NCBI GenBank assembly: GCA_948144175.1
Contig: CANXME010002183.1
Span: 186,001 to 250,000, forward strand
Direction of reading: 5' to 3'
Source of the DNA: Closterium sp. NIES-65
Lineage: Eukaryota; Streptophyta; Zygnematophyceae; Desmidiales; Closteriaceae
Length of the DNA: 64,000 bases
Positions 1 through 64,000 of this stretch are shown here, one piece after another. How positions within the stretch are numbered: the first letter of the stretch is position 1; each line of letters begins with the position of its first letter. Below the pieces are notes generated by a model, which was not told where the DNA came from, did not search any database, and saw only the letters and a list, made by a program, of their open reading frames with translations. Both the position numbers and the translations under genes were made by a program.

Positions 1-1601
1 TCAGTGAATGACATGGGGAAGCAGTGAATGGCATGGGGAAGCACTGAATGACATGGGAAGCAGTGAATGACATGGGAAGCAGTGAATGACAAGGGGAAGC
101 AGTGAATGATATGGGAAGCAGCGAATGACATGGGATGCAGTGAATGACATGGGGAAGCAGTGAATGACATGGGAAGCAATGAATGACATGGGAAGCTGTG
201 AAAGACATGGGGAAGCAGTGAATGATATGGGAAGTAGTGAATGACATAGGAAGCAGTGAATCACATGGGAAGCAGTGAATGACATGGGAAGCAGTGAATG
301 ACATGGGAAGCAGTGAATGACATGGGAAGCAGTGAATGACATGGGAATCAGTGAATGACATGGGGAAGCAGTGAATGACATGGGGAAGCAGTGAATGACA
401 TGGGAATCAGTGAATGACATGGGAAGCAGCGAATGACATGGGAAGCAGTGAATGACATGGGAAGCAGTGAATGACATGGGAAGCAGTGAATGACATGGGG
501 AAGCAGATAATGACATGGGGAAGCAGTGAATGACATGAGAAGCAGTGAATGACATGGGAAGCAGTGAATGACAAGGGGAAGCAGTGAATGATATGGGAAG
601 CAGTGAATGACATGGGAAGCAGTGAATGACATGGGGAAGCGGTGAATGACATGGGAAGCAATGAATGACATGGGAAGCTGTGAAAGACTCGGGGAAGCAG
701 TGAATGATATGGGAAGTAGTGAATGACATGGGAAGCAGTGAATGACATGGGAAGCAGTGAATGACATGGGAATGAGTGAATGACATGGGGAAGAAGTGAA
801 TGACATGGGGAAGCAGTGAATGACATGGGAATCAGTGAATGACATGGGAAGTAGTGAATGACATGGGAAGCAGTGAATGACATGGGGAAGCAGTGAATGG
901 CATGGGGAAGCAGTGAATGACATGGGAAGCAGGTAATGACATGGGAAGCAGTGAATGACATGGGAATCAGTGAATGACATGGGGAAGCAGTGAATGACAT
1001 GGGGAAGCAGTGAATGACATGGGAATCAGTGAATGACATGGGAAGCAGCGAATGACATGGGAAGCAGTGAATGAGATGGGAAGCAGTGAATGACATGGGG
1101 AAGCAGTGAATGGCATGGGGAAGCAGTGAATGACATGGAAAGCAATGAATGACATGGGAAGCAGTGAATGACATGGGGAAGCAGTTAATGACATGGGGAA
1201 GCAGTGAATGATTTGGGAAGCAGTGAATGACATGGGAAGCAGTGAATGACAAGGGGAAGCAGTGAATGATATGGGAAGCAGTGAATGACATGGGAAGCAG
1301 TGAATGACATGGGGAAGCAGTGAATGACATGGGAAGCATTGAATGACATGGGAAGCTGTGAAAGACATGGGGAAGCAGTGAATGATATGGGAAGCAGCAA
1401 ATGACATGGGAAGCAGTGAATGACATGGGAAGCAGTGAATGACATGGGGAAGCAGTGAATGGCATGGGGAAGCAGTGAATGACATGGGAAGCAATGAATG
1501 ACATGGGAAGCAGTGAATGACATGGGGAAGCAGTTAATGACATGGGGAAGCAGTGAATGACATGGGAAGCAGTGAATGACATGGGAAGCAGTGAAGGACA
1601 T
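1..1601. repeat. Satellite array of a 19-20 bp unit with higher-order structure
   Basis: Uninterrupted tandem array of GAATGACATGGGAAGCAGT (19 bp) and a 20-bp form with one extra G. Variant units recur in the same order: GCTGTGAAAGAC near 194, 676 and 1354, and the ACAAGGGG variant near 90, 572 and 1250. The spacings are about 482 and 678 bp, so blocks of many units were duplicated together. The array stops at 1601 inside what should be codon 13 or so of the Copia-1 gag, without LTR or leader between. The unit has no stop codons in several frames, so long open frames on the minus strand here are artefacts. A centromeric or pericentromeric satellite is plausible but not shown. Confidence 0.95.
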
Positions 1602-2765
1602 GGCCGCCCAATTAAGTTTGAGGTTTGGTTGGATCACCTGCACCTGCTCCTCCAGATCACTGCCAAGGACGATGTCTCCCTGTATGACCACACGTCACGT
1701 ACCGCTCCCGCACCTGCCACTACTGCTGACAGTACTGCTCGCTCCCAGTGGCAGACCCGTAACGCTCATGCTCTCCTAGCCGTATGCAGCCACCTGCCGT
1801 TAGATGAGCGCGAGCACTTCGGCCAGCATAAGACCGCTAAAGAGCTGTACGATGCGGTAGTTGCGCGCTACTCCTCCCCCGCCACTGCTGCGATAGGCCA
1901 TCTCTGACTGCCCTACCTCTTCCCTGATCTGTCCGCCTTTGCCACTGTAGCTTACCTCATCACCCACCTCCGTACCAGTGACCTCCGCTACCGTGCCGCG
2001 CTCCCACCCGGTTTCTTTGCCAAGAACCCCCCCCCCCCCCCCCCCGATGTACCTCACACTGTACCACCTAGTCACCCGCCTCCCTGACTCCCTTCGCATT
2101 GTCAGGGACCAGTTTCTCGCCCTCTCCCCCACTGACCTCACTGTCGACCTCGAGAAGGAACTCCTAGCAGCTGAGAAGCATTGCCTCTCGTGGTGACCCC
2201 CGCTCCCCCTTCTTTGAGGGGTGCTCCCCCTCCCCCCTCCTCCCCTCCATTGCATCTGCTGCTGCTTTCGACTACCTCGGAGTTGAGGGGGTCGGGCTGC
2301 GTCTGCTCCTAGTGGGAGGTGCAAGGGCGGCAGGGGTAAGGGGGGCAGGGGTGGCGGAGGCGGAGGCGAGGGCGGCGGCGGTGGAGGGGGTGGGGGGGGC
2401 GGGGGTGGTGGCGGGGGTGGGAGTGGCGCGGGTGGTGGGGGGGTTAGTGGCGGCACAGGGGGTGGTGGCGGCGGAGGTGGTGGGGGTGGTGGGGGCGGTG
2501 GTGGCAGTGGTGGCGGCGATGGAGCGGGTGGCGGGTGCGGTGGAGCGGTGCAGCGTGGGGGGTTCGGCAGTGGTCAGAGGCAGCAGCAGCAGCGTCCCGG
2601 CGAGACTCCCTCTCCCCAACAGCTCCGTGAGTGGTACTCTCAGCGTGGGGGGTCTGGGGGTGGAGGTACCTGCCCGTACGTCATCCGCACAGGTAACCGC
2701 ACTGGCCAGAACTGTGGGAGGTTCCACACCGCGCAGCGCTGCTTCTTTCGTCTCGACGACGCCTG
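1602..2765 (+). pseudogene. gag: Copia-1 gag remnant
   Basis: Nucleocapsid/capsid protein of the element. It opens at residues GRPIKFEVWLDHL, which match about residue 13 of the intact sister Gag in Copia-2. The conserved core FGQHKTAKELYDAVVARY is present. A TGA at 1905-1907 replaces the Ser codon of the sister GRLSLPYL segment. A run of about 20 C near 2027-2046 shifts the frame. A Gly-rich tail (2290-2540) leads to a zinc-knuckle-like CX13CX3HX4C at about 2671-2748. Similarity to sister copies makes the assignment firm. The copy cannot make a full Gag. Confidence 0.85.
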
Positions 2766-4515
2766 GTGGAGCAGTTTCATGACGCCACTGAGCTGCCCCG
2801 CTGGGCTGATCTGCTTAGGAAGAACATTGATATCTTTCCTCTTGACTTTGATGCTATCCTTGGTGCCATGTATGCATTGACTATTAGTGTTGAGGGTGAC
2901 TGTTACCTGAGTGTACCGCCCGACCCGGGCATTGGGACCAGTGAGACAGCTGCTCCAGGTGCTAGTGCGTCTGCTGCCCTAGGTCCTGGTGAGGCTGCTG
3001 CTCTTGGTGCTAGTGCGTCTGCTGCCCTAGGTCCTGGTGAGGCTGCTGCTCTTGGTGCTAGTGAGTCTGCTCCCTCAGGTGCTAGTGCGTCTGCGCTTGC
3101 TGGTACTGCGTCTACTGAGGCATTGCACACCTTCACACTCGACTCGGGTGCTTCCTGCTGTTTCTTTCATGACCGCACTGCCCTTGAGCAGCTAGCTCGG
3201 CCAGTTGCTGTCTCCCTCGCTGACCCCTCTGGGGGCCCAGTCCTTGCGACCTCCTCTACTGTCCTCCCTTGTCCTGCGGTCCCATCCGGCACCCTGTCGG
3301 GTCTTTACCTCCCCTCATTCTCTACGAACTTGGCGGCGGGCTCTGCTCTTCAGTACGGGGGTGTTCACTAGTTCACCCCTGCCTATGAGCGTGTGACCCA
3401 CTGCACGTGTGCTAGGACTGGTCGCCACATAGCTACCTTCACTCGGCAGCCGGGGTCGGACCTGTACACACTGACCACTGAGTCCCCTCCGCTAGCTGCG
3501 TCTGCGTCTGCGTCGAGTCAGCTGCCGGTCCCCTGCTCGTGTTGCTCCCAGTCACACCAGATAGTTCTCTGGCACCACAATCTTGGTCACCCGTCAGTGC
3601 AGCGCCTCCGTGGCATGCACTCCCGGTACCTTGTCTCTGGTCTTCCCAGGGTTCTCCCTCCCCTCCCGCCCTCGCCTGCTCCTCCCTGTCTTCCCTGTGT
3701 TGAGGGGCGGCAGCGCGCCGCTCCTCACTCCTCCTCTTTCCCTCCCACAGAGGCTCCTCTGCAGACTCTCCACTTGGACGTGTGGGTCCCAGCCCGCGTC
3801 CGTGGACAGGGCCACGAGCGGTACTTCCTGCTGGTCGTCGACGACTACACGCGCTACACCACGGTCTTCCCCTTGCACACCAAGGGTGAGGTCCCTGATG
3901 TTTTGATCCCTTGGATCCGCGCTGCTCGTCTCCAGCTCCGCGAGCGGTTCCAGTCGGACTTTCCCGTCCTTCGTCTGCACTCTGACCGAGGTGGTGAGTT
4001 TTCCTCGACCTCTTGGCAGCCTACTGTGCGGAGCACGGCATCCACCAGATGTTCACGCTTCCGGCCTCTCCACAGCAGAATGGGGTTGCTGAGCGCCGCA
4101 TTGGCTTAGTCATGAAGATCACTCGTACCTCCTTGATCCATGCGGCTGCCCCCCATTTCCTGTGGCCGTTTGCAGTCCAGTACGCTGCGCATCAGCTCAA
4201 CCTCTGGCCCTGTGTCTTTGCTCCAGAGACCTCGCCCACACTGCTGTGGACGGAGCAGGTTGGAGATGCGTCGCGTATCCGGGTCTGGGGTGCTCGTGCC
4301 TTTGTCCACGATACCACTGCGGACAAGCCCTCCGCCCGTGCTGTGCCCTGTGTCTTCCTTGGCTTTGTCCCCGGCGCGCCTGGTTGGCAGTTTTACCACC
4401 CCACCTTGCGCCATGTCTTCCCCTCTCAAGTCGTCACCTTTGACGAGTCGGTACCCTTTTACCGTCTGTTCCCCTACCGCACTGCTCTGCTCCCTCCCCC
4501 GCCTCTCTTCCTCAC
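2766..4515 (+). pseudogene. pol: Copia-1 protease and integrase remnant
   Basis: The aspartic protease active site TLDSGAS lies at about 3135-3155. Integrase follows, with an HHCC-type zinc region (HHNLGH and CLPCVEG, 3570-3710) and core acidic residues at LDVWVPA (about 3776), LHSDRGGEF (about 3975) and QQNGVAERR (about 4075), the D,D,E set of Copia integrases. A TAG at 3369-3371 stands where sister copies read CAG (Gln). A frame break near 4005 separates the second core Asp from the catalytic Glu. In an intact element these are cut from Gag-Pol, protease maturing the polyprotein and integrase joining cDNA to host DNA. Confidence 0.85.
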
Positions 4516-4604
4516 CCCAGGTGCCCCTTCGGTAGACCCCCTCCCTCCCCAGGGTCCTGCTCCCTCAGGCGTTTCCCAGGTAGACGCAGTCGAGCCTGTC
4601 AAGG

Positions 4605-5440
4605 TAGCTGTCGACTCTGGTCCTGCGAGGGGCACTGAGCCTGGGGGTGCTGAGACTGGGGGTGCTGAGCCTGGGGGTGCTGAGACTGGGGGTGCTGAGC
4701 CTGGGGGTGCTGAGACTGCGGGTGCTGAGCCTGGGGGTGCTGAGACTGGGGGTGCTGAGACTGAGGGTGCTGAGACTGGGGGTGCTTAGACTGGGGGTGC
4801 TGAGCTTGGTGGAGCTCCCTCTTCACAGCAGCTACGTGAGTGGTACTCTCAGCGTTGCAGCCTCCAGCATGGGGCTACTGGAGCTGGGGGTTCTGCCGGA
4901 GTTGGGGCTGGTGGTGCTGCAGGTACTGTGTCGCGGCCGGAGCCTCCCTCCTCTCAGCGGCTATGTGAGTGGTATGCTCGGCGCTGGAGCCTCCGGAGTG
5001 GAGCTCCTAGTTTTGAGGTGCCGCCTGTTGGAGGCCTTGCTGCTACTGGAGGTGCTGCTGGTGCTGCTGGAGGTACTGGAGCTACTGGAGGTGCTGCTAG
5101 TACTGGTCCTACTGAAGGTGCTGCTGGTGCTACTGGAGGTTCTGGAGCTGCTGGCAGTGCTGCTGGTGCTGCTGGAGGTACTCGAGCTGCTGGAGCTACT
5201 GGTGGTGCTCCTGGTCCTAGGACTGGTGGTGCTGGAGGAGCTGGTGCTACTGGAGGTACTGGAGTTGACACTACTGGAGGTGCTGCTGGTGTTGCGGGAG
5301 TTTGAGCTGCTGCTGGGGGTTCTGGTGCTGTCTCTGCTAGTTTTGGGGGCACGTCACGGCCGCGGCCGTACTTCGTTCCGCTCCTTCAGCAGGTTCTTGG
5401 TCAGCCGCCTTCTCCTTGTCTTGCTCCCTCCTTAGAGTGT
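4605..5440 (+). repeat. Integrase-RT linker repeats of Copia-1
   Basis: 15- and 30-bp repeats of GCTGAGCCTGGGGGT type encode GGAEPGGAET pentapeptide repeats (4605-4810), followed by a region of GGTGCTGCTGGTGCT-like codons encoding Gly/Ala repeats (5030-5320). A TAG at 4787-4789 interrupts the frame. All Copia-A copies carry a low-complexity linker at this position, with different repeat number. It is probably a flexible, fast-evolving spacer in the polyprotein. Confidence 0.85.
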
Positions 5441-5557
5441 CCTCCGCCTGTCCAGTCGCAGTCACAGTTACAGCCTACCTCGCCACTTCCTGGTCCTTCT
5501 CCCTACACTGGTTCGACAGGAGGTCTTACGGAGCGTCGTGAGCCTGAGTCCCGTCCT

Positions 5558-7203
5558 GTGTCGCCTGAGTCTCGTTTTGCGTCACCTGTTTGTGCTGCTC
5601 GCACTGGTAGTCGTGTCCCGCGTCAGCGTCCTCCTGCTGTCCCCGGCACTCACCAGATGTCGCTTCGTCTTTCCACTGCTCCACAGCGTGTCCCTGTGCC
5701 TTCTCCTCTTGCATCCTCCCTTCCTGCCCTTGCTGACCCAGATTCTGACTCTCTTCGTGCTGCTAGTCCTAATGTCACGCGTCTCCTGGCCACAGTTGTC
5801 ACTGACCCTTCCTTTGAGTCAGCTGCTGCGTCTGCCTTAGTTGCTGAGCTTGTCGACTTTGCTGCTCACTGTCGTCTAGACTACGCTGCGAGTCTTGTTG
5901 CTGAGTCTGAGTGTCTCTGTCCTCCGTCCGTCGGGGGTGAGTGTGCTCTTAGCACGAACGACCTTGAGGACAGGCAGGAGGAGTTTGAGTGCTTTGCCGC
6001 CGCTGTACCTCATCTCGTGTCCATGCTGATTGCACCTGAGGGAGACCCGGATGCTCCAGACATCCCGACCCCGCGCTCTTACGCTGAGGCGATCGCGGGT
6101 GAGTACTCCTCTCAGTGGCAGACAGCCATGGATACAGAGATGGCATCCTGGAAGTCCACTGGCACATACATCAACGAGGTTCCCCCTCCTGGGGCGAACA
6201 TCGTCAGTGGCATGTGGATTTTCAGGGTGAAGCGGCCGCCAGGTTCTCCGCCTGTCTTCAAGGCTCGGTACGTTGCTCGAGGCTTCAGTCAGCGAGAGGG
6301 AGTAGACTTCTTCCAGACGTTCTCCCCCACCCCGAAGATGACCACTCTTTGGGTGCTGCTGCACGTTGCTGCTCAGCGTGACTACAAGCTTCACTCTCTT
6401 GACTTCAGCACAGCTTTCTTGCAGGGCAGCCTGCACGAGGAGATCTGGCTGCGACGCCCTCCTGGCTTCAGTGGGTCGTTTCCTCCTAGTACCCAGTGGA
6501 GTCTCCGGCGGCCGGTCTACGGTCTCTACCAGGCGCCACGTGAGTGCCACGACACACTGAGGACTACACTTGCGGCTCTTGGGTTCTCGCCTTCTACTGA
6601 CGACCCGTCGTTGTTTCTGCGCACCGACACTTCGCTGCCGCCGTTCTACATCCTCGTGTACGTCGACGACTTGGTCTTTGCCACTGCTGACACTGAGGCT
6701 CTCGCCCACGTGAAGTCGGAGCTCCAGAAGAGACACACGTGCACAGACCTGGGTGAGCTGACAAGCTATCTTGGCTTGCGGATCACCCGGGACAGAGCAC
6801 GCCGCACCATCACACTGACTCAGTCACACATGGTGCAGCAGGTCCTTCAGCGCTTCGGCTTCACCTGGTCCTCGGCAAAGGCCACTCCTCTGGCTACAGG
6901 TCACTCGCTCTCAGCTCCACCTTCGAACGAGTCCGTAGAGCCGAGTGGTCCTTACCCAGAGCTAGTTGGTTGCCTCATGTATCCGATGACTTGCACTCGT
7001 CCTGACCTCGCGTACCCTCTTGGTCTGCTGGCTCGCTACGTGGCTCCTAGTCGGCACTAACCTGAGCACTTGGCTGCCACTAAGAGGGTACTGCGCTACT
7101 TGTGCAGCACATCAGGCATGGGGCTAGTGCTTGGAGGGAAGAGCCTAGTTGTCCTCACTGGGCACTCATACGCTTCTTGGGTTGACGACCAGGCTACTCA
7201 GCG
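5558..7203 (+). pseudogene. pol: Copia-1 reverse transcriptase, interrupted by Copia-2
   Basis: Encodes the end of the linker and the Copia RT, with ANIVSGMWIFRVKRPPGSP, FSQREGVDFFQTFSPTPK and the catalytic YVDDLVFATADT (about 6659-6694), so the active-site Asp pair is retained. A TAA at 7058-7060 falls in the segment that reads GRHRPEH in sister copies. After it the frame continues to DDQATQR at 7203, where Copia-2 begins. The coding sequence resumes at 14670. Copying element RNA into cDNA is the family function; this copy cannot make the full enzyme. Confidence 0.88.
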
Positions 7204-7335
7204 TGTTAGAAACACTGAACAGGAATGAATGAACTAGCAGTGAAATGAGTACAAGTACCTAACCCTAGAATTGTGTACCCCCTATAGGCTAACCCACTGT
7301 AGCCTAAACTAACACAACATATATAATGTTTGACA
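7204..7335 (-). repeat. Copia-2 3' LTR
   Basis: 132 bp, TGTTAG...TTGACA on the plus strand, i.e. TGTCAA...CTAACA in element orientation. Identical by eye to 14533-14664. Next to it, 7333-7360, is the polypurine tract (on minus: CCCACTTTGCCTATGGGGG). Confidence 0.95.
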
Positions 7336-7566
7336 CACCCCCATAGGCAAAGTGGGGGAGAACTAGGGGTCACAAGACCAGTCAAGGCAAAGCAAGGCAA
7401 AACAAGCTCAGGGTGGATCTCAAGGATACCACACAAATTCCGAGCACAAGCGAGTGGTCACAAGACCAGTTCACATGCATGTTTATAATAGAGCAAAAGG
7501 TACAATGATCAATCTAACAAGAGTAAACATGCAGGTATATATATAGAGATCACAGTACAAACAGAC
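7336..7566 (-). other. Copia-2 3' untranslated region with conserved block
   Basis: Non-coding between the RNase H stop and the 3' LTR. On the minus strand it contains a TATATATA stretch and then the conserved words ACTTGTGCTCGGAATTTGTG, GATCCACCCTGAGCTTG and GACTGGTCTTGTGACC, ending in the polypurine tract. The same block occurs in Copia-1, -4, -5, -6 and in the non-coding element M7. Confidence 0.8.
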
Positions 7567-9552
7567 TCAAGAAGTAAGCAGGTGAGGTCTTGTAGGCACA
7601 AGGCCTAGAAGAGTGCAAAAGCGCTGATGGTCACAAGGCTGAAGCGCCTTGGTGAACACATCAGCAGTGTTGGCCTCAGAGGCCACGTAACGCAGGCGAA
7701 GCTGACCACGCTGCTGTAGCTCTCGAGCAAGGAAGTAACGCAGAGCAATGTGCTTCGTTTTGTGCTCCAGTCTGTGCTCCTCACACAAGGCAATGGCTGC
7801 CTTGTTGTCGACGTACAGCACTGGAGGAGAACGAGGCTGCTCTCCAAGGTCGGTCAGCAAGTAGGTGAGCCAGCGTAGCTCCTGTGCAGCCATGGCTGTG
7901 GCGTAGATCTCAGCCTCACAACTGGAGCTAAGAACAGAAGAAGAGCGAGTAGAACGCCAAGAAACAGAACCAGAGCCAAGACTGAAGGAGTAACCCTGAG
8001 ACGACCGCTGAGTAGCCTGGTCGTCAACCCAAGAAGCGTCTGAGTGCCCGGTGAGAACAACTGGGACTCGCCCTCCAAGTACTAGCCCCATGCCCGACGT
8101 ACTGCACAAGTAGCGCAACACCCTCTTAGCTGCATCCATGTGCTCCTTCCGGTGACGGCCGGAAGCGACATAGCGTGCAAGAATGCTGAGAGGGTATGCA
8201 AGGTCTGTTCGAGTGCAGGTCATCAGGTACATGAGGCAACCCACAAGCTCTGGATACGGGCCACTCGGCTCTACGGACTCATCCGAAGGCAGAGCTGAGA
8301 GCGAGTGACCGGTAGGCAGAGGAGTGGGCTGAGGCGAGGAGTACGTGAAGAGGAAGCGCTGAAGGACCTGCTGCACCATGTGTGACTGAGTCAAGGTGAT
8401 GGTGCGGCGTGCTCTGTCCCGAGTGATCCGCAAGCCAAGATAGCTTGTCAGTTCACCCAGGTGTGTGCACGTGTGTCTCTTCTGCAGCTCCGACTTCACT
8501 AGAGTCAGTGCCACAGTGTCAGCAGTAGCAAAGACCAAGTCGTCGACGTACACAAGGACGTAGAACGGCGGCAGTGAGGTGTCGGTGCGTAGAAACAGCG
8601 ACGGGTCAGCAGTAGAAGGCGCGAACCCAAGAGCCGCAAGCGTAGTCCTCAGTGTGTCGTGCCACTCACGAGGCGCTAGGCGGAGACCGTAGACTGGCCG
8701 TCGGAGGCTCCACTGGGTACCAGGAGGGAACGACCCAGTGAAGCCAGGTGGACGGCGCAGCCAGATCTCCTCGTGCAGGCTGCCCTGCAGGAAAGCAGTG
8801 CTGAAGTCAAGCGAGTGGAGCTCGTAGTCACGCTGAGCGGCGACGTGCAGCAGAACCCGAAGAGTGGTCATCTTCGGGGTCGGGGAGAAGGTCTGGAAGA
8901 ATTCAACTCCCTCTCGCTGACTGAAGCCTCGTGCAACGTAACGCGCCTTTAAGACAGCCGGAGAGCCCGGCGGCCGCTTCACCCTGAAAATCCACATGCC
9001 ACTGACGATGTTCGCCCCAGGTGGGAGAACCTCGTCGATGTAGGTGCCTGTGGACTTCCAGGAAGCCATCTCTGTGTCCATGGCTGACTGCCATTGAGAG
9101 GAGTAGGGACCGGCCATCGCCTCTGCGTAAGAGCGCGGGGTCGGGATGTCTGGTGCATCCGGGTCTCCCTCAAGGGCAACAAGCATGGACACGAGATGGG
9201 GCAAAGCGGCAGCAAAGCACTCAAACTCCTCCTGCCTGTCCTCAAGGACGTCAGTGCCAAGAGCACACTCACCCCCGACGGACGGAGGACAGACAGACTC
9301 ATACTCAGCAACTAGGCTAGCAGCGTAGTCTAGACGACAGCGAGCAGCAAAGTCGACAAGCTCAGCAACTATGGCAGACGCCGCAGCAGACTCAAAGGAA
9401 GGGTCAGTGACAACAGCAGCCAGGAGACGTGTGACAGTAGGACTGGTAGCACGAAGAGAGTCTGACCCAGGGTCAGCAAGAGCAGGAAGAGAGGAAGCAG
9501 GAGGAGACGGTAGTGGGACACGCTGTGGAGCAGTGGACGGACGAAGCGCCAT
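7567..9552 (-). CDS. pol: Copia-2 reverse transcriptase-RNase H (661 codons)
   Basis: The longest clean RT/RNase H frame of the Copia-A family here. RT is recognised by the FRVKRPPGSP and FFQTFSPTPKM blocks, the LHSLDFSTAFLQGSLHEE block and the catalytic YVDDLVFATADT with Tyr at about residue 335. RNase H follows, with SWVDDQATQRSSQGYTF and SSCEAEIYATAMA (about residue 543) and the C-terminal NTADVFTKAL segment. The Met shown is simply the first in frame: the same frame continues upstream through a TAG at 9748-9750 into the linker, so the natural product is a polyprotein. All RT and RNase H motifs look intact. Confidence 0.9.
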   Translation of the reverse strand: MALRPSTAPQRVPLPSPPASSLPALADPGSDSLRATSPTVTRLLAAVVTDPSFESAAASAIVAELVDFAARCRLDYAASLVAEYESVCPPSVGGECALGTDVLEDRQEEFECFAAALPHLVSMLVALEGDPDAPDIPTPRSYAEAMAGPYSSQWQSAMDTEMASWKSTGTYIDEVLPPGANIVSGMWIFRVKRPPGSPAVLKARYVARGFSQREGVEFFQTFSPTPKMTTLRVLLHVAAQRDYELHSLDFSTAFLQGSLHEEIWLRRPPGFTGSFPPGTQWSLRRPVYGLRLAPREWHDTLRTTLAALGFAPSTADPSLFLRTDTSLPPFYVLVYVDDLVFATADTVALTLVKSELQKRHTCTHLGELTSYLGLRITRDRARRTITLTQSHMVQQVLQRFLFTYSSPQPTPLPTGHSLSALPSDESVEPSGPYPELVGCLMYLMTCTRTDLAYPLSILARYVASGRHRKEHMDAAKRVLRYLCSTSGMGLVLGGRVPVVLTGHSDASWVDDQATQRSSQGYSFSLGSGSVSWRSTRSSSVLSSSCEAEIYATAMAAQELRWLTYLLTDLGEQPRSPPVLYVDNKAAIALCEEHRLEHKTKHIALRYFLARELQQRGQLRLRYVASEANTADVFTKALQPCDHQRFCTLLGLVPTRPHLLTS

Positions 9553-9747
9553 CCGGTGAGTGCCTGGGACAGCAGGAAGACGCTGACGCTGGACTCGACT
9601 ACTAGAGAGAGCAGTGCGGACAGGCGACTCAGGACAAGAATCAGGCGACGCAGGACGAGACGCAGGCTCACGCCGCTCAGTAAGACCTCCAGTCGGACCA
9701 GTATAAGGAGCAGGACCAGGAAGAGAGGAGGCAGACGTAAACGCCGA

Positions 9748-10630
9748 CTACAGCTGTACAGGTGGAGGACACGCTAAGGAGGGAGGAGGAAAAGGAGGAG
9801 GAAGCTGACCAAGAACCTGCTGAAGGAGCGGAACAATGTATGGCCGAGACCGAGCAGCGACATCAGAGCCAGCAGGGACACGTGCACCAGGGTTCGCAGC
9901 ACCAGCAGCAGCTCCAGCGCCCACGTCCTTAGCACCAGCGGTAGCTCCAACGCCCGGGTCCTCAGCACCAGTATCAGCTCCAACGCCCGGGTCCGCAGCA
10001 CCAGCGGCAGCTCCAACGCCTGGGTCCTCAGCACCAGCAGCAGCTCCAACGCCCGGGTCCTCAGCACCAGCAGCGGCTTCAACGCCCGGGTCCTCAGCAC
10101 CAGCAGCAGCTCCAACAGCAGCGGGGTCCGTAACACGAGGCACGCCACTCCGAAGAGTGCAGCGCCGCTCGTACCACTCACGGATCCGCTCGCGGGAGGG
10201 GAGCTCCTGAACGGGAGAAGAAGCACTAGCACCAGTCCCAGTAGTACGTCCGGCTCGAGCGGTACCTCCCCGGAAGCTGCAGTACTCTAAGTACCACGCA
10301 CGCAGCTGCTCCGAGGAGAGGGCTCCTCCAGGTGCAGGACTCCCAGGCCTAGTACCTCAAGACTCAGAACCCCCAGACTCCGAACTTTGCAGCTCAGCAC
10401 CACGAGGCTCCACACCCCCAAGCTCAGCACCCCTAGGCTACACACCCCCAGGCTCCACACCCCCAAGATCCACACCCCCAGGCTCCACACCCCCAGGCTC
10501 AGCACCCCCAGGCTCAGCACCCCCAGGCTCAGCACCCCCAGCAGGACGAGAGTCGACAGCTACCTCAACAGGCTCAAGCGGGTCTACCTGAGACACACCT
10601 GAGGGAGCAGCACCCTGAGGGGGGAGGGGG
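9748..10630 (-). repeat. pol: Copia-2 integrase-RT linker, low-complexity coding
   Basis: Minus-strand coding repeats. At 9890-10120 a 45-bp-type repeat encodes AAAGAEDPGVG units. At 10380-10540 a 15-bp repeat encodes EPGGAEPGGA units. The stretch RPYIVPLLQQVLGQ near 9840 is a conserved island found in every sister copy before the RT. The frame differs between the two repeat blocks, so at least one indel has occurred. Confidence 0.8.
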
Positions 10631-10631
10631 T

Positions 10632-12225
10632 CTACAACAGCAGCACCTGGTGCGAGGAAGAGAGGCGGGGGGGGGGGAGCAGGGCAGTGCGGTAGGGGAA
10701 GAGGCGGTAGTAGGGGACGGATTCGTCATAAGTGACGTCCTGGGAGGGCAAGAATCGGCGCGAGGTGGCGTGGTAAAACTGCCAACCAGACGCGTCCGGG
10801 ACAAAGCCGAGGAAGACGCAGGGAACAGCACGGGAGGAGAGCTTGTCCGCAGACGAATCGCAGACAAAGGCTCGAGACCCCCAGACCCGGAAACGCGACG
10901 CATCGCCAACCTCCCCTGTCCACAGCAGCGTGGGCGAGGTCTCTGGTAAGGAGACACGGGGCCAGAGGTTGAGCTGATGCGCAGCGTACCGGACCGCAAA
11001 CGGCCACAGAAAGTGGGGGGCAGCCGCATGGATCAAGGAGGTACGGGCGACCTCCATGACCAGGCCAATGCGGCGCTCCGCAACCCCATTCTGCTGTGAA
11101 GCGTGAACGACTGCTCAATGCCGTGCTCAGCACAGTAGGCTGCCAAGAGGTCGGAGGAGAACTCACCACCTCTGTCAGAGTGCAAGCGCAGGACAGGAAA
11201 GTAGAGTGAAAACGCTCGCTGAGCTGGTGACGGGCTCTGCGGATCCAAGGGATCAAGACATCAGGGACCTCACCCTTGGTGCGCAAGGGGAAGACCAAGG
11301 TGTAGCACGAGTAGTCGTCAACAACTATCAGGAAGTACCTCTCCTGACCCTGACCACGGACGCGGGCTGGGCCCCACACGTCCATGTGGAGTGTCTGCAA
11401 GGGAGCAGTCGTCGGGGGGAACGAGGAGGAGTGAGGAGCAGCGCGCTGCCGTCCCTCGACACAGGGGAGACAGGTAGGAGCAGGTGAGGGTGGGAGGGGA
11501 GGAAGGACCCTGGGCAGGCCAGAGACAAGGTACCGGGAGTGCATGGCACGAAGCCGCTGCACAGACGGGTGGCCAAGGCGGTGGTGCCAGAGGACAGTCT
11601 TGTGTGCCAAAGAGCGACACGAGGAGGGGGCGGACAGCTGACCTGACGCGGACGCGGACGCAGTCGCAGCAACCTGAGGGGACTCAGTAGTCAGTGTGTA
11701 CAGGTCCGACCCCGGCTGCCGAGTGAAGGTAGCCAAGTGACGGCCCGTACGAGCACACGTGCAGTGTGTCACGCGCTCGTAGGCAGGGGTGAACTGGGGA
11801 ACACCCCCGTCCTGGAGTGCACATCCTGCCACCAAGTTCGTAGAGAACGAGGGGAGGTGGAGACCTGACAGTGTGCCCGACGGGACCGCAGGACAGGGAA
11901 GGACAGTGGAAGAAGTCGCAATGACCGGACCCCCAGAGGGGTCAGCAAGGGAGACAGCAATTGGCCGAGCAAGCGGCTCAAGGGCAGTGCGGTCACGAAA
12001 GAAGCAGCGAGAAGCACCTGAGTCCAGTGTGAAGGTGTGCAGTGCGGCAGTCGACGCAGTACCAAGGGGGGGAGACACACGAGCACCTAGAGCAGCAGCC
12101 TCACCAGCACCTGGGGTAGCCGACACGCGAGTACCTGGAGCGGCAGACGCACTGGCCCTAATGCCCGGGTCGGGCGGCACACACAAGTACTCAGCACCCT
12201 CTCCACTACTAGACATCACATACAT
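10632..12225 (-). pseudogene. pol: Copia-2 protease-integrase
   Basis: Begins at YVMSSSGEGAEYLCVPPDPG. The protease site TLDSGASRCFF is near 12030-12000. Integrase zinc residues are in WHHRLGHPSVQRL and CLPCVEGRQR, then LHMDVWGPARV, LHSDRGGEFSS and the C-terminal FRVWGSRAFV and PCVFLGFVPD blocks typical of Copia integrase. The frame breaks just before the second catalytic Asp (about 11220) and again near 11085 within the QQNGVAER segment. The parts are recognisable but no continuous integrase is encoded. Confidence 0.85.
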
Positions 12226-12275
12226 GGCAGATAGAATAGCATCAAATTCTAGAGCATAGATATCAATCCCCTTCT

Positions 12276-13521
12276 TCAGGAGATCAAGCCAGCGGGGCAG
12301 CTCAGTGGCCTGAGGGAACTGAACACGCCAAGCGTCGTCGAGACGAGAGAAGCAGCGCTGTGTGGCGTGCGGTCGTCCACAGTGCTGACCAGTGCGGTCA
12401 CCAGTGCGAATGACGTACGTGCAGCTAAGACCACCCCCACCCCCGTGCTGAGAGTACCACTCACGGACCTCCTGGGGCGAGGGAGTGTGCTGCTAGCCCT
12501 GGCCACCGCCAGTGCCTCCACGGCCACCACCACCGCTGCCACCTCCTCGACCACCCCAACCCCTGCCGCCGCCTCTTCCACCGCCACCCCAACCGCCGCC
12601 TCCACTCCTGCCACCTCCCCCGCCGCTGCCGCCACCACCCCCACCGCTACCACTCGCCCCTCCAGCCGAGCCACCACCCCCACTGCCTCCACCGCCCCCA
12701 CCGCCGCCTCCCCCGCCGTCACCGCCACCACCCTTGCCCCCTTTGCCCTTGCCGCTGCGGCGTCTGCTCGAGGCAGACGCAGCGCCGACCTTCTCAGTAC
12801 CAAGAAGGTCGACAGCAGCAGCAGAGGCGACAGAGGGAAGAAGGGGGGAAGGAGAACACCCCTCAAAGAACGGGGTACGGGGGTCGCCACGAGAGGCACC
12901 TACAGCGACTATGCTAGTCTCAGCTGCAAGTAGCTCCTTCTCGAGGAGGGCAATGGTGAGCTCAGTGGGGCAACGAGCTAGGAAGTGGTCCCTGACAGCA
13001 CGCAGTGTGTCAGGGAGGCGGGTGACTAGGTGGTAGAGAGTGAGCTAGAGTGGAGGGGGGTGCGTGGCAAGGAACTCAGCAGGCATGGCGGCACGGAAGC
13101 GGGCCTCACTAGTACGGAGGTGCGTGATGAGGTCAGCGACTGTGTGAAAGGAGGCCAGGTCGGGAAACAGGTAGGGGAGGGAGAGACGGCCTAGTGCGGC
13201 AGAGGCAGGTGAGGAGTAGCGAGCAACTACAGCTGTGTACAGTGCCTGTGCAGTCTTGTGCTGACCAAAGTGCTCTCGTTCGTCTATCGGCAGGGAGTTG
13301 CGAATGGCGAAGCGAGCATGGGCATCACGAGTCTGCCACTGTGAGCGAGCAGTGCTGTCAGCAGTAGCAGCAGGGGCAATGACATGGCCTAGGGCGTGAT
13401 CGTACAGTGAGATGTCATCCTTGGCTGTGAGCTGTAGGTAGAGGTGCAGGTCATCGAGCCAGGTGTCAAACTTCACAGGGCGGCCCTCAGCATCGAACAC
13501 GAGAACCTGTGGGCTAGCCAT
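12276..13521 (-). pseudogene. gag: Copia-2 gag
   Basis: Starts at an ATG (13521-13519) with MASPQVLVFDAEGRPVKF, the clearest Gag N-terminus of this subfamily. The capsid-like region to about 13050 contains FGQHKTAQALYTAVVARY and LPYLFPDLASFHTVADLI. A TAG at 13047-13045 lies where sisters have PMYLTLYHLV. Past it the same frame continues through a Gly-rich tail. A second TAG at 12495-12493 replaces a Gln codon (CAG in sisters). The zinc-knuckle-like CTYVIRTGDRTGQHCGRPH region follows. The frame then runs on into protease, so Gag and Pol are one frame in this family. Confidence 0.85.
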
Positions 13522-13599
13522 AGGAAGAGTAGAAATAGCAACAGTAGCAGTAGGAGAAGCAGGTAGGACGAACCAGGTAGGGTAGGGCGGCGTGGCTTG

Positions 13600-14440
13600 G
13601 TTCAGGTCGCGTCGCGGCTCGGCTGGGTGGCGCGGCTCGGTTCAGGGTGCGCGGCTCGGCTCGGGGCGCGCAGCTCGGCTCGGGGCGCGCGGCTCGGGTC
13701 ACGGCGGGGATGGGCCGTCCGCTCTCCCTCGTGTGCTGCGGCGGGAACGGGCCGCCCGGGGCCTCTAGGTGGTGGGCACGGGTCGGCGAGGTCGGCACGG
13801 GGCCGGTTGGGGCCCTAGAGGGGCGAGCGCGGGGCCGATCGGGGCCTGAGCGGGGCTAGCGCGGGGCCAAACGGGGCCTTGATGGGGCTAGTAAGGGGCC
13901 AAAGGGGCCTGAACGGGGCTAGCGCGGGGCCGACGGGGCCTGAAACGGGGCCGACGGGGCCTGAAACGGGGCTAGCGTGGGCCCGATCGGGGCCTAAATG
14001 GGGCTAGCGCGGGGCCGACGGGGCTTGAGAGGGGCTAGCGCGGGGCCGACGGGGCCTGAAACGAGGCTAGCGCGGGCCGACGGGGCCTGAGAGGGGCTAG
14101 CGCGGGGCCGACGGGGCCTGAAACGGGGCCAACGGGGCCTGAAACGGGGCTAGCGCGGGCCGACGGGGCCAGAGAGGGGCTAGCGCGGGGCCGACGGGGC
14201 CTGAAACGGGGCTAGTGCGGGCCGACGGGGCCTGAGAGGGGCTAGCGCGGGGCCGACGGGGCCTGAAACGGGGCCGACGGGGCCTGAACGGGGCTAGCGC
14301 GGGGCCTGAACGGGGCCTTAAAGGGGCCGACGGGGCCTGAACGGGGCCGCTTGGGAGAGCGGGCGTGGGGCCGACGGTGCCTGAACGGGGCTAGCGCGGG
14401 GCCGTCAAGAGGGGCCTCTAGGGGCGTGACACGCCGAGGC
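13600..14440 (-). repeat. Copia-2 untranslated leader minisatellite
   Basis: Between PBS and gag lies a GC-rich array of about 17-32 bp units such as GGGGCTAGCGCGGGGCCGA and CGGGGCCTGAAACG. No open frame resembling a protein is supported. The same interval holds unrelated GC-rich repeats in other Copia-A copies. GTAG/TAGG tetranucleotides at 14455-14475 form a short extra tract. Confidence 0.9.
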
Positions 14441-14504
14441 GCCCTAGGGCACAGGTAGGTAGGTAGGTAGGTAGTTACGTAGTGGTGGGCCCTTAGAAAA
14501 TTTC

Positions 14505-14532
14505 GGTCCTAGGAAGGACCTGCTCTATACCA
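14505..14532 (-). promoter_or_regulatory. Copia-2 primer-binding site and adjacent hairpin
   Basis: Directly inside the 5' LTR (minus strand) is TGGTATAGAGCAGG, close to the TGGTATCAGAGC site complementary to initiator Met-tRNA in many Copia elements. It is followed by a perfect hairpin, GGTCCT-TCCT-AGGACC (14520-14505). Equivalent hairpins with different stem sequences stand at the same place in four other elements here. Confidence 0.8.
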
Positions 14533-14664
14533 TGTTAGAAACACTGAACAGGAATGAATGAACTAGCAGTGAAATGAGTACAAGTACCTAACCCTAGAAT
14601 TGTGTACCCCCTATAGGCTAACCCACTGTAGCCTAAACTAACACAACATATATAATGTTTGACA
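14533..14664 (-). repeat. Copia-2 5' LTR
   Basis: 132 bp, identical by eye to 7204-7335. Followed by the CAGCG duplication at 14665-14669. Confidence 0.95.
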
Positions 14665-14669
14665 CAGCG

Positions 14670-15102
14670 GTCGTCACAGGGTTACACCTTCAGCCTTGGC
14701 TCTGGTTCAGTTTCTTGGCGTTCTACTTGCTCGTCTTCAGTTCTCAGCTCCAGTTGTGAGGCTGAGATCTACGCCACAGCCATGGCTGCACAGGAGCTAC
14801 GCTGGCTGACCTACCTGCTGACCGACTTGGGAGAGCGGCCTAGTTCTCCTCCTGTGCTGTACGTTGACAACAAGGCTGCCATTGCCTTGTGTGAGGAGCA
14901 CAGACTGGAGCACAGAACGAAGCACATCTCTCTCCGTTACTTCCTGGCTCGAGAGCTGCAGCATCGCGGTCAGCTTCTTCTGCGTTACGTGGCCACTCAG
15001 GCCAACACTACTGATATATTCACCAAGGCACTTCAGCCTGGTGATCATCAGCGCTTCTGCACTATGCTGGGGCTTGTGCCCACTTTTCCTCACTTGCTGT
15101 AG
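14670..15102 (+). pseudogene. pol: Copia-1 RNase H, continuation after Copia-2
   Basis: Continues the Copia-1 frame left at 7203: the CGG codon is split by the insertion and SSQGYTFSLGSGS follows. RNase H signatures include SSCEAEIYATAMA, VLYVDNKAAIALC and NTTDIFTKALQPGDHQRFC, ending TFPHLL-stop. The domain degrades the RNA strand during cDNA synthesis. This segment is itself uninterrupted, but its upstream frame carries the TAA at 7058. Confidence 0.9.
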
Positions 15103-15332
15103 GTTTTGTCTGTACTGTGATCTCTATATATACACACCTGCCTGTTTGCTTTGCTAGGTTGAGATCACCTTGTTGTTTGTGTTGCATGTATGCCTCGGCA
15201 TGTGAACTGGCCCTGTGGCCCTTTGCTTGTGCTCAGAGTGTGTGGTGAAGTTGTGATCCACCCTGAGCTTGCTTTGCCTTTCTTGACTGGTCTTGTGACC
15301 CCTTGCTCTCCCCCACTTTGCCTATGGGGGTG
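15103..15332 (+). other. Copia-1 3' untranslated block and polypurine tract
   Basis: Non-coding. Contains CTCTATATATACACACC, then GTGATCCACCCTGAGCTTG and GACTGGTCTTGTGACC, then CCCCACTTTGCCTATGGGGG (polypurine tract, plus-strand primer) next to the LTR. Shared with sister copies. Confidence 0.8.
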
Positions 15333-15460
15333 TGTCAAACATTATATATATGTTATTTCTGTGTAGGCTATAGTGGGTTAACCTTTAGGGGGTACACAAC
15401 TCTATGGTTTCATACTTGTACTGCAATGTTTCATAGTTCAATCACTTCTTGTTTCTGACA
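15333..15460 (+). repeat. Copia-1 3' LTR
   Basis: 128 bp, TGTCAAACATT...TTTCTGACA, alignable to Copia-2 LTRs in reverse orientation. The next bases, CATAT (15461-15465), are the candidate target duplication. Its left partner is lost with the 5' end. Confidence 0.9.
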
Positions 15461-16254
15461 CATATTACTAGGACGTGATTGGCTGCAATGCTACAACCCA
15501 CGAATTGACTGGACGATGGGTAGCTGCACTATGCGAAGTAGTGGTAACTCGGTTGAACTACCTCGCTGGCGGTCACCAGAGTCTTCAACGGTCCACGTCA
15601 ACGCATCACGATGAAACGGGTTGTCGCCGCTGGAGCTGACGTGTACATGGTGGATATCACATTGGTGGGAGAAGCAGAACAGCCGAGTGGTTTTCAGAAA
15701 CTGCTGGCAGCTGTACCACCCGAGCTAAAGGAATTACTAAAACGGTACACGGGGATCTTTCCGGACGACTTACCGGAGGAACTGCCACCTCAGCGAGCAC
15801 ATGTTCACCGCATAGAACTAGAACCGGGGGCACTGCCAACCTTACAGCGACACTTCAGACTGACACAGCCCGAGCTCGACGAACTGAGGAAGCAGTTAGA
15901 TTACCTATTAGACAAGAAAAACATCCGATCGAGCTCGTCACCGTTCGCCGCACCGATACTGTTCACACCAAAAATAGACGGGGGGTTTCGCATGTGTATC
16001 GACTACTGTGCACTAAACAAGGTAATAGTCAAGTCACGATATCCCATCCCTTGCGCTGACGAATTGATAGATCAACTGCGGATAGCACGGGTTTTTTTCG
16101 AAAATCGACTTACGGGGAGGTTACGATCAGATAAGAATCGAACCATCGGACTGGGCTAAAACAACTTTCAGAACTAGATACGGATCATTCGAATACACCG
16201 TGATGCCATGTCGGCTGACCAACGCACCGGCGACTTTCCTAATGACCATGAACG
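15461..16254 (+). pseudogene. pol: G1 protease C-terminus and reverse transcriptase N-terminal half
   Basis: From 15465 the frame reads ILLGRDWLQCYNPRIDW, the protease C-terminal block of Gypsy elements. A stop follows near 15612, then KELLKRYTGIFPDDLPEELP and HRIELEPGALPT, the standard Gypsy RT entry. Next are SSSPFAAPILFTPKIDGGFR and MCIDYCALNKVIVKSRYPIP. A frame break near 16095 replaces the Asp-containing block (only the weak IARVFF remains). The [17 protein letters not shown] block resumes at 16203 and is cut at 16254 by the Copia-3 LTR. The YxDD motif is not present in the window. Confidence 0.88.
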
Positions 16255-16375
16255 TGTCAAGTTTATATATTATGGTCTATCTAGGCTATAGTGGGGTAGA
16301 TACTATAGGGTACAACATTTCTAGGTTTCCTACTTGTACCCACATTTCACCTAGTCATTTCATTCCTCGTTCTCA
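16255..16375 (+). repeat. Copia-3 5' LTR
   Basis: 121 bp, TGTCAAGTTTATAT...CGTTCTCA. Left flank is GAACG within the G1 RT. The element right flank (TTTCG after 28312) does not match, consistent with two insertions merged by recombination. Confidence 0.88.
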
Positions 16376-16377
16376 TA

Positions 16378-16406
16378 TGGTATAGAGCAGGTTCCCTAGT
16401 GGGAAC
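16378..16406 (+). promoter_or_regulatory. Copia-3 primer-binding site and hairpin
   Basis: TGGTATAGAGCAG followed by GTTCCC-TAGT-GGGAAC (16391-16406). The stem sequence differs from the Copia-2 hairpin but pairs perfectly. Confidence 0.8.
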
Positions 16407-16489
16407 GTTTCCTAGGGCCCACCACTGAAAATCAGAATTTTGTTTTTCCTGCCCGGAGCGCGCGTCACCCCTACTCGAGGCGCGCCCCG

Positions 16490-17395
16490 TGTGCCGCCCT
16501 CCCGTCGCGTCCCCTGCCCTTAGCGGCGCCCTCTTAGCGGCCCCTCTCGCGGCCCTCCCGTCGCGCCCTCTTAGCGGCCCCTCTCGCGGCCCCTTAGCGG
16601 CCCCTTTGCGGCCCCGTCGCCACCCTTAGCGGCCCCGTCGCCGCCCTTAGCGGCCCCGTCGCCGCCCTTCGCGGCCCCGTCGCCGCCCTTAGCGGCCCCG
16701 TCGCCGTCCTTAGCGGCCCCGTCGCAGCCCTTAGCGGCCCCGCCGACGCCCTTCGCGGCCCCGTCTCCGCCCTTAGCGGCCCCGTCGCCGCCCTTAGCGG
16801 CCCCGTCTCCGCCCTTCGAGGCCCCGTCGCCGCCCTTAGCAGCCCCGTCGTCGCCCTTAGCGGCCCTTCGCGGCCCCTCTCAGCCCCTTCCGGCCCTTCG
16901 CGGTCCCGTCGCCGCTTTTCGCGGCCCCGTCGCCGCCCCTCTCGGCCCCTCGCGGACGCTTTAGCGGCACCGTCCCCACCCTTCGCGGCCCCGTCGCCGC
17001 CCCTCTCGGCCCCGTCGCCGTCCTTCTCGGCCCCCCCCCCCTCTTCACAGCCCTGCCGCAGCCGCCGCCGCCGCCGCCGACAGGAGCAGCAGCCGCCGCA
17101 GCTGCCGTGACAGCCGCCCCCGCCAGTGCCGAGGCTGCAGCCGCAGTCACCGCCTATAGCAGCAGCTGCCGCCGCCGCCGTCCTGACCGCTGCCGCCGCC
17201 GCTGCCGGGACCGCAGCCGCCGCCGTCGTCGACAGCAGCCACCGCCGCTGTCGCCAGCAGCCGCCGCCGCCGCTACAAAGGCCGCAGCCGCCGTCGACGC
17301 CGCTGACACCGCTGTCGCGGCCCTGTCCCTGCCAGCGTGCCTCGGCCCTGCCCCTCACCACCTGCGGGCCTCTACCCACCCGCCTTGGTAAGAGC
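16490..17395 (+). repeat. Copia-3 leader minisatellite
   Basis: GC-rich tandem repeats of CCCTTAGCGGCCCCGTCGCCG type (about 21 bp) to about 17030, then CCGCCG/GCAGCC trinucleotide-rich sequence. Open frames here are by-products of base composition. No protein is supported. Confidence 0.88.
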
Positions 17396-17474
17396 ACTCC
17401 CGAGAAGCGCCTCTTTTACTGAGCTGCCCCTAGCCTGCTGCTCTTACTACTAGCATGCTGCTGCCGCTGCTCTC

Positions 17475-18720
17475 ATGGCTACCCCTAGTGTTCTTACCTT
17501 TGATGCTGAGGGTCGGGATGTCGACTTTGAGGTCTAGGTTGATGATCTCCAGCTTTTCCTACAGTGCGATAGAACAGACGGTCTCTCCCTCTTTGACCTC
17601 ACGTCTGGTGCCTCTCCTACCCCTACTGCTGATACTGACAGCACTATTCCCTCACAGTGGGCCACACTCGATGCTGCTGCCCGTCTAGCTGTGCGTCGTC
17701 ACTTACCGACCACTGAGCGTCTGCATTTTAGTCAGTACAAGAGAGCTAAGACCTTGTACGATGCTGTAGTCGCCCACTACCCTTCCCCTGCCACTGCTGC
17801 CCTTAGCCGCCTCATGCTTCCGTACCTGTTCCCTGACCTCACTGCCTTTCCCACAGTCGCTGACCTCATTACGCACCTTCGCACTAGTGACACCCGCTAC
17901 CGCGCTGCGCTCCCTGCTGAGTTCTGCGCCAAGAACCCCCCCCCCCCCCCATGTACATCACCCTCTACTACATAGTCACCCGGCTCCCTGACTCCCTTCG
18001 CTCGGTCAGGGACCACTTCCTCTCTGTTTGCCCCACCACGCTCACCGTTGACCTCCTCGAGGAGCGCCTCCTGGCAGCTGAGAAGAGTGTAGTCGATGTA
18101 GGAGCCTCTCGTGGTGACCCTCGTACCCCCTTCTTTGAGGGGTGCTCCCCCTCCCCACTTTTGCCCTCTGTTGCATCTTCTGCTGCGGTCGACTTCGTTG
18201 GCACCAATTCGGTCGGCGCTGCGTCTGCTTTTAGTGGGAGACGCCGCACAGGCAAGGGCAAAGGGAACAAGGGCGCTGGAAAGGCTGGCGGGGGCAGTGG
18301 AGGTGGCGGTGGAGGCGGCGGAGGTGGTGGGGGTGGCGGTGGGAGTGGTGGTGGGGTTGGGGGCGTCGGTGGCGGCGGTGGTGGCGGATGCGGTGGCGGC
18401 GGTGGCAGTGGGAGCAGAGGAGGCGGCGGTAGCGGCGGAAGCGGAGGTGGCGGCAGCGGCGGTGGAGGAGGCCGGGGTGGCTACGCGCAGTGAGGCGGCT
18501 TCGGTGGTGGTCAGCGCCAGCAGCAGCAGGGCACTCATGAGACCCCGCCCCCCCAGCAGCTTCGTGAGTGGTACGCTATGCGTCAGCCGGGTGGGGGTGC
18601 TGGTCCCTGTGCCTACGTCCTGCGTACCGGCGACCGCATTGGTGAGACGTGCGATGGCCCGCACACCACCCAGCACTGCTTCGGCCGCCTGACGGACGCT
18701 TGGCATCTCCAGTTCCCTGA
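17475..18720 (+). pseudogene. gag: Copia-3 gag
   Basis: ATG at 17475 begins MATPSVLTFDAEGRDVDFEV, then a TAG at 17535-17537 where sisters have TGG (Trp). The capsid-like region (FSQYKRAKTLYDAVVAHY) ends in the Pro-coding C-run at 17937-17950, whose length changes the frame. MYITLYYIVTRLPDSLRS follows in another frame. A Gly-rich tail (18280-18490) ends in a TGA at 18491. The CX13CX3HX4C knuckle CAYVLRTGDRIGETCDGPH is at about 18610-18680. Not functional as written. Confidence 0.85.
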
Positions 18721-20502
18721 CGCCAGTGAGATCCCTTGCTGGGGTGAGTTCTTTAGGTCGGGGATTGCTATCTTTGATCTTGATTATGATGCTATTCTTG
18801 CTGCCATTTATGTTGTGTCTACTAGTGATGGGGGTGACTGTTACCTGTGTGTCCCGCCTGACCTAGGCATTGAGGCTGCTGCTCTAGGTGCTGGTGAGGT
18901 TGCTCTTCCAGGTGCTAGTGCGTCTGCTGCCCCAGGTGCTGGTGAGTCAGGTACCACGTCGGCTCAGGCCTACCACACCTTCACCCTTGACTCGGGTGCT
19001 TCCCGCTCCTTCTTTCGAGACCGCACCACACTCACGCCGCTTCGTCGGCCAGTGGCGGTCTCTCTGGCAGACCCCTCTGGGGTTCCTGTCCTTGCCCACT
19101 TCTCCACTGTCTTACCATGTCCGGCGGCCCCTTCTGGCACCCTGTCAAGTCTTCACCTCCCCTCGTTCTCTACGAACTTGGTGAGTGGTGCCAGACATTC
19201 ACGCTTCCGGCCTCTCCACAGCAAAATGGGATTGCTGAGCACCGCATTGGCATGGTCATGGATGTCGCTCGTACGTCCATGATCCATGCGGCTGCTCCCC
19301 ATTTTCTGTGGCCATTCTCGGTTCAGTACGCAGCGCATCAGATCAACCTTCAGCCCCGGGTCTCCATGCTGGAAACCTCCCCTGCTCTTTGTTGGACGGG
19401 GAAGGTTGGCGATGCGTCTGCGTTCCGTGTCTCGGGATCTCGGGCGTTTGTTCGCGACTTGTCTGCGGACAAGCTGTCCCCCCGTAGTGTTCCCTGCGTC
19501 TTCCTTGGCTTCCCCCCTAACGCGCCTGGTTGGCAGTTTTACCACCCCACCTCGCGCCGTGTTCTGTCCTCCCAGGACGTCACGTTTGACGAGTCGATTC
19601 CCTACTACCGTCTCTTCCCCTACCGCACTGCACCCCTCCCCCCGCCGCCGCTCTTCCTTGCGCCAGGTCACCCCCCGGTAGGCCCCCTCCCCCCTCAGGG
19701 TTCTGCCCCCTCAGGTGTGTCCCAGGTAGACACAGTCAAGCCTGTCGAGGTAGCTGTTGACTCTGGTGCTACTGGTGGTGCTGAGCCTGCGGGTGCGGGG
19801 TCTGGGGGTGCTGAGCCTGGGGGTGCTGACTCTGGGGGTACTGAGCCTGGGGGTGCTGACTCTGGGGGTGCTGAGACTTGGGGTGCTAAGCTTGGGGGTG
19901 CTGAGACTGGGGGTGCGGAGCCTGAGGGTGCTGGGCCTGCTCGTATGGAGTTTGGCGGTACTGGGTGTGGATGTCCTTCGGGTGCTTCGTCCCAGCTGGA
20001 GCTACTCTCTCCACAGGAGCTGCGCGAGTGGTTTGCTCAGCGTTGGAGCCGTGCTGCTGGTGTTGGAGGTTCTACTGCTGCTGAGGGTGCTGGTGCCACG
20101 GGTCCCGCAGGTGCTCGTACTAGAGGTACTGGAGCTGCAAGGCCTGGGGGTGCTCCTTGTGTTGGAGCTGCTGATAGTGCTAAAGCTGGCGGTGCTGCTG
20201 GAGTAGGTGCTGCTGGAGGTGCTGGAGTTGGAGCTACTACGTCTTCTGGTGGTCCGGCTGGGAGTGTTGGCACTGGGGGTGCTGCTGGTCCTGGTGCTTC
20301 TGAGGGTGCTGGTGTTGGCGCTGCTGAAGCTGGGGGTTCTGCTGGAGCTGGTGCTGCCGTTGGGGGTGGTGGTGCTGTTCTTGCTGGTTCTGGAGTCGCT
20401 GCGCGGCCGCGCCCGTACATCATTCCGCTCCTTGAGCACGTTCTTGGTCTTCCGTCCTCTCTTGGTCTTGCTCCTCCCTTAGAGTGTCCGCCGCCTGTTT
20501 AG
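18721..20502 (+). pseudogene. pol: Copia-3 protease remnant fused to integrase C-terminus and linker
   Basis: Protease site TLDSGASRSFFRDRTTL is near 18985. At about 19185-19195 the sequence jumps from the protease-end FSTNLVSG to QTFTLPASPQQNGIAEHRIG of the integrase, so the zinc region and first two core acidic residues are gone. The frame then carries the integrase C-terminal blocks (AAPHFLWPFSVQYAAHQINL, SRAFVRDLSADKLS, PCVFLGFPPNAPG), EPGGAD-type linker repeats (19790-19950), Gly/Ala repeats, and RPYIIPLLEHVLGLP. It stops at a TAG (20500-20502) where sisters have CAG. Confidence 0.85.
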
Positions 20503-21539
20503 TCTGAGTCACAGTTACAGCCAGCCTCCCCTCTGCCTGCTCCTTCTCCCTACGCGGGTCCTACTGGAGGTCTAGCTGAGCATTGTGAGCCAGCGTCTCG
20601 TCCTACGTCGCCTGTCCGTGCTGCTCGCACTGATCGTCGTGGTTCGCGTCAGCGTCCACCTCCTGTCCCTGGTACGCACCGGATGTCTCTGCGTCCTTCC
20701 ACTGCTCCGCTGCGTGTCCCTTTGCCATCTCCTCCAAAGTCCTCTCTTCCTGCTCTTGGTGACTCGTAGTCGGAATCCCTTCGTGTTGCCACTCCTATTG
20801 TCAAGCGTCTCCTTGCTACTGTTGTCACTGACCCTTCCTTTGAGTCCACTGCTGCGTCTGCCTTGGTTGCTGAGCTTGTCGACTTCACTGCTCGATGTCG
20901 TCTGGACTACGCCGCTAGTCTTGTTGCTGAGTATGAGTCTGTCTGTCCTCCGTCCGTCGGGGGTGAGTGTGCTCTTGGCACGGACGTCCTTGAGGACAGG
21001 CAGGAGGAGGTCCAGTGCTTTGCTGCTGCTTAACCTCATCTCGTGTCCATGCTGATTGCCCCTGAGGGAGACCCGGATCCACCAGACATCACGACTCCGC
21101 GCTCTTACGCAGAGGCGATAGAGGGTCCCTACTCCTCTCAGTGGCAAGCAGCCATGGACGCAGAGATTGCTTCCTGGAAGTCCACAGGCACCTACGTTGA
21201 CGAGGTTCCCCCACATGGGGCGAACTTCGTCAGTGGCATGTGGATTTTCATGGTGAAGCGGGCGCCGGGTTCTCCGCCTGTCTTCAAGGCACATTACGTG
21301 GCTCAAGGCTTCAGTCAGCGGCAAGGAGTTGACTACTTTCAGACGTTCTCTCCCACCCCGAAGATGACCACTCTTCGGGTGCTACTGCACATAGCCGCTC
21401 ACCGCGACTACGAGCTTCACTCTCTTGAATTCAGCACTGCTTTCCTACAGGGCAGCCTGCACGAGGAGATCTGGCTGCGCCGCCCACCTGGCTTCACTGG
21501 GTCGTTTCCTCCTGGTACCCAGTCGAGCCTCCGACGGCC
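20503..21539 (+). pseudogene. pol: Copia-3 reverse transcriptase N-terminal part
   Basis: From linker residues to RT blocks ANFVSGMWIFMVKRAPGSP, FSQRQGVDYFQTFSPTPKM, HSLEFSTAFLQGSLHEE and FTGSFPPGTQSSLRRP. Stops at about 20768 and 21031 break the frame. The fragment ends at CGGCC (21535-21539), shared with the Copia-4 leader, which looks like the recombination point. The YVDD block is absent. Confidence 0.85.
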
Positions 21540-22030
21540 CCGCCGCCCTACTCAGCAGCCCCGCCGCCCTACTCCTGCGGCCCCGCCGCCCTACTCAGCG
21601 GCCCCGCCGCCCTACTCAGCGGCCCCGCCACCCTTCTCCTGTGGCCCCGCCGCCCTACTCAGCGGCCCCGCCGCCCTTCTCCTGCGGCCCCGCCGCCCTT
21701 CTCTGCGGCCCCGCCGCCTCTCCCGCTGCGTCCCCGCCACCTACCTTGCGGCCCCGCCGCCCTTCACCGCCCGCTCCGCCCGTGCCGCCCGAGCCGCCTG
21801 AGCCGCCTGAGGAGCCGAGCCGCCCGAGCCGCCTGAGCCGCCCGAGCTGCCCGACCCTGCTGAGCCGCTCGAGCCGCCTGAGCCGCAGAGGAGCCGAGCC
21901 GCCCGAGCCGCCCAAGCCGCCCGAGCCGCCCGAGCCGCCTGAGGAGCCGAGCCGCTGGTACCGCGGAGCCGCAGTTGCTGCTGAGCCGTCCGAGCAGCAG
22001 TGTTGCCGTGTTGCTGTGCTGCTCACCTGC
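21540..22030 (+). repeat. Copia-4 leader minisatellite (5' truncated)
   Basis: CCCCGCCGCCCTACTCAGCGG-type repeats (about 21 bp) to 21770, then GAGCCGCCCGAGCCGCCTGA repeats to 21960. Non-coding by comparison with sisters. A spurious open frame runs from the Copia-3 RT into it. Confidence 0.88.
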
Positions 22031-22115
22031 CCGACACGCCCTGTCTGGTGAGAACAGCGCTTCTGTCACTGCACTGCCCCTGTCCTACAGTTGGTACTGC
22101 TAGTCTACTTTTGTC

Positions 22116-23222
22116 ATGGCTACCCTAGTATCCTCGCTTTTGACGCTGAGGGTCGAGCCATTGACTTTGAGGTCTGGGTCGACGACCTGTAGCTGTACTT
22201 ACAGTGCGATAGGGCAGACGGTCTCTCTCTCTTTGACCTCACCTCTGGCGCCTCTCCTGCCCCTGCTGCTGATGCTGACCCCACTGTTCGCTCCCAGTGG
22301 GCCACGCGCGATGCTGCTGCACGTCTTGCTGTGCGTCGCCACCTGCCTACCGCTGAGCGCACGCACTTTAGTCGGTACAAGAGTGCTCAGACCTTGTACG
22401 ACGTTGTAGTTGCGCGCTACTCTTCCCCTGCCACTGCTGCACTGAGCCGCCTCATGCTACCCTTCCTCTTCCCTGACCTTGCTGCCTTTCCCACAGTTGC
22501 TAACCTCATTACGCACCTCCGCACTAGTGACACTCGCTACCGCGCCGCGCTTCCTGCTGAGTTCTGCGCCAAGAACCCCCCCCCCCCCCCCCCCCCCCAT
22601 GTACATCACTCTCTATTTTATAGTCACCCGCCTCCCTGACTCCCTTCGTGTAGTCAGGGACCACTTCCTCTCGGTCTGTCCCACCACTCTCACTGTTGAC
22701 CTCTTAGAGAAGGCCCTCCTAGCAGCGGAGAAGAGCATCGTCGCTAAAGGAGCCTCTCGTGATGACCCTCGCAACCCCATCTTTGAGGGGTGTTCTCCTT
22801 CCCCCCTTTTGCCCTCTGTCGCCTCTGCCGCTGCGGCCGACCTCGTTGGTCTTGAGTCGGTCGGTGCGGCGTCTGCCCCTAGCGGGAGACGTTGCTCTGG
22901 CAAGGGCAAGGGGGGCAAGGGCGCGGGTGGAGCTAGCGGGGGCGGTGGAGGTGGCGGTGGAGGCGGCGGAGGGAGTGGGGGTGGCGGTGGGAGTGGTGGC
23001 GGGAGTGGAGGTGTCGGTGGCAGCGGTGGAGGCGGAGGCGGCGGAGGCTGCGGCGGTCCTAGCGGAGGCGGCGGTGGGGGCGGAGGTGGAGGAGGCGGTG
23101 GAGGAGGAGGTGGAGGTGGTCGGGGTGGTGCTTCACAGCGGAGCAGCACTGGTGGTGGTCAGCGCCAGCAGCAGCAGCAGCAGCGTTCTCGGGACATCCC
23201 CCCCCCCTCAGCAGCTCCGTGA
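22116..23222 (+). pseudogene. gag: Copia-4 gag
   Basis: The ATG at 22116 is followed by a one-base loss near 22124 (ACC-CTAGTATCC against sister ACCCCTAGTGTCC), so the true frame is left after three codons. In the correct frame a TAG at 22190-22192 replaces CAG. The capsid-like region has FSRYKSAQTLYDVVVARY. The C-run at 22577-22598 shifts frame again before MYITLYFIVTRLPDSLRV. The tail from about 22930 to 23130 is almost pure Gly. QRQQQQQ and the PPPQQLREWY region follow. Confidence 0.85.
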
Positions 23223-25085
23223 GTGGTACACGCAGCGTCAGCGTGGTGGGGGTTTGGTCCCTGCACCTACGTCCTTCGCACCGGCGACCGCGCGGGTGAG
23301 CAGTGTGGGGGTGCCCACCCCACCCAGCGCTGCTTTGGCCGCCTGACGGACGCTTGGCGTCAGCAGTTCCTGGAGGCCAGTAAGATCCCCCGCTGTGGAG
23401 AGCTGTCTAGGGCAGGCGTAGCTATCTATGATCTTGACTTTGAAACTATCCTTGCTGCCATATATGCTGTGACTATTAGTGATGAGGGTGACTGTTACCG
23501 GTGTTTCCCGCCCGACCCGGGCATTGGTACTGCTGCTCTAGGTGCTGGTGAGGCTGCTGCTCTAGGTGCCAGTGCGTCTGCGCCCTCAGGTACTGGTGAG
23601 TCTGCGCTCTCAGGTACTACGTCGGCTTCGGCCTCCCTCACCTTCACCCTTGACTCTGGGGCTTCTCGCTCCTTCTTTCGGGACCGCACCACGCTCACGC
23701 CGCTTAGTCGGCCGGTTGCGGTGTCTCTGGCTGACCCCTCTGGGGGCCCTGTCCTGTCTCGCTTCTCCACAGTCCTCCCGTGTCCGGCGGCTCCCTCTGG
23801 CACCCTGTCTGGTCTCTACCTCCCCTCGTTCTCCACGAACATGGTGAGTGGTGCTGACCTACAGGATGCGGGTGTCCACCAGTTCACTCCTGCGCGCCAG
23901 CGGGTGACGCACTGCACCGAGGCTAGCACAGGCCGACACCTGGCTACGTTTACCCGTCAGCCGGGGTCGAGCTTGTACAAACTGACCACTGCGTCTCCTC
24001 CCGTTGCTGAGTCTGGTAGGGTAGCTGCGTCGGGTCAGGTGTTTGCTGCAGCGTCCAGGTCTGGTCCTGAGTCTGCCCCCTGTTCGTGTAGTCTCCTGTC
24101 TCACGAGACTCTCCTCTGGCACCACCGCCTTGGTTACCCCTCTCTGCTTCGGCTCAGAGGCATGGCCTCCCGTCTTCTTGTGTCTGGTCTGCCCCTATCC
24201 CTCCCTCCCCTTCCTCAGGGCCCTGGCCCTGCCTGTGTCCCCTGTGTCGAGGGGCGCCAGCGTGCTGCACCTCACTCCTCCCAGTTTCCTCCGACAGAGG
24301 CCCCATTGCAGACGCTTCACATGGACGTGTGGGGCCCAGCCCGCGTCCGTGGACAGGGTCACGAGCGCTACTTCCTGCTCGTTGTTGACGACTACTCGCG
24401 TTACACCTCAGTCTTCCCCTTGCGCAGCAAGGATGATGTCACTGAGGTGCTGATCGACTGGATCCGCGCAGCTCGTCTCCAGCTCAGGCAGAGCTTTGGC
24501 TCGGTCTTTCCTGTTCTGCGTCTGCACTCGGACAGAGGCGGAGAGTTCTCCTCTGGCCTTCTGCGAGCCTACTGTCGTGCACGAGGCATCCGTCAGACCT
24601 TCACGCTTCCGGACTCTCCGCAGCAAAATGGGATTGCTGAGCGCCGCATGGGCATGGTCATGGACGTCGCTCGTACGTCTATGATGCATGCGGCTGCCCC
24701 CCATTTTCTGTGGCCGTTTGCGGTCAGGTACGCGGCGCATCAGATCAACCTTCACCCCAGGGTCTCCAGGCCGGAGACCTCCCCAGCCCTACTGTGGACG
24801 GGGAAAGTTGGCGATGCGTCGGCGTTCCGGGTCTGGGGATCTCGAGCGTTTGTCCGCGACTTGTCTGCGGACAAGCTGTCCCCTCGCGCTGCTCCTTGCG
24901 TCTTCCTGGGGTTCCCCCCCGACGCGCCTGGGTGGCAGTTCTACCACCCCACCTCTCGCCGTGTTCTGTCCTCCCAGAGCGTCACGTTCGACGAGTCGGT
25001 CCCCTACTACCGCCTCTTCCCCTACCGCACTCCGTCCCTCCCCCCGCCCCCGCTCTTCCTTGTACCAGGTCCCCCCCCCCCGTAG
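23223..25085 (+). CDS. pol: Copia-4 Gag knuckle, protease and integrase (620 codons)
   Basis: One open frame with the zinc-knuckle-like CTYVLRTGDRAGEQCGGAH (about residues 19-37), the conserved DLDFETILAAIYAVTISDEG, the aspartic protease TLDSGASRSFFRDRTTL (about residue 142) and integrase. Integrase shows WHHRLGYP and CVPCVEGRQR (zinc), then LHMDVWGPARV, LHSDRGGEFSS and QQNGIAERR (D, D, E), then PCVFLGFPPDAPGW. The start is a GTG after a frame break, so the real product was part of a Gag-Pol polyprotein. It ends where a run of C (about 25069-25080) shifts the frame into the linker. Catalytic residues look intact. Confidence 0.88.
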   Translation: MVHAASAWWGFGPCTYVLRTGDRAGEQCGGAHPTQRCFGRLTDAWRQQFLEASKIPRCGELSRAGVAIYDLDFETILAAIYAVTISDEGDCYRCFPPDPGIGTAALGAGEAAALGASASAPSGTGESALSGTTSASASLTFTLDSGASRSFFRDRTTLTPLSRPVAVSLADPSGGPVLSRFSTVLPCPAAPSGTLSGLYLPSFSTNMVSGADLQDAGVHQFTPARQRVTHCTEASTGRHLATFTRQPGSSLYKLTTASPPVAESGRVAASGQVFAAASRSGPESAPCSCSLLSHETLLWHHRLGYPSLLRLRGMASRLLVSGLPLSLPPLPQGPGPACVPCVEGRQRAAPHSSQFPPTEAPLQTLHMDVWGPARVRGQGHERYFLLVVDDYSRYTSVFPLRSKDDVTEVLIDWIRAARLQLRQSFGSVFPVLRLHSDRGGEFSSGLLRAYCRARGIRQTFTLPDSPQQNGIAERRMGMVMDVARTSMMHAAAPHFLWPFAVRYAAHQINLHPRVSRPETSPALLWTGKVGDASAFRVWGSRAFVRDLSADKLSPRAAPCVFLGFPPDAPGWQFYHPTSRRVLSSQSVTFDESVPYYRLFPYRTPSLPPPPLFLVPGPPPP

Positions 25086-26337
25086 ACCCCCTCCCCCCTC
25101 AGGGTCCTGCCCCTTCAGGTGTGTCCCAGGTAGACGCAGTCGAGCCTGTCGAGGTCACTGGTGACTCTGGTGCTGCTGAGTGTGCTGAGCCTGGGGGTGC
25201 TGGGCCTGGGGGTGCGGAGCCTGGGGGTGCTGAGCCTGGGGGTGCTGAGCCTGGGGGTGCTACGCCTGGGGGTGCTGAGCCTGGGGGTGCTGAGCCTGGG
25301 GGTGTTGGGCCTAGGGGTGCTACGCCTGGAGGTGCTTTGCCTGGGGGTGCTGGGCCTGGGGGTGCTGAGCCTGGGGGTGCTCCGGGTGCTTCGTCTCGCC
25401 AGGAGCCACTCTCTCCACAGGAGCTGCGCGAGTGGTTTGCCCGGCGCTGGAGCCGTGCTGCTGGTGCTGGAGGTTCTTCGGCTACTGAGGGTGCTGCTGT
25501 CGCGGGTCACGGAGGTGCTCGTACTGGGAGTACTGGAGCTGCTGGGCCTGCAGGTTCGACTGGAGCTGCTGCTGTGGAGGGTGTTGGCGCTGAGACTACC
25601 ACTGGCGGTCCTGCTGGGGGTGCTCCTGGTGCTGCTAGAGGTTGTGGAGCTGCTGGAGGTGCTGTTGGAGTGGGTGCTCCTGCTGGGGGTACTGGTGCTG
25701 TCCCTGCTGTTTCTAGCGTCGCCTCGCGGCCTCGACCGTACTTCGTTCCACTCCTGCAGCAGGTTCTTGGTCTTCCACCTTCTACTGGTCCTCCTCCTCC
25801 CTTAGAGGGTCCCCAGCCTGTCCCGTCACAGTCACAGCTACAGCCTGCCTCCCCTTTGCCTGCTCCTTCTCCCTACGCTGGTCCTACTGGAGGTCTTACT
25901 GAGCGTCGTGAGCCTGCGTCTCGTCCTGCGTCGCCTGTTCGTGCTGCTCACGCTAGTGGTCGCGGTTCGCGTCAGCGTCCTCCTCCTGTCCCTGGCACGC
26001 ACCGGATGTCTCTGCGTCCGTCCACTGCTCCTCTACGTGCCCCTTTGCCTTCTCCTCCTGAGTCCTCTCTTCCTGCACTTGCCGACCCGGAGTCGGACTC
26101 TCTTCATGCTGCCAGCCCTACTGTCACACGTCTCCTTGCTACTGTCGTCACTGACCCTTCTTTCGAGTCTACTGCTGCGTCTGCCCTCGTTACTGAGCTC
26201 GTCGACTTTGCTGCTCGCTGTCGCCTAGACTACGCTGCTAGTCCTGTCGCTGAGTCTGCATCTGTCTGTCCTCCGTCCGTCGGGGGTGAGTGTGCCCTTG
26301 GCACGGACGTCCTTGAGGACAGGCAGGAGGAGTTCCA
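25086..26337 (+). pseudogene. pol: Copia-4 integrase-RT linker
   Basis: Frame-shifted continuation: PPPVDPLPPQGPAPSGVSQV, then 15-bp repeats coding GGAEPGGAEPGG (25180-25390), Gly/Ala repeats, RPYFVPLLQQVLGLPPST, and a Pro/Ser/Arg-rich stretch ending at FESTAASALVTELVDFAARC. A second frame break near 26345 separates it from the RT. It is low complexity apart from the short conserved islands. Confidence 0.8.
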
Positions 26338-27990
26338 GTGTCTGGCAGCTGCTTCACCCATCTCGTGTCCGTACTGCTTACCCCTGAGGGAAACCCGGAT
26401 GCACTTGACATCCCGACTCCACGCTCTTACGCGGAGGCGATAGAGGGTCCCTACTCCTCTCAATTGCAGGCAGCTATGGATGCAGAGATGGCTTCCTGGA
26501 AGTCCACAGGCACCTACGTTGACGCTGTCCCCCCTCCTGGGGCGAACATCGTCAGTGGCATGTGGATCTTCAGGGTGAAGCGGCCGCCGGGTTCTCCGCC
26601 TGTCTTCAAGGCGCGTTACGTGGCTCGTGGCTTCAGTCAGCGGCAGGGAGTTGACTACTTTCAGACCTTCTCCCCCACCCCGAAGATGACCACTCTTCGG
26701 GTACTGCTGCGCGTTGCTGCTCACCGTGAGTACGAGCTGCACTCTCTTGACTTCAGCACTGCTTTCATGCAGGGCAGCCTGCACGAGGAGATCTGGCTGC
26801 GCCGCCCACCTGGCTTCACTGGGTCTTTCCCTCCTGGTACCCAGTGGAGTCTCCGGCGTCCAGTCTACGGTCTCCGCCAGGCGCCACGTGAGTGGCACGA
26901 CACACTGAGGACTACACTTGCGGCTCTTGGGTTTGCTCCTTCTACTGCCGACTCGTCGCTGTTTCTGCGCACCGACACCTCTCTGCCGCCGTTCTACATC
27001 CTCGTGTACGTCGACGACTTGGTCTTTGCCACAGCTAACACTGCTGGACTCGCGTACGTGAAGTCCAAGCTGCAGAAGAGACACACGTGCACTGACCTGG
27101 GTGAACTGCGCAGCTACCTTGGCTTGCAGATCACCCGGGACAGAGCACGCCGCACCATTACCCTGACTCAGTCACACATGGTGCAGCAGGTCCTTCAGCG
27201 CTTCGGCTTCACGTACTCCTCGCCTCAGGCCACTTTTCTTCCTACTCGCCACTCACTCTCAGCTCTGCCTTCGGATGAGTCCGTAGAGTCGAGTGGCCTG
27301 TATCCAGAGCTTGTTGGTTGCCTCATGTACCTGATGACCTGCACACGACCTGACCTTGCATACCCTCTTAGCATTCTTGCACGCTATGTTGCTCCTGGGA
27401 GACACCGACCAGAGCACATGGCTGCAGCGAAGAGGGTGTTGCGCTACTTGTGCAGTACGTCGGGCATGGTGCTAGTGCTTGGAGGGCGGAGTCCAGTGGT
27501 CCTCACTGGGCACGCGGACGCTTCTTGGGCTGACGATCAGGCTACGCAGCGGTCGTCACAGGGTTACACCTTCAGCCTTGGTTCCGGCTCTGTTTCGTGG
27601 CGGGCTACTCGCTCGTCTTCTGTTCTCGGCTCCAGTTGTGAGGCTGAGATCTACGCCGGGGCCATGGCTGCCCAGGAGCTTCGCTGGCTCACCTACCTTC
27701 TGACCGACCTTGGAGAGCCGCCTCGTTCTCCTCGAGTCCTGTACGTAGACAACAAGGCCATGCTGGCCTTGTGTCGAGAGCAGCGACTGGAGCACAGAAC
27801 AAAGCACATTGCTCTTCGCTACTTCCTTGCTCGTGAGCTACAGCAGCATGGTCAGTTGCGGCTTGCGTACGTGGCCTCTGAGGCCAACACTGCTGATGTT
27901 TTCACCAAGGCGCTTGCGCCTTGTGATCATCAGCGCTTCTGTACTCAGCTTGGTCTTGTACCTGTCTTGCCTCACTTGCTCACTTCTTGA
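26338..27990 (+). CDS. pol: Copia-4 reverse transcriptase-RNase H (550 codons)
   Basis: Uninterrupted RT and RNase H. RT blocks ANIVSGMWIFRVKRPPGSP, FSQRQGVDYFQTFSPTPKM and LHSLDFSTAFMQGSLHEE are present, with YVDDLVFATANT at about residue 224. RNase H has HADASWADDQATQRSSQGYT, SSCEAEIYAGAMAAQELRW, VLYVDNKAMLALC and EANTADVFTKALAPCDHQRF. The first Met is not native, because the frame opens only after an indel near 26345. This is the best template for the A2 subfamily enzyme in the window. Confidence 0.9.
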   Translation: MSGSCFTHLVSVLLTPEGNPDALDIPTPRSYAEAIEGPYSSQLQAAMDAEMASWKSTGTYVDAVPPPGANIVSGMWIFRVKRPPGSPPVFKARYVARGFSQRQGVDYFQTFSPTPKMTTLRVLLRVAAHREYELHSLDFSTAFMQGSLHEEIWLRRPPGFTGSFPPGTQWSLRRPVYGLRQAPREWHDTLRTTLAALGFAPSTADSSLFLRTDTSLPPFYILVYVDDLVFATANTAGLAYVKSKLQKRHTCTDLGELRSYLGLQITRDRARRTITLTQSHMVQQVLQRFGFTYSSPQATFLPTRHSLSALPSDESVESSGLYPELVGCLMYLMTCTRPDLAYPLSILARYVAPGRHRPEHMAAAKRVLRYLCSTSGMVLVLGGRSPVVLTGHADASWADDQATQRSSQGYTFSLGSGSVSWRATRSSSVLGSSCEAEIYAGAMAAQELRWLTYLLTDLGEPPRSPRVLYVDNKAMLALCREQRLEHRTKHIALRYFLARELQQHGQLRLAYVASEANTADVFTKALAPCDHQRFCTQLGLVPVLPHLLTS

Positions 27991-28198
27991 CCTTGCTTGT
28001 ACTGTCACATATATACAGTCTTGCTCTTGCTTGCTTAGCCTCTTATATATATATGTGCTCCTGCATGTGAACTGGCCTTCTGGCCTTGAACTTGTGCTCG
28101 GAATGTGTGGTGACTTTGTGATCCACCCTGAGCTTTGCTTTGCTTTGCTTGACTGGTCTTGTGACCCCTTGTTCTCCCCCAGTTTGCCTATGGGGGTG
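27991..28198 (+). other. Copia-4 3' untranslated block and polypurine tract
   Basis: Non-coding with TATATATATATG, ACTTGTGCTCGGAATGTGTG, GATCCACCCTGAGCTTTGC, and CCCAGTTTGCCTATGGGGG next to the LTR, the shared Copia-A 3' block. Confidence 0.8.
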
Positions 28199-28312
28199 TG
28201 TCAAATTATAATCTTGTGTAGGCTATAGTGGGGTAGCTCATATGGGGTACACATTTCAAGGGTTGAATATTTGTATCACTTCCATTCCATAGTCTTTTCA
28301 TCCTCGTTCTAC
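28199..28312 (+). repeat. Copia-4 3' LTR
   Basis: About 114 bp, TGTCAAATTATAATC...CTCGTTCTAC. It aligns with the Copia-3 5' LTR but is shorter and diverged. The right flank TTTCG differs from the Copia-3 left flank GAACG. Confidence 0.82.
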
Positions 28313-29640
28313 TTTCGTCAATAGCATGCTGCCTTCTCTGCCCTACAAAATGTTATTTGTTCACCGCCCGTACTGCGCATTGCCGACCCACACCGCCCAT
28401 TTGAAGTAGTTTCCGATGCATGCGACATCGCAATTGGAGCCGTACTGCTACATGACTTCGGCAACGGCCTACAATCCATCGCTTACGAGTCACAAAAATT
28501 GCATCCGCCCGAGAAATGTTACGCGATACACGACTGCGAAATGCTCGTGATACACGACCGCGAATTGCTCGCGGTCAAAGCGTGGTGCTGTTACTTGATC
28601 GGTGCAGACGTGGAAGTACAGACAGATCATAAATCATGACAGTACCTCTGCGCACAGCCCTGCCTCAACCCACGACATGTTCGTTGGCTCGACTTCCTCG
28701 AGTCAAATTTTCACTACACGGTCACCTACAAAAAGGGGGCATAAAAAACATCGCCAACGCCTCACTGCCCAAATTCATGACATACTACTCGCCCAGACCA
28801 GCCCACTACTTACGGGACTATTTACCAACGGCTACCAAACAGACCCATTCTTCACCGGAGGAAAATCGCAGCAATTCGCAACAACAAAGGGGGATTATTA
28901 CGTAAAATTCGGCACCGATCGCATCTGGGTACCGGGCTACACCTTACTGCGGGAATTACTGCTACAAGAGACACATGACGGAGTCGCCTCAGGACATTTC
29001 AGAGTAGAAAAAACATGGCAGCAGCTGCAGCGGTACTACTACTGGACCGAGATGCTGACCGACGTGCAACAACACGTGGTGTCGTGACCCACCTGCAACT
29101 CCTGAAGTCATCACGGAAGCGGCCGGCAGGACAATTGCAGCCGATACCACCCCCATAACGTGCTTGGCAGCAGGTGACAATGGACTTCGTCACAGGGTTA
29201 CCGGCCGGAGCAAGTGGGGACGACGCGATCTTGGTCGTCGTTAATTGGTTGACGAAAATGGCACACTTCGTAGCCTGCAAGAAGTCAATCACAGCCGAAG
29301 AAACAGCTCGACTCTTCATCACTACTGTCGTCCGATTGCACGGGATACCAGCGGCGATCATCAGCAACCGCGGCACAAAATTCGCCAGAAACTTCTGGCG
29401 GAACCTGTGGCAGCAGTTCGGCACACAACTACTGTTCAGTTCATCGTATCACCCCAAAACTGACGGACAAACAGAACAGACAAGTCAGACCATGGAACAG
29501 TTAATCCGAGCCACGTGCGACGATCCAACTACGTGGGAACAGCAACGGCCACTCATTGAATTTGCATACAACAACTCCCCATCCGCCACGACCCAACATC
29601 GCCATCCTAAACTACGGACAAGTGAGCATCGTCGCTAAAC
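28313..29640 (+). pseudogene. pol: G1 RNase H and integrase
   Basis: RNase H starts at HAAFSALQNVICSPPVLRIA, with VVSDACDIAIGAVLLHDFG and LLAVKAWCCYLIGADVEV. A TGA at 28637-28639 falls after TDHKS. More frame breaks follow. Integrase zinc region is around 28980-29090 (HFRVEKTWQQLQRYYYW). The core has MTMDFVTGLPAGASGDDAIL (29180), then IISNRGTKFARN, where Asn stands in place of the usual second catalytic Asp, then HPKTDGQTEQTSQTMEQLI with the Glu. Defective by stops and by the Asp to Asn change. Confidence 0.87.
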
Positions 29641-30039
29641 ACAACGCTGACTGCCACCGCCGTCCTGTCACTTACCAGCCCGATGACCTTGTATTACTCG
29701 ATACCGAGAACCTCTGCCTACCCATCACCCCAAAGCTCCACCCCCGATATTGCGGGCCATTTCGCATCAGCCACATGATTACCCCCGACACTTCCCATCT
29801 CCTCCTTCATCTTGCCTAGTACGTCAGCCCGTCATTCCATGTTCGCCTGCTTCGTCAATACGTCCCGTCCACCAGCTAGCTGCCTCGCAACCGCCCAGCC
29901 AGCTTGACACGATTGTGCACAGAGCCAATCATCATGCCTGAAAAAATACTGAGCCACCGAGTTCGTGACCCACGAGGGGCTTGTAGGATCGAAATTCTGA
30001 TCCGGTGGAAGGACCGCACACCAACTGAAGACAATGGGG
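29641..30039 (+). pseudogene. pol: G1 integrase C-terminus and chromodomain N-terminal part
   Basis: YQPDDLVLLDTENLCLPIT and KLHPRYCGPFRI form the SH3-like C-terminal fold seen before chromodomains. After a stop near 29818 the frame gives EKILSHRVRDPRGACRIEIL and IRWKDRTPTEDNG, a chromodomain core with the aromatic Trp of IRWK. It is cut at 30039 by the Copia-5 LTR and resumes at 36980. Chromodomains of this family bind methylated histone H3 and guide integration to heterochromatin. Confidence 0.87.
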
Positions 30040-30161
30040 TGTCAAACTTATATGTTGTGTAGGCTGTAGAGGGGTAGCCCACATGGGGTACAACCCAATT
30101 AGGGTTAGTACTTGTACCCATCTTGCTGCTAGTTCATTCGTTCTCGTTCCTATGTCTGACA
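30040..30161 (+). repeat. Copia-5 5' LTR
   Basis: 122 bp, TGTCAAACTTATATG...ATGTCTGACA. Confidence 0.9.
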
Positions 30162-30191
30162 TGGTTTCAGAGCAGGTCCTCTCCTAGGACC
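30162..30191 (+). promoter_or_regulatory. Copia-5 primer-binding site and hairpin
   Basis: TGGTTTCAGAGCAGG immediately after the LTR, then GGTCCT-CTCCT-AGGACC (30175-30191). Same stem sequence as Copia-2 with a different loop. Confidence 0.8.
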
Positions 30192-30224
30192 GTTTTTTCT
30201 TTAGGGCCCACCGAATCGCGTTAC

Positions 30225-30815
30225 CTCATATGCCGCCCTGCTAACGCTGCACTGCCCTGCACCGCGCCGCCCCGCGTACGCCCTGCCCTGAGTCGCGCCG
30301 CTCGCGCGCTGCTTGCCGCCGCGCGCCCTGCCTTGTCCGCGCGCCACTCGCCGCCGCGCGCCCTGCCCTGCCCACGCGCTACTCGCCGCCGCGCGCCCTG
30401 CTCTGCCCGCGCGCCGCTTGCCAACGCGCGCCCTGCCCTGCCCCGCGCTGCTCACCGCTGCACGCCCTGCCCTGCCCGCACGCCGCTCGCCGCCGCGCGT
30501 CCTGCCTTGCCCGCACGTCGCTCGCCGCCGGCACCCTGCCCTGCCTGCGCGCCACTCGTCACCGCGCGCCCTGCCCTGCCCGCGCGCCTCTTGCCGCCGG
30601 CCCGCCTTCCCTGCCCGCGCGCCCTGCTCTGCCCGCGCGCCGCCCGCCGCCGCGCCGCCTGTCCTGCCTGTGCATCGCTTGCCGCTGCGCCACCTGCCCT
30701 GCTTGCGCGCCACTCTCCGCTGCGCCGCCCTGCCCTGCCTGCATCCCGCCGTGCTAGCCGCCGCCCTGCCTTGCCCTGCCTGCGTTCTGCCCTGCTGCTA
30801 GCGCGCCCTACTGCT
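30225..30815 (+). repeat. Copia-5 leader minisatellite
   Basis: Repeats of CGCCGCGCGCCCTGCCCTGC type with about 45-50 bp periodicity. Long open frames on both strands reflect composition. Not homologous in sequence to leaders of other copies. Confidence 0.85.
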
Positions 30816-30824
30816 CTGCCCTCT

Positions 30825-31298
30825 ATGGCCACTCTCAGTGTACTTTCGTTCGATGTAGAGGGCCGTCTAATACAGTTTGACAAGTGGCTAGATGACCTGC
30901 AGCTGTACTTACTGAGCGATTCTAGGGACGGTGTCTTGCTGTTTGACCTCACGTCTGGCGCCTCTCTCGCCCCTCCCAACACAGCTGACAGTGCGACTCG
31001 CTCACAGTGGCTTACTCGTGACGCTGTTGCTCGCCTAGCCGTTCGCAACCACCTGCCGTTAGCCGAACGCGCTCACTTTGGCCAGAACAAGACTGCTCGA
31101 GCCTTGTACGACGCCGTAGTTGCTCGTTACTCCTCCCCGGCCACTGCTGCTCTAGGCCGCCTTATACTGCCCTACCTGTTCCCCGAGCTGTCCGCCTTTG
31201 CCACAGTTGCCGACCTCGTCACTCACCTTCGCACTAGTGACACTCGCTACCGTGTCGCGCTTCCCGCCGAGTTTCTAGCCAGGAACCCTCTTCCCTAA
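30825..31298 (+). CDS. gag: Copia-5 Gag N-terminal region (157 residues), truncated
   Basis: ATG at 30825 gives MATLSVLSFDVEGRLIQFDK, then LDDLQLYLLSDSRDGVLLFD, FGQNKTARALYDAVVARYSS and LPYLFPELSAFATVADLVTH. The start fits the conserved MAxxxVLxFDxEGR start of sister Gags. It ends LARNPLP-stop: relative to sisters, a deletion removed the C-run and the MYITLYYLVTRLPD segment. The remaining Gag (DLTVDLLEKHLLIAET, Gly-rich tail 31570-31780, knuckle CPYVIRTGARTCQACGKLH near 31860-31915) follows in shifted frames. Confidence 0.85.
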   Translation: MATLSVLSFDVEGRLIQFDKWLDDLQLYLLSDSRDGVLLFDLTSGASLAPPNTADSATRSQWLTRDAVARLAVRNHLPLAERAHFGQNKTARALYDAVVARYSSPATAALGRLILPYLFPELSAFATVADLVTHLRTSDTRYRVALPAEFLARNPLP

Positions 31299-32103
31299 CT
31301 CTTTTAGCGCAGTTAGGGACCTCCTCCTTGCCCTCGACCCCACAGACCTCACTGTCGACCTGCTCGAGAAGCACCTCCTTATAGCTGAGACTAGCATAGT
31401 CACTGTAGGCACTTCTCGTGGCATTCCTCACACTCCCTTCTTTAAGGGGTGTTCCCCCTCCCCCCTTGCCCCCTCGGTTGCTTCTACTACTGCTGTTGAC
31501 TTCCTTCGTGCTGAGGAGGTCGGAGTTGCGTCTGCTCCTAGTGGGAGGCGCCACAGCGGCAGGGGCAAGGGAGGTCAAGGTGGTGGGGGTGGCAGCGGTG
31601 GAGGCGCTGGTGGGGGCGGTGGAGCTGGCGGTGGTGGCGGTGGGAGTTGTGGTGGGAGTGGAGGTGTTGGTGGCAGCGGTGGTGGCGGCGGTGGTGGCGA
31701 CAGGGGGGGTGGCGGCGGCTACAGTGGTGGCGGCTGTAGGAGTGGTGGTGGGAGCAGTGGTGGCGGCCGGGGTGGAGCTGTTCAGAGGGGAGGTTTTGCC
31801 GGGGGCCAGCGGCAGCAGCAGCAGCGTCCGAGCGTGGGGCGTCTGGGGGTAGTGGTCGCTGCCCGTATGTCATTCGCACAGGTGCCCGCACTTGCCAGGC
31901 ATGCGGGAAGCTTCACACCAAGTACCGCTGCTTCTCTAGTCTTGACGATGCCTTTCACGTAGAGTTTCCCGACGCGGATGAGCTCCCCCGCTAGGCAGAG
32001 CTACTTAGGGGGGATGAGGATATCTTTGCTCTTGATTATGATGCCATCCTTGCTGCCATGTATGCACTGACTATTTGTGCTGATGGTGACTGTTACCTCT
32101 GCT
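31299..32103 (+). pseudogene. gag: Copia-5 gag C-terminal remnant
   Basis: Out-of-frame continuation of Gag with SAVRDLLLALDPTDLTVDLL, a Gly-rich region (31570-31780), QRQQQQRPS, the knuckle CX13CX3HX4C (31860-31930), a TAG at about 31994, and the conserved DYDAILAAMYALTICADGD before protease. Homology is clear but coding continuity is lost. Confidence 0.8.
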
Positions 32104-33440
32104 GCCCGACCCATGTATAGAGGCTGCTGCTCTAGGTGCTAGTGAGTCTACTCTCCCTGGTACTGCACCTGCTGATGCCTTGCACACCTTCACGCTTGGC
32201 TCAGGTGCTTCCCGCTCCTTCTTTCGCGACAGCACCACAATCACACCACTCTCAGCACCGGTTGCAGTCTCTCTGGCTGACTCCTTTGGGGGGCCGGTTC
32301 TGGCATGTTCCTCCACTGTTCTCCCATGTTCGGCGGTTCCGTCTGGCTCACTCTCAGGTCTTCACCTCCCCTCGTTCTCTACTAACTTGGTGAGCAACGC
32401 AGTCCTTCAGGATGAATGCGTTAATACCTTCACCCCTGGAGGACAGCGTGTGGCGATCTGTACGTGTTCCCGGAGTGGCCGTCACCTGGCCACGTTCACC
32501 CGTCGGCCTGGGTCGAGTCTATATACACTGACTACAGTGCCTCCTCAGGTAGCTGCGTTTGCGTCCGCGTAAGGTCAGCTTTCAGCCCCCTGCTCGTGTC
32601 GCCACCTATCGCACCAGACTCTCCTTTGGCACCACCGTCTTGGTCACCCCTCCCTGCGACGTCTCCGTGGCATGCACACCCGTCTCCTTGTCTCTTGTCT
32701 TTCCAGGTCTCTGCCTGCCCTCCCGCGCTCGCCTGCTCCGCTCTGCCTTCCTTGCGTCGAAGGGCGGCAGCGCGCCGCTCCTCACTCCTCCTCGTTTCCC
32801 CCGACAGAGGCTCCCCTGCAGACTCTTCACATGGACGTGTGGGGCCCAGCCCGCTTCCGTGGACAGGGCAGCGAGCGATACTTTCTGTTGGTTGTTGACG
32901 ACTACTCGCGTTACACCACGGTCTTCCCCTTGCGCAGCAAGGGGGGGGTCCCTGATGTTTTGATCCCTTGGATCCGCGCTGTCCGTCTCCAGCTCCTCGA
33001 GCGGTTCGATACGGACCTTCCGGTCTTGCGTCTGCACTCTGACAGAGGTGGTGAGTTTGCCTTTGACCTCTTGCGGGACTTCTATCGTGGGGAGGGTATG
33101 CGCCAGACGTTCACGCTTCCGGCCTCTCCGCAGCAAAATGGGGTTGCTGAGCGCCACATTGGCTTAGTCATGGAGGTCGCTCGCACCTCCATGATTCATG
33201 CGGTTGCCCCCCATTTTCTGTGGCCGTTTGCGGTCTGATACGCTGCACATCAGCTCAACCTCTGGCCCTGTGTCTCCTTGCCAGAGACCTCGCCGACACT
33301 GCGTTGGACGAGAGAGGTTGGCGATGCGTCGGTGTTCCGGGTCTGGGGATCTCGTGCCTTTGTCCGCGATGCTTTCGCGGACAAGCTCTCCTCCCGTGCC
33401 GTTCCCTGATCTTCCTTGGCATTCCCCCTGACGCGGCTGG
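32104..33440 (+). pseudogene. pol: Copia-5 protease-integrase
   Basis: The protease site reads TLGSGASRSFFRDST near 32190: the catalytic Asp of DSGA is Gly here. A stop near 32570 precedes integrase. Integrase shows CLPCVEGRQRAAPHSSS, LHMDVWGPARFRGQG, LHSDRGGEFAFD and QQNGVAERHIGLVM (D, D, E kept), then a TGA at 33236-33238 after HFLWPFAV and another at 33408. Non-functional. Confidence 0.85.
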
Positions 33441-33599
33441 CTAGCAGTCTTACCATCCCACCTCGCGCCGTGTCCTGCCCTCTCAGGACGTCACGTTTGA
33501 TGAGTCGGTTCCCTATTACCGTCTCTTCCCCTACCGCACTGCCCCTCTCTCTCCCCCCCCCCCCCCCCCCGCCGCTCTTCCTCGCACCAGGTCCTCCTC

Positions 33600-35119
33600 C
33601 GGTATACCTCCTCCCCCCTTAGGGTCCTGCTCCTCCAGGTGTGTCCCACGTAGACCCTGTCGAGCCCGTCGAAGTAGTTGTCGACTCTGGTGCTGCTAGG
33701 GGTGCTGCGTCTGGGGGTGCTGAGCCTGCGGGTGAGGGGCCTGCGGGTGCTAAGCCTGAGCGTGCGGAGCTTGGGGTTGCTGAGTCTGAGGGTGCAGAGC
33801 CTGGGGGTGCTGAGCCTGAGCGTGCGGAGCCTGGGGGTGCTGAGCCTGTGTGTGCAGAGCCTGGGGGTGCTGAGCCTGAGCTTGCGGAGCGTGGAGGTGC
33901 TGCACCTGCGCGTGCTGAGCCTGGAGGTAGTTTGTCGGCTGGTCATCCTACGGGTGCCTCGCCACGGCGAGAGCCTCTCTCTCCACCGCAGCTGCGCGAG
34001 TGGTTTGCTCGGCGCTGGAGCCTCCGGAGTGGCGCTGCTGGAGCTGGGAGGCCTGCCACTCGAGACCCTGGAGCTGGAGGTGCTAGAACTGGTGGTAATG
34101 TAGGCGCTGGAGCTGGAGACCTTGGATCTCGAGGTACTAGAGCCGCTGGTCCCGGAGGTCATGGAGCTGCTGGAGCTGGAGGTGCTGCAGGTGCTGGAGC
34201 TGGAGTTAGTGCAGGTGCTGGAGCTGCTGGAGGTGCTAGAGCCGCTGGTCCCGGAGGTGCTCGTACTGGAGGTACCGTAGCTGCTGGAGCTGGTGGTACT
34301 GCAGGAGCGGGAGCTGGAGACCCTGGAGCTGGAGGTGCTGCACCTGAGGGTGCTGGTGCTGTCGGTGCTGGTTCTGGAGGCACTGTGCAACAATACTTCA
34401 TTCCACTACTTCAGCAGGTTCTTGGTCTCCTGTCTTCTACTGGCCCTACTCCTCCCTTGCTGTGTCCCCCGCCTGACCAGTCGCAGTCGCAGTTACAGCC
34501 AGCCTCCCCACTGCTTGCTCCTTCTCCTTACACTGAGCAGACTGGATGTCTTACTGAGCGTCGTGAGCCTGCGTCTCGTCCTGCCTCGCCTGTTCGCGCT
34601 GTCCGCACTGGTCGTTGTGTTCCGCGTCAGCGCCCTCCTGCTGTCCCCGGCACGCACCATATGGCACTTCGACCTTCCTCTGTTCCACAGCATGTCCCCG
34701 TGCCGTCTCCTCCTGCAGCCTCTCTTGCTGATGGACCGGACCCTGAGTCTGACTTACTTCGTGCTGGTAGTTCTACTGTCACACGTCTTCTGGCCACTGA
34801 TGTCACTGACCCTTCTTTTGAGTCCATTGCTGCGTATGCCCTAGTTTTTGAGCTTGTTGACTTTGCTGCTGCCTGTCGTCTCGACTACGCTGCTAGTCTT
34901 GTTGCTGAGCCTGCGTCTGTCTGTCCTCCGTCCATCGGGGGTGAGTGTGCTCTTGGCACAGACGTCTTTGAGGATAGGCAGGAGGACTTTGACTGTTTTG
35001 CAGCTGCTGTACCTCATCCCGTGTCCATGCTGATTGCACGTGAGGGAGACCCGGATGCACCAGACATCCCGACCACGTGCTCTTATGCAGAGGCGATTAC
35101 GGGTCCCTACTCCTGTTAG
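33600..35119 (+). pseudogene. pol: Copia-5 integrase-RT linker and RT start
   Basis: Open from 33641 for about 490 codons. PEGAEPGGAEPERAEPGG repeats (33700-33930), SPPQLREWFARRWSLRSG, Gly/Ala repeats (34030-34380), QQYFIPLLQQVLGLLSST, and a Pro/Arg/Ser region to FDCFAAAVPHPVSMLIAREG. A TAG at 35117-35119 replaces the Gln codon of YSSQWQ (CAG in sisters). Confidence 0.82.
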
Positions 35120-36625
35120 TGGCAGACAGCCTTAGACGCAGAGATGGCATCCTGGAAGTCCACAGGCACTTAGGTCAACGCATTTCCCCCTCCTGGGGCG
35201 AACATAGTCGATGGCATGAAGATTTTCAGGGTGAAGCGCCCGCCGGGTTCTCCGCCTGCCTTCAAGGCACGTTACGTTGCTCGAGGCTTCAGTCAGCGAC
35301 AGGGGGTCGACTTCTTCCAGACCTTCTCCCCTACCCCGAAGATGACCACTCTTTGGGTACTGCTGCACGTAGGTGCTCAGAGGACTACGAGTTTCACTCT
35401 CTTGACTTCAGCACAACTTTCTTACAGGGCAGCTTGCACAAGGATATTTGGCTCCGCCGCCCACCTGGCTTCACTGTGTCGTTTCCTGCAGTTACCCAGT
35501 GGAGCCTCCGGCGGCCAGTCTATGGTCTCCGCTAGGCGCCTCGCGAGTGGCACGACACACTGACGGCGACACTTGCAGCTCTTGAGTTTACTCCTTCTAC
35601 TGCTAACCCGTCGCTGTTTCTATGCACCGATACTTCGCTGCCGCCGTTCTACATCCTCGTGTACGTCAATGACTTGGTCTTTGCCACTGCTGACAGTGAC
35701 GGACTGGCCCTAGTGAAGTCGGAGCTTCATAAGAGACACACGTGCACAGACCTGGGTGAGCTGCGCAGCTATCTTGGCTTGCAGATCCTCCGGGACAGAG
35801 CACGGCGCACCATTACCTTGACTCAGTCACACATGGTGCAGCAGGTCCTTCAGTGCTTCGACTTCTAGTACTCCTTGCCACAGTCCACTCCTCTGCCTAC
35901 CGGTCACTCGCTCTCACCTCCACCTTCGGACGAGTCCGTAGAGCCGAGTGGCCCGTATCCAGAGGTTGTGGGCTGCCTCATGTACCTGATGACCTGCACT
36001 CGACCTGACCTAGCCTACCCTCTTAGCATCCTGGCAAGCTACGTTGCGCCCGGGAGACACTGACCAGAGCACTGGAAGGCCGCTAAGAGGGTGTTGCGCT
36101 ACTTGTGTAGTACGTTGGGGCATGGGGCTCGTGCTTGGAGGACGGGGTCCAGTTGTCCCACTGGACACGCAGATGCTTCTTGGGTTGATGACTTGGCTAC
36201 GCAGCGGTCGTCACAGGGTTACACTTTCAGCCTTGGCTCTGGCTCTGTTTCTTGGCGGTCTACCCGCTCTTCTTCTGTTCTCAGTTCCAGCTGAGATCTA
36301 CGCAAGGGCCATGGCTGCACAGGAGTTACGCTGGCTCACCTACCTGCTGACCGACTTGGGAGAGTCGCCTCCTTCTCCTTCAGTTCTTTACGTCGACAAC
36401 AAGGCCATGATTGCCTTGTGACAGGAGCACAGACTGGAGCACAGAATGAAGCACATCCTTGCTCGAGAGTTGCAGCAGCGTGGTCAGCTTCGTCTTGCTT
36501 ACATGTCCTCTCGAGCCAACATTGCAGATATCTTCACCAAGGCACTTCAGCCTTGTGATCATTTGAGTTTCTGTACTGTTTTATGTCTTGTTCCTACTTG
36601 GACTCACTTGCTCACTTCTTCACTT
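35120..36625 (+). pseudogene. pol: Copia-5 reverse transcriptase-RNase H
   Basis: RT blocks KIFRVKRPPGSPPAFKARYV, FSQRQGVDFFQTFSPTPKM and the active-site block LVYVNDLVFATADSD, where the first Asp of YVDD is Asn. A TAG at 35533-35535 replaces CAG (Gln of RQAPRE). Further stops lie near 35866 and 36061. RNase H is traceable (HADASWVDDLATQRSSQGYT, AEIYARAMAAQELRW, VLYVDNKAMIAL, NIADIFTKALQPCDH) but broken. Inactive. Confidence 0.87.
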
Positions 36626-36851
36626 TGCTTGTACTGTGATCTATACACGTATACCTGCATGCTTGCACTTGCTAGGTTTTTATCACTGTACTTCTTGTTC
36701 TCTGTTATATAACTCTGCATGTGGACTGGCCTTGTGGCCATTTGCTTGTGCTCAGAGTGTGTGGAAACTTCGTGATCCACCCTGAGCTTGCTTTGCTTTT
36801 CTTGACGTGTCTTGTGACCTCTTGTTCTCCCCCACTTTGCCTATTGGGGTG
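36626..36851 (+). other. Copia-5 3' untranslated block and polypurine tract
   Basis: Non-coding. Has TTGCTTGTGCTCAGAGTGTG, GTGATCCACCCTGAGCTTGC and CCCCACTTTGCCTATTGGGG before the LTR. The tract differs by one base from the consensus. Confidence 0.78.
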
Positions 36852-36974
36852 TGTCAAACTTAGATGTTGTGTAGGCTGTAGTGGGGTAGCCCACATGGGG
36901 TACAACCCAATTAGAGTTAGTACTTGTACCCATCTTGCTGGTAGTTCATCCATTCTCGTTCCTTTATTCTGACG
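36852..36974 (+). repeat. Copia-5 3' LTR
   Basis: About 123 bp, TGTCAAACTTAGATG...ATTCTGACG. Diverged from the 5' LTR, with the terminal A changed to G. Confidence 0.88.
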
Positions 36975-37058
36975 CGGGGTGCCCCTCGATAGGATCGAAA
37001 ACCACCCCTTCCTCACTGACTATCTGCGCAGCCAAAATTTCCGAGATGTACACGCACT
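36975..37058 (+). pseudogene. pol: G1 chromodomain C-terminal part
   Basis: Continues the chromodomain frame cut at 30039: after one copy of the GGGG duplication it reads VPLDRIENHPFLTDYLRSQN and FRDVHALS-stop (TAA at 37063-37065). Charged, helix-like end as expected for a chromovirus integrase tail. The exact rejoining supports the nesting order. Confidence 0.85.
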
Positions 37059-37065
37059 CTCGTAA

Positions 37066-37110
37066 GGAGGGCCTCCTTAAGGGGGGGGGGGGGGGGGGGG
37101 GGGGGGGTAG
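37066..37110 (+). promoter_or_regulatory. G1 polypurine tract with a 27-G run
   Basis: AGGAGGGCCTCCTTAAG is followed by 27 consecutive G (37081-37107) and TAG, directly before the LTR. The position fits the plus-strand primer of Gypsy elements. The homopolymer length may be inflated by replication slippage or by assembly error, and could form a quadruplex. Confidence 0.7.
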
Positions 37111-37368
37111 TGTGAGGAAAATTCCTTTTTCTAACTTCGCATCCCTGCTCAGCGCGTGCACCACTGTTCCCGCCAACAGTTCCCAACAGTGCACCGTTAC
37201 CACTCGCGACACTCGCCTCAACTACTGTTCTCTCCACTATTCACGATGCGACCCAACCTCACGATCGGATGGTATCTCGCGCTCCGGACCTCCGCCTTGA
37301 CAATTCCCAGCCTCGGCGCTAGGCCCGTAGCGCATCCCATTTCCACACATTACCGTTATCACTCTAGC
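37111..37368 (+). repeat. G1 3' LTR, first part
   Basis: Starts TGTGAGGAAAATTCC and runs to the CTAGC duplication (37364-37368), where C1 is inserted. The rest is at 54513-54606. Combined length is about 352 bp ending in CGTAACA. There is no second copy in the window to compare, so boundaries are inferred. Confidence 0.7.
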
Positions 37369-37778
37369 TGTTACAATCCCAAGTAAGACTTTAGCTAAGG
37401 ATTGCTCAGGGTTGATCGCAGAGTAATGTTGCAGCGGACGTTTGAATCTCAGGTCAGAGTGAATGTAAATGACTGAGTTGATAAAAGCATGCATACATCA
37501 GGTTTATATAAGAATACAGGGGAATACGAAAAGACCTAGACTAGCCATGTACTCTAAGGGTACATTCCCTTATTACAGCGCAAGGCAAACCGTGCGGCAC
37601 GGGAACCCGTTTCAAACCTGTTCCCGCTCTTTTCACTTCAAATGTTTCTGCCTGCATTGGTCTTGGTCAGACGTTTGCTGTGTCGCTTTGATTCTTCTGA
37701 CTCCTCGACTTCGTACTAGGTAGTTTCAGCTCCTGCAACCTACAGGAATGCCTTCTTATGTAATTTCATATCGTAACA
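37369..37778 (-). repeat. C1 3' LTR
   Basis: 410 bp, TGTTACAATCCC...ATCGTAACA on plus. About 10 percent different from 54098-54507 by eye. Confidence 0.92.
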
Positions 37779-37789
37779 CTCCCCTTCAT

Positions 37790-38645
37790 TCCTAGGCGCA
37801 GGAGGAGCTGACTCGCTTGACTACTCCGGTGAGGTCAGAGCAGTGCTTGTACTGCTGACGTGGCAAGCGCTTGGTAAGGAAGTCTGCTGCCGTCTCAGTA
37901 GTCGGGCAGTAGGGGAGGTCAACTTTTCCTTGGTCAATTTTGTTCTTGACGAAGAAGTACCGGAGCGCGATGTGCTTCGTGCGGTTCACGAAACCTGGCT
38001 TGTTCGCGATCCTGATGGCACTCTGGTTATCGCAGTGAAGGTGAAAGGTAGGCGAGCTTGGAATTTTCGCCTCCTATTGCAGCTCCTACAAGTACAGGCC
38101 TTCGCGAACTGCTGGTGTCGTGGCGATGTATTCTGCTTTAGCCGATGACAGGGCAACCAGCTCCTGCTTCTACGAGTTCCAGGAGATTGGTCCAGTTGGT
38201 TCCAGGCGAAAGACGAAGCCGGTTTGGGACCGTCGATTTGCGGGGTCAGCTACATGCTCTGCGTCCACGTAGCCGTTGAGATTGAAGGAGGTTGTCGTCA
38301 GCGTGGAGTAGGAGAGCCCAATGTCAGGTGTGGAGATGAAGTACTGCAGGGCACGCTCCAGGTCCAGCTGGTTCTCAGCTACTGGCTTGCGAGAATACTG
38401 CGCCAGTTGGCTGGCGATGTACGAGAGGTCAGGTCAGCAGGTGACAGAGGCGAACAGCAGGTAACCCAGTTGCTGCTAGTACTGTTGGAGTCCTGCGGGT
38501 GATAGTGGTTTGTTGTCCGGTTTGTAGTTGGTGCTGGGGTTGCGGTACGGAGTTGAGAGTGGTGCGGGCGAAATGTTGAAGCGTTCTCCCAGTTGCTCTG
38601 CATACTTGGAGGCTGACTGATGAATTGCTTCTGGCACGTAGGTAA
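37790..38645 (-). pseudogene. pol: C1 RNase H
   Basis: Minus strand. LGYLLFASVTC and PDLSYIASQLAQYSRK (RT connection), YVDAEHVADPANRRSQTGFV (RNase H Asp block), SSAKAEYIATTPAVREGL and LHCDNQSAIRIANKPGFVNR, then RTKHIALRYFFVKNKIDQGK and ETAADFLTKRLPRQQY, the Copia RNase H C-terminus. At least four stops are scattered through the domain. The family (typical Copia with KAEY and HIALRYFF) is clearly different from Copia-A. Confidence 0.85.
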
Positions 38646-39547
38646 TGTTTAGCCCCAAAACTGCTTCACGTTGTGGTTGACGGTGATGTCAACACGCTGC
38701 GCCAGGTTCTCCTCAAACTGTTTCAGGAGTTTGTTGCAGGTGCCCGTGTACGGCAGGTCGTCGACGTAGACTGTCAGGAGGATGTAATCGCCGCTAAAGT
38801 GAAGGTGATACATTCCTGGGTCGTGCGGCAGTTGCTTGAAGCCGATCTCGATGAGAATCTTGTGCAGATGCTGCTGCCATAGGCGAAGCGCCTGCTTGAT
38901 CCCGTAGAGGGACTTCTTCAGCTGACAGACCCTAGAATCCCCTTCTCCGTAGGTGTGAGGCTGCTCCACGAAGATGGTAGCATCCACCAACGCGTATAAG
39001 AACGCGTTTTTCACGTTGATCTGTCGCAGTGGTAGGTGCTTAGCGGCGTCAATGGCGATTAGAATCCTGACGGAGGTGTGGCGACTGACGGGAGCGAAGG
39101 TCTGGTCAAAGTCGATGCCGTGGCGCTGATCGTACCCACGTACGACCCAACGTGCCTTGAAGCGCTCGATAGTACCGTCAGCGTTGGTTTTAAGTAGAAA
39201 AACCCACTTTCCGCTGAGTACCCTCCTCCCCTTCACTGCTGCACGATCGACTAGGACCCATGTGTCTCGAGACTCCAGCGCTTTCAGCTCCGCATCCATC
39301 GCTGCACGCCAATCCTTGGCATGAGGACCGGTTAGGGCCTGGCAAGGATTCTTTGGCTCCATGGCCCGTGCGAGGGTAGTGACGGACGTGTGCAGGCCGA
39401 GAAGTTGAAGGCCTGACACATTGGTGGTGTCTGTGTTGGTGGGGACTTCCACCACGTCGTCGTCTCCGCTTTCGTAGCCGGGCACTGTGGTGCTGGGCTC
39501 TGCTTGGTGCCGTGACGGCCCTGGCGCGGGGTCATCGTTACTGTCAT
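38646..39547 (-). CDS. pol: C1 reverse transcriptase
   Basis: Open from the Met at 39485 for 278 codons, and upstream to the insertion point at 39547 (DSNDDPAPGPSRHQAEPSTT). RT blocks: AKDWRAAMDAELKALESRDT, SGKWVFLLKTNADGTIERFK, RGYDQRHGIDFDQTFAPVSR, VKNAFLYALVDATIFVEQPH and YVDDLPYTGT (about residue 240) with both active-site Asp. It ends at a TAG after HNVKQFWG, before RNase H. Removing the Gypsy insertion joins this frame to integrase at 46730 as RDVDDDSNDD. Confidence 0.87.
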
Positions 39548-39552
39548 CGTCG

Positions 39553-39925
39553 TTGTCATGTTTTTAATTGCTAAATAGCGTAGGCAAGGACAATATAAAA
39601 TCATGACAGATTACAGTAGTGAGTAGAGTTACAAATGAGTTAAAGGAACCCCGCGCAATCAAGGCGGGGGAAACGAGGAGACGTAGCGAAAACGGGTATC
39701 CGTTGTGGAGCAACGGTAACCCGGCCCTACTACTTAGGCAAGCAACCGAAGTAGGTTCAATTGCTTGCTTGTTTGTTTCCACTCTTAGCCAAAGATTTGC
39801 TACTCCCTATTGCTGCTTTCATAGAGGAGCCAACCACAGCAAGCCCAAGTGAATTGTTGCAAAAGGGGTTTGATCGGCAGTCAGCCGAGTTAGGTTTTCC
39901 TAGCCAAGATCTAGTGGCTAGAAAC
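39553..39925 (+). repeat. 5' LTR of the methyltransferase Gypsy element
   Basis: 373 bp. Contains an inverted pair TGTCATG (39554) / CATGACA (39602) and GCAAGCAA / TTGCTTGC (39739 and 39761), possibly structures in the transcript. Differs from the 3' LTR at 39553 (T/C), 39587, 39692, 39821 and 39922 (each A here, G in the 3' copy). Confidence 0.92.
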
Positions 39926-39973
39926 TTTCAACAAACAAGCAAGGAAGCGACCCGCTGTCGCCACGGAGTTAGT

Positions 39974-42442
39974 ATGACCGATAGGTTTAAATTGCGATCC
40001 GGACAGAACTATCGTAGAGAAGCGCCTCTCGCGGAGCCAAGCTGGCGCGCCGCTACCACCACCATCCGGGAAGGAGAAACTACGACCGAAGCGGCACGCT
40101 CGTCACTGCCAAGAACTGCGGCCTATCGCACCCCGCATCAACGTGAACGGGACAGACAAGAGGAGATGGAGCCGCAGCGCACCGTCGCGTCAGACCCAGG
40201 AGAAACGCCCCACGATATGCGATGGGCACGTGAAGCACGGGAGCGATGGGAGTGGAAGCCCGCGGTCACTTCCCCTAGAGAGATGCCGGGGATAGAGACA
40301 GACCGGACGCCGGTGCACGCGCCTTGGCTACGCCGCCAGCCAGAAAGCGGGTTTCAGACGCCGCCGAATCAGGAAATCGTGGCTAGCCAGTCAGCGGAGG
40401 TACCAGCGGCTGTGGCGCTCCCTCCCCATCCGAATGAAAAAAGTTGGCAGGGCGGCGCTCTCCCAAAACTAGAAGTGGCCGAGCGATTCACAGGGATTCC
40501 CGGAGTGGGCCCTACCTTGAAGAACTACTTGATGCAGCTCGAGACGGTGCAGTACTGCTGGGAACGGGACGGACTGGACCCTGCCGAGTTCTTCAGACGG
40601 ATGGTAGTGACATTGGCGGGCGAAGCGGAGACTTTTTACCGGATGACCCGGAGTGAATTGCTCGAGGAATGGGAATGCGGTGAGACAGTCAACCCGACCA
40701 CGCGCTTCATCGAACTACTAAAGAAGGAGTTCCTGGGCCAGACCAAAGCGAGGGTGGAAGAGTTCCGTGGGTTCCGCCGGGGAAGAGAGGAATCCCTACT
40801 GGCCTACTATTGCAGGCTGAGGGAGCTCGCCGAGGACTTGGAGAGTAGCGACGAACGACTGCTCGTACGCAAGTTCGTAAGGGGCTTGGAGGAAGACCTG
40901 CGGAACGTGGTGCGGAACACGGTATATGGCATCGGCGTGGAGATTACACTGAAGGAAGTGTATGGACTGGCGAAACGTACGGAGCACGTGCAACGGATGT
41001 TGGATTTGGAGGATGGAGAGACCCGTCCCAAAGCGAAGTCCTCGTGGGCGGCGGCAGCGTTGGTGGAGACGGCGCAGGGAGGAGCGCCTTGGACAGATGG
41101 ACGGCGGTGTCACGAATGCGGAGAACTGGGTCATCTAAAGCGCGACTGCCCGAAGCTGCCGGTGTGCGGGAACTGCGGGAAGAGAGGGCATAAAGAGGAC
41201 GCCTGCTACAGCCGCCGCCGCTTGGAAGAGAACCCGAGCAAGGAGGAGTTGCAAGCGGAGATTAAGAAGCTGCAATTGAAGTTGGAAGCCAAGCCGATAA
41301 TCGAGCCGAAAGCTCGGGCCATGCTCGCATACGAAGAGATTACAGAGGACGAGGAAGGAGAATCCGAGTACCTGACTGCAAGTGGCTTCATGGCGCTCCC
41401 CAGAGAGAGGGGGGAGATAGACCTTCGGCCTCGGGGAAGTCAGTCGACCGAAAGCTGCTCCAGCCGCGTGAGAGGACCGAGAGGTAACTTCCACAAGGGG
41501 AGTAGTACCTCGGAGCTGCGCCGCCATCCTAACAAGCGATTGGTGTGCCAGGCGTCCGTGCTGATCGCGGAAAAGGGGAGCCTGACCCTAGGGGGGCTGC
41601 CCGTCGGCCAGGCGATCGTAGACACTGGCGCGCACAATGTGTTGATCGGACGGGGCCTAGCGAAGCAGCTGAAGCTCGACCTGCCGGGGAGGGTGGTACC
41701 GAGGGGGATCGTGCTCATGACCGCTGAAGGGGGTGAGCCGAAATGGATGCCGCGGACCGTAAGGCCGATCGAGATCGTACTGCTCCCAGGGACGGAGAAA
41801 GAATGTTGCATCCGCGTGACTTGCGGAGTGTCGGAGTCGGAAGATTATGACGTGTTGTTGGGCATGGACCTGTTGTACCGAGTGGGCGCCACCATTTGTA
41901 CCTGGCAAGAGAAAGTGCTGTACCGAGTACACTATTGGGATCCGGCCAGCTCGGTCGGCACCTTGCCTGTGAAGTTCGTCAGGCAAGAGCCGCGGGAGGC
42001 CTACGGGGCGCGACCTGCTGACTTGAGCCCTGTGCTGGATGAGTGGAGTTGGGAGAAATATGCAGAGGAGTACGAACGCCGCATCGAAAGGAGACAACAG
42101 GGGAGAGAGCCGCCGCCCTTGAAGGAGAGGATCTCCAGGCTATGGACACTCGAGGGGTCGGTGTGTGTGATGGAGCTCTACGGAGGCATCGGTACCGGGT
42201 TGGCGGCAGTGCTGAAGGCGGGATGCAGAGTGCGGAAATGGATTCAGGTGGAACGAGACCCAGTGGTGCGGCGGATGGCTCAGCATGACGCATGGCTGCT
42301 ACTGGGAGAGTACCCGGAGCAGATAGCGAAGTCTGCTATCCCAGCCGAGGATGAAGAAGTGGTGGATGACGTGAGGACCATTACGACGGAGAAATTGGAG
42401 CAGTGGGGGCAGATCGACGTCATCATCGCGGGATGGGAATGT
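39974..42442 (+). CDS. gag-pol: Gag, protease and first part of the DNA methyltransferase (823 codons)
   Basis: Start chosen at ATG 39974 (MTDRFKLRSGQNYR), the first ATG after the LTR; the frame is also open back into the LTR without an ATG. The Gag core (LPKLEVAERFTGIPGVGPTL, FRRMVVTLAGEAETFYRM, FRGFRRGREESLLAYYCRL) is a retrotransposon capsid domain. Two CCHC knuckles follow (CHECGELGHLKRDC at about residue 379, CGNCGKRGHKEDAC at about 398). A Lys/Glu/Leu segment follows. The protease has IVDTGAHNVLIGRG (Asp about 550) and DVLLGMDLLYRVG. From about residue 722 the methyltransferase begins, with motif I MELYGGIGTGLAAVLKAG (733 on), WIQVERDP (motif II) and IDVIIAGWEC ending at the TAA. The stop lies directly after the presumed catalytic Cys (residue 823). 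Confidence 0.92.
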
Positions 42443-43115
42443 TAAGGGTACTCGCGCGCAGGAGCGGGGTGGGGGATGGACGATATCCGGGGGGGCTCTT
42501 TCCAGGATCTGAGGCGAGTATTGGAAATGGTTCAGACGAGGCAAGGGGAAGTGTTGTATATTTTGGAAAACGTGGACTTCGTAGAGGATTGCTGGGAACA
42601 CGTGAGGAGGGCGTTTGCGGAGGTGGAGGCGGCCGTAGGTAGGGAGCAGGCGGTTGATGCAGCGCAGCTGGGGTCCAGGGCCCACCGACCGAGAAGTTAC
42701 TGGCAGAACGGGATCTCGGACGCGAGCCTACGTCACGCGCTCACGCAGATGCAACGGCTCGAACCCAGGCTGGTCAGTGACATCCTGGGTCCCAACCGGC
42801 TGCCCACACCAGTCACCACTCCTGACCATCCGTCACAATATCAGTGCAACGTGCCAGGGAAGCCGAGGCAGGCGCTGCCTACGCTCGTGTCCTACGTGGA
42901 CGCGTACGGGTTCGTGATGGAGGGGGATCTGCCAGGTCCGGGAATGATCTACGATGTAGTGGGGAAGCAGTGGGAGCAACCTACGGCTGCCGAACGGGAG
43001 TTAGCCTGGGAGCCACAGCCTGGGAGCCACAGCCCATCCTCGAGTGACGGAGCCCCAGAGACGCGCGGCGCTGGGCCGAGCTATGGATTTGAGCGTCATG
43101 ACGTGGCTAGTGGAG
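42140..43115 (+). pseudogene. C5 cytosine-DNA methyltransferase domain, interrupted
   Basis: Transfers methyl from S-adenosylmethionine to cytosine C5 in intact homologues. Visible motifs in order: I (ELYGGIGTGL, 42173), II (QVERDP, 42245), an Asp-containing block VDDVRTITTEKLEQWGQIDV, IV (AGWEC, then TAA, then GYSRAGAG, 42431-42470), VI (YILENVDFVEDCW, 42557), VIII (GSRAHRPRSYWQN, 42670), a variable region (42710-42990) likely to read the target, IX-like PTAAERELAWE (42985) and X (RRAALGRAMDLSVMTWLVE, 43059). Motif IV normally has Pro before Cys; here it is Glu. The TAA is one C to T from CAA (Gln). A frame break at 43007-43044, next to a 14-bp tandem duplication, separates IX from X. Confidence 0.88.
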
Positions 43116-45614
43116 ACTATACGCATGCACTTGAAGCGGAAGGAGCTGCAACGCGGCATAGAAGTCAGCGAGCTGTACCAGGAGGAGGAGGAGGCCGAGA
43201 TGAAGCGGCGCCAGCTGCAAGCGATAGAAGAACAAGAAGAGGCGCAGATTTTAGAAGGATGGGCCTACATGGCCGTGGGAGTAGCGGAGAGAGGCGCGGA
43301 TCAAGGGGTACTACCTCTGGACGGAGAGCTGCCAGCCCCCGCGGAGAAGCCAAGTCAGGAAAGGGGCCCTGATGACGATTGGCCCATTGGCACAGGAATG
43401 GGGGCAAAAGCGGTGCGAGCGCTGCAGGAAGTGCTGAGAATGCACCGCCAGACGTTCGCTTATACCCTGCAAGAGTTGGGTCAGTGCAACACGCATCAGA
43501 TGCAAGTGAAGCTGACGACAGAAGTACCCATATACCAGAGGAAGCGGAGGATGAGTCCCGAAGACCTAGATATATGCAGGGAGAAGTGTGCCGAGCTGTT
43601 GGCTGCGGGCCTCATACAGAACTCGGACAGTGACTATGCAGCCGCGACAGTGGTGGCTGCACGGAAAGATATCACGGGGGAGGTGTCAGCCAGGAGGATG
43701 TGTGGGGACTACCGAGGGCTTAACAAAGTGACGGTGGCGGATCGGTACCCCATGCAATCCGCAGAGGAGATATTCGATCGACTGCAAGGGGCAGTGGTGT
43801 TCAGCACGTTGGATCTCCGCCAGGGGTTCAACCAGATACCTATTCGGGAGGAGGACCGCAAGAAGACAGCATTCCATGGGCCGGACGGATTACACGAGTG
43901 GAAGTTCATGCCCTTCGGCATGAAGAACGCACCGGCTTTGTTTCAGAGGGTGATGGACTCAGTGCTGAGGAATGTCCCGGCGGCAGCCTGCTACATAGAC
44001 AACGTGGTGGTGTTCAGCGCCTCCGATGAGCAGCATGTGAGGGACGTGAGCGACACGCAGGTGGCTATACGAGAGGCAGGACTAACCTGCCATCCGAAGA
44101 AGTGCAGTTTTGGCAACAGTACGGTGAAGTATCTAGGGTTCGAGGTACAAGGGGGGCGACTGAGCATCCAACAGGCGAAAGTTGAGGTGCTGGACCGAGT
44201 CCCCGCCCCCAAGGATCGTAGCACGCTGCGGGCGGTGCTAGCCTTCCTCAACTACTACCGCAAGTTTGTACCCAACTTCAGTCGCACAACCGCGGTATTG
44301 AATAAGCTGCTGAGGGAGGAGCAGCCATGGCAGTGGGGGGAGGCGGAGCAGGGGGCATTCAAAGCCCTACTGAAGGCTGTGAAGACTGGGACAGTGCTCA
44401 CTCTGCCCAACAAAGAGGATCCTTTCACACTCTACACAGACTGGAGCAGTGCCGGGATGGGAGGTATCCTATGCCAAGAACAAGAAGGACAGGAGATGGT
44501 AGTGGCGTTTGCGAGCAGGAGCTGCAATCCAGCAGAAGCCAACTACAGTTCCTATGAGGGGGAAGGGCTAGCAGCGGTGTGGGCCATCACTCATTTCCGG
44601 GTATACCTGCAAGGGAGACCGTTCACATTAGTCACAGACCATCAACCTCTGACATGGCTGATGACTAACCAGGCTCTGACAGGGAGGAATGCCCGATGGG
44701 CGATGAGATTACAGAAGTATGAGTTCACGATTCGGCACCGAGCAGGGAAAATGCTGCAGCACGTGGACGGGCTCTCACGTAACCCGCCCCCTACAAGCCC
44801 AGAGGTGTGCCTGGTGGCAATGGCCCGCGAGATTGACGGAGAAGGAGCGAAGCAGCAGGCACAACGAGGAGCTGACGACATCTGGGGAGACGATGAGACT
44901 CTGCGGTGGATCCAGGGAAAGACGTCTGAGGCAGAGACAGGGAGTGAGAGAGCCAGGGCCAGAGGGCTGCATTATCGGTGGTTCCAAGGTCAACTGCAGA
45001 AGACTACCAAGGAAGGGTGGAAGCTAGTCCCTAGGCGAGAAGAGCGGGAGGAGATAATCGCGAAGGTGCATCGGCAGTTGGGGCATTACGGCAGCCTGCG
45101 GACAAGCCAGCTGATAGAGACAGGCTGGTGGTGGGCAGGCATGAGAGGAGACATCAAAGCTTGGGTGAGCTCGTGCGAGCTATGCAGCCAGAACAAAGCG
45201 GAGCTCGAGAAGGGAAGGGAGGAGCTTCAGTCTTTACCTATCAGGGGAATAGGGTGCCGTTGGTCCCTAGATCTGGCAGGAGAGATGCTGCTCAGCCGAA
45301 GGGGGAAGAGGTTCATTCTGATAATGATTGAGCACGGCAGCAAATGGGTGGAAGTCAAGGCCCTGCCGAGCAAGAGCTCAGCCAAGATAGCCGAGGCATT
45401 CGAGGAGCAAGTGCTGACACGCTTTGGAGCATGCGGAGAAGTACTGACGGACCAAGGCACTGAGTTCTTGGGTGAATTTGAGAAGTTGCTGAAGGCGAGT
45501 GGCATTACTCACCGGCGAACCTCACGGTACCATCCGCAGAGCAACGGCCTGACAGAGAGTTTTGTGCAGACTATGAAGCAGGGACTAAGGGCATACGGAG
45601 AGAAGTTCAAGTGA
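43044..45614 (+). CDS. pol: Methyltransferase motif X, RT, RNase H and integrase (856 codons)
   Basis: The first codon is GTG, so this is the downstream part of a polyprotein, not an independent gene. Residues 5-25 complete the methyltransferase. A Glu-rich coiled-coil-like stretch (ELYQEEEEAEMKRRQLQAIE) follows. RT: VPIYQRKRRMSPEDLDICRE, RMCGDYRGLNKVTVADRYPM, FSTLDLRQGFNQIPIREEDR, then YIDNVVVFS at residue 317, where Asn replaces the second Asp of YxDD. RNase H: LYTDWSSAGMGGIL, FASRSCNPAEANYSSYEGEG, VTDHQPLTWLMTN. Integrase: zinc site HRQLGH and CELC (about 676-715), core Asp743, Asp803 (LTDQGTEF) and Glu838 (NGLTESFVQ). Ends at a TGA in YGEKFK-stop. Confidence 0.9.
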   Translation: MTEPQRRAALGRAMDLSVMTWLVETIRMHLKRKELQRGIEVSELYQEEEEAEMKRRQLQAIEEQEEAQILEGWAYMAVGVAERGADQGVLPLDGELPAPAEKPSQERGPDDDWPIGTGMGAKAVRALQEVLRMHRQTFAYTLQELGQCNTHQMQVKLTTEVPIYQRKRRMSPEDLDICREKCAELLAAGLIQNSDSDYAAATVVAARKDITGEVSARRMCGDYRGLNKVTVADRYPMQSAEEIFDRLQGAVVFSTLDLRQGFNQIPIREEDRKKTAFHGPDGLHEWKFMPFGMKNAPALFQRVMDSVLRNVPAAACYIDNVVVFSASDEQHVRDVSDTQVAIREAGLTCHPKKCSFGNSTVKYLGFEVQGGRLSIQQAKVEVLDRVPAPKDRSTLRAVLAFLNYYRKFVPNFSRTTAVLNKLLREEQPWQWGEAEQGAFKALLKAVKTGTVLTLPNKEDPFTLYTDWSSAGMGGILCQEQEGQEMVVAFASRSCNPAEANYSSYEGEGLAAVWAITHFRVYLQGRPFTLVTDHQPLTWLMTNQALTGRNARWAMRLQKYEFTIRHRAGKMLQHVDGLSRNPPPTSPEVCLVAMAREIDGEGAKQQAQRGADDIWGDDETLRWIQGKTSEAETGSERARARGLHYRWFQGQLQKTTKEGWKLVPRREEREEIIAKVHRQLGHYGSLRTSQLIETGWWWAGMRGDIKAWVSSCELCSQNKAELEKGREELQSLPIRGIGCRWSLDLAGEMLLSRRGKRFILIMIEHGSKWVEVKALPSKSSAKIAEAFEEQVLTRFGACGEVLTDQGTEFLGEFEKLLKASGITHRRTSRYHPQSNGLTESFVQTMKQGLRAYGEKFK

Positions 45615-46280
45615 GATTGGGATGCAAGGCTACCCTGGGTGGCGGCGGGATACCGATTCAGTAAGCAAGCGGCCTTGAAAGACTTCTCCTCTTACTACCT
45701 GCTGCTAGGAAGGGAACCCATCCTACCGGTGGATGCGCCACGGCTCTTGACGGGGGTGGTCAGGGCCGACACAGCGGAGGCTTGGGTGGGGTTAGCTGAG
45801 GCGCGGGCGTGGTACCTGCGGGAGATGCTGCCAGCGGCACTAGAGAACCTGCAAGTGGCACAGCTCACGGATGCCCAGCGCTACAAACGGAGGAGAGAAG
45901 AGAAGACAGAGAAAAGGGGGCCACAACTGGGGGTGGGAGAGGAAGTGTATGTCAAGCAGGCGAGGCAGGACATGCTGGACATAGGACTGAGTGTCGAGCG
46001 GTGGAGAGTGAAAGAAGTGAAGGATTCAGGCGTGGTGGTGCTAGTCGGGGAGAAGGGTCAGGAGAAGCGGGACCATTGGACGAACGTGGTGCGGGCCAGG
46101 CCCCTTACAATGGCCCCATCAGTAAGGAGGAGCCTCAGGAAGGAGAAGGGAGGGCAGCCTTTCTACCAGGAGGTCCATCCGCGACAAGGGACGGAACCAG
46201 TGCCGAGGAGGGGGCAAGTAGGAAAGGCAGAACCAAAGACCCAAGGCTTGGGGAGGGAGCTAAGGAACTTGATGGGCTGA
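45615..46280 (+). CDS. pol: Integrase C-terminal region of the methyltransferase Gypsy element
   Basis: Same frame as 43044-45611 after one TGA: DWDARLPWVAAGYRFSKQAA and YYLLLGREPILPVDAPRLLT are the usual end of a Gypsy integrase core. An Arg/Lys/Glu-rich helix (QRYKRRREEKTEKRGPQ) and an SH3-like segment (GEEVYVKQARQDMLDIG, RWRVKEVKDSGVVVLVGEKG) follow. It stops at TGA 46278-46280. No chromodomain is found, so targeting would rely on another feature, if any. Confidence 0.87.
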   Translation, partial: DWDARLPWVAAGYRFSKQAALKDFSSYYLLLGREPILPVDAPRLLTGVVRADTAEAWVGLAEARAWYLREMLPAALENLQVAQLTDAQRYKRRREEKTEKRGPQLGVGEEVYVKQARQDMLDIGLSVERWRVKEVKDSGVVVLVGEKGQEKRDHWTNVVRARPLTMAPSVRRSLRKEKGGQPFYQEVHPRQGTEPVPRRGQVGKAEPKTQGLGRELRNLMG

Positions 46281-46351
46281 TGAGATATAGCAGGGAGGCC
46301 TAGAGGACAGCACAGACACACGAGGGCAGAGGAGAAGGAAGATTCCGACAT

Positions 46352-46724
46352 CTGTCATGTTTTTAATTGCTAAATAGCGTAGGCAGGGACAATATAAAAT
46401 CATGACAGATTACAGTAGTGAGTAGAGTTACAAATGAGTTAAAGGAACCCCGCGCAATCAAGGCGGGGGAAACGAGGAGACGTAGCGAAAGCGGGTATCC
46501 GTTGTGGAGCAACGGTAACCCGGCCCTACTACTTAGGCAAGCAACCGAAGTAGGTTCAATTGCTTGCTTGTTTGTTTCCACTCTTAGCCAAAGATTTGCT
46601 ACTCCCTATTGCTGCTTTCGTAGAGGAGCCAACCACAGCAAGCCCAAGTGAATTGTTGCAAAAGGGGTTTGATCGGCAGTCAGCCGAGTTAGGTTTTCCT
46701 AGCCAAGATCTAGTGGCTAGGAAC
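46352..46724 (+). repeat. 3' LTR of the methyltransferase Gypsy element
   Basis: 373 bp, 368 identical to 39553-39925. Followed by CGTCG at 46725-46729, then C1 integrase on the minus strand. Confidence 0.92.
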
Positions 46725-46729
46725 CGTCG

Positions 46730-47220
46730 ACGTCGCGCGGGCGCGGCGGGATGTTGGGATGTTCGTCAGTGTCGTCGCGGTCCACTGCTGCTGCTGCTGC
46801 TGCTTCGTCTTCTGGAGTCGCAAAGCTGCGGCCGCTGTTGACGTAGCCTCGTGCCTCATTACGACGTTCGTCCTCAATCCACTGCTTCAAGGTGAGCCGC
46901 TCGTAGAAGAGAATATCACGCGTGGGAACAACCTCCTTGCTGTCAATGTCAAGAACGAGCCACCCTCTGTGCTCGTGACTGAGCCCCAGATGAATTCCCC
47001 AGTGCGCGCGATGAACGGACTTGCCGATTGTGGCCTAGGCCAGCCGATACTGCACCATGCACCCCCAAACCCTCAGCATGGAGGGATCTCCCCTTGAGCC
47101 GGTCCGCTTCATATGAGGGGACAGGTTATCCCTGTTGGCGGTGGTGGAGAGAAGGTTGTGCAGGCGCACCGTGTGGTTCATGGCGTAGGGCCAAAACTTC
47201 TTTGGAAGGCCGGACTGGTT
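46730..47220 (-). pseudogene. pol: C1 integrase C-terminal part and spacer
   Basis: Minus strand. From the D1 insertion point it reads NQSGLPKKFWPYAMNHTVRL and HNLLSTTANRDNLSPHMKRT, then RVWGCMVQYRLA, the conserved C-terminal half of a Copia integrase, then an acidic and Ala-rich spacer (PEDEAAAAAAVDRDDTDE) up to the Gypsy insertion. With D1 removed it follows MTKVCALM of the upstream part in frame. A TAG near 47033 interrupts it. Confidence 0.85.
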
Positions 47221-47225
47221 CATGA

Positions 47226-48100
47226 TGTTATGTGATGCTATCATCTGCATTCACGTCTGTCTGCCTCCCATCATATGTTCGTGCGTTGCATGCGTGGTGT
47301 GAGCGTGTGCAAGAATTCCTGTTTGATGTGGTTTGGATTTCCTTAGTGTGTGTGAATGCTCTTTGGCTTGAGCAGATATCTGAAGTGACTCCTCTGCTCA
47401 AGAGCTTTCCGTCAAGCCAAGCATCGCTTCAATCGGAGCACGAACAAGAAAGTTACAAACGTTTGAAGTTCGTATGCTTTTGATATTTGGTTGTGGTGAA
47501 TATGGGAAGTTGTGGGGTTGACTCCATATGAGGTACAGAATTTTGGGGGTTGGGAAATTCGTCAACATCACTGTAGATGCTGCCAAGTGGTTGGGAGGAG
47601 CCAAACCAGGTTGGCAAGTGTGGCCAAGTTGGGCAAGGTGGATGGCATGGGTTGGGAAAGTGACAAAAGTGAAAGTGGGGTTGCCTATGAAGAGGGGAAT
47701 TGTGTGGCATGGGGTTTTCTTGGTTGGGGACTCTCTTGGGACCTTCCCTCTCGTCCTCCTCATCCCATCTCACCTGGTTTATTGCTACTCCAACTCTCTT
47801 GTGTAGTGATTGTGAACTTGTGAGACTCTTGTGATTGAGTTAAGTTCTTATGGCAGCATACCCCCCTGTGCGCCGAAATTGATAAGTCGAGATTTACTTC
47901 ACCTCTTGATACGATTCAAATTGGGAATTGTAGCCACGGAATAGGGCTACAACATATCTGAGTTTTATGAAGTTTTGAAAATGAAAGTTTCGTCGACGGC
48001 GTTTCTTGTGAGCGCGACTATTCTGTCCAGAAATTGAGACCAACGATTTTGTGATATTTAGGCACATAATCTTCATAGACTCCGTTCTTGGTCTCTAACA
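47226..48100 (+). repeat. D1 5' LTR
   Basis: 875 bp with matching ends TGTTA...TAACA. Its 3' two thirds (47533-48100) align to 49609-50176 with few differences. The open frames within are not supported as genes. Confidence 0.85.
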
Positions 48101-48102
48101 AG

Positions 48103-48114
48103 TGGTATCAGAGC
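48103..48114 (+). promoter_or_regulatory. D1 primer-binding site
   Basis: TGGTATCAGAGC, two bases inside the LTR: the classical Copia site complementary to the 3' end of initiator Met-tRNA. Confidence 0.88.
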
Positions 48115-48335
48115 TGATTAAGGACCTTGTGGGGAGTCTACTGAAGTGTGAAGACCCTCCTAGACCCACCATGGCCTGTGGGCGTGCCTAAGTGGAGTTT
48201 TGGAGGTTGGATGTGACTTCAGCTAAGGGGAAACTCTGCCGAAATTTCGTTGGCGCTGACACTTGTGGAAATTGTGTGGGACTTCGGTGTGGACAGCAAA
48301 GGGGGAGCTGGAACCTGTGATTGGGAGCAGAGGAG

Positions 48336-49608
48336 ATGAGTCAAGGGAGTGGAGAAGCAGCTGAGAAGAGGAGTGAGCCGCCACCATCCAAGATTGAGGC
48401 GTTGGATGGCTCCAACTACGAGGAATGAAGCAGGCGGATGCGGAGCGCCTTCAAGCGCTATAAGCTGCTGAAACTCGTGATGGGAGAAGAGAAGATGCCG
48501 GAAGAAGGAGATGTCCGCGATCGATGGATTGAGAAAAGCGCGGTGCTGTACGACTTGATTCTACAGTCGGTCAACAACGACATGTTCCAGCACATCAAGG
48601 ATTTGGTGGAGCTCGATGACTCAGGACCAAATGCGTGGAAGCTGCTACGCGACGTGGTTCAGCCCAACACCCTGCCGATGGTGATCGTATTGGAGAAGGA
48701 GCTGGCGCCTCTCCATGCGGCCGGGAGACGATGTGAATCCGGTGCTTGACAAGGTCAAGGACACCTATGCGAGGATGGCAACGGCGAGCAGCAAGGTGTC
48801 GGAGATGCAGCAGTGCACCAAGATCATCTCGGTGCTCGACAACTCGTGGGACAACCTTATCCCCACCCTCAACGTTCAGCAGGACAAGTGGACGCCTGAC
48901 TGGCTACGGCAGCAGATCCTGTAGGAGGACTTCCGCAGGCGCCACACGGGAGGTGGTGCTGCCAAAAAAACTGCTGAGGGGTATGGAGCTGCAGGAGGCA
49001 GTAGAGGAAGAGGGGGAGGGAGAGGCCGAGGCCATGGGAGAGGCTTTGGCAGAGGGAGAGGCCGAGGTGACTACAATGAGGGGCATGGGAGCTCTGGAGG
49101 TAGGGGGAGCACCCGAATGGAGGGTGCGTGCTGGTACTGCAAGAAGGCTGGACACCCGTGGTTCAAGTGTTTCAGCCGGCCTGAGGGATGGGCCCCTCCA
49201 GGCATGAAGCCGCCAAGTGGTGAACGCGCACGAGGTGGCGCTGTGCAAGGTTCAGGTGCACAAGGTGATGGTGCACAAGGTAAAGCCGACTTTTGGATGT
49301 TCCTCATGGTTGAGGATGTGCAAGGGAGTGGGGGTGATGTGGGTTCAGTTGGGAAGGTTGTGATGCACACCCTCACTCACTGGGTAATCGATTCAGGTTG
49401 CACAAGTCACATGACCCCAAGGGCAGAATTGCTTGACGAGGTAAAACCCCCTAGGAAGATAAAGTTTGTGGCTGCCGCTTTTGGTGCCTTGCTCCCTGTG
49501 ATTGGTGATGGGAATGCCAAGGTAATGGGAGCCAATGGGGGGCTTGTGGGGCTGGGGAATGTGCTGTTGGTTGAAGGTTTGTCCGCTAACCTTCTTTCTA
49601 TGCGCTGG
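48336..49608 (+). pseudogene. gag: D1 gag with truncated protease
   Basis: ATG at 48336 (MSQGSGEAAEKRSEPPPSKI), then LDGSNYEE-TGA-SRRMRSAFK at 48426, where Trp is expected, then the Copia Gag core (WIEKSAVLYDLILQSVNNDM, FQHIKDLVELDDSGPNAWKL). A frame break lies near 48717, then VLDKVKDTYARMATASSKVS and IISVLDNSWDNLIPTLNVQQ. A TAG at 48922 precedes the Gly/Arg-rich segment. The knuckle CWYCKKAGHPWFKC is at about 49135. Protease: HWVIDSGCTSHMTPRAELLD (about 49380) and GNVLLVEGLSANLLSM, ending at the deletion. Typical plant-type Copia Gag, different from Copia-A. Confidence 0.87.
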
Positions 49609-50176
49609 GTACAGACTTTTGGGGGTTGGGAAATTCGTCAACATCACTGTAGATGCTGCCAAGTGGTTGGGAGGAGCCAAACCAGGTTGGCAAGTGTGGC
49701 CAAGTTGGGCAAGGTGGATGGCATGGGCTGGGAAAGTGACAAAAGTGAAAGTGGGGTTGCCTATGAAGAGGGGAATTGTGTGGCATGGGGTTTCCTTCGT
49801 TGGGGACTCTCTTGGGACCTTCCCTCTCGTCCTCCTCATCCCATCCCACCTGGTTTATTGCTACTCCAAATCTCTTGTGTAGTGATTGTGAACTTGTGAG
49901 ACTCTTGTGATTGAGTTAAGTTCTTATGGCAGCATACCCCCCTGTGCGCCGAAATTGATAAGTCGATATTTACTTCACTTCTTGATACGATTCAAATTGA
50001 GAATTGTAGCCACGGACTGGGGCTACAACATATCGGAGTTTGGTGAAGTTTTCACTGTGAACCTTTCGTCGACGGCGTTTCTTGTGAGCGCGACTATTCT
50101 GTCCAGAAATTGAGACCAACGATTTTGTGATATTTAGGCACATAATCTTCGTAGACTCCGTCCTTAGTCTCTAACA
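49609..50176 (+). repeat. D1 3' LTR, 5' truncated
   Basis: 568 bp matching 47533-48100 at constant offset 2076. Its left end joins protease coding sequence. Confidence 0.88.
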
Positions 50177-50181
50177 CATGA

Positions 50182-51570
50182 GGGCGCAAACTTTTGTCAT
50201 GAGGGTGTGATTGACCCTCTCTGCGACGCCTTGCTGCTGGTGAGCGTAGGGGAGAGAAATCTCATGCTCGATCCCCTTCTTGGTAAGAACGCTCTCCAGC
50301 TCGTTGCTGGGAAATTCCTTGGCCCCATCACTCTGCCAGATCTTCAACTTCCTTCCTGATTGTCGCTGCGCGTGCGCGAGGAAGATGCGAAATACTTCCG
50401 GAGCCTTGGAGCGAGCATCGACGTTGGCGACCCACACATGGCGCGAGTATGCGTCGATGAAGGTGAGGGTATATTTCTCGCCGTTGATGCTGTCGAAGGT
50501 GAGCACGATGAAGTTGCTGTATACTTTCTCCAGCTTCTTGTTACGGTTGGTGCTCGGCTCCAGAGAGGGGTAGGCGCTGTGGGAGAGCGCAGCTGTGGGG
50601 CAGATAGTGCAAGTGATTGGGTGAGGGGTGTTGTGTGGTTCTGTTCCGTTGGGGCGCAGTAGTGCTCCTGGCAGAAAAACTTTAGCGCGAAGGCAGTTGG
50701 CGATGGTCTGGCGCAAAGGGTGGCCCAGCCGCTGGTGCGAGAGGTCATCTTCGGCGCGAATGCAGGAGGTGCGCTTGTACCGAGCGTAGTGTTTCGCTAC
50801 TTCTACTTTCGTAAGTTGCGGGATCTGGAGTGGAGGTTCTTCTTCTTCTCCTGGTTCTGCTCCGTTGTTCGGCTCCTCTGCTTCTGCTTCTGCTCTTGCC
50901 GTCATCTCCCCTTCTGCAGGTGCCGTTGTGAGGTAGAGGGCGAGAAATTCACGGTCGGGGATGACGGTGAGCGGGGTTGCGGTGCCTTCAATGAAACGAG
51001 CGAAAGAATCTGGGCGGGAGATTGGACCAAGTGAGTCCCGCGAAGGAGTTGGTGGTATATTCCCCTCCTCAATCTCCGACCAGGGATCGCTCCAACGATG
51101 AGGTGAGCGAGGGGGTTCACGATTGCGTGGGGGTCGTCCGAGGGGAATGGCTACGCGGGGTGATTTTTCTCCAATTCTCGCTCAGCTTTCATCTCTCGTT
51201 CAGCTTCCTCCAATTCTTCTTGCGTGAGCTCCCCTTCGTCGGGTTTGGCTGATCCCCATCCTCCCGTGGTGACCGTGCCGCTGGCGCTGGCTCCCCATGC
51301 TCCAGTGGCGGATGCCTAGGTTGCGCCTTCTTCTGGTTCGTAATCTTCGTCTCCCCCTGCGCCTCGTCGTGCTAACTCCTCGTCCCATCCAGCCGCGACG
51401 CGTTGCTCATACAGTTTTTGTTTCTTTTCCGCTCGGGCCTTGTCTTGTTCTTCTTTGACGCTCAGCTCCCCTGTTGCGTCAGGATCCTTCCAAGCCGGGT
51501 CAGTTTCACGGCGGTAGACTTCGCGGGTGTACGGGCACGGTCGTCCATCTTGTCGAAGGTGGTGTTGTTA
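50182..51570 (-). pseudogene. pol: C1 integrase N-terminal part
   Basis: Minus strand, open from about 50905 to the D1 junction. DDLSHQRLGHPLRQTIANCL and CTICPTAALSHSAYP form the zinc region. FIVLTFDSINGEKYTLTFID, then WQSDGAKEFPSNELESVLTK and HQQQGVAERVNHTLMTKV provide the D, D, E core. Immediately before it is acidic, low-complexity sequence (EAEEPNNGAEPGEEEEPP). Upstream (51000-51570) is charged spacer with several stops. It continues, after D1, at 47220. Confidence 0.83.
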
Positions 51571-52545
51571 CCTTCTAGGACGAACCGAAGGTTTTCCGAG
51601 TATGGCGCTGTGCGCTCCGCTTGCTGTTGTCCGAAGTCGTCGCTTGCTTCGCCGAAGATGCAGTAAGACGACACAACGAGTTCTTCTGCAGTCGTGCCTG
51701 TTGGTTCTGCCTCGGCACTTTCCGCCTCCTGGATTGCCGCGTACTCTTTTTCGACCTGCTCTGTGCGGCTCGCCGTGGGTGTGTGGCAGGTGGTGCAGAG
51801 ACCATTGATGACTGGCTCGTATAGATTGATCTCGCGGGGATGAGGGCTGCGGCGAACCCATGGTCGTCCGTCTGGGTGCACCCATGATTCCTTGCCCATG
51901 TAGGCGAAATCGAGAGGGACGAGGTCCACGAGCTCGTCGGATGATGCTTGGCAGGAAGGTACGTGACTCGTACAGATTGATCTCGCGGAGATGAGGGCTG
52001 CGGCGAACCCATGGTCGTCCGTCTGGGGGCACCCATGATTCCTTGCCCATGTAGGCGAACTCAAGAGGGACGAGGTCCACGAGCTCGTCGGATGATGCTT
52101 GGCAGGAAGGTACGTCGAAGTCTAAGACGTAGATTCCGTTGATTGAGCGGGCTCGTCGGAGATATTTGAACGACTCGGGAGGGGTGTCCGGGGGAGCGTA
52201 GGAGAGAATGAGATCGCGTGTGGCTAGGTCCGTGGTGAGTATGACGCCGCACTCGCGAAGTTGTCCTGCCGAGAGGAGATTAAAGCGAAGGTTTGGGACG
52301 TAGAGTACGTCGTTGAACGAGATGTGTGTGTTGTTGTCTCGCGCTTGCAGGACCACGATGCCTTGCGCATTGGCGCGCAGCTGTTCGTTGTTAGCGACGG
52401 TGACGTAGGTCGCGGGGGCGCGGCTCTGATTCGAGACGTATCGCGTGGATCCCACCAAGTGCTGTCCGCGGCAGCTGTCCAGGAACCAGGTGTTGTGGAT
52501 GTCGATGTCGTATCTACGCAGAAGTAGCGCCAGTCGCGGAGTCAC
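51571..52545 (-). pseudogene. pol: C1 protease and following region
   Basis: Minus strand, open for 325 codons from 52545. DIHNTWFLDSCRGQHLVGST is the protease start. The usual DSGA is DSCRGQ here, so the Gly next to the catalytic Asp is lost. YVTVANNEQLRANAQGIVVL, FNDVLYVPNLRFNLLSAGQL and DLATRDLILSYAPPD complete a Copia protease. After it an approximately 150-bp tandem duplication (about 51815-52115) repeats the CQASSDELVDLVPL segment in a shifted frame. Confidence 0.82.
51815..52115 (-). repeat. Tandem duplication within C1 pol
   Basis: Two copies of about 150 bp: CGTATAGATTGATCTCGCGG to GGCAGGAAGGTACGT, then CGTACAGATTGATCTCGCGG to GGCAGGAAGGTACGT. They differ at a few bases. The duplication changes the reading frame of the second copy. 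Confidence 0.8.
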
Positions 52546-54060
52546 CAGGGTTGCTTTGTAGCGCCTGTGGAAGAAGGGGTCTTAGTCTTCCTTCCATCCC
52601 ATAGGTACGTATTGTTGGTTGTCATGTGGCGGGCTTTCCCGCAGTTTGATTGGCTGATTCCAATCCTGCTCGTCTTCGTCATACAGGTAATAGTGATCTT
52701 CAGTGAAGGGATTATTCCAACCCTCTTCTGGTTCAAGGAGTCTTCCTGGGATCTCATTCTCTTCGTCGGGCTCAGCAGTGCGACGTCGACGCGTCGCCAT
52801 ATTTGCGATGATGTTTCTAGGAGCTCCTGATTGAGGTCCTTGAGTTTGCTGATGTTGATGTTGTGCAAGAGGACGAGGTGTCTGATACTGAGACTGAGGA
52901 TGACGAGCATCTTGTCAGCCGACCCAGTTGTTGTGGTGAGTGGAATTTGGGTGGCGATAGTTGGATCGGGACTAGCATCGATCCGTTGAATGTCCGAAGA
53001 TTTTGCATATTTTGCAAAAGTGGTGCCTTGGTTGTCGTCGCTCTTCACGGTTGTCAGCGTAGAAGGCGAGGCGCTCTCGGCACGGCGCAGAGCGTGTTCT
53101 GCTCGAGTCCATGTCCTGTTGTTCAGTCAGGAGTGCGGCGCATAGCGCGGCTTCTGATATGATTCCTCGCTGTCGGAGTAGCGCTTTGCAGGGCTTCCTT
53201 TCTGGCCCGAGTCCTTGAAGGACTATGTTGACGAAGATCTCTTCCGAGATTGCGCTTCCATGCTTCGTGATCTGGTCACGGATGTTGTGACAGCTGTTAA
53301 TATACGAATTTGCTTTGTACGTGTGCCCCATCTTTGTCTCCATCAGTTGCTGCAGGAGCCTGCTGGCGGTAACCGAGTCCTTCGGTTGATAAACCTTAAC
53401 GAGGTGCTTCCAGGCTTCCAAGGCTGTAGCGGCGCCCTCTTTGTAGGAGCGGATGCTTAGTTGCTCTGCAGGCGTCATGTTGCGTCGCATCACACTATAC
53501 GCCATGAGGGACTCGCTGTAGTACTGAGCACTGGCGTCGTCAGTGTCGTCCACCGGTTAAGGATAGGAGCCGTCGAAGTAATGGTAGATCTACGCTGTCT
53601 GTAGGAGGAGCTCAAGCTCGAAACTCCATGTGTAGAAATCTTTGCCGTCAAATGAGGCAGTGGTCTTAATTTTTGAAACGCCGAGGAAGCGTGTTTGCGC
53701 AGAGTTAATGACTTCATCACTTGGACGGGGGGCAGTTGTTGTTGATTTGTCTGTGTCGAGGGAGAAGGTGTGCACGGCGGTATCACGGATTTTTGCAGCC
53801 GGTTGTCCAGGTTGAGCTGGTTGGGAAGAGGTTCCCGCATCGCCTTTGCGCAAATCTTGGAGTTCTTTCTCCATAGTTGAAAGTCGAGCGAATAACTGCT
53901 CGAGCGCGGCACAGACGATCGTAGTTGTCGCCTCATTTGTCGCAGCCGGGTTGATTTGTCCTTCAGCCGTCAGATTTGCTTGGCCTCTGGATCCTCCTGC
54001 CATCTTGGTCTTGGAGCGTGTGCCGCTCGCCAGATCTTGGTTCGGCAAATTTCACGGAAG
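52546..54060 (-). pseudogene. gag: C1 gag
   Basis: Minus strand from Met 54048: MPNQDLASGTRSKTKMAGGS, EQLFARLSTMEKELQDLRKG (coiled coil), FDGKDFYTWSFELELLLQTA-stop (TAG near 53590). After the break come YYSESLMAYSVMRRNMTPAE, SLMAYSVMRR, TALEAWKHLVKVYQPKDSVT and LLQQLMETKMGHTYKANSYI, the UBN2/Copia Gag core. The zinc knuckle CKICKIFGHSTDRC is at about 52975-53020. A Gln- and Arg-rich tail with several frame changes leads to protease. Decayed but unambiguous. Confidence 0.85.
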
Positions 54061-54097
54061 TGAAGATGCGAAGAATCCCTGAGTATCTCTCATACCA
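54061..54097 (-). promoter_or_regulatory. C1 leader with primer-binding site
   Basis: Minus strand directly inside the 5' LTR: TGGTATGAGAGATACTCAGG, a diverged Met-tRNA-type PBS. The leader to the gag ATG is only about 50 bp. Confidence 0.72.
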
Positions 54098-54507
54098 TGT
54101 TACAATCCCAAGTGGGACTTTAGCGAATGATTGCTCAGGGTTGATCGTAGAGTAATGTTGCAGCGAAAGTTTGAATCTCATGTCAGAGTGTTGTAAATGA
54201 CTGAGTTGATAAGAGCATGCATACATCGGGTTTATATAAGAATACAGGGGAATACGAATAGACCTAGACTAGCCATGTACTCTAAGGGGTACATTCCCTT
54301 ATTATAGCGAAATTCAAACCGTGCGGCGCGGGAGCCCGTTTCAAACCTGTTCCCGCTCTTTTCACTTCAAGTGTTTCTGCCTACATCGGTCTTGGTCAGA
54401 CAAATGCTGCGTCTCTTCGACTCTTCTGACTCCTCGACTTCGTACTCAGTAGAGTCGGCTCGTGCAGCCTACAGGAATGCCTTCTCATGTACTTTCATAT
54501 CGTAACA
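54098..54507 (-). repeat. C1 5' LTR
   Basis: 410 bp, partner of 37369-37778. Followed by CTAGC 54508-54512. Confidence 0.92.
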
Positions 54508-54512
54508 CTAGC

Positions 54513-54606
54513 TTTGCTATATATTCTTCGCTCATGCCTTCGCTCAAAGTACTGTTTTGCTTCGATAGTGCAATTCTCGCTCACTTGCTCAATTGCACTC
54601 GTAACA
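54513..54606 (+). repeat. G1 3' LTR, second part
   Basis: TTTGCTATATATTCTTCGC...CACTCGTAACA, continuing 37111-37368 after removal of C1. End assigned by the CA terminus. AGTGT follows as a possible target duplication. Confidence 0.65.
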
Positions 54607-54798
54607 AGTGTACAAAACCTAAAACATGTTGAGACCACTATGGGGATTCATATCTTGGCTAGCTGGCTTCGGTTGGCTCGCAAGGCCCGGAAGCTCTAAG
54701 TTCGGAGGCAGCCTGGGGGTCTGTGTTCGCTCGTAGGTGTGGCCTGGTTTCGAAACTATGGCTGCCCAACCAAACCACTGACACAGCAGCACAAGGGT
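54607..54798. other. Short sequence between G1 and Copia-6, unassigned
   Basis: 192 bp without repeats or convincing coding potential. Its last five bases AGGGT (54794-54798) are the left target duplication of Copia-6. Confidence 0.6.
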
Positions 54799-54928
54799 TG
54801 TCAGAAAATTATAGCTTATGCTTTTGTGTAGGCTGTAGTGGGGTAGCCCATATGGGGTACAACCCAATTAGGGTTAGTACTTGTACCCAACTGTTTCATA
54901 GTTCATTCATTTTTCGTGTTTCTTCTCA
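54799..54928 (+). repeat. Copia-6 5' LTR
   Basis: 130 bp, TGTCAGAAAATTATAGC...GTTTCTTCTCA. Confidence 0.95.
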
Positions 54929-54957
54929 TGGTATCGAGCAGGTTCCCTAACGGGAAC
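54929..54957 (+). promoter_or_regulatory. Copia-6 primer-binding site and hairpin
   Basis: TGGTATCGAGCAG follows the LTR without gap, then GTTCCC-TAAC-GGGAAC (54942-54957). Same stem as Copia-3, loop changed. Confidence 0.82.
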
Positions 54958-55009
54958 GATTCCTAGGGCCCACCACTACGAGATTTTTTGTTCCTGCCCG
55001 GAGCGCGCT

Positions 55010-55935
55010 CCGCTTAGGCCCGAGTCGCGCCTCGTGCGCTTTCCTTACCGTCGCGCCCTCGTCAGGCCCCTCACGGCCCCGTCGCGTCGCCCTTAGCGGC
55101 CCCTAGCGGCCTCGTCGCGCTACCCTAGCAGCCGCGTCGCGCCGCCCTAACGGTCGCGTCGCGCCGCCCTACTCGCCCTCACGGCCCCTTAGCGGCCTCT
55201 CGCGGCCCGGATCCGCCGCCCTTGCGGCCTCGATCCGCCGCCCTTTGCGGCCCGTCGCCGCTCTCGACTAGCGGCCCCGTCGCTGCCCTTACACAGCCCC
55301 GCCACCTACCCGCGGCCCCACCACCTACCTGTGCGGCCCCGGCGTCTACCTGCTGGCCCCGCCACCTACCTGCGGCCCCGCCATCTACCAGCGGCCCCGC
55401 CACCTACCTGCGGCCCCGCCACCTACCCGCGGCCCCGCCACCTACCTGTGCGGCCCCGGCGCCTACCAGCGGCCCCGCCACCTACCTGCGGCCCTGCCAC
55501 CTACCCGCGGCCCCGCCACCTACCTTTGCGGCCCCGGCGCCTACCTGCGGCCCCGCCGCTTAACTGCGGCCCCGCCGCCTACCTACGGCCCCGCCACCTA
55601 CCTGCGGCCCCGCCACCTACCTGCGGCCCCGCCACCTAACTGCGGTCCCGCCTACTCTCAGCGGCCCCGCCGACCCGCCCAGCAGCCGAGCCGCCCAGCC
55701 GCCGAGCCACCCAGCAGCCGAGCCGCACCGCAGCCGAGCCGCCCAGCAGCCGAGCCGCCCAGCAGCCGAGCCGCCCAGCCGCCGAGCCGCCCAGCAGCCG
55801 AGCTGCCCAGCAGCCGAGCCGCCCAGCTGCCGAGCCGCCCAGCAGCCGAGCCGCCCAGTAGCCGAGCCGCCCAGCTGCCGAGCCGCCGAGTCGCCCTGCA
55901 GCCGAGCTGCCCGAGCCGCCCTGTCCGGTAAGAGC
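55010..55935 (+). repeat. Copia-6 leader minisatellite
   Basis: Two repeat families: GGCCCCGCCACCTACCTGC (about 19 bp, 55280-55650) and GAGCCGCCCAGCAGCC (about 16 bp, 55680-55910). Non-coding by position between PBS and gag. Confidence 0.9.
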
Positions 55936-55995
55936 AGCGCCTCTTTCCCAGCACTACCCTCACCCTACTGTTTGCGCTGCTAGTCTACTGCTGTC

Positions 55996-57051
55996 ATGGC
56001 TACCCCTAGTGTCCTCGCTTTTGACGCTGAGGGTCGGGCCATTGACTTTGACGTTTGGATAGATGACCTTCAGCTTTTCTTACAGTGCGATAGGGCAGAC
56101 GATCTCTCTCTCTTTGACCTCACCTCTGGCGCCTCTCCTGCCCCTGCTGCTGATGCTGACGCCACTGTTCACTCACAGTGGGCCACGCGCGATGCTGCTG
56201 CACGTCTTGCTGTGCGTCGCCACCTGCCTACCTCTGAGCGTGCGCACTTTAGCCAGTACAAGAGTGCTCAGACCTTGTACGACGCTGTAGTTGCACGCTA
56301 CTCCTCCCCTGCCACTGCTGCACTGAGCCGCCTCATGCTACCGTACCTCTTTCCTGACCTTGCTGCCTTTCCCACAGTCGCTGACCTCATTACGCACCTC
56401 CGCACTAGTGACACTCGCTACCGCGCTGCGCTTCCTGCCGAGTTCTGCGCCAAGAACCCCCCCCCCCCCCCCCCCCCCATGTACATCACTCTCTACTACA
56501 TAGTCACCCGCCTCCCTGACTCCCTTCGCGTAGTCAGGGACCGCTTCCTCTCAGTCTGTCCCACCACTCTCACTGTTGACCTCCTCGAGAAGGCCCTCTT
56601 AGCAGCGGAGAAGAGCATAGTCGCTGTAGGAGCCTCTTGTGGTGACCCGCTCACCCCCATCTTTGAGGGGTGTTCCCCCTCCCCCCTTCTGCCCTCTGTT
56701 GCCTCTACTGCTGTGGCCGACCTCCTTGGGCTTGAGTCGGTTGGTGCGGCGTCTACCCCTAGCGGGAGACGCCGCTCTGGCAGGGGCAAGGGGGGCAGGG
56801 GCGCTGGAGGAGCTAGCGGGGGAGGTGGAGGTGGAGGTGGAGGCGGCGGGGGGAGAGGGGGTGGCGGTGGGGGTGGAGGTGGTGGTGGAGGTGTCGGTGG
56901 CGGCAGTGGAGGCGGAGGCGGCGGCGGCGGTGGCGGTGGGAGCGAAGGTGGCGGAGGTGGCGGCGGTGGAGGAGGCGGTGGCGGAGGAGGTGGAGCTGGT
57001 CGGGGTGGCGCTACGCAAAGGGTCGGCTCCTTGCTGCCATGTATGCTGTGA
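55996..57051 (+). CDS. gag: Copia-6 Gag, C-terminally truncated (351 codons)
   Basis: ATG at 55996: MATPSVLAFDAEGRAIDFDV, IDDLQLFLQCDRADDLSLFD, FSQYKSAQTLYDAVVARYSS, LPYLFPDLAAFPTVADLITH. Here the C-run (56457-56478) is in frame and codes Pro, followed by MYITLYYIVTRLPDSLRVVR and LTVDLLEKALLAAEKSIVAV. It is the only Gag in the window that reads through this tract. A Gly-rich tail of about 90 residues runs to RGGATQR. At about 57020 a deletion joins this to the region just before protease in another frame, so the knuckle is lost and the frame ends at 57051. It could still make a capsid-like protein. Confidence 0.88.
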   Translation: MATPSVLAFDAEGRAIDFDVWIDDLQLFLQCDRADDLSLFDLTSGASPAPAADADATVHSQWATRDAAARLAVRRHLPTSERAHFSQYKSAQTLYDAVVARYSSPATAALSRLMLPYLFPDLAAFPTVADLITHLRTSDTRYRAALPAEFCAKNPPPPPPPMYITLYYIVTRLPDSLRVVRDRFLSVCPTTLTVDLLEKALLAAEKSIVAVGASCGDPLTPIFEGCSPSPLLPSVASTAVADLLGLESVGAASTPSGRRRSGRGKGGRGAGGASGGGGGGGGGGGGRGGGGGGGGGGGGVGGGSGGGGGGGGGGGSEGGGGGGGGGGGGGGGGAGRGGATQRVGSLLPCML

Positions 57052-59498
57052 CTATTAGTGATGAGGGTGACTGTTACCGGTGTTTCCCGCCCGACCCGGG
57101 CATTGAGACTGCTGCTCTAGGTACTGGTGAGGCTGCTGCTCTAGGTGCTAGCGAGGCTGCTGCTCTAGGTGCTAGTGCGTCTGCTTCCTCAGGTGCTGGT
57201 GAGTCTGCGCTCTCAGGTACCGAGTCGGCTTCGGCCTTCCTCACCTTCACCCTTGACTCGAAGGCGTCTCGCTCCTTCTTTCGGGACCGCACCACACTCA
57301 CGCCGCTTGGTCGGCCAGTTGCGGTCTCTCTGGCAGACCCCTCTGGGGGTCCTGTCTTTGCTCACTTCTCCACTTACCTCCCGTGCCCGGCGGCTCCCTC
57401 TTGCACCCTGTCTGGTCTTTACCTCCCCTCGTTCTCTACGAACTTGGTGAGTGGCGCTGACCTACAGGATGGGGGAGTTCACCAGTGCACTCCTGCGAGC
57501 CAGCGGGTGACCCACTGCACTGACGCTCGGACGGGCCGACACTTGGCCACGTTTACTCGTCGGCCGGGGTCGAGCCTGTACACACTGTCCACTACGTCTC
57601 CCTCTGTCCCTGCGTCTGGTCAGGTAGCTGCTTCGGGTCAGGTTTTTGCTGCAGCGTCCAGGTCTGGTCCTGAGTCTGCCCCCTGCTCGTGTCGTCGCCT
57701 ATCTCACGAGACTCTTCTTTGGCACCACCGCCTTGGTCACACCTACCTGCTTCGTCTCCGAGGCATGGCCTCTCGTGTCCTTGTCTCTGGTCTTCCCCGG
57801 TCCCTCCCTCCCCTTCCTCCGGGGCCTGGCCCTACCTGTGTCCCCTGTGTCCAGGGGCGGCAGCGGGCTGCCCCTCACACCTCCCAGTTTCCTCCGACAG
57901 AGCCCCCGCTGCAGACGCTTCACATGGACGTGTGGGGCCCGGCCCGCGTCCGTGGACAGGGTCACGAGCGCTACTTCCTGTTGGTGGTTGACGACTACTC
58001 GCGTTACACCACAGTCTTCCCCTTGCGCAACAAGGGTGATGTCACTGAGGTGTTGATCGACTGGATCCGAGCAGCTCGTCTTCAGCTCAGGCAGAGCTTC
58101 GGCTCGGACTTTCCTGTTCTGCGTCTGCACTCTGACCGAGGCGGAGAGTTCTCCTCTGGCCTTCTGCGAGCCTACTGTCATGCACGAGGCATTCGCAAGA
58201 CCTTCACGCTTCCGGACTCTCCACAGCAAAATGGGATTGCTGAGCGCCGCATTGGCATGGTCATGGACGTCGCTCCTACGTCCATGATGCATGCGGCTGC
58301 CCCCCATTTTCTGTGGCCGTTTGCAATTCGGTACGCGGCGCATCAGATCAACCTTCACCCCAGGGTCTCCAGGCCGGAGACCTCCCCAGCCCTGCTGTGG
58401 ACGGAGAAGGTTGGCGATGCGTCTGTGTTCCGTGTCTGGGGATCTCGGGCGTTTGTCCGCGACTTGTCTGCGGACAAGCTGTCCCCTCGTGCTGCTCCTT
58501 GCGTCTTCCTGGGTTTCCCCCCTGACGCGCCAGGGTGGCAGTTCTACCACCCCACCTCTCGCCGTATTCTGTCCTCCCAGGACGTCACGTTTCACGAGTC
58601 GATCCCCTACTACCGCCTCTTCCCCTACCGCAATCCGTCCATCCCCCCGCCTCCGCTCCTCCTTGTACTAGGTCCCCCTCCGGTAGACCCCCTCCCCCCT
58701 CAGGGTCCGTCCCCTTCAGGTGTGTCTGAGGTAGACGCAGTCGAGCCTGTCGAGGTCACTGGTGACTCTGGAGCTGCTGAGGGTGCTAAGCCAGGGGGTG
58801 CTGACTTTGGTGGTGCTGAGCGTGTGGGTGCTACGCCTAGGGGTGCTGAGCCTGGGGGTGCTACGCCTAGGGGTGCTGAGCCTGGGGGTGCTGAGCCTGG
58901 GGGTGCTGGGCCTGGGGGTGCTGAGCCTGGGGGTGCTACGCGTGGGGGTGCTGAGCCTGGGGGTGCTACGCCTAGGGGTGCTACGACTGGAGGTACTGAG
59001 CCTGAGGGAGCTGGGACTGCTTGTGAGGCGTCCGGCGGTGCTGTGCCTAGATGTTCTCCGGGTGCTTCGTCTCGGCGGGAGCCACTCTCTCCACAGGAGC
59101 TGCGCGAGTGGTTTGGCCGACGCTTGAGGCGTTCTACTGGGGCTGGAGTTTCTTCGACTACTGAGGGTGCTAGTGCCGCCGGTCCCGGAGGTGCTCGTAC
59201 TGGAGGTACTGGAGCTGCTGGGCCGGCGGGTGCGTCTGGAGCTGGAGCTGCTGAGGGTGTTGGCGCTGAGGCTACTGCTGTCAGTCCTGGCGGCGGTGCT
59301 ATTGGAGTTCTTGGAGCTGGAGCTGCTGCAAGAGCTGGTGCTGCCGCTGGGAGTGCTGGTGCTGTCCCTGCTGTGTCTGGAGTCGCCTCACGGCCTCGGG
59401 CGTACTTCGTTCCGCTCCTTCAGCAGGTTCTTGGTCTCCCGCCTTCTACTGGTCCTTCTCCTCCCTTAGAGTGTCCACAGCCTGTCCCGTCACAGTAA
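57039..59498 (+). CDS. pol: Copia-6 protease-integrase-linker (819 codons)
   Basis: Longest single frame of the family. Starts MYAVTISDEGDCYRCFPPDP at the deletion edge. The protease motif reads TLDSKASRSFFRDRTTL: Lys replaces the Gly of DSGA, probably inactivating. Integrase has WHHRLGHTYLLRL, CVPCVQGRQRAA, LHMDVWGPARV, LHSDRGGEFSSG and QQNGIAERRIGMVM (zinc and D, D, E kept), and PCVFLGFPPDAPGW. The linker has EPGGATPRGAEPGG repeats (58780-59010), SPQELREWFGRR, Gly/Ala repeats and RAYFVPLLQQVLGLPPSTGP. Ends at TAA 59496-59498 inside the QSQLQP segment (TCA in sisters). Confidence 0.88.
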   Translation: MYAVTISDEGDCYRCFPPDPGIETAALGTGEAAALGASEAAALGASASASSGAGESALSGTESASAFLTFTLDSKASRSFFRDRTTLTPLGRPVAVSLADPSGGPVFAHFSTYLPCPAAPSCTLSGLYLPSFSTNLVSGADLQDGGVHQCTPASQRVTHCTDARTGRHLATFTRRPGSSLYTLSTTSPSVPASGQVAASGQVFAAASRSGPESAPCSCRRLSHETLLWHHRLGHTYLLRLRGMASRVLVSGLPRSLPPLPPGPGPTCVPCVQGRQRAAPHTSQFPPTEPPLQTLHMDVWGPARVRGQGHERYFLLVVDDYSRYTTVFPLRNKGDVTEVLIDWIRAARLQLRQSFGSDFPVLRLHSDRGGEFSSGLLRAYCHARGIRKTFTLPDSPQQNGIAERRIGMVMDVAPTSMMHAAAPHFLWPFAIRYAAHQINLHPRVSRPETSPALLWTEKVGDASVFRVWGSRAFVRDLSADKLSPRAAPCVFLGFPPDAPGWQFYHPTSRRILSSQDVTFHESIPYYRLFPYRNPSIPPPPLLLVLGPPPVDPLPPQGPSPSGVSEVDAVEPVEVTGDSGAAEGAKPGGADFGGAERVGATPRGAEPGGATPRGAEPGGAEPGGAGPGGAEPGGATRGGAEPGGATPRGATTGGTEPEGAGTACEASGGAVPRCSPGASSRREPLSPQELREWFGRRLRRSTGAGVSSTTEGASAAGPGGARTGGTGAAGPAGASGAGAAEGVGAEATAVSPGGGAIGVLGAGAAARAGAAAGSAGAVPAVSGVASRPRAYFVPLLQQVLGLPPSTGPSPPLECPQPVPSQ

Positions 59499-60976
59499 CA
59501 GTTACAGCCCGCCTTCCCCCTGCCTGCTCCTTCTCCCTACACTGGTCCTACTGGAGGTCTTGCTGAGCGTAGTGAGCCTGCGTGTCGCCCTACGTTGCCT
59601 GTCCGTCCTGCTCGCGCTAGTGGTCGTGCTTCGCGTGAGCGTCCTCCTCCTGTCCGTGGCACGCACCGGATGTCTCTGCTTCCGTCCACTGCTCCTCTGC
59701 GTGCCCCTTTGACTTCTCCTCCTGAGTCCTCTCTTCCTGCTCTTGCTGACCCGGAGTCGAGCTCTCTTCGTGCTGCCAGTCCTACTATTACACGTCTCCT
59801 TGCTACACATAGCCGCTCAGCGCGACTACGAGCTTCACTCTCTTGACTTCAGCACTGCTTTCTTGCAGAGCAGCCTGCACGAGGAGATATGGCTGCGCCG
59901 CCCACTTGGCTTCACTGGGACTTTTCCTCTTGGCACCCAGTGGAGCCTCCGGCGGCCAGTCTACGGTCTCCGCCAGGCACCGCGTGAGTGGCACGACACA
60001 CTGAGGACTACGCTTGCGGCTCTTGGGTTTGCTCCCTCTACTGCTGACCCGTCGCTGTTTCTGCGCACCGACACTTCTTTGCCGCCGTTCTACATCCTCG
60101 TGTACGTCGACGAATTGGTCTTTGCCACTGCTGACACTGCTGGACTCGTCCACGTGAAGTCCGAGCTGCAGAAGAGACACACGTGCACAGACCTGGGTGA
60201 GCTGCGCAGCTACCTTGGCTTGCAGATCACTCGGGACAGAGCACGCCGCACCATTACCCTGACTCAGTCACACATGGTGCAGCAGGTCCTTCAGCGCTTC
60301 GACTTCACGTACTCCTCGCCTCAGGCCACTCCTCTGCCTACTCGCCACTCGCTCTCAGCTCTGCCTTCGGATGAGTCCGTAGAGTCGAGTGGCCCGTACC
60401 CAGAGCTTGTTGGCTGCCTCATGTACCTGAAAACCTGCACTCGACCTGACCTTGCATACCCTCTTAGCATTCTCGCACGCTATGTTGCTCCTGGGAGACA
60501 CAGACCAGAGCACATGGATGCAGCGAAGAGGGTGTTGCGCTACTTGTGCAGTACGTCGGGCATGGGGCTTGTGCTTGGAGGGCGGAGTCCAGTGGTCCTC
60601 ACTGGGCACGCAGACGCTTCTTGGGCGGACGACCAGGCTACGCAGCGGTCGTCACAGGGTTACACCTTCAATCTTGGTTCCGGCTCTGTTTCTTGGCGGG
60701 CTACCCGCTCGTCTTCTGTTCTCGGCTCCACTTGTGAGGCTGAGATCTACGCCGGGCCATGGCTGCACAGGAGCTTCGCTGGCTCACCTACCTGCTTTCT
60801 GACTTTGGAGAGGTGCCTCGTTCTCCTCCAGTGCTGTACGTAGACAACAAGGCCATGATGGCCTTGTGTCGAGAGCAGAGACTGGAGCACAGAACGAAGC
60901 ACATTGCTCTTCGCTACTTCCTTGCTCGTGAGCTGCAGCAGCGTGGTTAGCTGCGTCTTGCGTACGTGGCCTCTGA
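59499..60976 (+). pseudogene. pol: Copia-6 reverse transcriptase and RNase H, first part
   Basis: After Pro/Ser/Arg-rich linker a deletion at about 59812 joins RLLAT to HIAAQRDYELHSLDFSTAFL, removing roughly 570 bp of RT relative to Copia-4. The active-site block is LVYVDELVFATADT, Glu for the second Asp. RNase H follows (HADASWADDQATQRSSQGYT, TCEAEIYAG). A missing G near 60755 shifts frame. MAAQELRWLTYLLSDFGEVP continues to a TAG at 60948-60950 where sisters have CAG. The insert at 60977 splits the codon region YVASE. Confidence 0.87.
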
Positions 60977-61206
60977 TGTCAGAAAATATAAGTTAATATT
61001 TTCTATATGTAACTGCCTGTAGGAATGGTTACTGTAGTTATAGCGTTTTCCTATTTGGTGGTGCACCTTTCTTGTTTGTTCTTTCATATTTGTACCCTTG
61101 AACCTATAGTCAAACCCCTCATTCTCTCGACACTTTTTCCTTCAAATCAAACTCAACTTCTCCTACATCACTAGCCATGGCTCCTAAGCCTCGCTAGATT
61201 CTGACA
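60977..61206. mobile_element. 230-bp solo-LTR-like insertion in Copia-6 RNase H
   Basis: Flanked by TCTGA (60972-60976 and 61207-61211). Ends TGTCAGAA...TTCTGACA form an 8-bp inverted repeat with the TG...CA of LTRs. AT-rich interior with TATATG, unlike its GC-rich host. It contains ATGGCTCCTAAGCCTCGCTAG (six codons). No matching second copy in the window. Most likely a solo LTR left by recombination; a small terminal-inverted-repeat element is the alternative. Confidence 0.75.
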
Positions 61207-61211
61207 TCTGA

Positions 61212-61318
61212 GGCCAACACTGCTGATATCTTCACCAAGGCACTTGCGCCTTGTGATCATCAGCGCTTCTGCACTCAGCTTGGTCTTGTGCCTGTCTTGC
61301 CTCACTTGCTCACCTCTT
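61212..61318 (+). pseudogene. pol: Copia-6 RNase H C-terminus
   Basis: Resumes after the insert and one TCTGA copy with GCCAACACTGCTGATATC, giving ANTADIFTKALAPCDHQRFC and PVLPHLLTS-stop (TGA 61318-61320). Matches the end of Copia-4 almost exactly. The first half is at 60759-60976. Confidence 0.88.
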
Positions 61319-61402
61319 GACCTTGCTTGTATTGTTACATATATATACACCTGCTCTTGCTTGTCTAGCTTTCTATATATATATGTACTCCTGCATGTGA
61401 AC

Positions 61403-61530
61403 AGTGAAAGTTAGAAGAGAGAAGAGAATTGCAATAGCAAGAATGAGGATACAAATAGCAAACCTTAGAAGGGTTGTACTCGCTATAGAGCACCCCACTA
61501 CAGGCTAGACCATAAGATAACATTCTGACA
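61403..61530 (-). repeat. M7 3' LTR
   Basis: 128 bp, AGTGAAAGTTAG...TTCTGACA on plus. The first base is A where the other LTR has T. Confidence 0.88.
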
Positions 61531-62665
61531 CACCCCCATAGCCAAAGTGGGGTGTAATCAGCAGAGCAAGCAAAACAGTACAAGCTCAGGGTGGATCACA
61601 ATGTCACCACACATTCTGAGCACAAGTTCAATAAGCAATAATTTAAAGTTCACAACTATGACCAAAGCTAGTGGTAGTCACAACGGGCACGTGAGGAGGA
61701 GGAGAGAGAGTGAGAGGAGAGGAGAAAGGAGGCAACGGCTGAAGCTGCAGACACACGGGCAACAGGAGGCACGCTGGCACGGCGGCTACCGGAACAACGC
61801 TCCAGAATACTGGAGTAACTGGCCCCGCGGCAAAAGTAGCGGCAGACGAGCAACGGACCCACGGGCGGCTGGCACAGCTGACTACGACTGGGCTACCGGA
61901 GCAACTCCCCGGACTACAGGTGCTACTGGCGACACGACGGCAACCTCCACGCAGCTTCCCCAAACTATCCCACTCCCCCTGGCACACACCCGCTGCTACA
62001 CCGCTAGCTCCACTCCCCCTTCACCCCCCCCTAAGTACCACTCCACCGGCTCCAACACGTCCACCCCCCCTCAGCGGCAGCCGCAGTACAGGGAGACAGA
62101 GGAGGAGGAGGAGCAGGGAACGGCACACAGTAAAGTCACCCCCATACCCCTCACCCCCAAACCCTAATTCAGGAGAATGGGGAGTAGGAGGGGTGGGGCG
62201 CCAGTAGAAGTACAGGGGGAATAGCGGGAGGGCAGTGGCAACGAGGAAGGGGCCCACCACGGGCCTGGAACAGACGCCCGAGCCGCGCGCAGGCGGCCCG
62301 AGCCGCGTGCGGGCCTGGCGCCGTCCGTACGGGCCGCGCGCGGGTCTGGCGCAGCCCATACGGGCTTGGCGCAGCCCGTACGGGCCACGCGCTGCCTGTA
62401 CGGGCCGCGCGCAGGCCACAACGGGTCCACAACAGGCCACAACACACAGGTCCCCGTCGCCCGTCGCGGCGCCTCCTGAGGTCGACGCGCTGGGTGACGG
62501 GGTAGAAGCCCGCCGCGCGCCTCGGGGCGCACAGCGGGCAGAGAACCGCCGCGCGCCTCGGGGCGCACGGCAGGAAGAAAAAGTGCCGCACGCCACGGGG
62601 CGTGCGACTCACAGAGTAGTGTAGGTAGTTGCAGCGGAAGCAACGTGGTGGTAAGCCCACGCATA
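61531..62665 (-). other. M7 internal region, no supported gene
   Basis: 61531-61640 holds the polypurine tract and conserved 3' block. The rest is GC-rich and low complexity, including GGGCCGCGCGCGGGTCTGGC-like repeats (62290-62420) and CGCCTCGGGGCGCAC repeats (62515-62570). Open frames of up to about 260 codons occur on both strands, but none has recognisable domains and they overlap the repeats, so I do not call a protein. Confidence 0.75.
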
Positions 62666-62701
62666 GGATCGATCCAAGGGGATCGACCTGCTGTGATAGC
62701 A
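62666..62701 (-). promoter_or_regulatory. M7 primer-binding site and hairpin
   Basis: Minus strand after the 5' LTR: TGCTATCACAGCAGG (PBS-like, two or three changes from Copia-A). It then forms GGTCGATCC-CCTT-GGATCGATCC (62688-62666), a stem of about 9 bp with a GU pair. Position and loop size match Copia-A hairpins, with a third stem sequence. Confidence 0.75.
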
Positions 62702-62829
62702 TGTGAAAGTTAGAAGAGAGAAGAGAATTGCAATAGCAAGAATGAGGATACAAATAGCAAACCCTAGAAGGGTTGTACTCGCTATAGAGCACCCCATTAC
62801 AGGCTAGAGCATAAGATAACATTCTGACA
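62702..62829 (-). repeat. M7 5' LTR
   Basis: 128 bp, TGTGAAAGTTAG...TTCTGACA on plus. Confidence 0.9.
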
Positions 62830-62964
62830 TGAACTGGCCTTGTGACCTTGAACTTGTGCTCGGAATGTGTGGTGACTTTGTGATCCACCCTGAGCTTGCT
62901 TTGCTTTGCTTGACTTAACTGGTCTTGTGACCTCTTGTTCTCCCCCACTTTGCCTATGGGGGTG
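62830..62964 (+). other. Copia-6 3' untranslated block and polypurine tract
   Basis: Right part of the Copia-6 3' region after M7: GAACTTGTGCTCGGAATGTG, GTGATCCACCCTGAGCTTGC, then CCCCCACTTTGCCTATGGGG at the LTR. 61319-61397 is its left part. Confidence 0.82.
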
Positions 62965-63094
62965 TGTCAGAACATTATAGCTTATGCTTTTGTGTAGGCT
63001 GTAGTGGGGTAGCCCATATGGGGTACAACCCAATTAGGGTTAGCACTTGTACCCAACTGTTTCATAGTTCATTCATTTTTCGTGTTTCTTCTCA
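62965..63094 (+). repeat. Copia-6 3' LTR
   Basis: 130 bp, two differences from the 5' LTR (AAAATT/AACATT and TTAGTAC/TTAGCAC). Confidence 0.95.
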
Positions 63095-63099
63095 AGGGT

Positions 63100-64000
63100 A
63101 TCGTTCTATTTGCGCATTAGCAGTTCGGGCCTTCTGCACAAGCACTGCGGGATGAGTTTTCCTAGAAGGGTTCAACCCTCCCGCGGCCTCGGTGAAATTT
63201 TCCGATAACGACAAAACGGTTTTGTAAATAGCCCATGTATTTTCCGTTCATCATGCCCAGTCTGCCCAGGATGCTCAAAATGTTTCATCTCAACCAGTCA
63301 AAAATCTTCAACCTTTGGGTTCACCCTTGCCTCTCGCCTGGTATCTTTTTTCTGGTGATTCATTTCATCCCAAAGTTTCCCAAAATCGGGCATTCAGATC
63401 TGCCCGTTATTGCTTGTGCATCCCCTTATTCTACCTCGGATGGGCGGATAGGGTTTGCACGAGCGGTGCCTCGAGTTTGCCCGTAACAGAAATTTCCCAG
63501 TAAGGTCCGAACGCACTAGTGGTGATGCGTTCTTGAACCCTTGGGCGCACAAGAAATGCTACCAGGTTCGGTACACAATAACGAGTTGGGAGGCTCGACA
63601 TGGGCTTTAATCTCTGTCATGCACGATCCTAGAATATTCCTCGGGGGGGCCAAGCACCCCGAATGCGGCAACAGAACGATACCTCGGGTGCGGGAAGCTT
63701 CGTGAAATTTACTTGGGCACCAGTCGCGCTGCTTTGAAACATCCGGCCAAATCGAGGGTGTCTCAATACCTATGAAAAAGCTTTGCATTTGGAGGTTGGT
63801 TGAAGATGACCGCAAAACCCTACTTAACCGCTCTAAAGTGACCGCAAATGCTCTGAATCCAAGAATCTGGGAGCCTGGGGAGCTCCCCGCGGTGCAACCG
63901 CCCGCTTTTCCGTGGCTGCGGTGTTCCGCTTTTCCCTCCCCAAGCCTCGAGTCTGTCTCTCTCTACTTCTCGCTGCTGCTGTGTGTGAAATTGAAACGAG
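63100..64000. other. Right flank outside the nest, no supported feature
   Basis: About 900 bp with balanced composition, no LTR, no repeat and no frame longer than about 100 codons. The last 60 bases are pyrimidine-rich (CTCTCTCTACTTCTCGCTGC), which could be the start of a transcript leader, but no start codon context or coding region follows inside the window. Confidence 0.5.

Follow-up and report, generated by a model that had tools for sequence, protein, structure and literature searches.

The window analyzed here, a 64,000-nucleotide stretch from Closterium sp. NIES-65, harbors a degraded Ty3/Gypsy LTR retrotransposon copy that carries a cytosine-5 DNA methyltransferase domain of the DNMT3 class between its protease and its reverse transcriptase (RT). 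Cytosine methylation is a standard means of silencing retrotransposons, and DNMT3-type enzymes are normally used by cells for this. The domain is under strong selection, about as strong as that on RT, and because a de novo enzyme of the silencing kind is kept in this way, the elements must gain from it. That the copy belongs to a working DNMT3-Gypsy lineage, with enzymatic activity predicted, we regard as very nearly certain. The explanation that we favor overall, and consider probable, is a Ty3/Gypsy lineage with the methyltransferase as a standing part of Gag-Pol, where it would methylate the element's own cDNA. The target itself is the less secure part of this explanation, and for cDNA we would allow a little less than an even chance.

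Table 1. Positions of the element, its domains, and the interrupted host element in the window.
Feature	Position	Strand	Basis or remark
RT portion of the disrupted host Copia element; frame enters the LTR by a few bases	38652..39563	-	PF07727 168 bits
Target-site duplication CGTCG, left copy	39548..39552	.	One extra T follows at 39553
5' LTR, TGTCATG...GAAC	39554..39925	+	Direct repeat and local alignment
Stop-to-stop reading frame with gag, zinc knuckle, protease, and the first section of the methyltransferase	39755..42442	+	Ends at stop 42443-42445
CCHC zinc knuckle	41105..41155	+	PF00098 24.9 bits, residues 451-467
Retroviral-type aspartic protease	41591..41878	+	PF13975 26.8 bits (below cut-off 28.2); PF13650 24.4 bits (cut-off 24.3)
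Methyltransferase, motif I to catalytic Cys of motif IV (GWEC)	42155..42442	+	hhalign 99.7% to profile A1
Methyltransferase, remaining motif IV, motifs VI and VIII, region before X	42446..43012	+	hhalign 100%, E 8.2e-49
Open reading frame with methyltransferase motif X, RT, RNase H, and the zinc and core domains of the integrase	43005..45611	+	Stop 45612-45614
Methyltransferase motif X (ALGRAMDLSVMTWLV), frame differs from preceding part	43068..43112	+	Translated frames
Reverse transcriptase	43695..44147	+	PF00078 (RVT_1) 114.4 bits
RNase H	44334..44720	+	PF17919 and PF17917, up to 119.2 bits
Integrase zinc-binding and core (rve) domains	45036..45536	+	PF17921 56.6 bits, PF00665 37.2 bits
Integrase frame, C-terminal part, severed by upstream stop	45615..46277	+	No Pfam match; joined to integrase in L039
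3' LTR	46353..46724	+	Direct repeat and local alignment
Host Copia element, part upstream of insertion	46717..47034	-	SH3_retrovirus 26.8 bits, just below cut-off 27
Target-site duplication CGTCG, right copy	46725..46729	.	Sequence

The element (39553-46724; Table 1) had been called Ty3/Gypsy in a sequence-only reading, and this is borne out by the Pfam order protease, RT, RNase H, integrase with an RVT_1-type RT, which recurs in the same-genome relatives L039, L041, and L042, and by plain direct LTRs mismatched at 4 of 372 locally aligned positions. TGTCATG also starts the 3' LTR of L039, for which an end-to-end alignment of the LTR pair was not obtained. A purine-rich stretch is visible by eye 5' of the 3' LTR in the window, and scans of the window found no Rfam families or tRNAs. 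CGTCG, taken for a duplication in the same reading, is present on both sides. When 39553-46729 is deleted, the frame of the host Copia element stays open across the joint, as it does for two of seven other cuts; because of these two alternatives and the CGTCG-rich site, where an extra T also intervenes, the duplication is weak when taken alone. The element is broken by two stops and by a frame change around 42990-43040, and the window copy cannot make a full methyltransferase.

The motifs themselves stand between protease and RT in the order first described, namely I (ELYGGIGTGL), IV (AGWEC-stop-GYS), VI (ILENV), VIII (RAHRPRSYW), and X (ALGRAMDLSVMTWLV). All of their letters are present in the window copy, but the frame and motif IV are broken. 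The profile search suggested at that stage gave a divided answer. Pfam yielded no PF00145 match for the methyltransferase pieces of the window at E up to 1; in relatives this match centers on motif IV, which a stop interrupts in the window. By contrast, hhalign against profile A1, which holds no sequence of the window's own genome, gave 99.7% probability for 42140-42442 (E 2.1e-26) and 100% for 42446-43024 (E 8.2e-49), and the PF00145 cut-off of 22 bits was passed, with 27.9-41.5 bits, by all eight same-genome stretches given to Pfam (L013, L018, L032, L006, L002, L039, L041, and L042), which represent seven of seven distinct copies, L013 and L039 being one. In a comparison among the classes with PDB chains, the domain resembles DNMT3 more than it resembles DRM, DNMT2, or bacterial enzymes, and among these classes it is assigned to DNMT3 and not to the tRNA class DNMT2.

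The catalytic machinery is largely retained: the motif IV cysteine is kept in 10 of 11 aligned rows, the motif VI glutamate and the motif VIII arginine in all 11, and the cofactor motif is conserved. A proline before the motif IV cysteine is typical, if not defining, for C5-cytosine DNA methyltransferases. It is retained in the Klebsormidium and Marchantia relatives and in DNMT3A, whereas all 18 unbroken frames among 38 loci of this genome have glutamate. Across 31 aligned rows, motif IV reads Glu-Cys in 22, Pro-Cys in 6, and Pro-Tyr in 1, with 2 rows lacking the stretch; tyrosine occupies the position of the catalytic cysteine in the metagenome relative P0024. Because of the proline-to-glutamate exchange, full activity is not to be presumed in this genome.

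Scoring 40 of 186 candidates in the same genome revealed at least 13 near copies of the element (93-97% identity) on 13 other contigs, which disposes of the concern that host sequence had been joined to it during assembly, and at least 26 further copies at 76-79% DNA identity. Unbroken relatives of the kind that the sequence-only reading had said to look for are represented by L039-L042, whose open frames of 1881-2321 aa span the protease, the methyltransferase, RT, and RNase H and reach at least partway through the integrase, placing the methyltransferase inside the Gypsy polyprotein as that reading had it. An unbroken methyltransferase frame is found in 5 of the 14 copies of the window family, the window included, and in none of the six copies L023-L028; many families of methyltransferase-bearing Gypsy elements coexist in this one 874-Mb genome. 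Between close copies, C/T differences are in excess at CG and CHG, which suggests that the copies come to lie in methylated DNA. As whole alignments were noisy, the context analysis was repeated with local identity filters and at third codon positions, and its conclusions rest on close pairs only, since in the more distant pairs of set B the CHG excess is absent and the transversion rate at CG is high.

Relatives outside this genome fall into two architectures. Proteins from Closterium, Marchantia, and Klebsormidium share the domain order of the window element, while six metagenome relatives (type B) have the methyltransferase after RNase H and before the integrase; in a seventh, P0028, it precedes the integrase and the RT part is missing. 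Six of these seven have a PHD finger, a chromatin-reader fold, in precomputed Pfam annotation, C-terminal to the integrase in the three checked. The best match and nearest named relative is protein P0001 of Closterium sp. NIES-53 (57% identical, with 97% of the methyltransferase query covered), followed by Klebsormidium (41%), Marchantia (36-41%), and type B (32-41%) at 77-99% of query length. A bacterial origin of the domain was rejected: among the best 80 of 201 relatives found in genomes of GTDB, 79 are remote, mostly partial matches (23-37% identity), and the remaining one, L046 (44%, full length), is a Gypsy element on a contig binned with an uncultured Synechococcales cyanobacterium and most likely represents eukaryotic DNA in that bin. 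Two peptide patterns scanned against IMG/VR hit a single distant sequence (27%), and the viral models matched by Foldseek were C5 methyltransferases of the ordinary phage and giant-virus kinds (best E 9.7e-17, rmsd 7.9 Å).

We tentatively propose that a DNMT3 was captured once, long ago, giving rise to a Gypsy lineage that took its own methylation writer along through the evolution of green plants, in Klebsormidium, Closterium-like algae, liverworts, and metagenome hosts; in one branch the writer would have moved between RNase H and integrase and been joined by the PHD reader, and in branches including that of the window proline would have given way to glutamate at the catalytic loop. If so, these elements are writer-plus-reader machines acting at integration and not one alga's oddity. 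It is somewhat less likely that Gypsy elements of green plants and algae captured DNMT3 several times independently, the two domain positions reflecting two captures. Type B does join the window's clade in the methyltransferase tree (92/88) and not in the RT and integrase trees, and the published view is of one acquisition in the Klebsormidium nitens lineage (PMC5890265). However, the three trees agree in their shared main clades and each has a single type-B clade, the conflict over type B is not significant (AU p 0.069, 0.061, and 0.055), and the Klebsormidium, Marchantia, and type-B proteins match the query at 128-237 bits compared to 35 bits for DNMT3A. First trees without L046 (29 methyltransferase and 19 RT rows) gave the same picture.

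According to the explanation favored here, the methyltransferase would be made as part of Gag-Pol and enter the particle together with RT. Before or during integration it would methylate, probably at CG, the double-stranded cDNA of its own element, whose DNA would then arrive with the marks of silent host repeats; possible gains are that the DNA passes for the host's, that the cDNA is protected, or that the host suffers less damage. The exchanged proline, the tyrosine of P0024, the small number of unbroken frames, and the absence of methylation by the Klebsormidium Gypsy enzyme in yeast speak against it. The enzyme could instead act on the chromatin at the target or on the fresh insertion, so that integration is steered to silent chromatin or such chromatin is quickly built, with targeting or self-limitation as the outcome. 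The methyltransferase next to the integrase and the PHD fingers of the metagenome relatives would fit such a role, as would the C/T excess, yet no PHD or chromodomain match was found by Pfam in the window element, L039, L041, or L042, and the CG/CHG footprint matches what plant host enzymes would leave and does not reveal the writer; we consider this unlikely. Slightly less likely still is retention of the domain for a role that is non-catalytic or directed at RNA, such as DNA/RNA binding or partnership with a host DNMT in the manner of DNMT3L. Glutamate beside the catalytic cysteine, the loss of that cysteine in P0024, and the inactivity of the Klebsormidium enzyme in yeast, which its authors call inconclusive (PMC5890265), would suit this role, whereas the conserved catalytic and cofactor residues, the strong selection, and the assignment to DNMT3 and not to DNMT2 argue against it. 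An assembly chimera or chance fusion of a host gene fragment, suggested by the broken window copy and its missing Pfam match, is refuted by the copies on other contigs, the long open frames through the domains, and the recurrence of the order in Closterium, Marchantia, and Klebsormidium.

Among known systems, P0001 of Closterium sp. NIES-53 shares the domain order and the WEC of motif IV with the window lineage, but belongs to another genome, is annotated only as an unnamed protein product, and has a frame that departs from the alignment inside motif X. The K. nitens protein P0027 (KFL_009030040), which we take to be a KnitGypsy-Dnmt3 member, likewise has the methyltransferase before RT (41% identity), with WPC instead of WEC. 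The sequence-only reading had mentioned a report of retrotransposon DNMTs; it exists, and the mention was right in outline (PMC5890265). KnitGypsy-Dnmt3, a first algal example published there by de Mendoza et al. 2018, is an LTR Gypsy whose Pol frame includes a Dnmt3-class domain, as in the window lineage, with conserved key residues and a reported Ka/Ks under 0.2 (PMC5890265). Its repeats are DIRS-like according to a figure legend (PMC5890265), and because those of the window element are plain direct LTRs, we file the latter under the Gypsy-with-DNMT3 kind without naming it KnitGypsy-Dnmt3; the many families in one genome are a further difference. SymbioDIRS-Dnmt3 of dinoflagellates also has a DNMT3-class domain in Pol, but is a DIRS element with a tyrosine recombinase, is regarded in the same text as an independent capture, and encodes an enzyme active on CG in yeast (PMC5890265). 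The catalytic domains of human DNMT3A and DNMT3B show about 25% identity in structural alignment; animal DNMT3 carries PWWP and ADD domains (PMC12344493), which are absent from the Pfam matches of the window element, L039, L041, and L042. Sola1-1_Ec32 of Ectocarpus is likewise a transposon with its own DNA methyltransferase, but it is a DNA transposon that encodes a ParB-like protein, and its enzyme is of the N4-cytosine or N6-adenine type (PMC12477816). A Gypsy element with Dnmt3 in an alga has thus been known since 2018, and the window lineage adds relatives to that kind; the comparison suggests a lineage older and wider than the published Klebsormidium acquisition, with two architectures which, together with the many unbroken methyltransferase frames in one genome, make the element's gain testable by comparison.

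The window element encodes gag, a zinc knuckle, an aspartic protease, a methyltransferase, a reverse transcriptase (RT), RNase H, and an integrase, and is a broken copy, with three interruptions of its coding sequence. The sequence-only reading had placed a methyltransferase within a Gypsy element. This is borne out by A1, a profile built from eleven relatives from outside this genome, which matches both window pieces (42140-42442, 99.7% probability, E 2.1e-26; 42446-43024, 100% probability, E 8.2e-49), and by PF00145 matches in related copies; the Pfam search of the window's own methyltransferase pieces gave no methyltransferase match. The PF00145 cut-off (22 bits) is passed by eight stretches of this genome (loci L013, L018, L032, L006, L002, L039, L041, and L042), that is, by 7/7 distinct copies, because L013 and L039 are one copy. 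The stop inside motif IV went unmentioned in the sequence-only reading.

Features of the window element (window positions)
Feature	Position	Remark
Ty3/Gypsy element	39553-46724	inserted within a minus-strand Copia element
LTRs	39554-39925 and 46353-46724	
Flanking CGTCG	39548-39552 and 46725-46729	extra T at 39553
Stop	42443-42445	immediately 3' of the motif IV catalytic cysteine codon
Frame change	around 42990-43040	upstream of motif X
Stop	45612-45614	within integrase

The two LTRs differ at 4 of 372 positions, by transitions only. Removal of 39553-46729 leaves the surrounding Copia frame open, but so do two of seven other cuts tried, and the site is rich in CGTCG; the empty-site frame is therefore support for the insertion rather than proof. 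Copia elements abound in the window, and numerous Copia fragments lie on both strands of 1-39500 and 47000-64000 (RVT_2, rve, and gag_pre-integrase; 20 long frames scanned). Scans of the window for tRNAs and Rfam families found none.

The genome searched comprises 874 Mb in 2400 contigs, and the window is 186001-250000 of its contig C1885. A DNA search with 42120-43120, in which 40 of 186 candidates were scored, returned the window itself, 13 places sharing 93-97% identity, and 26 more distant ones (76-79%). In the PF00145 search, 123 of 901 candidates were scored, every one above the cut-off, and the ten places inspected (L001-L008, L041, and L042) all match the lineage's methyltransferase profile. 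Hits on one strand at C995:460522, 467586, and 474650 and at C382:36104 and 43192 are regularly spaced by 7064 and 7088 bases, respectively, as if the elements stood in head-to-tail arrays with common LTRs.

A methyltransferase was scored as unbroken when a single frame covered 305 or more of the 319 profile positions. This holds for 5/14 window-family copies (the window not among these), 0/6 in L023-L028, 9/10 in the second family (L029-L038), and 4/8 in L001-L008. The methyltransferase lies in long open frames in L039 (1881 residues, starting within gag), L040 (2053, open through the end of the fetched stretch), L041 (2321), and L042 (1953, ending inside integrase). Comparison of L039 with L040 gives dN/dS values of 0.040 in the methyltransferase, 0.032 in RT, and 0.031 in integrase, with synonymous sites near saturation (pS 0.70). 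The methyltransferase ratio is 0.064 for L006 versus L002, and 0.151 and 0.145 for two further, more distant pairs; most other comparisons yielded no ratio. On these comparisons of coding sequence, the domain is strongly constrained between families.

A protein search returned 29 relatives, from Closterium sp. NIES-53 and NIES-54, Marchantia polymorpha, Klebsormidium nitens, and metagenomes. The best match is Closterium P0001 (57% identity over 97% of the query); the Marchantia relatives share 36-41% identity, and Klebsormidium P0027 41% over 77% of the query. The methyltransferase occupies two positions. Type A has it upstream of RT and comprises the elements of this genome and of Closterium, Marchantia, and Klebsormidium, together with part of the metagenome proteins. 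Type B has it downstream of RNase H and ahead of integrase (metagenome proteins P0014, P0015, P0018, P0020, P0021, and P0025); P0028, also metagenomic and counted here, lacks the RT part and has the methyltransferase before integrase. Three Closterium models (P0003, P0004, and P0005) combine this methyltransferase with a Copia RT (PF07727), and are probably nested insertions fused by annotation. L046, on a contig (CADCWO010000201.1) assigned by binning to a Synechococcales cyanobacterium, is a Gypsy element whose methyltransferase is of the WPC type and whose gag-PR-MTase and RT-IN are in two separate frames; the contig is most likely eukaryotic DNA within that bin.

Trees were built from 25 methyltransferase, 20 RT, and 17 integrase rows, all picked for carrying the methyltransferase. 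Rows excluded by hand were P0002 and P0003 for a chimeric start, P0022 for its long branch, and four Marchantia rows (P0017, P0019, P0023, and P0026) that are gapped or near-identical; rows under the coverage limits were dropped as well. Type B is monophyletic in all three trees (support 100/99, 100/99, and 99/97), and P0001 is nested among this genome's families in each, with weak support. The window's clade is joined by type B in the methyltransferase tree (92/88), by Marchantia and L046, not type B, in the RT tree (95/93), and by L046, standing alone, in the integrase tree (93/89). AU tests did not reject the alternative topologies (p 0.069, 0.061, and 0.055). On these trees, the methyltransferase appears to have travelled together with RT and integrase.

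A de novo methyltransferase borne on Gag-Pol and acting on the element's own cDNA is the best-supported reading. The fusion, the enzyme class, the residues, and the selection are observed directly. The enzyme would be produced as part of Gag-Pol, presumably packaged, and would work inside the particle or pre-integration complex with the element's own cDNA as substrate, to the element's putative benefit. One main rival is action on target chromatin, more plausible for type B, where a PHD finger occurs in 6/7 proteins (precomputed Pfam; the exception, P0021, is truncated within integrase), C-terminal to integrase in the three inspected (P0014, P0025, and P0028).

The other main rival, a non-catalytic or RNA role, draws on motif IV. 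Glutamate precedes the cysteine in 22 of 31 aligned rows (6/6 from this genome, 3 Closterium, 6 metagenome type-A, and 7/7 type-B), in contrast to the SPC of DNMT3A, and GWECQ occurs in 18/18 unbroken frames found in this genome. Proline takes this place in 6/31 (four Marchantia, P0027, and metagenome P0022), and two rows, both Marchantia, lack the stretch; P0019, P0023, and P0026 in this alignment are Marchantia proteins. In P0024 the motif reads Pro-Tyr, tyrosine replacing the catalytic cysteine, which also favors this rival, as does the reported absence of methylation in yeast from the K. nitens Gypsy enzyme, a result that its authors judged inconclusive (PMC5890265). At motif VI, L041 has LLEHLD in place of ENV; P0027 also has EH, with the glutamate kept.

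Third codon positions were compared in 14 pairs, with copies shared between pairs, drawn from 13 closely similar members of the window family (L009-L022; ≥0.97 identity). Counted over these pairs, C/T differences fall at 90/2199 CG, 62/1981 CHG, and 62/5502 CHH sites; with copies resampled, CG/CHH is 2.7-5.3 and CHG/CHH 2.1-4.0. The second family gives 2.3-4.3 and 1.1-3.3 in 21 pairs at ≥0.95, and the CHG excess is absent when all 45 pairs, including older ones, are taken (0.85-1.21). Transversions at CG and CHG are also slightly elevated, and CpG observed/expected in the window is 0.73. The C/T footprint is compatible with mutational decay of copies that carried CG and CHG methylation in the style of a plant host, and is silent on whether the element's own enzyme was the writer.

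The window element is a DNMT3-bearing Gypsy element, a kind already described, and lies outside KnitGypsy-Dnmt3 in the narrow sense; the extensions beyond this copy, if confirmed, outweigh it in interest. The analogy to methyltransferase-bearing retrotransposons drawn in the sequence-only reading was correct: PMC5890265 describes KnitGypsy-Dnmt3 of K. nitens, an LTR Gypsy element whose Pol frame includes Dnmt3 and whose Ka/Ks is <0.2, along with dinoflagellate DIRS and LINE elements carrying DNMTs, of which the DIRS enzymes were active on CG in yeast, and proposes retrotranscribed DNA as the substrate. The words Closterium and Marchantia are absent from its main text. A DNA transposon with a methyltransferase of another kind is described in PMC12477816. 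PMC12344493 restates the retrotransposon finding and gives the LTR type as Copia, a name for which the probably merged Closterium models with Copia RT may account in this 2025 paper; the elements here have the Gypsy order and an RVT_1-type RT.
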